Positions 1 through 36,583 are shown, counted from the stretch's first letter. The stretch: DNA of 36,583 bases from an uncultured Acidobacteriota bacterium (GCA_903916735.1 CAIWXX010000004.1:1-36583), one strand, 5' to 3'. The notes: a model not told the origin generated them from the sequence alone. Numbers and translations: made by a program.

Positions 1-1253
1 CGACCGTAAGCTCCTTTGACACCTCCAGTGAGCTCATTGAAATAAACCACCTCATAGGGGTGAAGGGCCATGTTCATTGACATTAAGACAGCAAACATGC
101 CGCATACAAGAACCCAGTAGCCATGCGTCGCGATGCCTCTCTGCATCCATCGATCCAATGCCAAGAGCCGGGGTGTTTGTATGAGTCCGTAACCGGCTAA
201 TAACGCGAGCGCAGGGAGAACGTTTAAATAATGCCGAACACCGTCGTACATGGGAGCGTGAGAGAGTGACTGCACGGCGAGGGGGAAAAGGAGCCATACG
301 AGACAGAGCAATACAAGTGAACGCCCACCTCGCTTTGAGGCCTTTCTTTCAAAAATCGCCCCTATCAAACCCAAAAATGCACCAACCATAATGAAGATGG
401 GCGTCGTTAGCGCCAGCATCACATAAGGATAATGCCAGAGCATTCTGTTTCCCGGAATGTCTTGACCCATGTAGGTGACTGGCAGACTGAAAGGGTGATG
501 CTGGAAGATATGGACCATCATCACGAATCGAAGGATTGTTTCGTGCCGGTAGTATGGCCAAAAGAGGAGGACAATCAGAGTGGCCGCGGCAACTGATATG
601 GATGTGCCGATGATAAATCGAAGATATTCATACATCCGGCGGGTCGACGTCATGAGAAACCAGAGCAGAATGATAGGGACAACGAGTAGGGCGTTAATTT
701 TAATGCAATAGGTTAAGCCGAGGAAACAGCCGGCGATCGCATATCGCCAGATTGACTTCATGATCACCGCTCGATAGTAGAACAACATCGTGATCATGAA
801 GAGAATTGCCATCGGTGCATCCTTAATGTTGTTTTGAGAGTCTCCGATGAAACGAGGCATGAGCGCGAGGCTGAGTGCGGAAAGGACGCCTGCGGTATCA
901 CCCCATGCACTTCTCGCCAACCAGAAGATGGCCCACAATCCCACAACGCATACCAATATGACAGGGAAATGATAGCTGGCCACCGGGCTTTCAATCAGCT
1001 TCCATTGCTGATGCATCGTGTGGTATGAAACCGCCGAAATGAAGCCGATGAGTGGGCCATAGTTATTGTAAATTTCCGGCAGTTCCTCGAGCAGCTCGTT
1101 CTGGTCCAGTTTGAACCATGCGTGATATGCATGTTCGCCGATGGCCCAAATAGCGCTTTCGTCTGTTGTTTCCCCATAATCATTGATGGTCATGAGACTA
1201 ACAATGAGAAACACAATCGGGACAATGAAAGACAGGAGGAGGGGCTTTGTCAT
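1..1253 (-). CDS. GT-C family glycosyltransferase (PMT/ArnT-like), 3'-truncated by window edge
   Basis: The frame is open from the ATG at 1253 to base 1, giving about 417 codons without a stop. The protein is a polytopic membrane protein. It opens with an N-terminal hydrophobic helix, followed by a loop with an acidic motif (NDYGETTDES) typical of the first periplasmic loop of GT-C enzymes. Many hydrophobic segments follow, including LVCVVGLWAIFWLA and FVMMVHIF. A later loop carries NNIKDAP, resembling the N-x-KD-x-P motif of a dolichyl-phosphate-mannose mannosyltransferase-like family. The tail seen at the edge (YEVVYFNELTGG) is characteristic of the same family. The likely role, inferred from family, is transfer of a sugar from a polyprenyl-phosphate donor to lipid or protein on the outer face of the inner membrane. 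No clear Shine-Dalgarno precedes the ATG. The acceptor is unknown, and the C-terminus is outside the window. Confidence 0.8.
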   Translation of the reverse strand, partial: MTKPLLLSFIVPIVFLIVSLMTINDYGETTDESAIWAIGEHAYHAWFKLDQNELLEELPEIYNNYGPLIGFISAVSYHTMHQQWKLIESPVASYHFPVILVCVVGLWAIFWLARSAWGDTAGVLSALSLALMPRFIGDSQNNIKDAPMAILFMITMLFYYRAVIMKSIWRYAIAGCFLGLTYCIKINALLVVPIILLWFLMTSTRRMYEYLRFIIGTSISVAAATLIVLLFWPYYRHETILRFVMMVHIFQHHPFSLPVTYMGQDIPGNRMLWHYPYVMLALTTPIFIMVGAFLGLIGAIFERKASKRGGRSLVLLCLVWLLFPLAVQSLSHAPMYDGVRHYLNVLPALALLAGYGLIQTPRLLALDRWMQRGIATHGYWVLVCGMFAVLMSMNMALHPYEVVYFNELTGGVKGAYG

Positions 1254-1952
1254 GGAGCTAATTGCTGTTGGCGGTGTTTGGATTGACCCCAATTTTACTA
1301 TCCCCTGAATAATCGAAGGAATATATCTTTCAAGGCTATGAACAATTCCAAGCCATCGAAATCAGCAAAGGTGCCGGCCTGAATCGCTCTAGAAGCGGCA
1401 TGACCATCATGAGTGGTTTGTTGAATGTGATATTTCATGGCAGTGAGTAAATTGTCGCTCTGGGAGGATTTTCTGTCAAGGATGCAGAAAGGACACGGTA
1501 GCGGCAAAGTTGAGGACGATATGGATCTGAGGCTGTCAGTTGGTTACGGTTTTCAGGGATCACATACAAGTCTTCGCTGGGCAGAGGTCGCAGTTTGGCG
1601 ATTTTGCGGGCAATACAAACTTCAACTTGAAATGTTATTCATGACCATCAAAATATGCGAAAACCATCTAAGAAGCTGCAAAGGCCTCAAGAGTTTCGCA
1701 ACCCCTTGATGGCAAACATGTTGATGCGGTTTTCTACGCGGCGTATTATCTGGAAGGAAAGGCAAAAAGCCGGGTTTATCCGGAAACCATCTAAACAGCA
1801 GGTCGGCAGGGTGAGAAGCTCCGATGCAATTCACTCGAATCCACGAAACTCTAACCGTTCCTGGTGCGATTATTGTGGAGATGTTTCTCTCATCGCGAGC
1901 ATACACAGAGCCGACCGAGTAGAATAATAACTCCCGGGGCAGAACGAACTGT
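1254..1952. other. Gene-poor stretch, no confident gene
   Basis: I see no convincing coding sequence here. The only item of note is a short minus-strand frame ending at 1298 and open up to about 1507, with possible TTG initiation. It begins with a CPFC pair followed about 25 residues later by histidines (YHIQQTTHDGH), which could be a small zinc-binding protein upstream of the glycosyltransferase. It has no ATG near the CPFC motif and no clear ribosome binding site. Longer frames at 1437-1709, 1655-1927 and 1622-2053 have compositions unlike the neighbouring genes and no recognisable motif. Confidence 0.35.
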
Positions 1953-2219
1953 GTGCAAATAGCACCTGCTCCAGAGGAGACACCGTTGTGCGTAGAAGGG
2001 AATGTGAAGCAACCAGAAGCCAAGAATCTCCAATGCCCTTTCCTCAAGCACACTCCGGTTTACGATAGATGGCCGGTTATCCTTGAATTGATCGTAGATA
2101 ATTCGGGTAAGATTGTTTTCGTCTGTGACCTAGGTGGGCAACGTGAAATTGACGGATTTGTAGACGCGATCAAACGGTCAGCATTTACGCCGGGAACCCG
2201 ATTGGGTAGGGGGAAGTGA
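1953..2219 (+). pseudogene. TonB C-terminal-domain-like relic or mini-protein
   Basis: An 88-codon frame starts at GTG 1953. Its second half (roughly residues 40-88) follows the TonB/energy-transducer C-terminal pattern: PVILELIVDNSGKIV (strand, D-x-x-G turn, strand), then DGFVDAIKRSAFTPGTRLG, matching the usual A-x-x-A-hydrophobic-x-x-W-x-F-x-P-G-x-x-x-G block with Ser-Ala in place of the Trp. The frame stops right after the position where the final beta strand normally begins. There is no N-terminal transmembrane anchor and no proline-rich linker. It lies alone between opposite-strand genes. It is therefore most likely a degraded C-terminal fragment, although a short functional protein cannot be excluded. 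The assignment rests on pattern resemblance only. Confidence 0.35.
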
Positions 2220-2301
2220 TCTTCGACAGATCCCAGAAGCGCTTGTGTTGTCGATGTCGTCCCTCGATTGAGCAACTCTGATGTGCTAATCCAGGAGAAG
2301 T

Positions 2302-2703
2302 TCAACCCCGAATCAGCTCCATCCGGTTAGCATGAGGCTGGGGTTGAATCGGTAGCATCGCCTTTTTCCTCGATGACCTTACCGGAGTTTGGGTCGATAA
2401 AGTTCCCACGACATCAGCGAAGTTAAGATTGAGGGTGTTGTCGGCAATGACCGCGATAATATACTCTCGTGTATTCTTCAATAGCAGCTGGCCATCGGTG
2501 AAATGTACTGTGAAGACATCCCATCCCATGCGCCGAATCAGTAGTGAATCCAGGGCCATGACCAGGATCCGACTGACTTTTTCCAACAGGGATTTGTCAT
2601 AAATGGCATGTGATTGATGAGCGAGTACCCGACCTCTAGAATTAAAAAGGAATAGGCCTCGTACGCCTTCTAATTCACGAAGAACTTGGAGGTATGCCGC
2701 CAT
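2302..2703 (-). CDS. Roadblock/LC7 domain protein (paralogue of the 5901-6572 gene)
   Basis: This 133-residue protein is read from ATG 2703. That start has a GGGGAGG Shine-Dalgarno directly upstream and lies 25 bp after the preceding gene's stop; the longer reading frame would overlap that gene. Residues 1-90 are a roadblock/LC7 fold: AYLQVLRELEGVRGLFLFNSRGRVLA, then an amphipathic helix and a strand pair ending in YIIAVIADNTLNLNFADV. It is closely related to the first half of the 5901-6572 product (shared LRELEGVRG, LAHQSH-IYDK and VIADNTLNL) but lacks that protein's C-terminal helical domain, ending instead in a short basic tail. Roadblock proteins usually dimerise and regulate Ras-like GTPases or act as scaffolds. 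No such GTPase is encoded in the window, so the partner is unknown. Confidence 0.85.
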   Translation of the reverse strand: MAAYLQVLRELEGVRGLFLFNSRGRVLAHQSHAIYDKSLLEKVSRILVMALDSLLIRRMGWDVFTVHFTDGQLLLKNTREYIIAVIADNTLNLNFADVVGTLSTQTPVRSSRKKAMLPIQPQPHANRMELIRG

Positions 2704-2728
2704 CCTCCCCTCTTCGCGCCTGAGCGAG

Positions 2729-3844
2729 CTAGAGCTGCAGTGCCTGTTCAATTTTCTTCTCAATTCCCATGATGGATTTGTCGGTATTCACGTATATGGT
2801 GACGACAGCACTATCCTTGATAAATAGCAGGCATGCCTTGTTTGGTTCGGTAATAGTAACTTTCCGGGTTGAACCAAAGCCCAGCGCGTTTCCGCTTTGT
2901 TTGGCGCCTCCAGCGAGAAACCTCATCGGCGCAGCCACAGCTTCAGTCGATGGGTTTTCCTTGCCTGTGTATGACGCATCTCCATCAGATTGGACGATAT
3001 CAGCTGAAATAAGTGCGTCGCCAAGGTCCTCCTGCAGTGTTGAAATTGCGTTTTCCTGCCAGTGAAAATTGTCACGCGGATAGCGATGCTCGGATCCGCT
3101 CTCTTCTGCCGACTCCATATTCGGCTGCAACTCGGAGTCATCGTCCATATCTCCTAGTGACCGGGCTATCTCCGAAGCCTCCTTGGCATCCAAGCGTGCT
3201 AAGCCCTTTATCAAGAGATCGTCCAACGATGCATGAATCGTGGAGCGTATGACCATCGGGGCTGTGATCTCAATGGCCGGTTGATCCCAGGAAATCATGG
3301 CGCATGCAGCCTCTTCGCCTCTGAGCCCAGGGGCTTCGGCATCCACCAGGGCACCCTTGTTAAAATCAAAATGCCCTTCCCGGCCTCTGGATTTGATCTT
3401 CAGGCGGCATGAGAGTCTCTCCATTTGAATCAAAGGGAGAAAAGAAATTAAAGAAAGCGATGTCGCAGCGTGAGGATGCTCAGCGGCCAGGACCTCCTGC
3501 AGAGTCTGTACGAGTTGAGGCAAATCCACCGGTTTTTCGATGTAGGCCCTGATGCCCCGCTGCCGGAGCTCACTCTCGATTTGGGGTGTACCAATTGCAG
3601 TCATGACCATAACGGGGACTTGGGGATAGTGGTTGTTCATATGAGAAATCAATTGGAAACCATCCATGACAGGCATCCTGAGATCTGTCAGCACCAGGTC
3701 GACACTCCGCGATGCAAGATGTTCCAAGGCCATCTGCCCATTCTCGGCAATCAGAAAAGTGATATCGCCGGCACAGGCCTTCAACCCTTCAGAAAGACCT
3801 CGAAGGATATTCACTTCATCATCCACAATCAGAACGGTATTCAT
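2729..3844 (-). CDS. Response regulator with receiver, PATAN/DUF4388-like and roadblock-like domains
   Basis: This 371-residue protein starts at ATG 3844 with GGAG six bases upstream. Residues 1-120 are a canonical receiver: acidic pair D8/D9, phospho-acceptor D54 in LTDLRMP, T82 and K104 in EKP. Residues about 125-225 look like a PATAN/DUF4388 domain (SLISFLPLIQMERLSCRLKI, then GALVDAEAPGLRGEEAA). After a low-complexity acidic linker, the last 95 residues are a roadblock-like unit. Its end (GNALGFGSTRKVTIT, VVTIYVNTDKSIMGIEKKIEQAL) matches the whole C-terminal half of the 111-residue roadblock protein at 6598-6915. No DNA-binding or enzymatic output is present, so the output is probably protein-protein interaction. 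It is followed 25 bp later by the roadblock gene 2302-2703, probably co-transcribed. Confidence 0.85.
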   Translation of the reverse strand: MNTVLIVDDEVNILRGLSEGLKACAGDITFLIAENGQMALEHLASRSVDLVLTDLRMPVMDGFQLISHMNNHYPQVPVMVMTAIGTPQIESELRQRGIRAYIEKPVDLPQLVQTLQEVLAAEHPHAATSLSLISFLPLIQMERLSCRLKIKSRGREGHFDFNKGALVDAEAPGLRGEEAACAMISWDQPAIEITAPMVIRSTIHASLDDLLIKGLARLDAKEASEIARSLGDMDDDSELQPNMESAEESGSEHRYPRDNFHWQENAISTLQEDLGDALISADIVQSDGDASYTGKENPSTEAVAAPMRFLAGGAKQSGNALGFGSTRKVTITEPNKACLLFIKDSAVVTIYVNTDKSIMGIEKKIEQALQL

Positions 3845-4243
3845 GACCTACTCCGTGCTCTGGTAATATAAAAAACCCCTTCTATTCCTCAAATACTAAG
3901 TTTCATCAAAAAGCGGTTTCTTTGCATCTCTTCTGAGGAATTATTAACATATTTTTGACGAGAGGATGCGAAAATTGACCCAATAGGAGTAAGCGCCTGG
4001 TCCAACTTGCCGAGACAGTGAATATTCGGTGTTCAATGGAGATTCCGTTTGCATACACACTTCATCGGGCATAGCGATACTCACCTCGCTCGGTCCCTGT
4101 CCCTTACGACAAGCCTCCGTGTCAGAACTGCGACACGCAGGTATTGAGAAACGCCTTACGGATTGGAAAAGAACGGTAACGGTCGAATCACCTCCAAATG
4201 ATTCACATCAATATCGTGACCCCCCTGGCATGGCGACCAAGTG
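3845..4243. other. Intergenic spacer with possible hairpin 4185-4204
   Basis: This 399-bp gap lies between two minus-strand genes and holds no recognisable gene. Downstream of the Cache gene stop (on the minus strand) is a perfect 6-bp hairpin, GAATCA / TGATTC with an 8-nt loop, at 4185-4204. About 11 nt later comes a T-rich run (GTTCTTTTCC), making it a weak terminator candidate. A second 6-bp inverted pair, CGTGTC/GACACG, lies near 4120-4139. AT-rich sequence at 3860-3960 probably contains the promoter of the response-regulator gene, but I could not single out a convincing -35/-10 pair. The response regulator and last roadblock gene may form a separate transcription unit. Confidence 0.4.
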
Positions 4244-4909
4244 CTATTCATTCGCCGCAGCTCGATATGCAATGCGAAGTGCTCCCCAGTGCTTGCTTCT
4301 GATGTAGATAGGAACCGATAAATCAAGGATCGTTTCACCGGTGTCGCGTTGATAGCTCTGAAGCAGATACGAACTGGTATTGTGTGCGGCTTGCAAGCCC
4401 GTCCTGTCACAAAAAATACGTTTCGTGCGGTTATTGTTTAAATCCTTCTCCGGGTCACCGGTTAATGGTTGTGAGAAGCGAAGGTTATGCGATGGGAGAT
4501 ATCCATTCTTGTCGATGAGCACTACAAACACGATGTCGGGAGATCGAACAAGAAACGCTTCTTCGATCGGTTGGATATCCCGGTCCGCCAGCCTATCGTA
4601 GTCCGTATTGAATTTTGGCGGATCGGTATTCGGGATGGGGAAGTACAACCTGCTGAAGAGTTTCTCTTCGGTAATCTCTCCGGAGGTAACCCATTTCTCC
4701 ATGGCATTGTCGCACAGTGCCGCACACTGTCTCGCCAAATCAAGCATTTGGGAGTTTTGAGAATCCGAACTACCCTTTGGCACGGTTTGAGAAATAGCCT
4801 TGGCGCTGCCGAACTGCTTGCCAAAGGGCAGGAAAAAGATCATTGTGAACGCAAGCATCATCCAGAAAAGCCTGCACGCGCCGGATCGATTTTGATTCGT
4901 CTTAAACAT
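4244..4909 (-). CDS. Exported single-Cache sensor protein without output domain
   Basis: The protein has about 221 residues from ATG 4909, which sits 8 nt after GGAGG. An in-frame ATG at 4915 has only 2 nt spacing and is less likely. It starts with a basic stretch and one hydrophobic helix (LFWMMLAFTMIFFLPF), acting as signal peptide or membrane anchor. The rest is a periplasmic ligand-binding domain of the kind found at the N-terminus of many chemoreceptors: FVVLIDKNGYLPSHN, SQPLTGDPEKDL, NNRTKRIFCDRTGL, then QSYQRDTGETILDLSVPIY and KHWGALRIAY. It stops at the end of that domain, with no second membrane helix, HAMP or signalling domain. It is a paralogue of the 4933-5844 product, 23 bp upstream in the same operon, and is probably a periplasmic partner or decoy of that sensor. 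A CAALC cysteine pair near residue 65 is notable. Confidence 0.85.
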   Translation of the reverse strand: MFKTNQNRSGACRLFWMMLAFTMIFFLPFGKQFGSAKAISQTVPKGSSDSQNSQMLDLARQCAALCDNAMEKWVTSGEITEEKLFSRLYFPIPNTDPPKFNTDYDRLADRDIQPIEEAFLVRSPDIVFVVLIDKNGYLPSHNLRFSQPLTGDPEKDLNNNRTKRIFCDRTGLQAAHNTSSYLLQSYQRDTGETILDLSVPIYIRSKHWGALRIAYRAAANE

Positions 4910-4932
4910 TTCCATTCCCTCCTCGCTTCGGT

Positions 4933-5844
4933 TTACTCACCCAGCCGATCCAACGCGGCCTTCATGCTGGCGCGCAGTCGATCGATTGATTTCGTGAGTG
5001 TTCCGATTTCGTCAATGCTCTGGGCCTGTATCTTTTCTTCCAAACTCTCACCAATTGAAACCTTATCGGCAACAGCTGATAGCATCTCAATCGGCTTGAC
5101 GGCGCGCTTAATCAAAAGGAAGATGGTCCCGAGGATCACCAAAATAAACGTTGCAAAAATGAACACGAGGGACCACAGCAGGGCGTTTTTTTGCTTTTCG
5201 ATTTGTACGATCGAAACGGCGATCCGAAACCCTCCCCAGTGTTTTCCTTTGACATAGATCGGCGAGGAAACATCCCACATCGTCTCGCCAGTATCGCGTT
5301 GGTACACTTGAAGGAATCCAGCAGTCGTATTTCGTGCGGCTGCCAACCCCACTTTATCGTTGAAAATGCGCTTACTCCGATTGCCTATGAGATCCTTACT
5401 TGGATCGTTAGTGATGGGCATCTGATACTTGGTGTTGTGGGTCGGCACATAGCCATTGATATCAGCGCCAACGGCGAAGATAAAATCCTTGGTTTCCAGG
5501 AATTTGTCCAGAAAGACGATCATGGACTTGTCGGTCAAGAAGTCATAACTGGTGTGATATTTCGGATTCTCGCTCCAGTCATAGCCCTTAATCAACTGGT
5601 AATTGCGATCGAACGCTTCATTGGCTGTAATCACACCATTGTCGATGGCTTCTTCCAGGTTCGTGCCGTACATTTTCGCGCCGAGGATTGCCGCCAATTT
5701 TGCTTTCTCCAGCGTGAGATTCACCATCATCTGCTCTTGCTCATGAATGATGTAGGCGGCGACGCCAATTGTCAACAGCAACAGGACACCGGCCAGGGTT
5801 AATGAAATTTTAGCGCTTAGTCGCTTTTTGATGGCCTCGAACAT
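4933..5844 (-). CDS. Membrane Cache-HAMP sensor lacking an output domain
   Basis: The 303-residue protein starts at ATG 5844 with a strong GGGAGG site. Domain order is TM1 (about residues 13-31, LTLAGVLLLLTIGVAAYII), a periplasmic Cache domain (about 32-210), TM2 (about 218-240) and a HAMP domain (about 240-295, with the conserved P-I-E near its start and DEIGTLTKSID in the second helix). The Cache domain carries DINGYVPTHN, GNRSKRIFNDKVGLAAARN, YQRDTGETM and GKHWGGFRIA. The protein ends exactly where a chemoreceptor would continue into its methylation helices. With no output domain of its own, it must signal through a partner. The Ser/Thr kinase and roadblock proteins encoded just upstream are the obvious candidates (inference). 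Confidence 0.9.
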   Translation of the reverse strand: MFEAIKKRLSAKISLTLAGVLLLLTIGVAAYIIHEQEQMMVNLTLEKAKLAAILGAKMYGTNLEEAIDNGVITANEAFDRNYQLIKGYDWSENPKYHTSYDFLTDKSMIVFLDKFLETKDFIFAVGADINGYVPTHNTKYQMPITNDPSKDLIGNRSKRIFNDKVGLAAARNTTAGFLQVYQRDTGETMWDVSSPIYVKGKHWGGFRIAVSIVQIEKQKNALLWSLVFIFATFILVILGTIFLLIKRAVKPIEMLSAVADKVSIGESLEEKIQAQSIDEIGTLTKSIDRLRASMKAALDRLGE

Positions 5845-5900
5845 ATCCTACCTCCCAAGAGTTAATTGGCCTCTTTTAACAGATCCCTGTCCTAACACTT

Positions 5901-6572
5901 TTATTTAGTGATCGAGTTTTTGAACTTAGGAAAGTCATTCGGATCATCGAAATATTTCTTCAGTTCATTGAGGAGTTGCGGGACATCCTTGATGGAGAAT
6001 GCCGAATTGGGGCAAACCTTGCGCACGCTCTCCTTGAGGAAAATCTTGGCCATCGGGCCGACAGATTGAGCCAGCGCCTTGGCACAGCGGGTCAGATAAT
6101 TTGAGGCAGCCTCGTCTGCCACGGGCAAAGAACTCGACGATAGTCCTGATGAAGTGGGCCCCGACCAGTTCATTCCTGAGTCCGACATGGCAGGGCTGAG
6201 CGATAACGGGGCCGAACTGGTTAATTCGCCGCCTTTTTCGGTAAGCTTTCTGATCTTGGAGTCGGCGACACGCATGGCAACATTGGCGAAGGACAGGTTG
6301 AGAGTGTTGTCGGCTATCACCGCGAGTACATAGTTGCTGACATTCTTCAACAGCAACTTGCCTTCAGCGAAATGAACCGTCAAGCAGTCCCATTCGTTGT
6401 GCTGAACTTGAAGTGAGTCCAGCGCCTTGACCAGAATCTGGCTCACCTGCTCCAGAAGGGGCTTGTCATAGATCGAATGCGACTGGTGAGCGAGTATCTG
6501 ACCGCTCGAATCGAATAGGAACGCCCCCCGGACACCTTCCAATTCGCGAAGTACTTGAAGAATCTTTTCCAT
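5901..6572 (-). CDS. Roadblock/LC7 protein with C-terminal helical domain
   Basis: This protein of 223 residues has its start at ATG 6572, behind a GAGGAAG site. Residues 1-95 are a roadblock/LC7 domain (KILQVLRELEGVRGAFLFDSSGQILA through YVLAVIADNTLNLSFANVAMRV). A serine-rich linker (about 110-155) follows, then a helical module (about 157-223) containing CAKALAQSVGPMAKIFLKES. That motif resembles the small C-terminal domain found in many bacterial Ser/Thr kinases and response regulators (A-x-x-x-GP-x-A-K-hydrophobic-x-x-K). The domain pairing suggests a scaffold linking the roadblock complex to the kinase pathway (inference). It is a close paralogue of the 2302-2703 product. It lies 25 bp after the small roadblock gene and 56 bp before the Cache-HAMP gene, so co-transcription is likely. 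Confidence 0.87.
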   Translation of the reverse strand: MEKILQVLRELEGVRGAFLFDSSGQILAHQSHSIYDKPLLEQVSQILVKALDSLQVQHNEWDCLTVHFAEGKLLLKNVSNYVLAVIADNTLNLSFANVAMRVADSKIRKLTEKGGELTSSAPLSLSPAMSDSGMNWSGPTSSGLSSSSLPVADEAASNYLTRCAKALAQSVGPMAKIFLKESVRKVCPNSAFSIKDVPQLLNELKKYFDDPNDFPKFKNSITK

Positions 6573-6597
6573 TTCTTCCTCTCCGATTCACAGTGGG

Positions 6598-6915
6598 TCA
6601 GATCTGCAGTGCCTGCTCGATCTTCTTCTCGATTCCCACTATAGATTTGTGCGGATCGACGTAAATGGTTACGACAGCAGTTCCTTTGATATAAAGGACG
6701 CAGGCTTTGTTCGGTCCGGTAATTGTGACTTTCTGTGCTGTGCCAAACCCAAGTGCCTCGCCGCTTTGTTTGGCAGCACTGGAGAGATACCCCATGACTG
6801 CTGCCACGGCTTCAGCATCTGGTTCGTTCTGAGCATCTGAGAGTGTGCCCATCTGATCTCCCAGAACGACACTCACGACCTCAGGCATTTGGGTTAGCAT
6901 TGTCAATTTACTCAT
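6598..6915 (-). CDS. Small stand-alone roadblock/LC7 protein
   Basis: The protein has 105 residues from ATG 6915, chosen because GGAGGG lies 5 nt upstream; an in-frame upstream ATG at 6933 lacks such a site. The protein is almost entirely a roadblock fold: MLTQMPEVVSVVLGDQMG, a long helix (DAEAVAAVMGYLSSAAKQSGEAL), then GFGTAQKVTIT, ACVLYIKGTAVVTIYVD and a final helix IEKKIEQAL. It shares its C-terminal half almost word for word with the tail of the response regulator at 2729-3844, and more distantly with the N-terminus of the 8880-10940 product. Small MglB-like roadblock proteins form homodimers and often act on a Ras-like GTPase. None is visible here. Confidence 0.85.
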   Translation of the reverse strand: MSKLTMLTQMPEVVSVVLGDQMGTLSDAQNEPDAEAVAAVMGYLSSAAKQSGEALGFGTAQKVTITGPNKACVLYIKGTAVVTIYVDPHKSIVGIEKKIEQALQI

Positions 6916-6967
6916 TATTCCCTCCGATGGCATTTACTTTCTGATCTGACAGTCAACCATATCGGCA

Positions 6968-8887
6968 TTAAAAGCCTGCCTTTCCAATTTCGCCAAGCAC
7001 ACGTTCCAGTTCCATTTCCCTCCGCGCCGGCAATTGCGCTTTCCGACGGCATTCATCAATGATCTTCAGGGCGCTTTCGGCAGGCCAAATCTCTGGCTGA
7101 GCGATGTATTCAGGCCCGACATCATCGGCCACAAAAATCTGCTTTTCTCTCTTGGCGCTTGCAACCCAGGCATCCCATGAGGAGACGACACGTCTCTTCT
7201 TGAAGGCGGCGAGGTAAAGCATGTTGTTTGAGATGCGGTTGATCAAGGCCAGATTCCCGGCGGACCAATGAGCCACTTGCAAACTGGCATCAGGCGTGAC
7301 AAGCAGCACAGACGAAGTCGGATCCCGCGCGTAATTAATCCAGCTGTTGATATAAGCCATCGTCTGCAAAGAGTCGAGAGCAGGCATGGTCATAGGGTAG
7401 ATCTGCCCTCTTTCCGCCAAGTAACCCTGCTTTTGCAAATCACGATCCAAACCAGGTGCGCCAACCAAGATGAGGACGATGCTTCTGCTGGATTGAAGAG
7501 CCTGCAACGACGCTTTTAAACTCGTATTGGATGGATCGCCTGCGATATCAAAGCCGTCCAGAAACACTACGATCGGGAGACTTCGATTTTTCCCAATTTT
7601 CCGAAGTCGCTGGATGAGGCTGTCAAGATCAGTGCCACGTGCCGGTTGGACTCCGGATAGATCATCAATTGCCCCATGAAGACGGTCATGCAGACTCCGC
7701 GCCGTGTCGGCATACATGTCAAGATAAACCACCAACTGGGAGGGATCCAATTTGGCTGCTTCCTGGCAGCACAGCACAGTCCGTCCGCTACCAGGCAGCC
7801 CTTTGAGTATGACAATGCTGCCTGGTTGACCGAAGATCTGAGACAGTCGTTTGCCTATCGACAGAAAAGGCTCTCCCGTGTAAGGGCAATGATGAGGTTC
7901 GACATCCGTAAAAGGCTCATAGGCGAATCCAAGCACGTCAGATAGAATTCCCTTTGCGGGCCGAGGCGCCATACTCTGGATCTTGTTTCGCAGTGTCTGC
8001 GATGTTGGGCTGTTCTGGGAATCCGGCTCTCGAACGCCGGTAACCTCAGGCCCCCGGAGAATATTGCGGGCAACCAGGCTCAATTGCTGAGCGGATTCGA
8101 AACGATCAATCTGTTTCTTCGCCATGCAGCGCTGGACGATCTCGCTGCATCTGACGGGGATGGAAGCCACCACAGCACGTGGGTCCGGGGCCGGAGTGTT
8201 CAGGTGCATAAGCCTCAATTCATCGAGGTTCTTAGCATTGAAGGCTTGTTGGCCGGTCAACAAGTAGTAGTAGGTCGCGCCCAGGGAATAAATATCCGAT
8301 GCAGGGCTCGCCGGCTTGCCTTCCCAAAGCTCAGGCGCCATAAAGTAGGGAGTTCCTATCCGCAATGAGGCTGAGCTGGCCGTGACGCTCGAGTAGCTCA
8401 ACGCCATGCCAAAGTCCCCAAGCTTCACTTGACCATTTGTCGAGCACAACAAATTAGCGGGCTTAACATCCCGATGAATAATGCCACATACATGGGCTGC
8501 ATGAAGGGCTGAAGCGACCTGAGAGAGAATGTCGGTTGCCTTGTCATAAGGAAAGGGGCCGTCTTGAGAAACAATCGCCTCAATCGAACGGCCATCGATA
8601 TATTCCAGAGCGATATAACGATAGTTGCCGTGCTTGGCCACGTGATAAATCTGAACAACGCCGCTGTGGTTAATACGGGCAACGGATCGGGCTTCAGCCA
8701 GAAACCACTTTATCTGCTCCTGACTATGACTATTCTCATCCGACCAGGACAAAATCTTGACTGCGGTCGGACGCAGCAACGCCATATCACGAGCCAGGTA
8801 GACCACTCCCATCCGACCATGCCCGAGGACGCGTTCAAGTCGATAGTTACCGAGTGTCTTCCCGACAAGATCCTCTACGTTAGACAT
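6968..8887 (-). CDS. Ser/Thr protein kinase fused to an ExeA-like AAA ATPase
   Basis: The 639-residue protein starts at ATG 8887, overlapping the upstream gene's stop by 8 bp. Residues about 15-275 are a Hanks-type kinase with all key residues: Gly loop GHGRMG, K44 in AVKIL, HRD at 138-140, DFG at 158-160 and the GTPYFMAPE activation segment. After a linker with no transmembrane helix, residues about 335-600 resemble an ExeA/GspA-type ATPase: a P-loop GLPGSGRT near 370, a Walker B VVFLDGFD, and a winged C-terminal part (AYINSWINYA... AHWSAGNLALINRISNNMLYLAA) matching the ExeA 'sensor 2' region. The product is predicted to be cytoplasmic. It is probably the output kinase of the roadblock/Cache cluster, with the ATPase half possibly remodelling or switching the complex. 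The exact fusion is unfamiliar to me. Confidence 0.88.
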   Translation of the reverse strand: MSNVEDLVGKTLGNYRLERVLGHGRMGVVYLARDMALLRPTAVKILSWSDENSHSQEQIKWFLAEARSVARINHSGVVQIYHVAKHGNYRYIALEYIDGRSIEAIVSQDGPFPYDKATDILSQVASALHAAHVCGIIHRDVKPANLLCSTNGQVKLGDFGMALSYSSVTASSASLRIGTPYFMAPELWEGKPASPASDIYSLGATYYYLLTGQQAFNAKNLDELRLMHLNTPAPDPRAVVASIPVRCSEIVQRCMAKKQIDRFESAQQLSLVARNILRGPEVTGVREPDSQNSPTSQTLRNKIQSMAPRPAKGILSDVLGFAYEPFTDVEPHHCPYTGEPFLSIGKRLSQIFGQPGSIVILKGLPGSGRTVLCCQEAAKLDPSQLVVYLDMYADTARSLHDRLHGAIDDLSGVQPARGTDLDSLIQRLRKIGKNRSLPIVVFLDGFDIAGDPSNTSLKASLQALQSSRSIVLILVGAPGLDRDLQKQGYLAERGQIYPMTMPALDSLQTMAYINSWINYARDPTSSVLLVTPDASLQVAHWSAGNLALINRISNNMLYLAAFKKRRVVSSWDAWVASAKREKQIFVADDVGPEYIAQPEIWPAESALKIIDECRRKAQLPARREMELERVLGEIGKAGF

Positions 8888-10940
8888 TGACAGGTACACC
8901 CTCTTCACTATTTCGGCTTTCTTCATCGATTTCTTTATACCATTGTAAGACAGCCATCTGGGGATCCAGCGAAATCTCAATCTCATCAGAATCAGTTTTG
9001 GCAGTCGTCTCTGAGTGAAACACAAAACTACCATCCATCCAACTCAGTAGAACACGGATCGCTTTGTATGACTGCTCGGTTAATGCCTTCTTGACGAATT
9101 CGGGATCGACAAAGCCTTTGTCGACGAGCAGAGTGCCCATCGGACGATTCGACGAGCCGGATTTTTGAACGTCGATAGCGGATGAGAGTTGGGCCGCGGT
9201 GATCAGACCCTGGCGGAGAAGAATATCTCCGATGTTTTCCGTACCAGGGGCCGCAGCGCCTGTGATGATGCCATCCCTGAGATGAATCGCGCCGATGCCC
9301 CCCTTCGTGCTGCAGACCAACATGCCTGTGCGGCCGCCCGCTCTTAACATAAGGAGCAAATCCGGGACCGAAAAAAGCTGAAGCTCACCGGAGAAACCGC
9401 TTTCGCCCTTCTTGATCTCCATCACCTCGTGTCTCGAGGTCATTTCAGCCCGAGTGACCTGAGGCGATTCATGGATGTCGTTGGTTCGAGCACCCGTCGC
9501 TCGTGGCCCTGTGGACGCAGCATCGACGGCTGCCCGTAATCTCGCTCCAATATGTTCATTATGAGATTCCACGTTTGCCAGGCAGCCCAACCCCAGCAAA
9601 ACGGGTGATTGTAGATCTGGCGATAAATCGCGATCAGCTAGAGCGTGAAACTGGAGATGTGCCTGATCGAATCGCGAGGAGCCGAATAGTTTCCATGCCA
9701 ATGCCAGGCGGAGTGGCATCGCATCAGGAACCCTTTCTACCAATTTCTCGAACAGCTGGATATTTTCATCGGTGGGGGGCGCTTCCAATAGCTGAAGATA
9801 TTCATTGGCAGCTTCGATTGTGAGATCGCCCCGTCGAATCATCTCCAGCAACTGCTGCTCTCTCGCAATCTCAGGCAGACAGGGATCCTGTTTCAGCATC
9901 GGGCTGATGAGGCTTTCCGCTTCATCGACATCCCGACGCCTAAGGGCCTGGCGAGCCAGGTAAATCGTCGGGACGGCCCATGATGGGCTGAGCCTTCTGG
10001 CCTCTCGAGCGGCACGGATACATTCTTCGATATTTCCTCTGGCTTCGTGAATGCGGGCCTCAGTCAGCCATGTCGTGGCTTGGATTCGCTCATCTCCACA
10101 GGCGTCAAAGAACTTGCGGCCAGATTGCAGGGTACTTAAAGCCTTATCATAATCCTTGTCAAAGAAAGTGATCTCAGCCAGCGTGCATAGACTCACTGAT
10201 ATCGCTTCTGCATCGAGTGTCGACGCCAGCTCGACGGCAGAGAAGGCCGATTTCAGCGCACCATTCAAAGCGCCGCAGCTGGTCAGCGCACGAGCACACC
10301 AAATCTGGGCGACCCATCGCAAAGAAGCGTCAATCTCCTTTGATTTGGCAATATGCTGAAGTCGGTTGGCACAAGAACGATTACCGCCATTAAGAATGCC
10401 CGAAATATTCTCCACCAGGTTGAGAAGAGCGCCTTCAAAACTATCACTTTCGTTGGGATTTTGGATCCGATCCAGTTCGACGATTTGCTTCCCGAGATCT
10501 GCGGCCGAGACCACCCTGCCTTGGATCAGCAATTGCCGAACCATCCTCAGCATCTCAGATCGGTCCGACTTCTTCTCAGCCTCCCGGCCTTGTTGCGCAA
10601 TCTCAGGATTGTCAGGTGCATCAATCCCCCATTGAACAGCATCTAACGCTTCCATGATGGGTCCGATAGGGCTTTGAGGTTTGACGGCCACGGTCGCCAG
10701 CATTCCGTTGCTCCGAGCCATGAGGTAAGAGATGCGACGCTCAGAGAGCATTGCTTTTTTCATTTGACCAAGGCCCAACGATTCGCCGGCGAGGTTCAAC
10801 CGGTCGGCGATTGATGCCATAACTCCAGCCAGAAGTTCCTGATCAATTGGGCCAATGCTCGATTTGCATGCGCCCTTGTCATCACAGACGACGCCCCCAA
10901 TGATTCCTGGCACGCTATCGAGGAGTTTGGAAAGATTCAT
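8880..10940 (-). CDS. Roadblock-TPR-PATAN (DUF4388) scaffold protein
   Basis: The protein has 686 residues; ATG 10940 follows CAGGAG closely. Residues 1-105 form a roadblock-like domain (LLDSVPGIIGGVVCDDKGACKSS, then a helix and strands ending in VAVKPQSPIGPIMEALD). Residues about 130-470 are a helical repeat region of TPR type, with many A-x-x-x-Y/L-x-x-A-L patterns such as EAISVSLCTLAEITFFDKDYDKALSTL (split over two helices). Residues about 510-680 form a PATAN/DUF4388 domain (FSGELQLFSVPDLLLMLRAGGRTG, GAIHLRDGIITGA), including the inserted GDILLRQGLITAAQL-type helix pair shared with the MshEN fold. It is the first gene of the cluster, probably a scaffold connecting roadblock dimers with the kinase encoded by the overlapping next gene. 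Confidence 0.87.
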   Translation of the reverse strand: MNLSKLLDSVPGIIGGVVCDDKGACKSSIGPIDQELLAGVMASIADRLNLAGESLGLGQMKKAMLSERRISYLMARSNGMLATVAVKPQSPIGPIMEALDAVQWGIDAPDNPEIAQQGREAEKKSDRSEMLRMVRQLLIQGRVVSAADLGKQIVELDRIQNPNESDSFEGALLNLVENISGILNGGNRSCANRLQHIAKSKEIDASLRWVAQIWCARALTSCGALNGALKSAFSAVELASTLDAEAISVSLCTLAEITFFDKDYDKALSTLQSGRKFFDACGDERIQATTWLTEARIHEARGNIEECIRAAREARRLSPSWAVPTIYLARQALRRRDVDEAESLISPMLKQDPCLPEIAREQQLLEMIRRGDLTIEAANEYLQLLEAPPTDENIQLFEKLVERVPDAMPLRLALAWKLFGSSRFDQAHLQFHALADRDLSPDLQSPVLLGLGCLANVESHNEHIGARLRAAVDAASTGPRATGARTNDIHESPQVTRAEMTSRHEVMEIKKGESGFSGELQLFSVPDLLLMLRAGGRTGMLVCSTKGGIGAIHLRDGIITGAAAPGTENIGDILLRQGLITAAQLSSAIDVQKSGSSNRPMGTLLVDKGFVDPEFVKKALTEQSYKAIRVLLSWMDGSFVFHSETTAKTDSDEIEISLDPQMAVLQWYKEIDEESRNSEEGVPVNV

Positions 10941-11041
10941 AGCTCCTGCTGACCTCTAGAGGAGATAGGCCCGCGTACTACCCTGCCGAACGCATTTCAT
11001 TGCGTTTTCGTGGTGGTTAATAAAAAGCGGCCAGGGTCTCT

Positions 11042-11070
11042 TTTATATAATACAAATTATGTAACGTCAA
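11042..11070 (-). promoter_or_regulatory. Sigma70-type promoter of the roadblock/kinase cluster
   Basis: On the minus strand a -35 box TTGACG (11065-11070) and a -10 box TATAAA (11042-11047) are separated by exactly 17 bp. Transcription would begin near 11035, leaving a leader of about 95 nt before ATG 10940. The leader contains a 6-bp hairpin, AACGCA/TGCGTT with a 6-nt loop, near 10990-11010. This is the best promoter match in the window and marks the start of the 10940-to-2302 cluster. Confidence 0.65.
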
Positions 11071-11207
11071 GCAATGTGAAATGGAAATGATATCGCATCT
11101 CACACCCAGGCAGGCCGATCGACATCCTGCGATTTGAGTCGAATTTTGGTCACTGTTCCCACTTTGCAAAACCTGCATTTGAAAACGTCGAAATCTTCCA
11201 GACATAA

Positions 11208-11235
11208 TTGAAGTCTGCAAGTGAGCGGGTATTAT
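11208..11235 (+). promoter_or_regulatory. Probable promoter of the MoxR operon
   Basis: A TTGAAG hexamer (11208-11213) and TATTAT (11230-11235) are spaced 16 bp apart, 38 bp upstream of the moxR-like start. It is divergent from the promoter at 11042-11070, with about 140 bp between the two -35 regions. An AGGAG at about 11254 lies 16 nt from the ATG, too far for a standard ribosome binding site. Confidence 0.4.
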
Positions 11236-11272
11236 ATGATGGGGGGTTGATAGGAGAAATAATCAAAACGAC

Positions 11273-12223
11273 ATGGATCATCGAGAAGCACGGAATAAAC
11301 TCCAGATTCTGATCACCAACATTGAATCCGTCATCCGCGGCAAACGGCAGGTCATTGAAGCGGCCGTTGCCACTCTTCTCGGGCGCGGCCACCTTTTGAT
11401 TGAAGATGTTCCCGGCATCGGCAAGACGATGCTCGGCTCAGCCCTCGCGAAGTCGATTTCAGCCACCTTCCACCGCATCCAATTCACATCGGATCTCTTG
11501 CCCAGCGACATCCTCGGTGTCACCGTTTTTAATCAGCAGAAATCGGCTTTCGAATTCAAAGCCGGCCCCATTTTCTCCAATATTGTCCTCGCCGATGAAA
11601 TCAACCGAACGACCCCCAAGACCCAGAGCGCACTTCTTGAAGCGATGTCCGACACACAAGTCTCAGTTGACAGCCGGACCTATCCTCTCCCGCTCCCCTT
11701 CATGGTGATCGCCACTCAGAATCCGTCTGAACACCATGGAACATTTCCACTGCCCGAATCCCAGCTCGACCGGTTTCACCTGCAGATCCAGATCGGCTAT
11801 CCTGAATCGGAAGATGAGAAACAGATCGTCCTCTCCCAGATATCGGTGCATCCAATCGATACGCTGCGGCCGGTTCTGACAACGCAGGAAGTGGTCGCCA
11901 TGCAGGAGCTGGTCAAGAGAGTGACTGTCGAAGAGACACTGCTGGATTACATGATGTCGATAGTGCGTGAAACGCGGGCCAGCAGCACATTTTTACTTGG
12001 CGTCAGTCCTCGGGGCTCGATCATCCTCTATCATGCCTGCCAGGCTCGTGCCGTTGTCATGGGGCGCAGTTATGTAACGCCGGATGATGTCAAGGCGATG
12101 GCCATGCCGGCTCTCGCTCATCGTGTCGTCATGCAATCGAGATACGGGAGTGAGCGCGAGCGACGCGAGGCGGCGGAAAACGAGATCGAGAGGATTCTCG
12201 GTCGAATCCCAGTGCCACTGTGA
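11273..12223 (+). CDS. MoxR-family AAA+ ATPase
   Basis: The protein has 316 residues. It shows the MoxR layout: Walker A DVPGIGKT at residues 45-52, Walker B VLADEINR near 107-114, then KTQSALLEAM, a sensor-1 IATQNP, the MoxR signature GTFPLPESQLDRF, and a C-terminal lid with GVSPRGSIILYHACQARA and a sensor-2 region. No in-frame alternative start lies between the upstream stop and this ATG. MoxR ATPases act as chaperones for metal-cofactor or cell-envelope proteins. They are routinely encoded with DUF58 and transglutaminase genes, exactly as here: the stop overlaps the next start by 4 bp (GTGA). The specific client is unknown. Confidence 0.95.
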   Translation: MDHREARNKLQILITNIESVIRGKRQVIEAAVATLLGRGHLLIEDVPGIGKTMLGSALAKSISATFHRIQFTSDLLPSDILGVTVFNQQKSAFEFKAGPIFSNIVLADEINRTTPKTQSALLEAMSDTQVSVDSRTYPLPLPFMVIATQNPSEHHGTFPLPESQLDRFHLQIQIGYPESEDEKQIVLSQISVHPIDTLRPVLTTQEVVAMQELVKRVTVEETLLDYMMSIVRETRASSTFLLGVSPRGSIILYHACQARAVVMGRSYVTPDDVKAMAMPALAHRVVMQSRYGSERERREAAENEIERILGRIPVPL

Positions 12224-13275
12224 GATGGATGCCGCGCGGAAACCGGATCCGGCCGACTTCATTTGGTATTTGGTTCATCGTGATGACACTCGTCATCGGG
12301 TTGGCCGCCGTCAATACCGGCAATAATCTCCTCATTTTGAATTTCTCCCTGATGCTGTCGACGTTGCTGGTTTCGGGAATCGTCAGCCGTGCGGCTATGA
12401 GACGCCTCACCATGACCCGGCGCACACCATCAACAATCTATGCCGGCACACCCTTCACTGAAGCTGTCACCGTCTCGAATAGAAAGCGCCTCTATCCTTC
12501 CGTGTCGCTTCGAATAAGGACGGCCATTGCGACCAGTTCAGTTCATGTCTCTTATGTCCCGCCTCGAGGAACACGGACGTTCATTTTGGAAGGCCTCTAT
12601 CCGAGGCGCGGCCGGTTCAAGCTCGAGCAACTGGAACTCTCCAGCCTTTATCCCTTCGGCTTTTTCGAAAGACATCGGTTGCAGATGAACGACGAAACCG
12701 TGACGGTTTTCCCGCACGTTGAACGTATTCTGCCTTTTTTTCCGGAGCGCCGTGGCGGAACGGGAGACAATGCATCACTTTTTAAAGGAGAGGGAGAAGA
12801 TCTTTACCAGATCAGGGAATACACTTCGGGCGAAAATTCGCGATTGATTGACTGGAAGGCGACGAGCCGGGTTGGTAAGCTCATGGCTCGCGATTTTCAT
12901 CAGAACGCCGATCTGAGAATCACAGTCATCATCGATGCATCGGCCGGCAAGCGCCTGGAAGTCGAAGCGCTTGAACGCGAAATCTCGCTTGCCGCATCGA
13001 TGATCGACTACTTCCACCGCCATCAGTGGGTGTACCGGCTCATCACCACCAACGGCATGGTTCCCTTCGGCGATGGGCCACTCCAGTATCGCGATGCGCT
13101 CACTCACCTTGCATTCCTGCCTGTCTGCGAGCCTTCGGCGGGAATGTCCTTCTGCAAGAAATTGGCAGGGCTGGACACTCACAATTCAATCGCCATCTAT
13201 TTTACGGTTCGTGGAACGGCTCTTGATCTCCCTGTCAAGGCATACCGAGTTCTTCATGCGGAGTCACATGCATGA
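12220..13275 (+). CDS. DUF58 (VWA-like) membrane-anchored protein
   Basis: This 351-residue protein starts at GTG 12220, which overlaps the moxR stop; ATG 12229 is a possible alternative. Two N-terminal membrane helices (about residues 13-50, FGIWFIVMTLVIGLAAVN and LLILNFSLMLSTLLVSGIV) are followed by a beta-rich domain. The DUF58 signature comes next: EDLYQIREYTSGENSRLIDWKATSR, split around residues 190-215, then LMARDFHQNADLRITVIIDAS, which begins a VWA-like fold (D-x-S in place of D-x-S-x-S). DUF58 proteins are coupled to MoxR ATPases and probably bind metal or partner proteins at the cytoplasmic face. It ends 51 bp before the transglutaminase gene. Confidence 0.92.
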   Translation: MRWMPRGNRIRPTSFGIWFIVMTLVIGLAAVNTGNNLLILNFSLMLSTLLVSGIVSRAAMRRLTMTRRTPSTIYAGTPFTEAVTVSNRKRLYPSVSLRIRTAIATSSVHVSYVPPRGTRTFILEGLYPRRGRFKLEQLELSSLYPFGFFERHRLQMNDETVTVFPHVERILPFFPERRGGTGDNASLFKGEGEDLYQIREYTSGENSRLIDWKATSRVGKLMARDFHQNADLRITVIIDASAGKRLEVEALEREISLAASMIDYFHRHQWVYRLITTNGMVPFGDGPLQYRDALTHLAFLPVCEPSAGMSFCKKLAGLDTHNSIAIYFTVRGTALDLPVKAYRVLHAESHA

Positions 13276-13326
13276 AGAGGCCTCGATAACAAGGTTATTT
13301 TTGGTTGCTCAGACTCTTCTTGCCGA

Positions 13327-15426
13327 ATGCAGAAGCCTAGCGGTGCTCAGATGTTTCTGAAACAGTTCACCGCGGCTACCAAAGTTGGCTCCATCGCAGA
13401 CCCTCTTTTGCTGGTATTTTGCCTGATTTCAGCCACGACGCTTTTCGCAACATCAGCAGCGCAATTCCTGCTCCAAGCCGCTCTCTATGTCCCTCTGTTT
13501 CTTGTGGCTGTCGATCGGCAATATCTTCTATCACGGCAGATCTTTTTCCGCCGGATGTGGAATATCCTCTCACTCGCTTACCTGCCACTCCTGATCCTCG
13601 ATTTCAGGATGAGCGGTGAAATCTTGCATCCCGTCGCACGACTGCTGTTCTTCATTCAGCTTGCCAAGCTTTATGATCGGCATGCTCCTCGAGACCGGAT
13701 CCTGCTCATCCTCATCTCCTTTTTTCAGATTCTCGCCGCCTCAGTCCTGACGACCGAGGCTGAGATCCTGTTCGGCATCCTTTTATTCATCTGGATGGCC
13801 TTTGCTCTGCTCATGACACATTCACTCCTGAAGGACGGCGGCGAATCATCGCCCCGTCCACCGCTCTTCTCCCTCGCTGCATTACTGACTGTGGCTGTCA
13901 GCATCATCTCTCTCGGCATTTTTTTCCTGATCCCTCGCCTGAACACAGGATACCTGCATGGAATACCGACAGGAGCGTCACAGATATCCGGGTTTTCCGA
14001 GCAAATGGATTTGGACCAGGCAGGATTGATCAGAAAAGATTCCTCAATCGTCATGCGCGTGCGAAGGTTGGATGGCGAAGGGCCACTCGATACTCCCATC
14101 TATTGGCGAGGGATCGCTTACAGCACATATGATGGCCGGCAATGGCTGAAATCATCGAAATCTCATTCTCCCCAAAGAACTGATGATAATAAATATCAGA
14201 TCAGTGCACCGAGGGCTGGGGGGAAATGCTATCGATTCGAATTCGTCGTGGAACCGATGGATTCCGATGTTGTATTCGCGGCCGGTCGAGCCCTATCGTT
14301 GGAAGGGCGTTTCTTTTGGCTCGTCTTGGACGACAATCATTCCCTTTACTCGCGATATCAACGCTATTATCGCGTCTCCTACATCGAGGAGGCCGAGTTC
14401 AGACCGCTCCCGGAAAACATAACAGACTCGGAGACAGTCACCGACCTCTCTCTCGCTCTACCTCCCAACGAAGACCGGTTGGTGACGCTGGCAGAGGAGA
14501 TCACGCACGGAGCTCGGAATAAATACGACGCTTGTAGAAAAATCGAGCATTTTCTCCGCACACGCTATGCGTATACGCTGGACATCAAGCGCGATCAGTC
14601 AATGACGGCGGTGGATGATTTTCTTTTCAATCAAAAAAGAGGCCACTGCGAGTTTTTTGCGACATCCATGGCACTCCTCTGCCGGGCTGCAGGGATCCCC
14701 GCTCGCGTCGTCTCGGGATTTCTCGAGGGTGAGTTCAACGAAATAGGGAATTTTTATATCGTGCGCCAGGAAAACGCCCACGCCTGGGTCGAAGCCTATT
14801 TTCCTCAGCAAGGCTGGCTTCAATTCGATCCATCCCCGGTGGATGTGGAATCCGCTTTCAATGCGCAGATCAGTTTCTTGGAGAGGATTCGCGGCTACTG
14901 GGATTCCTACAAGTTGCTCTTTGACCAGTACATACTCACGTACAATTTATGGGATCAGTTTAACGCGGTCATTGAACTTGCCGATTTTTCTCGGCGAACG
15001 AAGGTGCTGCTCAGCCAAGCCCTCACATCCCTAAAAGAGAGATTCTCACGTGTCGGGATGAACCTGAGCGGATCACGAGGATGGGTTGTCTCATGCACTC
15101 TCCTTATCGCAATCTACCTTTTGATCCGGTTGAGACGGTCAGGGTGGGCACATATCGCCCTCGGCCGGACGGCGGGTCAAAAGCGACATCAGAGTCACGT
15201 TATACACGCATACGAACATTTCCTCAGAGCAGCGGCCAGTCGGGGATTCCATAAAAACGTCAATGAAACGCCACTCGAATTTACAATGCAATTCACATCG
15301 GAACGAAGGGAGCTTTGCCGGGAACTTACCGAGCTTTACTACTCGGCGCGATTCGGCAATCAGGGGCTCTATCGGGTCGAAGAGAAGATACGGAAATTGG
15401 CGAAACGCGTGTTGGAATCACAATAA
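13327..15426 (+). CDS. TgpA-like transglutaminase family membrane protein
   Basis: The protein has 699 residues. The start is taken at ATG 13327, but an ATG at 13351 (MFLKQF) is equally possible and neither has a strong ribosome binding site. An N-terminal block of about six membrane helices (residues 20-205, DUF3488 type) is followed by a large extracytoplasmic part. This contains a transglutaminase core with the catalytic triad: Cys in GHCEFFATSMALLC, His in ENAHAWVEAYF and Asp in LQFDPSPVD. One more helix (about 582-602, VVSCTLLIAIYLLIRL) leads to a cytoplasmic DUF4129-like tail (HAYEHFLRAAASRGF... ETPLEF). TgpA-type proteins are periplasm-facing and linked to envelope integrity. The MoxR-DUF58-transglutaminase order is classical for this system. 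Confidence 0.93.
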   Translation: MQKPSGAQMFLKQFTAATKVGSIADPLLLVFCLISATTLFATSAAQFLLQAALYVPLFLVAVDRQYLLSRQIFFRRMWNILSLAYLPLLILDFRMSGEILHPVARLLFFIQLAKLYDRHAPRDRILLILISFFQILAASVLTTEAEILFGILLFIWMAFALLMTHSLLKDGGESSPRPPLFSLAALLTVAVSIISLGIFFLIPRLNTGYLHGIPTGASQISGFSEQMDLDQAGLIRKDSSIVMRVRRLDGEGPLDTPIYWRGIAYSTYDGRQWLKSSKSHSPQRTDDNKYQISAPRAGGKCYRFEFVVEPMDSDVVFAAGRALSLEGRFFWLVLDDNHSLYSRYQRYYRVSYIEEAEFRPLPENITDSETVTDLSLALPPNEDRLVTLAEEITHGARNKYDACRKIEHFLRTRYAYTLDIKRDQSMTAVDDFLFNQKRGHCEFFATSMALLCRAAGIPARVVSGFLEGEFNEIGNFYIVRQENAHAWVEAYFPQQGWLQFDPSPVDVESAFNAQISFLERIRGYWDSYKLLFDQYILTYNLWDQFNAVIELADFSRRTKVLLSQALTSLKERFSRVGMNLSGSRGWVVSCTLLIAIYLLIRLRRSGWAHIALGRTAGQKRHQSHVIHAYEHFLRAAASRGFHKNVNETPLEFTMQFTSERRELCRELTELYYSARFGNQGLYRVEEKIRKLAKRVLESQ

Positions 15427-15459
15427 GAAAATGGCTCCCACCGGGATCGACGGGAGCCA
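15421..15459 (-). terminator. Intrinsic terminator (minus strand)
   Basis: There is a perfect 8-bp stem, TGGCTCCC (15432-15439) with GGGAGCCA (15452-15459), and a 12-nt loop. Read on the minus strand it is followed directly by TTTTCTTATT, a normal intrinsic terminator layout. It lies 17 bp past the stop of the outer-membrane barrel remnant at 15476-15637, and its T-tract overlaps the last codons of the transglutaminase gene on the other strand. Confidence 0.75.
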
Positions 15460-15475
15460 CAGATGCACGGTCGCT

Positions 15476-15637
15476 TCAAAAATAATAATGAAACCCGACC
15501 GTGTCAAAATTGAACGTTCGTATTGTCTGGAAACCCCATTGTGTGTCACTTGTTCCATCACCGACCAAACGCTCGCGCTGTGCGATCTCAACTCCATACC
15601 CCACGCTGAGGGAGTACAAAACCACTCGACTCCAAGA
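15476..15637 (-). pseudogene. C-terminal remnant of an outer-membrane beta-barrel protein
   Basis: A 53-codon minus-strand frame has no start codon of its own; an in-frame TGA precedes it. It has alternating hydrophobic/polar strands: VVLYSLSVGYGVEIAQ, then DTQWGFQTIRTFNFDT and the ending VGFHYYF followed by stop. A terminal aromatic residue after such a strand is the hallmark of barrel insertion signals. Just upstream, a different frame reads ADLGVEW, which would join naturally to this one, so a frameshift near 15615 is likely. The intrinsic terminator at 15421-15459 sits at the right place for the original gene. No intact upstream part exists, because the isochorismatase gene begins within about 140 bp. 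I read it as a decayed gene end. Confidence 0.6.
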
Positions 15638-15774
15638 TCAGCCGTCTGAGAAGCCGAGGGGCGGAGGCAGGGAGATGAGCGGACTCCTCTGTTCCTCAGC
15701 CGGCACAAAAAGAAAAGAGCTTCAATGACCGCTGAGAGGTTTCTGGATCAGAACATCCCGCAATGATGTGGCTA

Positions 15775-16413
15775 TTATTTCATTTCCGCGAGCAGCTCGG
15801 CTGTGCTCACAACCCGCGCATAGGATCCGCTGAGCGCAGCCAGGATTGTCGCATGCACCGTTTCAGCTGGTATCTCTCGATCCTTGTATTTCAGATTTCG
15901 AGTCGCACAGGCGTCGGCGACGAGGGTTACGTCGAAGCCGAAGTCGACGGCGGCGCGAGTGGCGGCTTCCACGCACATATGAGTCTGCATGCCGCAGATC
16001 ACGAGCCTCTTGATATTGTTCTGTCGCAAATAGTCAAGAAGGCCTGTATTGAGAAAACTATTTACCTCATGCTTGATGAATATTTTTTCACCGGGAAGTG
16101 GTGTGATGTTCGATCGGATGGCATATTGCGGATCATCAACGGCCGAATTGTAACTCTCCTTCCCCACCGGCAGATGCTGCACATAGATCACGGGCTGCTG
16201 AAGCATCCGAAATTTCTCGATCAGGGCCTTGGCCTGAAGGCCGGCTTCGACGCTACCTGAAAGCTGTGACTTGCCACCTTCAAAATAGAAATTCTGAATA
16301 TCGACGACCAGAAGTGCAACGCCGGGTGACGGCACTGCTGGCCGAGTTTCCATCGCTCCACAAAGGGCGATGGAGCCGATTCCTGCGAGCAATGACCAAA
16401 CCATGATCCGCAT
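15775..16413 (-). CDS. Secreted isochorismatase-family cysteine hydrolase
   Basis: The protein has 212 residues from ATG 16413. In-frame alternatives at 16425 and 16455 exist, and ribosome-site evidence is weak for all. It begins with a Sec-type signal peptide (IMVWSLLAGIGSIALCGA); the residue before the Cys is Leu, so it is not a canonical lipobox. The isochorismatase-like fold carries the triad D38 (LLVVDIQNFYF), K114 (IFIKHEVNSF) and C147 (ICGMQTHMCVEAA), and ends with the expected DACATR. The substrate is unknown; members hydrolyse amides such as nicotinamide or isochorismate-like ethers. Periplasmic localisation is unusual for this family and suggests use of an external amide. It appears to be a single-gene unit. 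Confidence 0.88.
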   Translation of the reverse strand: MRIMVWSLLAGIGSIALCGAMETRPAVPSPGVALLVVDIQNFYFEGGKSQLSGSVEAGLQAKALIEKFRMLQQPVIYVQHLPVGKESYNSAVDDPQYAIRSNITPLPGEKIFIKHEVNSFLNTGLLDYLRQNNIKRLVICGMQTHMCVEAATRAAVDFGFDVTLVADACATRNLKYKDREIPAETVHATILAALSGSYARVVSTAELLAEMK

Positions 16414-16480
16414 TTTCTTCACCATCCTAAGCACGATTTCACGACAAATGTTCAATTCATCTTAGAACATATCAGACAGA

Positions 16481-16509
16481 ATTGTATATCTGAATCCGCT
16501 GATGCCCAA
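16481..16509 (-). promoter_or_regulatory. Possible promoter of the isochorismatase-family gene
   Basis: On the minus strand TTGGGC (16504-16509) and TACAAT (16481-16486) are 17 bp apart, about 68 bp upstream of ATG 16413. The -10 box is good and the -35 box moderate. The rest of the 16414-16707 spacer shows no gene. Confidence 0.4.
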
Positions 16510-16707
16510 ATCTTTTGGCCGGCTAGCTGCCCTGCCTGTCGGTGTCACAAATCGGGGTTGTTCCGTCACCATCCCTCATCGGAAACCAACAAGAAGAGAA
16601 AGTCATGGCCGCACACTTTGAGGACGACGACAAAGATCATCGAACTCATAATTTATGCAGCCATCTGAACGCCGGAACAATTTGACTTGCTTGTTCGATT
16701 CCGAATT

Positions 16708-19668
16708 TCAATTGGCATCAATGATCGTGCGAACCAAGCGAAGGAGCTCGCCGGTCATGATCGGCTTGGATATATAGTTCTGGCCTTCCTTCAAAAGATC
16801 TCTTTGGATGATGATATCGGATGGGTACCCGCTGATGAAAATGACCTTGGCATCTTTTCTGATTTGTTGAATTTCCAAAAAGGCTTGTTGCCCATTTTTT
16901 TTGGGCATGATGATATCCATGATAATCAGGTCAATATGATCCCCTTTTTCTTTGAATTTACTGACAGCCTCTTCCCCGTTTTCAGCAAGAATCACCTTAT
17001 ATCCAAACTCCGTGAGAATTTTCACGCAAATCTCACGCACCAGGGAATCATCTTCCACCAGAAGAAGCGTTTCGCTGCCACCCACGAGTACCTTCTGTTC
17101 ATCAGCCGCTCTCTCTGATGGCTTCTGATCGGTGATCGGAAGAAATATCTTGAATGTTGTTCCCTTGCCGAGCTCGCTGTACACATCGATGAACCCGTTG
17201 TGTTGCTTGATAATCCCATAGACTGTGGACAATCCCAGGCCCGTACCTTTGGTAACCTCTTTGGTTGTGAAGAAAGGATCGAATATGCGCAACTTGACAC
17301 TGTCATCCATTCCTTGGCCGGTATCGCTGATCGAGATCACGGCGTATTTGCCGGAAGGCACATTGTGCGCTTCAGACATCACGGGGTTGATCTGAGCCAG
17401 AGTTGTGGTCACCCCGAGGTCTCCGCCTGCCGGCATGGCATCTCGTGCGTTGGTGGTTATGTTCATGAGCACCACCTCGATCTGATTTCGGTCGGCGAGA
17501 ATGTTGAGATCGATGGAGGACAACTGGATGGTCATTCTGATGTCTTCGCCAAGGACACGCTGCAGAAAGCTGATCATGCCGCTGACGACAGCATTCAAAT
17601 TCAAGTGTTCGAGGTTGATCGCCTGTTTTCGGCTGAAGGCCAGCAGGCTCTTTGTCAAAGTGGTGGCTCGCCGGGTCGCTTCGAGGATCTGCTTGAGGTA
17701 GAGGTTGAGTGGAGAGCTGCTTTCCATTTTCAGTTGCATCATTGAGCCGCAGCCAGTGATCACAGTCAGGATATTATTGAAGTCATGGGCAACCCCGCTG
17801 GCGAGTGTCCCGATGCTTTCCATTTTTTGAGTCTGCAGCAACTGCTGTTCGAGTTTTCGACTCTCCGTGATGTCCTGGAGAGACCCTTCCAGAAATCGGA
17901 GCTTCCCCTCATCATCAAGGATGGCCTGGCTGTCGCTCCGGACAGAGATGACGGCTCCATCTTTCCGGCGGAATTGCGCTTCGAAATTTCGTACGAGCCC
18001 ATCCCTTTCCATGAGGGCCATGAACTGGCTGCGGACTTCCGAATTCATATAGAATTGGATTATGTTCGATTCCAGGAGAGATGCTCGATCGGAGTAGCCG
18101 AGCAATTTGCAGAGGGCCAGGTTGGCATCCAGGATCCTGCCATCGGGGGATGTGCGATAGAGCCCAACAGGAACTCCATCGAATAATGAGCGGAATCGTT
18201 CTTCACTTCGTTGGAGGGCTTCAGTGATCGTCTTTGTTGAAGTCACATCTTCGAGTGTTTCAATCGCTCCTACCAGATTTCCTGATGAATCTCTGATGAC
18301 AGCAGCCGTAAAGCGCAGCCATTTCCCTTCATGCCCCAAATCAGGGAAAAAATCAGTCGCCTCGAATGCTCCTGGTAGCAAAATGGATTTCTGGGATTTG
18401 CCCTGATACCATACCGGAATCTCAGCGATTTGGTTGTCGACCAGGAGATCAGCCATGCAGGGCCTCTCCTGCCGATAGAAGGCCCTCCAATGCTGCCTCC
18501 TATTGATGACCTCTTCGGATTTGATGTTACTCAGCCCTTCCAATGCCCTATTCCAATGAATGACTTTGTGGTCTTTGTCGATCACAAATGACGGTATTGG
18601 CGAGCCCTGGAGAATACTGTGCATTCTCTGCTGACTCTCCAGCAGCGCCTCCTCGACTCGCTTGTAATCGGTCGTATCCATCACATAGCCGAAGAAATGG
18701 ACGATGGCTCCATCCGGATCTCTGACCACCACGGTAAAGTCATAGACCCAACGGTACTCCCCGTCAGCGTGAGCCAAACGGTATTCCTGCTCGAAGCACG
18801 GCACCTTTGCTTCGCTGTAGGTTCTTACCTCTTCAGCAACCCGTGACAGATCATCCGGGTGCACAATCGATGCATAGAGGATTCTGCCGCTTGTCAAATC
18901 TTCACGTGCATACCCCAGCTCAGCCGTCACATTCGGCGATACATACTCGACGGGCCATCCAATCGCTGCCTTCCATTGGAAAGCGACCATCGGTCCGCTC
19001 ATGAAGAGTTGACGTTCCTGCTGCAAGGCCTCCTCGGCCTTCTTCCTCTCGATCACCATCGCCACCTGATTCGAGACGAAGACGAGAACGTCTCTGTCGG
19101 GCTCTCCGAGCCTGACTGATTCAGCGTATGTCTGGACAGCCATGACACCAATCGTTACCCCTCGCTGGGTTTTCAACGGAACGCCCAGCCAATCCACTGA
19201 GGGCGAACCGATCAATTCGACTTGACCAGACCGCTCGAGTTCTTCATAAGTCTTCTGAACAGCCAGCAACGGTTCCCCGGTCCGCAACACATATTCAGTC
19301 AAGCCTCGGCGCAGCTTGCGGGGTGGAGGCGTAGCATCAATCTCATCTGAAAAGTAGGGGAACCGGATCATATCGGTCTCTGCATCATAGAGAGTAATGT
19401 AGAAATTCCTGGCCGGCATCAGCTCACCGATAATCGCATGAATCTGGCCAAAGAGCTGATCCAGATTGTGAGATGCCTGAGCCGCCTCCGAGATGCGATA
19501 GATCGCGACCTGGATCTGCTCGGCCCGCCGACGCTCGGCAATCTCCCGCGTCAGCCTGGCATTAGCATCGACTAACTCAGCAGTGCGCTCTTCAACGCAC
19601 CGCTCCAACTCTGATTGGTCGGCAGAATGACGCCTGGTCACTTGCTCGTTCTCAAGACGTGCGCCCAC
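16708..19668 (-). CDS. Hybrid sensor histidine kinase: GAF, three PAS, HisKA, HATPase, receiver
   Basis: The protein has 986 residues from GTG 19668, directly after an in-frame TGA. Domain order is a coiled coil (about 20-50, ERTAELVDANARLTREIAERRRAEQ in part), a GAF domain (about 50-210), PAS1 (about 220-340), PAS2 (about 345-480), PAS3 (about 485-610), HisKA with the phospho-accepting His in ASGVAHDFNN, HATPase_c (N-box NITTNARDAMPAGG, G1 DTGQGMDD, G2 GTGLGLSTVYG) and a C-terminal receiver (VEDDSLVRE, MDIIMP, ISGYPS, SKP). It has no transmembrane helix, so cytoplasmic sensing is expected. The leading coil normally follows a HAMP or other input domain, so the N-terminus may be shortened. No cognate output regulator is adjacent. 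Confidence 0.92.
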   Translation of the reverse strand: MGARLENEQVTRRHSADQSELERCVEERTAELVDANARLTREIAERRRAEQIQVAIYRISEAAQASHNLDQLFGQIHAIIGELMPARNFYITLYDAETDMIRFPYFSDEIDATPPPRKLRRGLTEYVLRTGEPLLAVQKTYEELERSGQVELIGSPSVDWLGVPLKTQRGVTIGVMAVQTYAESVRLGEPDRDVLVFVSNQVAMVIERKKAEEALQQERQLFMSGPMVAFQWKAAIGWPVEYVSPNVTAELGYAREDLTSGRILYASIVHPDDLSRVAEEVRTYSEAKVPCFEQEYRLAHADGEYRWVYDFTVVVRDPDGAIVHFFGYVMDTTDYKRVEEALLESQQRMHSILQGSPIPSFVIDKDHKVIHWNRALEGLSNIKSEEVINRRQHWRAFYRQERPCMADLLVDNQIAEIPVWYQGKSQKSILLPGAFEATDFFPDLGHEGKWLRFTAAVIRDSSGNLVGAIETLEDVTSTKTITEALQRSEERFRSLFDGVPVGLYRTSPDGRILDANLALCKLLGYSDRASLLESNIIQFYMNSEVRSQFMALMERDGLVRNFEAQFRRKDGAVISVRSDSQAILDDEGKLRFLEGSLQDITESRKLEQQLLQTQKMESIGTLASGVAHDFNNILTVITGCGSMMQLKMESSSPLNLYLKQILEATRRATTLTKSLLAFSRKQAINLEHLNLNAVVSGMISFLQRVLGEDIRMTIQLSSIDLNILADRNQIEVVLMNITTNARDAMPAGGDLGVTTTLAQINPVMSEAHNVPSGKYAVISISDTGQGMDDSVKLRIFDPFFTTKEVTKGTGLGLSTVYGIIKQHNGFIDVYSELGKGTTFKIFLPITDQKPSERAADEQKVLVGGSETLLLVEDDSLVREICVKILTEFGYKVILAENGEEAVSKFKEKGDHIDLIIMDIIMPKKNGQQAFLEIQQIRKDAKVIFISGYPSDIIIQRDLLKEGQNYISKPIMTGELLRLVRTIIDAN

Positions 19669-19906
19669 AGGTCAAGCCCGCCGGCGAATGAATCATGACT
19701 GAGGGGGCGCTGAAAAAACAATGACAGCCCTTTCGGAAGATGCCTTGCTGATCCCTGAAAAAAAACCGTATGCTCATTATAGCATGACTCTCAGCCGTGG
19801 AAAGGCCGAAAATTGTATGATCACGGGACAATTCGCAGGAATCGTATGCTACACTGATTCGACAGGACACGACGGTATGGATTGCCCCAAAGGAAAAGGA
19901 TTTCAT

Positions 19907-20269
19907 ATGCCGAAATTTCTCAACAAATGCAGCATCATCCGAGCCGCCGGCAACAAGCCTAAAATCATCGAGGAGTATGTCGGCCAGGTGAACTCTCACA
20001 CCGACGCTGTCAGCATCGCGCGAATGAAAAGCCCGTCAGGCTGGATCGAGCCCGGGCAGACTCCGGAGTTCGATGAATACACGATTGTGTTGCGTGGTAT
20101 GCTGCGCGTCGAAACCAAAAATGACGTGACGGATATTCGAACCGGTCAGGCGATCATTACGCCCAAGGGTGAATGGGTGCGCTATGGTACACCCGAGGAC
20201 GACGGAGCCGAGTATATCTCCGTCTGCGTTCCGGCCTTTTCGCCGGCCATCGTGCACAGAGATGAATAA
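19907..20269 (+). CDS. Small cupin-domain protein
   Basis: This 120-residue protein starts at ATG 19907, which follows AGGA with 6 nt spacing; the in-frame extension upstream to 19721 lacks cupin-like sequence. It is a single-domain cupin: SIARMKSPSGWIEPGQTPEFDEYTIVLRG (in two strands), then a central loop and VRYGTPEDDGAEYISVCVPAF. The first cupin motif normally has two His; here W-I-E-P-G-Q-T and the E in EFDEY replace them, so metal binding may differ. There is no partner gene: it is divergent from the histidine kinase and convergent with the lux-like operon. The function is unknown, perhaps binding or isomerisation of a small polar molecule. Confidence 0.8.
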   Translation: MPKFLNKCSIIRAAGNKPKIIEEYVGQVNSHTDAVSIARMKSPSGWIEPGQTPEFDEYTIVLRGMLRVETKNDVTDIRTGQAIITPKGEWVRYGTPEDDGAEYISVCVPAFSPAIVHRDE

Positions 20270-20453
20270 TTGAGTCGCCGGTTCTCGCCTCCGATTTCCC
20301 GCATGATCACCCGGGCGACGTTGAGAACGCTTTCTTGATCAAGGAGTAGCAATGCGCGCTGCATTTGACGGATGATCTCAAATGACAGCAGAGACGCAGA
20401 TGATTGCAGGAGTCTATTAACGGCACCATCTCTCTTATCTTCTATCGGGCACC
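20270..20453. other. Convergent spacer with protein-like minus-strand frame
   Basis: The 184-bp space lies between the cupin (plus) and the LuxC fusion (minus), and no clear terminator is visible. A minus-strand frame from about 20450 to 20270 reads like structured helical protein (SASLLSFEIIRQMQRALLLL, then ESVLNVARVIMREIGG). It lacks a ribosome binding site, starts in the coding end of the LuxC fusion in another frame, and continues antisense into the cupin. It could be the remnant of a deleted gene. I do not recognise the family. Confidence 0.25.
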
Positions 20454-23162
20454 TCAGATCTTCCTTTCATCCACCGTCAGTTTGATTTTCCCTGTGCGTG
20501 GATTTCGTGGAAGCCCGCCGGGTGGCAGAACGTCGATAGCGATTGGCGCGATCAACCTACGGTCGCGCATCGTCCGCAGTTCCTTTGAGCTCTCATAGAG
20601 GCGTCCTCGAAGCGACGCAATGGCGGTGTTCACATCGAAATCAATCTCACATTTTGACTCGACACGTAAGAGGAGTTGATCCAGGTGTCCCGACATCCGG
20701 GAGATCATCTGGAAATGTTCGGAGAATCCGGGGGTGCCATGGATCGCCGCTGCCACGACCTCGGGCAGAATATTGCCGCCTCCAATAATCAGGACATCAT
20801 CGGACCGTCCCAGCAGCTCCATGAGGCGCGTCCGGCGGCCGCATGGGCATTGATCATCGATCCAACGCCCCATATCGCCGATGTCATAGCGGATTGTGGG
20901 CATCAAGCGTCGCTGCAGGTTTGTCAGGATGATTTTGCCGGTGACGCCGGGAGGTACCGGTTCGAGTGTATCAGGGTTCACGATCTCCATCAGGTGAACA
21001 TCCTCGTGAACATGATGGACACCGCTCTGACAATATCGGCATTGATAACCGATGGCGCCGGTATCGTTGGAAGTGTAACCGGTCGATGCGAAAATACGGA
21101 TCCCAAGAATTCTCCGCAAGTACTCTCGAGCTCCTTCGAATAGATGTTCCCCGCCGGTCGACACCTTTTCGATTTTCACATCCGCGGTGCGGTTCTTCTC
21201 AACATATTCGGCCAAGCCCAGGAGCACGGATGGAATCGTGATGACGGCATTGGCGCGGAATTGCGCAAGATAGTTCACGATCGTGGCCATATCCACGTTG
21301 CCCGCGATTGGAAGGATGCGGCAACCCGTGTGTTCAAGAGCCATGTTGTAAGAAACAAACGAAGCCCACATGCTGCCGGCAAAGAGCAGGTTGGCAACAA
21401 TGTCCTGCGGTCCGAAAACCGAGAGAGCCAGGCCCTTGCCGAGGCGGATCGCATTAAAATGCTGCTCCTCATGAGTTCGATATACGACCTTGGGCCTGCC
21501 GGTTGTGCCGCCGCTGGAGAATACATAGCCGCTTGATGCTTCGTCTGTCAGTAGACCAGTGCCGTTCGGCGGCACATGATCCTTGAGATTTTCGCCACTA
21601 AGAATCGGCAGCTTGCGAATATCATCGAGCGTCCGGATCGTCACGCCGGCAAACTGCTCCTTGTAATAAGGAGAATAGTTCGCGGCATAGGAGACGATTT
21701 CCTTGACGCGCGTCAGTGTTAACGCATCTCGCGCATCATCATCCATGAAATCGAAATCATCGCCCTCTACTTGGTAGCGATTCCACCGGATATCATAGGA
21801 AGGAGCGCCGCCCGCGCACGCCAATGACGCCCATCGCACAAGCTCGGCGAGGCCACGGCCGCCGTCGTGAGGTGTCCCGTGCTTACGGACAGCCATCTGA
21901 CCGAGCCCTACCATCCGGTCTGCCCCGATACTAGAGAGAGCCTGGCCAAGGGCCTTCGCGCGCTCCTCATCTGCCAGAATCGCCACCGTCTGAATGTAGG
22001 CGCCCATCGTGTTGAGGTGGACAAGTGTCTCCTCCAGGCTCGCTACCGGTTTGAGAAAAATGGTTCGGTTCAGGCAAGAAGTTTGAAATTCAGGGTTCCT
22101 CTGCACAACAACTGTCCATTCAGTCCCATGAGGAGCAAACAGCTTTGACTGCCCCATCGCCCGTTCCACCTTGGCCATTTCGCGAACTCGGGTGATTTCG
22201 GTGGCTTCGTCAGGGTCGAGGCCGCCGGGCGGTATCTCTTCAGCCCAGCGCGAAAGCGCCTGTGCAAGAGCTTCTGCCAGTTCATCCGCCACCGATTCGC
22301 CGACGGGGCTCTCGACATAGACAACATGCGGCGACGAGCAAGCGCTTTGTTCCCACATGATGACGTCACGGCCGATCAGCCTCGCCACCTGATCCATCCC
22401 CATCTGTCTCATTTCTTTTTCTGCGACCATGACAAAGCTGTATTTCGGGCCGTATTCAATGAGCCGCGTATGCAATCCGAGATCCTGGCGGTAGCTGCGC
22501 ACCGTTTCCGCGCCGCCATAGACGACAACGGCATCGCAGCCCTGTTTGATCGCCGCTTCGACACCGGCGTCCCCACCTTTCCACGTCAACAGAGCCATGG
22601 ACCCGGAGACGATTCCATCAGGATCATGCTGTTTGACGCTCTGCGCAAAAAGCACGGGAAAAATGGGATCGACACTGGACATCTTCATGATGTTTACATT
22701 TTTGGTAACGATACCTTGGATGAGCGTGTCCACTCCGCCGACGAAAACATTGCCGGCCGAAACATGTGCGACGACACCCATCGGCTGCGCGAGCATGTAG
22801 CCGCCAAAACGGTTATGATAGACCCAACCGTCCAGATAGTGCATCTCGCCAAGATCACAATCGAGACGAATCTGAAGATTCTCTTTCTTGAGCAGGCCGA
22901 TCATCGTGAGAATGCCCTGTTCGATCATGGCCGGGCTGAAGCCGATGCGATCCGGGAGCTCCGCCAGGGCTTGCTTTCGATAAGCATACTCAGGCGAGCT
23001 CCATGCGACTCCGACTCGATCCAGCACATCCAGAATTTTCTCTAGCGAGACGGCCTGTATCGCCTGACGACGTCTCTGAGCCTCGCTTACGATGGCCTTC
23101 ACTTCCGCCGGTGTCAATGGGCCATCAAGGTTGACGATCTCTCCAAACCGATAAATCCGCAT
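20454..23162 (-). CDS. LuxC-like acyl reductase fused to a PaaK-like adenylate-forming ligase
   Basis: The protein has 902 residues from ATG 23162 (AAGGAG at 8 nt). Residues about 1-460 are a LuxC-type acyl-CoA/acyl-enzyme reductase of the aldehyde-dehydrogenase superfamily: QPMGVVAHVSAGNVF, VVVYGGAETV, and the nucleophile C275 in WEQSACSSPHVVYVE, aligned with LuxC QACSSPQ. Residues about 485-902 are a phenylacetate-CoA-ligase-like adenylation domain: the P-loop SSGGTTGRPK at 549-558, ASTGYTSNDTGAIGYQC, the RYDIGDMG core motif, a zinc-type Cys pair (CPCGRR) and the C-terminal catalytic Lys motif PRNPRTGKIK. One chain can thus activate a carboxylate as acyl-AMP and reduce the acyl-enzyme to aldehyde with NADPH. 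It is the last gene of the operon, 17 bp after the LuxE-like gene. Confidence 0.92.
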   Translation of the reverse strand: MRIYRFGEIVNLDGPLTPAEVKAIVSEAQRRRQAIQAVSLEKILDVLDRVGVAWSSPEYAYRKQALAELPDRIGFSPAMIEQGILTMIGLLKKENLQIRLDCDLGEMHYLDGWVYHNRFGGYMLAQPMGVVAHVSAGNVFVGGVDTLIQGIVTKNVNIMKMSSVDPIFPVLFAQSVKQHDPDGIVSGSMALLTWKGGDAGVEAAIKQGCDAVVVYGGAETVRSYRQDLGLHTRLIEYGPKYSFVMVAEKEMRQMGMDQVARLIGRDVIMWEQSACSSPHVVYVESPVGESVADELAEALAQALSRWAEEIPPGGLDPDEATEITRVREMAKVERAMGQSKLFAPHGTEWTVVVQRNPEFQTSCLNRTIFLKPVASLEETLVHLNTMGAYIQTVAILADEERAKALGQALSSIGADRMVGLGQMAVRKHGTPHDGGRGLAELVRWASLACAGGAPSYDIRWNRYQVEGDDFDFMDDDARDALTLTRVKEIVSYAANYSPYYKEQFAGVTIRTLDDIRKLPILSGENLKDHVPPNGTGLLTDEASSGYVFSSGGTTGRPKVVYRTHEEQHFNAIRLGKGLALSVFGPQDIVANLLFAGSMWASFVSYNMALEHTGCRILPIAGNVDMATIVNYLAQFRANAVITIPSVLLGLAEYVEKNRTADVKIEKVSTGGEHLFEGAREYLRRILGIRIFASTGYTSNDTGAIGYQCRYCQSGVHHVHEDVHLMEIVNPDTLEPVPPGVTGKIILTNLQRRLMPTIRYDIGDMGRWIDDQCPCGRRTRLMELLGRSDDVLIIGGGNILPEVVAAAIHGTPGFSEHFQMISRMSGHLDQLLLRVESKCEIDFDVNTAIASLRGRLYESSKELRTMRDRRLIAPIAIDVLPPGGLPRNPRTGKIKLTVDERKI

Positions 23163-23179
23163 GATATCGCTCCTTCTGC

Positions 23180-24337
23180 CTACTTCGCCCCGACTGTGGC
23201 GCCGGCTTTCTGAACGGTCTTTGTTCGATCGAGCAATTCCGCGGCTGTCAGCGCGCACCCCTGATGCTTGCGAACGCCGGCACGCCCGAGAAGTTTCATC
23301 GTCTGCCCTTTTCGACAGCAGGGGCAGCCGCTTTGCAGCTGAACATAATCCGTCGATACGATTGACAGGGCTGGTTGAGCCCAGTTGTAAGGGGCGACGG
23401 CATGAAGCAAGCCGGTTTCGCCTTCTGGAAGAAGATCGAGTGTGCCGGGCTTTCGAACGAAGATTCGAGAAAAGACTGGTACATGGAAGCTCCCTCTTTC
23501 GCATGTCACATAAGGCACGCCGTGCTCCACAAAGCCGTAGATATCACGAACTCGCGATGGCGGTATCCCGAGCCACTTCTCAACCGCTGTGGCATAAACA
23601 TCCGGTGTCACTGCTTCGTCCGCCATCGTCTTCCAGCCTCCGCCATGAATGACGAGGCTTTCTGGAGCGAAGTGCAACGGCCGGCCATCGGTTTCAATCG
23701 CTTTCAATGTACGCCACGCAAAAGCCGGGAAGCCGGTGATCCGGAGTGGATACGACTGGTGTTCAAATCTCCGCAAGACGTCCAGACATTCATCGGCGTC
23801 GAAGGCAGGCTCGCCTCCCGGTCCGGGATGGATGGCGAAAAATATTTCATGTGCGGGCGCGAATGTCGTATAGGCTGAATGCGCATAGGCGGCTCCTCGA
23901 TGGCTCGCCGTCTGCTGGTCATAGCTGAAGCAGATGTAATTCACCGGATGAGGGTCAACCAGCCGGTAGCTCTCCATGATCCGACGGCGCATCGCCGTCT
24001 GGCGATCGAAACTTCCCTGATCCCACGCCGTGTGACTCTTCTGGCCGGTCGTCCCGCTGCTTGTAAAAGTGATGACAATCTGGTCCTCGGGCACACTCGT
24101 CAGGTGGTACCATTTGAACACATCGACGAGGAGCCAGGGGATTCGAGGGAGATCGACGATGCTTTCGAGATCGGAAATGGAAAACCCGGCATGTTCGCAA
24201 ATATTGCGATAAATTTCCGAATCTCTGTAATGATGCGTAAAAGCAGTTTGCATGGCTTTCAAGAAGGCATCGTCCGCCGCTGGGCCATGGTCAAATGAAT
24301 CCGGCCAGTTGAAAAGGATGTCAAATGCGTCGTTCAT
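23180..24337 (-). CDS. LuxE-like acyl-protein synthetase
   Basis: A 385-residue protein whose ATG 24337 has a strong GGAGGAAA site. It has the LuxE layout: an N-terminal helical region, the adenylation P-loop SSGTTGQK at 93-100, a central IHGGGWKTM, then DIYGFVEHGVPY and a C-terminal Cys cluster (CPCC near residue 338) where LuxE carries the acyl-accepting cysteine region, followed by MKLLGRAGV. In luminous bacteria LuxE activates fatty acid with ATP and passes the acyl group to LuxC for reduction. Here the LuxC partner is the next gene, already fused to another ligase. No luxA or luxB is present in the window. The substrate may be a fatty or aromatic acid; this cannot be told from sequence. 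Confidence 0.9.
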   Translation of the reverse strand: MNDAFDILFNWPDSFDHGPAADDAFLKAMQTAFTHHYRDSEIYRNICEHAGFSISDLESIVDLPRIPWLLVDVFKWYHLTSVPEDQIVITFTSSGTTGQKSHTAWDQGSFDRQTAMRRRIMESYRLVDPHPVNYICFSYDQQTASHRGAAYAHSAYTTFAPAHEIFFAIHPGPGGEPAFDADECLDVLRRFEHQSYPLRITGFPAFAWRTLKAIETDGRPLHFAPESLVIHGGGWKTMADEAVTPDVYATAVEKWLGIPPSRVRDIYGFVEHGVPYVTCERGSFHVPVFSRIFVRKPGTLDLLPEGETGLLHAVAPYNWAQPALSIVSTDYVQLQSGCPCCRKGQTMKLLGRAGVRKHQGCALTAAELLDRTKTVQKAGATVGAK

Positions 24338-24394
24338 TACTTTCCTCCATCGGAACGATATGATGGCCCGTCCCTCTGTTGCGGGATTCGAGCT

Positions 24395-25687
24395 TCAGGA
24401 AATCACGCGTTTGTCGGTGAGCTTCCGCACCTTGCCGGTGATTGGATGGCGCGGTAAAGCTCCTAGTTCAATGAACCGGATACGGAATTGTCGGATGTAG
24501 TTTTTTTCGATACCGATCGCTATCTCCGGCACGATCCGGCAGAGAGCATCTCGCAGCCGGGGCTCGGCGTCTTTGGCTTTGATCGGATCCCCGGCTTCAA
24601 CTGTCAGCCTGAGATCCATCTGATTGGCAATATCCTCAAGCTCGACATTGTAATTCAAGCTGACAAGATCTGAGACCTGTTCCAGGCATTCATCGAAAAC
24701 CTTGAGTGAGATGTAAGCCCCGCCCAGTTTGAAATCCTCTCCGGCGCGACCTGCCAGACGGAAGAGCGGATTGCGATCGCCGCATGAACACACATCTGGA
24801 AGGAACGTGCCGATGTCGCCGATCCGGTAGCGGATGAGCGGCATGATGCGCCGGGCCAGATTCGTGACAATCAACTCGCCGTCCTCGCCCGCTTTGGCAG
24901 GCTGCCCCGTTTCGGTGTTGATTATCTCGATCAGTTGAAAATGCGTCGGGGCATGATATGTGGCAAACCCGCATTGCGGGCACTGATATCCCATGAGTCC
25001 GGCATCGGCGCTGCTATAAGCCAGAGCCTTGATCTCGCCTACCTTGAGCCCATGTCGGACATGCCGTTGCGCCTGCTCGCTCATCTGTTCGCCCGCATAC
25101 CCAATCAGCCGTAATGAAGGGAATTCATATTTCTCCTTGAGAGCGAGGTCGGCGAGGAGCACGAAGAGAGTCGGCAATGAGAGCATGACGCTGGGATCAA
25201 ACTCATGACACATCCGTGCAATCTCATCGGGAGAGATATTGGCGGAGATCGGCAAATGGACGGCTCCGACAAGACGCAGCGCGTCATGAACTCCGATGAA
25301 TGAGGGCCAGAGATGGCCTGCCACGAAAAGATTCGCGACCCGATCGTCCTCCCGGATGCCGAGCAGATGCAAGGCCATCGACTGAACGTTGCAGGAGGCC
25401 TCCCACTCCTCATAGCTCAACACGCTATGCCGAGCAACGCCTGTTGAACCTCCGGTCGATGTGATAATCATCCTGCTGAGAGGCTTCGTCAACATGCGCC
25501 GATAGCGCGGGTAGGCATTGTCGAAGATTTCCTGGCGGGTCAGCATCGGGATCTTGCTCCAGGAATCGGCGTCGGAGGGTACCGCACACCCCATGTACTT
25601 CTCCGCATAAAAAGACGCCGCCATGGCTGCTCGGTAGATCTCGTAGGCTCTCCCTATTTGTTCATCTCGAAGCAGATGTGGAAACAT
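24395..25687 (-). CDS. PaaK-like AMP-dependent ligase
   Basis: The protein has 430 residues. ATG 25687 directly follows the previous gene's TAA, with GGAGG inside that gene's last codons, so translation is coupled. It shows the compact phenylacetate-CoA-ligase fold: P-loop TSTGGSTGVAR near 77-87 (the usual Lys is Arg), YSSADAGLMGYQCPQCG, ELIVTNLARRIMPLIRYRIGDIG, a second Cys pair (CSCGDR) giving a possible zinc site, and a final PITGKVRK motif with the catalytic Lys. It probably makes an acyl-AMP or acyl-CoA from a carboxylic acid. It is related to the ligase half of the 20454-23162 protein but clearly distinct from it. Confidence 0.88.
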   Translation of the reverse strand: MFPHLLRDEQIGRAYEIYRAAMAASFYAEKYMGCAVPSDADSWSKIPMLTRQEIFDNAYPRYRRMLTKPLSRMIITSTGGSTGVARHSVLSYEEWEASCNVQSMALHLLGIREDDRVANLFVAGHLWPSFIGVHDALRLVGAVHLPISANISPDEIARMCHEFDPSVMLSLPTLFVLLADLALKEKYEFPSLRLIGYAGEQMSEQAQRHVRHGLKVGEIKALAYSSADAGLMGYQCPQCGFATYHAPTHFQLIEIINTETGQPAKAGEDGELIVTNLARRIMPLIRYRIGDIGTFLPDVCSCGDRNPLFRLAGRAGEDFKLGGAYISLKVFDECLEQVSDLVSLNYNVELEDIANQMDLRLTVEAGDPIKAKDAEPRLRDALCRIVPEIAIGIEKNYIRQFRIRFIELGALPRHPITGKVRKLTDKRVIS

Positions 25688-27055
25688 TTAGTCCTCCACG
25701 ATATATCGATGCTTGGCCTTGCCGGGAACTTCGGCGATATCCCTGAGCTCAACACGAATCAGTGGTTCACCGGCAGACTGGCTGAGAGCATCATACTTGG
25801 CATTGAATTCAAGGCTGTTTCTCTTTAAAAATCCAATGAGGCTTTCTTGATAGTGCGCACAGAGCTCCACGGCGAGCTCCCCACGCACAAAGATCCTGAA
25901 GGAGAAGATGGTCACGCCGGATTTTTCGACACGCCTGAGCTCGAAGAGGCCGCCATACCGGTAACGCTCAGGCAGTGAAAAGAAATGACCGTTAATGGCG
26001 CCGATCAGAAGATTGGTACCATAGAAGATGACGGCATCGGATGCACGGCCGTGGACGAAGAGAATTTGTTCGGGCAGCTTTTCAGGCAAACCCGAAGGCA
26101 GGTATGGCAACTCCAGGCATTTCTGTCGCGACAGGAGGCCTCCCGAATCGCCGGTGTCATAGCGCACAAGAGGGACCATCTGATCTTTTGTCACGACGAT
26201 GTTTCCATTGACGATTTCCAAAAAACATCCGGCGGGTATGGCAAGCAACATCGGGGTTGAATCCGTCCCGAAGAACTCCTGCGAGAGTGCCGGGTGGCGG
26301 TGGAAAAACTTCCGCAACGCAATTGTCGCCGCGGTTTCCGCCCCCAGATCGCCGGCATCGGCGGAACCGTATCCGGTCCACACAACAAATGGATGATCCT
26401 CTGGATGTCCGAATCGTCGTGCAATGGCTTCACGAAAATGCTCTGTGAAGTATTCCCCGACAACCGGGAAAAAGATGGTGCCTGGCGGAGCCTGAATACC
26501 ACGGCGATCAAGCAGCGCGGCGATCAGATTGACACTGGAAGGGTTGAGAATCCAGATGGCCTGTTCATAGTTAGACCCGTAGCGCGCGTAAATTTCGACT
26601 GATTCAGACAGGTTGAGGCTCGGCGTCGCAACCGTCAACGGATGCCGCCCTGAAGCGGCCAGCACGCGCATCGCGGACGCGATCTGTATGCCGCCGATCC
26701 ATGTCCCAAAGGCAAGGCAGACGAAGATGAGGGTCTTTCGTTTGTCAATGCCGTAATAATCGATCATCAGGTTTTCGAGGGACGCCATATATTCGGCCTC
26801 ATCACACGGCCTCTTCGGCCAGAAGATGGACCCCGACTTGCTGAATCCGGAACTGGCGCCGATGAGATGACACCCCGAGATTGACCCGTCCCAGCAGAGA
26901 TTTTCCGTGGAATAATCGAGTAGATAATTCGCCTTGTTCATGAGCGGCAAGTCCGCCCATGGCGCTGATGGGACGGTGTTCTGCTTTTTTAGAAATTCAC
27001 GATAGGCCGGAACCCTTGCGTGAACATCGGAAACGTACTGAAGACGATTATTCAT
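25688..27055 (-). CDS. Divergent PaaK-like adenylate-forming protein
   Basis: Encodes 455 residues from ATG 27055, which follows an AGGGTGG site. It has the PaaK overall plan (helical N-terminus LQYVSDVHARVPAYREFL; DLPLMNKANYL; FFPVVGEYFTEHFREA; WTGYGSADAGDLG; MVPLVRYDTGDSGG; C-terminal GKAKHRYIV). The P-loop is changed to GASSGFSKSG, without the usual T-T-G-x-P-K. The zinc-type Cys pairs are absent. The C-terminal Lys motif is kept. This divergence could mean a different acyl acceptor, such as an amine or carrier protein, or loss of adenylation. It is the first of the ligase genes in the operon, 33 bp after the MFS gene, and its TAA abuts the next ATG. Confidence 0.83.
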   Translation of the reverse strand: MNNRLQYVSDVHARVPAYREFLKKQNTVPSAPWADLPLMNKANYLLDYSTENLCWDGSISGCHLIGASSGFSKSGSIFWPKRPCDEAEYMASLENLMIDYYGIDKRKTLIFVCLAFGTWIGGIQIASAMRVLAASGRHPLTVATPSLNLSESVEIYARYGSNYEQAIWILNPSSVNLIAALLDRRGIQAPPGTIFFPVVGEYFTEHFREAIARRFGHPEDHPFVVWTGYGSADAGDLGAETAATIALRKFFHRHPALSQEFFGTDSTPMLLAIPAGCFLEIVNGNIVVTKDQMVPLVRYDTGDSGGLLSRQKCLELPYLPSGLPEKLPEQILFVHGRASDAVIFYGTNLLIGAINGHFFSLPERYRYGGLFELRRVEKSGVTIFSFRIFVRGELAVELCAHYQESLIGFLKRNSLEFNAKYDALSQSAGEPLIRVELRDIAEVPGKAKHRYIVED

Positions 27056-27088
27056 GTTCCACCCTGGAAATATGATGTTCCCATTCCA

Positions 27089-28282
27089 TCAAAGAGACCT
27101 CAGTTCGCGGCACCTGATCAGGTTCAAGGAGCAGATGACGATAATAATTCCACTGAATAGAAACACGACGCGGGGCGTCAGAATGTCGACAAGCGCCCCC
27201 ATGACGCCATAAGCGATCGGTTGCGTCGAAAGAGAAATGGCCGTCAGGAATCCGAAGACCCGACCACGCACACGATCCGGGAGAATCTCCTGATACAGGG
27301 AGATCAATGTGATGTTGACGGCACTCAGAGCGAGGCCGGCCATAACGAGGCCCATGATCGTCACAGGCATCGAGAGAATCATGCTCATGAAGAGAAACGC
27401 CATCCCCAACGCCGCTAACCCTCCGATGATCAAAACGCCTCGTCGGAGGGCGGCGTGCATCGCGGATAGGCCTGCGGCGCCAAGCAGCATTCCGAGAGCG
27501 AAACTGCTCATCAACACACCCAGCCCGGCCGCACCGGTTTTGAAGATGCCTTCGGCGAGGACCGGAACCATGACCGGGATCGCGGAAAAAAAGAAGTTCA
27601 CGACGAGAATCGTGACGATCGTGCGCGCGATCAGTGGCTCGGCGATCATCGCCTTCCAGCCTTCCTGGATGTCCTGCAGCATCCCTCGACAAGCTCCACC
27701 GGCTGCTGCTGTCAGCGTGATTCTATATTCACACGCAGCTGAGAAGAGGAATGAGACGGAGTTTGCGAGAAATGCCAGCGGGACACCGATCACAGCAATC
27801 AAGGCGCTGCCCACGATGGGCCCCAGCACTCCGCTGGCACTCGCGCTGAGCTGGCTGAGTGCATTGGCATTCGTCAGCAATTCCGGTGAAACGATGTTTG
27901 GAAGGATCGCCATCGCGGCCGGGTTGAAAAATGCCGATGCGATCGACATGAACGCCGTCGCAATGAGAAGCTCGGGCAACGTCAACACTCCCGCCCAGGC
28001 GCGCCATGCCAGCCATCCGCCGATGACAGCTCGGACAACGTCACTCCAGATCATCACCTGCCGGCGGTTCCACCGATCGGCGCAGCTGCCGGCAACCGGG
28101 CCGATGAGAACCCCGGGCAGTGTGGCTGCGATCAAGACGCCACCAACCGCCAACCCTGATCCGGTCCATTTGTACACAATCCATAAGAGGGCAAGCGAGT
28201 GGATGCGATCACCGACCTGTGAGACCACCTGGCCCAGCCAGAAAGACCTGAAATTCTTCTCGTCACGGATCAGCTTCAACAT
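27089..28282 (-). CDS. MFS transporter (EntS/macrolide-efflux type)
   Basis: The protein has 397 residues. ATG 28282 has GGAGTG 7 nt upstream and overlaps the preceding gene by 7 bp. Twelve hydrophobic helices are expected; the N-terminus (NFRSFWLGQVVSQVGDRIHSLALLWIVYKWTGSG) and the loop motif GPVAGSCADRWNRRQVMIWSD (in part) are typical of MFS exporters related to enterobactin or macrolide efflux. A second such loop, ILPDRVRGRVFGF, occurs near residue 335. Its position in the middle of the ligase/LuxC operon suggests export of the pathway product or import of its precursor (inference). A long frame on the opposite strand across this gene is a shadow. Confidence 0.92.
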   Translation of the reverse strand: MLKLIRDEKNFRSFWLGQVVSQVGDRIHSLALLWIVYKWTGSGLAVGGVLIAATLPGVLIGPVAGSCADRWNRRQVMIWSDVVRAVIGGWLAWRAWAGVLTLPELLIATAFMSIASAFFNPAAMAILPNIVSPELLTNANALSQLSASASGVLGPIVGSALIAVIGVPLAFLANSVSFLFSAACEYRITLTAAAGGACRGMLQDIQEGWKAMIAEPLIARTIVTILVVNFFFSAIPVMVPVLAEGIFKTGAAGLGVLMSSFALGMLLGAAGLSAMHAALRRGVLIIGGLAALGMAFLFMSMILSMPVTIMGLVMAGLALSAVNITLISLYQEILPDRVRGRVFGFLTAISLSTQPIAYGVMGALVDILTPRVVFLFSGIIIVICSLNLIRCRELRSL

Positions 28283-29772
28283 GATTCACTCCGGCGATAT
28301 TTCCCGACCCGCGTCCTTTCCGCCGAAACATAGCGCAGAAGCTCCCCGCCAAATGGATTCACAGTCTGAAGGCGCGATAGGTCGAGATCGGTCGCCAGGA
28401 ACTGAAGGCGCAACGTATCACCATCAGGAGCGAAATGAGGACCGACTCCACCGAAGAAAAAACCCTCCTCCTCGACCTGCACACAAAGATCTGGCATGCC
28501 GGCCTGGGAGAGTGGAAGTTCGAGGTACACGGATTCAGAACCGACGATTTCACAGAGATCACGTAAAGCGCGGCGGATTTCTATTGCACTGTCGATTCCA
28601 ACCCGGCTCACTCTTATGGTCGCGAATCCCCAAGACCGGTGATAGCGGACATCCATCCGCCCGGCCCCGGCGACGATTCCGCTTTCGCCAATGTCGACCG
28701 GAATGCCGATCTGATCATAGATGCGTTCAATCATGTTCCGGTGATGATGAGGCGGGAAGATCGTGATTCTCGGCAGAGGCGCCAGGCGCTTGAAATAGAG
28801 CATCGTGCTCTCACGTTGATGGAGAGGCTCGGTGAGAGCTCGCTTAAAGATAAAAGATCGCGGGACAAGACCAAGCGTGATGCCACAGACGTGCGAGCCA
28901 AAACTCTCATTCACTTTCTGACTGACAGGATGACTGGTCACAGGCTGGCTGAAAATGCCCAAAAGCCCCATCGCTCTCCCCTCTTCCTCCAGGAACATCC
29001 GCATACGTTCCATGAGGCGCCGGCCGCGATGAACCGGCGAAACCACAGCCTGGCCGGTTTCGGCTATCGGTCCTAGATCAGGACGTTCCAGCGCGTAGTG
29101 ACCAACAACTTCGCCGTTTTCCGCCACAGCGACCGCCGATACAAGCCGGCTGGTCTGATTGAGATGTGTGATTCGATCGGGGTAATAGAGATCCTCATTC
29201 GGATAGGTATATCCATAACAACGATAGATGCATTGCGCCACCTTGATCGCATCCTGCGGCTGCAATCGCCGGATCGAGTAAGTCTGTTCAGGGGCCTGAT
29301 CGACACTCTCGATATACCGTTTCAATTCATCAGGCTGGAGCTGCGAAGTGACGTCTCCGTGCGGCCTGTTTTTAGCAAGGCGCAGCTCTTTGCCTTCAAC
29401 TCCATGGTTGATCCAGCGCACATCATCAGCGGAGAGTTCAATGAGGCGGGAGCCGAGCCCGACATGAACATCTTTAGAAACGTCTCGTTGAGAATCCAAA
29501 GAGACATTGAAGGGAAGACCGCGATCACGCACAGAGATGGTCAATGCAACGGGTGTCACTTCAGCTTCCAGCGTGAATGTCTCCTGTTCACCGGGCTCGA
29601 AGGCGTGCTGGATGCTATTAGTGCAGGCTTCGTCGGCGGCCAGTACCAGAGCTTCGGCATCGTCCTGAGGCAATTCCGCGACGGCAGCCATCTCACGCAC
29701 AAAAGCCCGGGCCATGCTGAGAAGACGCAGATCGTTCGCCAGAGTCAAAGTTGCTCGCGTCGCTGGATTCAT
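28276..29772 (-). CDS. RsbW-like anti-sigma kinase fused to GNAT-like region
   Basis: The product of 498 residues starts at ATG 29772. Residues about 5-140 form an RsbW-type HATPase domain: N-box VLAADEACTNSIQHAF, VRDRGLPFN as the D-x-G nucleotide motif, and GLGSRLIELSADDVRW as the lid. Residues about 165-330 look like a GNAT acetyltransferase fold (YSIRRLQPQDAIKVAQCIYRCYGYTY; AVAENGEVVGHYALERPD; AVVSPVHRGRRLMERMRMFLEEEG with the R-x-x-G-x-x pattern). The remaining 170 residues hold a second, GNAT-like or uncharacterised domain (FFFGGVGPHFAPDGDTLRLQFL, in part). The protein should bind the STAS antagonist encoded 30 bp upstream. The GNAT part may sense or modify a metabolite. No sigma factor gene is present. 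Confidence 0.87.
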   Translation of the reverse strand: MNPATRATLTLANDLRLLSMARAFVREMAAVAELPQDDAEALVLAADEACTNSIQHAFEPGEQETFTLEAEVTPVALTISVRDRGLPFNVSLDSQRDVSKDVHVGLGSRLIELSADDVRWINHGVEGKELRLAKNRPHGDVTSQLQPDELKRYIESVDQAPEQTYSIRRLQPQDAIKVAQCIYRCYGYTYPNEDLYYPDRITHLNQTSRLVSAVAVAENGEVVGHYALERPDLGPIAETGQAVVSPVHRGRRLMERMRMFLEEEGRAMGLLGIFSQPVTSHPVSQKVNESFGSHVCGITLGLVPRSFIFKRALTEPLHQRESTMLYFKRLAPLPRITIFPPHHHRNMIERIYDQIGIPVDIGESGIVAGAGRMDVRYHRSWGFATIRVSRVGIDSAIEIRRALRDLCEIVGSESVYLELPLSQAGMPDLCVQVEEEGFFFGGVGPHFAPDGDTLRLQFLATDLDLSRLQTVNPFGGELLRYVSAERTRVGKYRRSESC

Positions 29773-29802
29773 CGAGATCGCCTCATCATCAATTGCTCAG
29801 TC

Positions 29803-30165
29803 TCATGCAGGATTCGTCCCCTTGGGCGAAGCCCAGTCATGAAGCGCCTCCTGAAGTGTTGGAAATATTGGAATTAATCTGTCGAATCCAACAATTGCGA
29901 AAACCTTCGCCACATGACCGCTCACACCAAACACTCTGACTTCACCGCCGATAGCACGCGAATCCTTCTGCGCTTTCTGCAGAACACGCAGCCCGGCACT
30001 CGAAAGAAACGTCACCTCAGTAAAGTTCAGAATAACGCGACCAGCCTCTTTTGCGATCCATTCTTTAAGGGCCGATGCCAGATCCTCAGAGGTGAATGCA
30101 TCCAGCTCACCGACCACGTCCAGGAGTCCAAATCCGCCAGGATGATGCGATGCGGATATTTTCAT
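29803..30165 (-). CDS. STAS-domain anti-sigma factor antagonist (RsbV-like)
   Basis: The 120-residue protein is read from ATG 30165, chosen because GAGGAG lies 8 nt upstream; the open frame further upstream has no homology. It is a single STAS domain: GFGLLDVVGELDAFTSEDLASAL, RVILNFTEVTFLSSAGLRVL with the phosphorylatable Ser in the D/E-x-x-F-L-S-S-x-G signature, and the final helix AL-HDWA. RsbV-like proteins are phosphorylated by an RsbW kinase and dephosphorylated by a PP2C phosphatase. Both partners are encoded on either side in the same operon, which makes a complete partner-switch trio. Confidence 0.93.
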   Translation of the reverse strand: MKISASHHPGGFGLLDVVGELDAFTSEDLASALKEWIAKEAGRVILNFTEVTFLSSAGLRVLQKAQKDSRAIGGEVRVFGVSGHVAKVFAIVGFDRLIPIFPTLQEALHDWASPKGTNPA

Positions 30166-30252
30166 GGGCGTACTCCTCTCCACAGTACTTCCGGCATTAT
30201 AGTCTGTTTTCGCACGGCGATTGAATGGATACATCCGCGAACGTACATCTTT

Positions 30253-32010
30253 TCAAACCACCATCCGATCCTGCCAGCGAAGCAGCAGGAGGGTTATATC
30301 ATCCGACTGTGGTTCATCCCCGGCGAAAACCGCCACATCATCTCTCACGGCTTGCATGATGTCCCCAATCGGCAAGTTTCCATGAGCGCGAACAGCGGCG
30401 ATGAGCCTGTCCAATCCATATTCATCATGCCGCCTATTCATTGCCTCGGTAACTCCATCTGTGTAGAGCACTAGCATGTCTCCAGGCTCGATCGGGATCG
30501 TGTGTTCACTAATGCCCGCTTCCATTGTGACGCCGAGGGCAATACCGGAATCATCCAGGAGGCTGACTTCCGGCATCCCCCGACGAATCAGAATCGGGGG
30601 ATTATGCCCGGCGTTGATATACGACAGATGACCTGCATCCCGCTCCAGGGTCATAAAAAAAACCGTCACAAACATCGCCGCCGCATTGTCGCCAGCGATC
30701 TGCTTGTTAAAAAAACTTAGTGCCTCTAATGCTGTCGGTCGTTCCGTGGCATAGGCTCGGATGAGACTACGGGAAAGAGCCATGAAAAGAGCAGCGGGTA
30801 CGCCTTTGCCGGAGACGTCAGCAATCAGAATACCGATGCGATGGCTGTCCAACACAATGACGTCATAGAAATCACCGCCGACCAGGCGAGCCGGAAGGCA
30901 ACAGCCACAGATCTCAACATTCAATAGCTGCGGCATCTCTCTCGGCAAAAAGCTCCGCTGTATGTCTTGAGCGATCTGCAGCTCTTTGAGATTCCGTTCA
31001 CTCTCTGCGGTGACACGCCGCAGATTTTCGCGCGACATGAGCAAATCCTCGGCCATCTTATTAAGTGCCTGACTGAGGCGGCCCAGTTCATCAGAGCTCG
31101 AATCGAGAATTCGGACATCGGCTAACTTTCCTTCTCCGATAAGTCGTACCCCTTCTCCTAAGGCACGAGTACGGTCCCGCATCTTCTGTGCCGCTCGACC
31201 GATGATAATTAGAGAAAGAAAGAAACTCACACTTATCATGACCGGTAGGACAAGGCTGGACACCATGGGCATCCCCACTTGATCCATCAACCCGGCGATA
31301 CTCACGACAAGAATGGGCAACAGGCCGGCGAGGCCAAAGTCAAAAAGCAGGCGCACTGAAACCGGCAGATCCCGCATCTTCCAATCGGCCCAATTGAGCC
31401 TGCGGCTCCCCGCCCACCACGTCTTGCAAAAGAACGGTGAATCGATAATCAGAGGCGAGAAAGCGCGCAGGAGTGGTATCCCAAAGATGAGGCATGGAAC
31501 GGAATTGGCCAACAGCCATGTGATGAAGAGCCTGCGAATATGCGAGACATCCTGTATTCCTTCATGCAAGGCCAGGTCTGTGATCGCGAGTGTAGCGCCG
31601 AGCAGATTCGACAGGAATCCGCCGACAAAGATGAACACTCCCATTTCGCGTCGTGTCGGCAACGATGGATCCAGGCGCCAATGGCGGAAGACCCAGCCGG
31701 CCAGGAAACTCTGCAGCATATTGGCAGGGATGTAACCCCACATGACAGGATGAGCGCCTCGGGTAATTGTGCCGCTGATAACTCCAGTCAATGTCCCGGC
31801 GAGCACGCCCCAACCACCAAACCAGATTCCGCCGATCACCTGCAAAGCGGCAGCAGGCCAGAAGACACCGATATTCGGACCCACATTGAAGACCACCAGC
31901 CCCAAACTGCCGATGACAGTCCCGACCAGGGTTAGAAGCAGAAAAACAATAATATGTTGCAGGCCTGGCCTGCCCCTATCCTGATCTGTCAAATGCCAGA
32001 TGTTGTGCAT
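30253..32010 (-). CDS. Membrane SpoIIE/PP2C-type phosphatase with HAMP domain (RsbU-like)
   Basis: This 585-residue protein begins with seven to nine membrane helices (about 20-275, including VFWPAAALQVIGGIWFGGWG), which resemble a MASE1-like sensory region (tentative). A HAMP domain follows (about 285-335, ALGEGVRLIGEG, DELGRLSQALNKMAEDL), then a short coil and a SpoIIE/PP2C domain (about 360-580). The metal-binding acids are GGDFYD, ADVSGKG, YTDGVTEA and DDITLL, all present, so the phosphatase is probably active. It should dephosphorylate the STAS protein encoded 87 bp downstream in response to a membrane signal. It is the first gene of the 32010-to-20454 operon. No strong ribosome binding site precedes ATG 32010. 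Confidence 0.92.
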   Translation of the reverse strand: MHNIWHLTDQDRGRPGLQHIIVFLLLTLVGTVIGSLGLVVFNVGPNIGVFWPAAALQVIGGIWFGGWGVLAGTLTGVISGTITRGAHPVMWGYIPANMLQSFLAGWVFRHWRLDPSLPTRREMGVFIFVGGFLSNLLGATLAITDLALHEGIQDVSHIRRLFITWLLANSVPCLIFGIPLLRAFSPLIIDSPFFCKTWWAGSRRLNWADWKMRDLPVSVRLLFDFGLAGLLPILVVSIAGLMDQVGMPMVSSLVLPVMISVSFFLSLIIIGRAAQKMRDRTRALGEGVRLIGEGKLADVRILDSSSDELGRLSQALNKMAEDLLMSRENLRRVTAESERNLKELQIAQDIQRSFLPREMPQLLNVEICGCCLPARLVGGDFYDVIVLDSHRIGILIADVSGKGVPAALFMALSRSLIRAYATERPTALEALSFFNKQIAGDNAAAMFVTVFFMTLERDAGHLSYINAGHNPPILIRRGMPEVSLLDDSGIALGVTMEAGISEHTIPIEPGDMLVLYTDGVTEAMNRRHDEYGLDRLIAAVRAHGNLPIGDIMQAVRDDVAVFAGDEPQSDDITLLLLRWQDRMVV

Positions 32011-32052
32011 GAGAGCTTACTGCAGGAATTCGGAGGAAGCATAATTTCCATC

Positions 32053-32079
32053 ATTATAGTACGGGTGCCCGGCATGCCG
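32053..32079 (-). promoter_or_regulatory. Probable operon promoter with palindromic operator
   Basis: A perfect TATAAT (32053-32058, minus strand) lies 42 bp upstream of the phosphatase start. The -35 region has no match to TTGACA. Instead, a perfect 10-bp palindrome CGGCATGCCG occupies 32070-32079, in the spacer next to where a -35 box would be. This fits activator- or repressor-controlled transcription of the whole phosphatase-to-LuxC operon (inference). Confidence 0.45.
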
Positions 32080-32307
32080 CTATGGGAGAGTGAATTCCGG
32101 GTGCAGAACCACGGGCTCGGTGATTCTGGCCATCTTCCGAAGAGAGTCGATCAGATATCCGGAATCGGCATCTGATGAGTGGAGTCATGACAGACGGAGC
32201 GGTGTGCCTTCGAGTGGGTGTGTGGATGGAGAGGGTCAGTGAAGGAGCCATGTTGTAGGGTCCTTTTAGAGTACCGAATTCTCTTCTACTCTGAGCCCGT
32301 CTTTTCG

Positions 32308-32659
32308 TCAACCTCCATGCGACACTTTCATGAGCAACTTCGACGCCTCGATGCCGAGGTCAATCCATTCTTCCATCAGTTTCTTGAACCGCTTGTAGGT
32401 TGCGATCTCCTTTCGGACCTCCGCCACGCAATCGGGTCTTGCATAGTGCTTTTCATGTTGCGGGCGTAGCTGATCTGCCAGTAGGGACCGCATTTCGCCT
32501 TGGGGTCCTTGTACTGGCACGTCAGCGATCCCGGCCGCATCGGGGGCCGGCCTTCAAGAGAGCATTCTTGATCTGTTCGATTTTTTGCTCGATCTGTCTC
32601 AGCATTTTTTCGCGATCTTTTCCAATTGCATCTATAGCATATCTACGGCTTGGAGGCAT
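32308..32659 (-). pseudogene. Frameshifted DUF6788-like small protein gene
   Basis: Three minus-strand frames read in sequence rebuild one protein of about 115 residues. ATG 32659 gives PPSRRYAIDAIGKDREKML plus a lysine/glutamate coil; a second frame gives RPGSLTCQYKDPKAKCGPYW and QISYARNMKST; a third gives ARPDCVAEVRKEIATYKRF and LMEEWIDLGIEASKLL. This is the layout of DUF6788-like proteins (coil, RPGSL-x-x-QY, cysteine pair with GPYY, then an E-V-x-x-x-I-x-x-Y-x-x-F helix). At least two frameshifts make it inactive. It stands alone in an 816-bp gap and is probably an accessory or mobile-element-linked relic. Confidence 0.65.
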
Positions 32660-32685
32660 GGTACCCGCACAATTTGAATAGATGG

Positions 32686-32712
32686 GAGGGTTGGCGCACT
32701 AGGCCGACCCTC
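32686..32712. terminator. Inverted repeat downstream of the BACON gene
   Basis: A 10-bp stem, GAGGGTTGGC with GCCGACCCTC (one G-T wobble), and a 7-nt loop lie about 115 bp beyond the stop of the 32826-35870 gene on its transcribed side. No T-tract follows on either strand, so it is a hairpin with only a possible termination or RNA-stabilising role. Confidence 0.35.
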
Positions 32713-32825
32713 TCATTCGTTGTCGTAGCTGTCGCCGTCGCGGCAGCCGACGATATGGATGTCAAACCAATGGCGCATGAGGCTAAAATGTCAACCGGAT
32801 GCCGATCAGCCATCAACGGGCATCA

Positions 32826-35800
32826 CTAATCGCAATTAAAACTGGTTACCCGGCATACCGCAATACCAGTCCCAAGATTAACATCTCTATCGGCCCAGAC
32901 GACCCTGCTGGGAAAGGCGAAGTCGAAGAAATAGGCGGAATCTGCACCAGCAGTTTCTGAGGACCATACGAATGGCCAAATCCCCCCAGGCTCAAAAGGC
33001 GGCACAGGATAACTGCAACACCAATCCGGCGAAGTATCAGAACAGTGAACAAGTATACATGTCGTCAGCTTCGTATCGTAAATACTTTGCAATTCAGCGA
33101 TCGTCGGCATCCGCCAGTCTTCGTGGCCATGTACTTTGTCGTGATTCATGTCATTTATCGCATTCGACGCATCGTTCCAATCGACTTTGCCGGTTCCTGT
33201 TATAGGATATTGTGTCCACATCAAATTCAACAGGTGGTCGTAGACAATGTGAGGCACCGCCAGATACCTCGGCTGGCAGAAGCGAGCATACTGGTACAGG
33301 TAATATACTGTACCCTGAACCGTGATTGTTCCAGATCGATCTTGATTACTGTTATTAAGATTCACGGCGTAGCTCACGGTCCCGTTGCCCTTCATGGTCA
33401 GCTGGCTCGGGAGTATGATCCAGTCGGGCGAACTAGTGGAGATCGTCCACGGGCAACTCGAGTCCGTGGTCACCGTGAAAGAGGCGGCCGTCTCGGGGCA
33501 GTTGAAAAATTTGGTCAATGCGGTTGTCAAGCCCGAGACTGTGTAGGTACAGCCGCTGTCCTGCGTGATCGTGTACACCTGGTCATCAATCGTGATGTGT
33601 CCCGTGCGGGCGGGCCCGGTGTTTGGGGTGACGGTGTAAAACACGTTATACGAACTGCGCCCGCTGGCTGTGACATTCGTGATCCAGGATGGTGAATCGT
33701 TGACTGTCGACCACGAGCAACCCGCCTGAGTCTGGAGAACGAAGGAAGTGTCGGTCACTCCGCTTGCCGGCCAGTTTTTTGTGTTGCCGGGGTAGAAGCT
33801 GTACGTGCAGCCGTCATCCTGCGTGACGGTATGCACCTGGCCTTTGACCGTGATGTGCCCCGTGCGCGCCGTGCCCAAGGTGTTGGCGGAGACAAAGTAA
33901 TACACGATCTCGGAGCCGGTCCCGCTGGGCGTGTCGACCCTGATCCAGGCCGCATCGCTCGATGCCGTCCAGGCACAACCATCCATAGTGGTGACGCTAA
34001 AAGCGCCGTTGCCCCCGGAATTATCGAAGTGCCACGAGTAGTGACTGAGTGAATAGGGGCAACAATCCTGTGTCACCGTGTGCATCCGGCCCTGAACCGT
34101 GATGTGGCCTGTGCGAGCAGAGATCGTGTCGTTGGCGAGAACGGTGTAGACCACGTCACCAGTATCCGTCCCGCTTGCAGTCACATTCTTGATCCAAGAC
34201 GGCGAATCGTTGGTTGTCGTCCACGCGCAACCCGTCTGCGTGTTGACGGTAAATGTGCCGGTACCTCCGGGCTGTGCGAAATTCTGGCTCTCGGATGAAA
34301 GATTGTACGTGCAGCCGTCATTCTGCGTTACGGTGTACATCTGGTCCTGAACCCAGATGTGCCCCGTTCGAGCCATGCCGGCGGTGCTGGCGGCGACGGT
34401 GTAGCCCACGTCACCGGTTCCCGTCCCGCTCGCCGTGACATTTGTGATCCAAGACGGCGAATCGTTCGTTGTCTTCCACGCGCAACCGCCCTGCGTGCTG
34501 ACAGTGAACGTGCCGGCTCCACCGGATTTTGTGAAATTCCAGCTGCTGCGAGTGAGAGAATAGGAGCAACCCGCGGCCTGCGTGACGGTGTGCGTATTGC
34601 CCTGAACCGTGATGTGCCCCTTTCGTGTGGCGGTCGTGTCGTTGACGGCGACGTTGTAGCTTACGGCGCCTGTGCCTGTCCCGAATCCGGTGACACCCGT
34701 GATCCAACCGGGCGAATCGTTAGAGGTCGTCCATTCGCAACCCGGAGAAGACGCCGCTACCGTGAAAGTGCCGACGCCCGCGGACGGTGTGAAGTTATTA
34801 CTGTAGGATGAGAGGCTGTAGGCACAACCATTGCCCTGCGTGACGGTGTACGTCTCACCTCCCACGGAGATAGTGCCAGAGCGCGCACCAGCCCCGGTGT
34901 ACGCATCCACAGTGTAGGTCACTGTCCCGTTTCCCGTGCCTGACGAGTTGGTGTGGATCCACGTCGAGTCGGACGCCGCCGCCCACGCACAATTGGCGGC
35001 GGAAGCCATCACGTCGAAAGACCCGGATCCGCCCGAGGGGTCGAAGCTCATGCTCGTGGAGGCGAGAGTGAATGTGCATGGCTGGTATGTGAAACTCTTC
35101 AACACGACTTCATATTTGGCGGACTGCCTCACCGGAGGCACGCCCTTGTACAGCCATAAATTGATCACCACCGGTATGGGCGATTGCGGGATGCTGCTGG
35201 GATCCACCGGCTCGAAGGGAACACGACTGATGACGCTCTTGGTATTGGTCACGTAACCATTGAAGGAGGTGAATTGAACCGATTTGGGCTTCCAGATGAA
35301 CTGATGTGTCGCCATTTGGCTGGCGGGCATCTTGAACCGGCTTGTCCAGTTGGCGCCGTAATAGGGCGGGATTTCCGGCCAGACCGTGAAGTTTCCCTGC
35401 GGCGCTTTCGCTTTGCCCCATCTGGCCATTTCAATGTCGATCTCATTCGTCTGGTCGGGCCCGATTGCACAAGGAAAAGCGGGATAGTTAAACATGCCGA
35501 ACACGATGTTCTTGTCCAGCCTGGTCACGTTTGTGGAGACCTGCCACTGGTACGTGCCGTAGTGAAAACACTGATCGGTCTGCAGCTGCGCGCCGTACCA
35601 GTTGTACGAACGCGTGGACGCGACATGCTTTCTGGTGATCCGGAGATGAAGGTAGCCTCGCGAGTCTTTCCACACATTGGATCCGGAAAGATTGCAGCCC
35701 ATCGGCCCCGTTCCAGTTCCATCGGACACATTCCAGATGATGCCGGATCGGGATGGCCATTCAATGGTCGTCGCAGCGAGTGGAATCGAAATTGATAGTT

Positions 35801-35870
35801 GTATAATTAATACCGGCGCGGATAACCGCAAAAATTTCCCCAACACGACAAGACTCCTTTCACGTGTCAT
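32826..35870 (-). CDS. Secreted GH16-like protein with seven BACON repeats and DUF1566-like C-terminus
   Basis: The open frame encodes 1014 residues from ATG 35870. A GTG at 35846, 7 nt after AAAGGAG, has the better ribosome site and leaves an intact signal peptide (LGKFLRLSAPVLIIQLSISIPLAA). Residues about 35-262 resemble a GH16/concanavalin-type domain with the catalytic pattern E143-I-D145-I-E147 and a YGTYQWQV strand. Residues about 265-858 are seven BACON-type repeats, each starting with C-x-Y-x-L/F, carrying a central CxW and ending in hydrophobic-TVTQ. Residues about 865-1014 look like a DUF1566/Lcl C-terminal domain (NLMWTQYP, WNDASNAINDM, EDWRMPTIAELQSIYD, FVWSSE). The likely role is extracellular binding and perhaps cleavage of a beta-glucan-type polysaccharide. 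It is monocistronic. Confidence 0.88.
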   Translation of the reverse strand: MTRERSLVVLGKFLRLSAPVLIIQLSISIPLAATTIEWPSRSGIIWNVSDGTGTGPMGCNLSGSNVWKDSRGYLHLRITRKHVASTRSYNWYGAQLQTDQCFHYGTYQWQVSTNVTRLDKNIVFGMFNYPAFPCAIGPDQTNEIDIEMARWGKAKAPQGNFTVWPEIPPYYGANWTSRFKMPASQMATHQFIWKPKSVQFTSFNGYVTNTKSVISRVPFEPVDPSSIPQSPIPVVINLWLYKGVPPVRQSAKYEVVLKSFTYQPCTFTLASTSMSFDPSGGSGSFDVMASAANCAWAAASDSTWIHTNSSGTGNGTVTYTVDAYTGAGARSGTISVGGETYTVTQGNGCAYSLSSYSNNFTPSAGVGTFTVAASSPGCEWTTSNDSPGWITGVTGFGTGTGAVSYNVAVNDTTATRKGHITVQGNTHTVTQAAGCSYSLTRSSWNFTKSGGAGTFTVSTQGGCAWKTTNDSPSWITNVTASGTGTGDVGYTVAASTAGMARTGHIWVQDQMYTVTQNDGCTYNLSSESQNFAQPGGTGTFTVNTQTGCAWTTTNDSPSWIKNVTASGTDTGDVVYTVLANDTISARTGHITVQGRMHTVTQDCCPYSLSHYSWHFDNSGGNGAFSVTTMDGCAWTASSDAAWIRVDTPSGTGSEIVYYFVSANTLGTARTGHITVKGQVHTVTQDDGCTYSFYPGNTKNWPASGVTDTSFVLQTQAGCSWSTVNDSPSWITNVTASGRSSYNVFYTVTPNTGPARTGHITIDDQVYTITQDSGCTYTVSGLTTALTKFFNCPETAASFTVTTDSSCPWTISTSSPDWIILPSQLTMKGNGTVSYAVNLNNSNQDRSGTITVQGTVYYLYQYARFCQPRYLAVPHIVYDHLLNLMWTQYPITGTGKVDWNDASNAINDMNHDKVHGHEDWRMPTIAELQSIYDTKLTTCILVHCSDTSPDWCCSYPVPPFEPGGIWPFVWSSETAGADSAYFFDFAFPSRVVWADRDVNLGTGIAVCRVTSFNCD
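33290..35078 (-). repeat. Tandem BACON-encoding repeats (seven units of about 80-90 codons)
   Basis: Seven units of roughly 250-270 bp lie in tandem inside the GH16-like gene. The DNA of neighbouring units is still alike around the segments encoding NDSPSWI-NVTASGT and ARTGHI-VQ, most strongly between units 3 and 4 (near 34100-34600), pointing to fairly recent duplication or gene conversion. The first and last units are the most divergent. Confidence 0.8.
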
Positions 35871-35910
35871 TTGAGTGATACATCCTTTGGCTACTCAGCA
35901 CTCAAATAAC
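35866..35910. promoter_or_regulatory. Long inverted repeat spanning the start codon of the GH16/BACON gene
   Basis: On the minus strand the arms GTTATTTGAGTG (35899-35910) and CACTCAAATGAC (35866-35877) form 12 bp with one G-T wobble and a 21-nt loop. The ATG at 35868-35870 lies in the 3' arm and an AAAGGATG ribosome-like site in the loop. As RNA it would mask the ATG start; as DNA it could be an operator between the promoter and the gene. It would not hide the alternative GTG start at 35846. Confidence 0.5.
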
Positions 35911-35922
35911 GCCCCCTATGGC

Positions 35923-35950
35923 ATTATTCGCAACCCCGAATCGAAAGCAA
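35923..35950 (-). promoter_or_regulatory. Possible promoter of the GH16/BACON gene
   Basis: TTGCTT (35945-35950) and AATAAT (35923-35928) are 16 bp apart on the minus strand. Transcription would start near 35916, just before the inverted repeat at 35866-35910. The match is moderate. Confidence 0.3.
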
Positions 35951-36150
35951 ATCGCAAACGCGAATCCGCGGCTCGGAAATGACATCACGAAGGCGCGCCG
36001 GATCGAGTCGAAGACCAGCACGGCGGCGGCATTTATTCTTCTCGCACACCATTCCGACATCATCGGCAGGAGGCATTTCAGGGTAGCGGACCGCATCGCT
36101 GGATGCTGGTTTTGCACGATGTCGGTTCCTTTGTGCGATAAGTTGGGGGC

Positions 36151-36312
36151 ATGAGTCGAGCGGTTCGAATCGAGTTTGAAGGCCCCTGCTATCACATCAT
36201 GTCGCACGGAGTGTCACGAATGCATAGGAGTTTCCTTTTCCGACCGGATACTAGGAATACTGCCGCTGTAGTAATAATGGGTCAACACGACCTCTCCTGT
36301 CAGGTCGAGTAG
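36151..36312 (+). pseudogene. N-terminal fragment of a RAYT / Y1-type transposase
   Basis: The frame from ATG 36151 (GGGGG just upstream) reads SRAVRIEFEGPCYHIMSHGVSR, the standard opening of REP-associated tyrosine transposases (S-R-P-x-R-I-E-F-x-G-x-x-Y-H-V-x-x-R-G-x-x-R). Homology is lost after about 24 residues, and the frame stops at 36312 inside the intron end. The downstream H-x-H and catalytic Tyr regions are missing. It is a dead fragment, perhaps cut by the neighbouring element. Confidence 0.6.
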
Positions 36313-36583
36313 CCGGGGGAGGTTACCCCCCTCCCCCAGCTCTCTCGGAACCGGACTGGTGGGTCTCAGATCCGGCTCTTCGGGATGGTGGCGTTTGGGC
36401 ACGGAACCCATAGTCCATCGTCGACGTTACCGTCCGCAGCTAGTATCTTCTCAAAAAACAGGGGGAAATGCTCTGCGACGCTTGGCTGCAAGGGAATCCA
36501 AGCGCAGGGATCCGGTGGGGTAGGTCTGCGGCTATTCCCATCGCCTCGCTCTTGGCTGCCTGGAAGACAGAGAGTCTGTGAAG
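36304..36583 (-). mobile_element. 3' end of a probable group II intron (domains V and VI), running off the window
   Basis: On the minus strand, 36378-36348 forms a domain-V-like hairpin, GAGCCGGA paired with TCCGGTTC including the G-T wobble in the AGC triad region. Its apical part (31 nt in total) is shorter than usual and lacks a clear GNRA loop. Directly after it, 36347-36304 forms a domain-VI-like stem: CGAG/CTCG, then a 12-bp AGCTGGGGGAGG/CCTCCCCCGGCT stem with one wobble. An unpaired A sits exactly 7 nt before the 3' end, which is ...CTCGAC. A bulged A at that distance and an AY end are standard for group II introns. The 5' part and any reverse transcriptase would lie beyond 36583; 36379-36583 shows no gene. 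Confidence 0.6.

Follow-up and report, generated by a model that had tools for sequence, protein, structure and literature searches.

What might a bacterium produce with LuxC- and LuxE-type enzymes when it carries no luciferase, and how might a partner switch control that product? This question is raised by an operon in the window analysed here, a stretch of 36,583 nucleotides from an uncultured Acidobacteriota bacterium (GCA_903916735.1, CAIWXX010000004.1:1-36583). As the initial annotation had described, eight genes lie between positions 20454 and 32010; open reading frames place them all on the minus strand, in the order given below, with families assigned by Pfam and NCBIfam. The operon begins with an RsbU-like phosphatase (30253..32010, 585 aa; PF07228, 8e-52), followed by an RsbV-like STAS protein (29803..30234, 143 aa; PF01740, 1e-23; motif FLSSAGL), a HATPase-GNAT fusion (28276..29772, 498 aa; PF13581, 3e-20; PF00583, 1e-4) and an MFS exporter of the EntS/MFS_3 type (27089..28282, 397 aa; PF05977, 4e-31; PF07690, 6e-31; EntS-like by NCBIfam). 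Next come PaaK1, a divergent PaaK-like adenylate-forming ligase recognised from an AlphaFold model and Foldseek (25688..27055, 455 aa), PaaK2, a second PaaK-like adenylate-forming ligase (24395..25687, 430 aa; PF00501, 2.5e-13), a LuxE-like acyl-protein synthetase (23180..24337, 385 aa; PF04443, 2e-41) and a LuxC-PaaK3 fusion (20454..23162, 902 aa; PF05893, 1e-89; PF00501; PF14535). The start of this last gene is likely the ATG at 23162, which lies behind an AAGGAG ribosome site and gives 902 aa collinear with the homologues throughout; a longer reading frame of 1016 aa from 23504 runs too far into luxE.

The 7-bp overlap and the direct junction claimed for the operon are both present, between HATPase-GNAT and MFS and between PaaK1 and PaaK2, respectively. 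Phosphatase and STAS genes are 18 bp apart, STAS and HATPase-GNAT 30 bp, MFS and PaaK1 33 bp, PaaK2 and LuxE 57 bp, and LuxE and LuxC-PaaK3 17 bp; the widest gap is thus 57 bp rather than the 87 bp given earlier. What had been called an RsbW-like kinase does contain a HATPase domain but is not a plain RsbW, since the GNAT acetyltransferase fused to it had been overlooked. The two proteins described as PaaK-like are so, PaaK2 by PF00501 and PaaK1, which matched no Pfam or NCBIfam profile, by predicted fold only. Scans of the window for promoters and terminators did no better than chance, and no Rfam element was found in it. A role in phage defence was considered and rejected, as none of the eight proteins matched in PADLOC.

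The genome (5.37 Mb, 98.7% complete) encodes one LuxC, and the luciferase family PF00296 has no match anywhere in it, although 10 of 14 control genomes do match. Luminescence was therefore rejected, in agreement with the earlier remark that luxAB is missing from the operon. Luciferase genes in homologous clusters would have counted against that first reading, but among 83 genes neighbouring such clusters PF00296 does not rank with the most frequent Pfam families, in a tally that comprises the 25 most frequent families and so partly leaves out single occurrences. Recurrent in this tally are MATE pumps, Cache sensor parts, two radical SAM and three BACON proteins; of these, only the MATE pump, which stands in for the MFS exporter, has an obvious role. 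The BACON proteins adjoin the cassette in the window and in locus L024; their similarity is weak and local, and we treat it as coincidence. By Pfam, no carrier protein, PKS or NRPS is encoded in the operon, and none is among the most frequent families of the flanking genes. With no such machinery and a recurrent pump, the pathway should draw on common metabolites, and its product should be exported.

To what extent do these genes belong together? A scan of 84,980 genomes, one per species, recovered the LuxC-PaaK fusion at 32 loci with 42-62% identity. As named in the records, these span about nine phyla (at least eight): Acidobacteriota, Pseudomonadota, Thermodesulfobacteriota, Bacteroidota, Bacillota, Campylobacterota, Muiribacteriota and Neomarinimicrobiota, together with an unplaced deltaproteobacterium. 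Nearly all are metagenome bins, the one isolate being Marichromatium gracile DSM 203. GNAT, exporter (MFS or MATE), PaaK1, PaaK2, LuxE and LuxC-PaaK are all linked at 18 of the 32 loci, counting a few with a single truncated or frame-shifted gene; contig ends interrupt most of the other loci. The genes are thus far from being unlinked in relatives, the other outcome that would have spoken against the first reading, and since the 18 loci include a cultured isolate the set is not an assembly artefact. A MATE pump replaces the MFS exporter in L038 and L041 (by Pfam) and in L044 (by position). About ten loci keep the gene order of the window, while those of gut Bacteroidales, Pelotomaculum and L048 are ordered otherwise; L042 has LuxE, LuxC-PaaK and GNAT without PaaK1 and PaaK2, and in L050 LuxE is missing from its place between PaaK2 and LuxC. 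The pairwise distances of the six proteins co-vary for all 15 pairs (Mantel r 0.76-0.94, p 0.001). In a maximum-likelihood tree the phyla are intermixed, which by the tree program's own caution proves nothing taken alone. The cassette is also rare: strong PaaK1 matches occur in 4 of 297 genomes of the window's phylum, the LuxC-PaaK fusion in 2 of 77 Chromatiaceae, and a match to a related query in 1 of 369 sampled Gammaproteobacteria. Intermixed phyla and rarity together fit horizontal spread, and the cassette is probably a conserved, rare and mobile unit. Because the loci share descent, some as near-copies (for example L039/L040 and L041/L043/L044), their number is not a number of independent events.

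Key residues of the LuxC, LuxE and PaaK-type proteins are intact. LuxC-PaaK3 consists of a LuxC acyl-thioester reductase (residues ~35-445) and a PaaK-like ligase (~465-902). Its Cys275 (MWEQSACSSPH) aligns with the acyl-accepting cysteine of the LuxC structure 7xc6_A and is kept in 24 sequences, and the GC motif of LuxE, with its acyl-accepting cysteine, aligns with 7xc6_E and is conserved across the set. Because both proteins keep the residues of an acyl-thioester relay, the aldehyde-forming pathway proposed in the initial annotation appears reasonable. The likeness to the LuxC-LuxE fatty acid reductase of luxCDABE extends to families and cysteine relay residues, but the sequences are only distantly similar, the operon has no luxD and LuxC is fused to a ligase. 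All three PaaK-type units retain glycine-rich, tyrosine/aspartate and C-terminal adenylation-type lysine motifs. In PaaK1 (AF2 model, pLDDT 88; matched to the PaaK structures 2y27/2y4o at E 1e-18 with Foldseek), SSGFS, YGSAD and the C-terminal K448 are invariant over 19 sequences; PaaK2 is 43-56% identical between phyla and conserves its TGK lysine. The NCBIfam equivalog cut-offs are far away for LuxC (162 of 750 bits), LuxE (95 of 550 bits) and PaaK (TIGR02155, at best 148.7 against 646.3 bits), so that the PaaK assignment holds for fold and superfamily only and substrates cannot be read from family membership. The same holds for AjiA1, the 6siw ligase and BagE/FevW from natural-product clusters, which share the PaaK adenylating fold by structure or NCBIfam but at low identity, and whose substrates are not transferable.

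The HATPase-GNAT protein would add a further activity. Residues 12-134 form the HATPase and residues ~163-337 the GNAT domain, followed by a C-terminal domain; the AlphaFold (AF2) model has a pLDDT of 84, and the fold search scarcely covered the last 160 residues. The first 135 residues match RsbW/SpoIIAB (Z ~17), and the closest folds to the GNAT part include alpha-amine acetyltransferases, with Naa10, RimI, Ard1 and NAGS among the matches (Z 13-14). Smaller versions of the cassette, reached by tblastn against plasmids, help to separate core from accessory parts. Streptomyces operons (including those of S. cattleyicolor pSCAT and BHT-5-2) read PaaK-MFS-GNAT-LuxE-LuxC:PaaK, and IncF plasmids of Salmonella enterica carry a four-gene, 5.76-kb cassette, LuxE-LuxC:ligase-PaaK-GNAT, adjoining a truncated MdfA-like pump. 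They resemble the window in their enzyme set and LuxC-ligase fusion, but have no PaaK1, HATPase domain or partner-switch genes, and their LuxE is 35-39% identical; the records state no function. The full Salmonella set was matched among plasmids in Salmonella records only, and its genes had no match in E. coli. Although tblastn with the GNAT part found nothing on plasmids, a profile search places the Salmonella GNAT in the family of the window's (E ~1e-26), strongly collinear in its first half and weakly in its second. Two Streptomyces GNATs match weakly (15-17 bits), and that of Streptomyces NBC_00158 does not match the GNAT profile. Since the Salmonella GNAT belongs to the same family, the GNAT counts as a fixed component of the cassette, whether or not it carries a HATPase domain. 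Judged by gene content, the constant core is an acetyltransferase, ligase and LuxE/LuxC, to which the HATPase domain is an addition.

What would such a set of enzymes make? The presence of an acetyltransferase turns "some aldehyde or alcohol", as first put forward, into a more specific proposal. From the families we infer the following substrates, order of reactions and product. The GNAT would cap an amino acid at its alpha-amine; the three PaaK-type units (PaaK1, PaaK2 and the PaaK3 half of the fusion) would convert the growing chain into an adenylate or thioester and couple it to the following amino acid; LuxE would then adenylate the finished carboxylate and load the acyl group onto its own cysteine, from which the LuxC half would accept it on Cys275 and reduce it with NADPH to the aldehyde; and the MFS pump would export the product. 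We give an even chance to the reading that the operon encodes a self-contained, carrier-free pathway, under partner-switch control, for an exported small molecule that contains an aldehyde or is made through one, most probably a short N-acylated peptide aldehyde built by leupeptin-like logic. In Streptomyces, older enzymology of leupeptin reportedly comprised a leucine acetyltransferase, a leupeptin acid synthetase and an ATP/NADPH-dependent reductase, which we take as a lead only. More recently, leupeptin synthesis has been attributed to discrete AMP-ligases and a reductase (Li et al. 2020, doi 10.1002/anie.202005506, as related in PMC11212599). Hosts named for leupABCD include Photorhabdus, Xenorhabdus and Klebsiella michiganensis (PMC11212599, PMC8283571, PMC11480411), and the Klebsiella genes are described as adjoining a transporter (PMC8283571). 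The likeness, drawn from described functions and not from sequence, lies in discrete AMP-dependent ligases, an aldehyde-yielding reductase, an adjacent transporter and a non-NRPS route. Of these, separate AMP-ligases without a carrier are found in the window as PaaK1, PaaK2 and PaaK3 (by family or fold), and the putative aldehyde-forming reductase as the LuxC and LuxE families with their key residues. In contrast to leupABCD, the window has three PaaK-type units, a LuxC-PaaK fusion, a HATPase-GNAT and partner-switch genes, and no gene of the Salmonella cassette begins with MKIAIHN, as the published leupA primer reads. The LuxC-PaaK3 fusion also differs from carboxylic acid reductase (CAR, A-PCP-R), combining LuxC with an AMP-binding domain but no carrier domain, and so falls outside that class. 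Calling the pathway undescribed, as had been done, needs a qualifier, leupeptin being a close functional precedent; in the open-access literature, which our search covered and to which the word is thus confined, we found no paper tying LuxC/LuxE to peptide aldehydes or RsbW.

Peptide aldehydes are not the only products that such enzymes could yield. LuxE and LuxC take their names from fatty acyl reduction, fatty acids being their classical substrates, and those of the window align with the Photobacterium complex 7xc6; PaaK-like enzymes more often convert aromatic or aliphatic acids into CoA thioesters, and PaaK structures, some with phenylacetyl-adenylate, are the best structural matches for PaaK3 and PaaK1. 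A fatty or aryl aldehyde or alcohol would therefore also fit, with PaaK-like enzymes supplying acyl-CoA, LuxE/LuxC reducing it and the GNAT acylating an amine-bearing co-substrate, so that a secreted signal of lipid- or aryl-amide type would result, and the weak or missing GNAT matches in Streptomyces and the cassette without PaaK1 and PaaK2 in L042 sit less well with a peptide. We nevertheless consider this alternative doubtful, if a serious contender. The LuxC, LuxE and PaaK scores are far under their equivalog cut-offs. A single acid would need fewer than three ligases and a GNAT, and no fatty-acid or aromatic supply gene recurs in the tally of flanking genes. The same tally holds no recurrent envelope or glycan gene beside the cassette, which argues against LuxC-PaaK and LuxE acylating or reducing a protein or cell-envelope component while the pump serves some other purpose. 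LuxE is by family an acyl-protein synthetase, luciferase-free LuxE/LuxC homologues are mentioned in flagellar glycosylation islands (PMC7874193), and others stand beside YcaO/DUF692 genes in Streptomyces; with an MFS or MATE pump in 18 of 18 full-set loci and MFS in the Streptomyces versions, such a modification system nonetheless seems highly improbable. An N-acyl peptide aldehyde is placed ahead of a fatty or aryl product because its synthesis would call for such parts: an acetyltransferase, two or three ligases, LuxE/LuxC and a pump.

We then considered the partner switch. The phosphatase has a membrane N-terminal part, a HAMP-like region and a PP2C/SpoIIE catalytic domain with GGDFYD, ADVSGKG, TDGVTE and SDDIT, including the metal-binding Asp residues, all intact; phosphatases scanned in relatives carry Cache sensor domains, whereas the window's has another membrane part. 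The STAS protein retains the phospho-acceptor-type serine motif SSAGL, as do STAS genes adjoining the cassette in other phyla, and the N-box of the fused HATPase is intact (DEACTN, E48 and the subsequent Asn), as expected of a kinase. These features are shared with RsbU-RsbV-RsbW and SpoIIAB-SpoIIAA, but in the window the HATPase shares a polypeptide with an acetyltransferase encoded in a biosynthetic operon. Across the relatives, a phosphatase with STAS and/or kinase genes flanks the cassette in 15 loci; a sixteenth, L033, breaks off after STAS near its contig end. Thirteen loci have a separate HATPase, free or phosphatase-fused, with a visible N-box Asn. Ten of these loci combine a separate, visibly intact kinase with a readable GNAT fusion, and in every one the Asn of the fused HATPase is replaced (by H, Y, R, Q or G). 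In the window, whose operon encodes no separate kinase, the fused domain keeps the Asn, as it does in L037 on a short contig. On the simplest reading, the fused HATPase would be a docking site for STAS, and the window's protein would be kinase and target in one; the alternation of kinase and pseudokinase suggests that the partner switch acts directly on an enzyme. The direction of switching that we propose is likewise read from the families: the PP2C phosphatase would dephosphorylate STAS, which would then bind the GNAT-linked HATPase and switch the GNAT, or a complex nucleated by it, until the intact HATPase phosphorylates STAS again.

PP2C/STAS/HATPase modules generally end at a sigma factor, and the switch genes could instead steer a distant regulon through an unlinked one, their proximity to the cassette reflecting co-expression. 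Some cassettes (L023, L024, L046, L048) indeed have no partner-switch genes nearby, so the switch is not obligatory and is either optional or supplied from elsewhere. We regard this explanation as unlikely, given that HATPase and GNAT are covalently joined in nearly all relatives and that the catalytic Asn is missing from the fused domain in loci that also have a separate kinase. There is also precedent in Pseudomonas aeruginosa, where such a switch, SiaABC-SiaD, works on an enzyme: SiaC acts on the diguanylate cyclase SiaD, an output without transcription (PMC8457831). The initial suggestion of control by protein binding rather than transcription is thus supported indirectly by the HATPase-enzyme fusion, the phosphatase and STAS genes beside the cassette in other phyla and, as had been stated, the lack of a sigma factor among the eight genes by Pfam.

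To conclude, we tentatively suggest a still broader picture, in which carrier-free pathways for peptide aldehydes, serving as protease inhibitors or signals, are widespread and move horizontally, with partner switching acting directly on the acetyltransferase, whose HATPase domain would work as a kinase in certain lineages and elsewhere as a pseudokinase that receives STAS. If true, this would be a biosynthetic cassette without the PKS/NRPS signature genes used in cluster mining, ranging from purple sulfur bacteria to gut Bacteroidales, and its predicted product class, the peptide aldehydes, has known protease-inhibiting activity. It would also allow a direct test of whether STAS/HATPase modules control metabolic enzymes themselves, as the putative effector and the HATPase domain are parts of one protein, the latter being kinase-like or pseudokinase-like according to whether a separate kinase accompanies it.

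Phosphatase and kinase of the partner switch are joined in one chain, a Cache-HAMP-PP2C-HATPase protein, at two of the homologous loci, L042 (15326-17656) and L045 (6497-8842); this protein is a further merged form of the switch. The STAS gene adjoins the fusion at both loci.

Upstream of the operon, the same strand (window 32826-35870) encodes a protein of 1014 aa that looks secreted and contains several BACON domains as well as an Lcl_C domain. In the relative from a Desulfuromonas bin (L024), three ORFs of 591-604 aa (1723-3537, 5101-6882 and 6977-8752) are interspersed among the cassette genes. The first of these has a BACON match, a weak leukocidin match and a lipoprotein-like N-terminus; it shares 76% identity with the second. 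Elsewhere in the window, a Ser/Thr kinase with an AAA domain adjoins a TPR and DUF4388 protein (6968-10940).

LuxE and LuxC were also found on plasmids. Two Salmonella enterica IncF plasmids (CP054717 and CP053580; L056 and L061) carry a four-gene set of LuxE, LuxC-ligase, PaaK and GNAT that is 99.8% identical between them and, at the search sensitivity applied, had no match in 5,426 E. coli genomes. A truncated MdfA-like pump adjoins the set, and recombinase genes lie close by. The Chloroflexota plasmid CP069395, from a cold seep, has a LuxE-LuxC pair (12001-14402) without ligases or luciferase. On the Streptomyces europaeiscabiei plasmid NZ_CP109155, YcaO, an MBL-fold protein, a DUF692 iron protein, LuxE and LuxC occur together (4007-12465), with MFS and ABC-F genes nearby. 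This group forms a RiPP-like cluster, in which LuxE/LuxC may reduce a peptide carboxylate.
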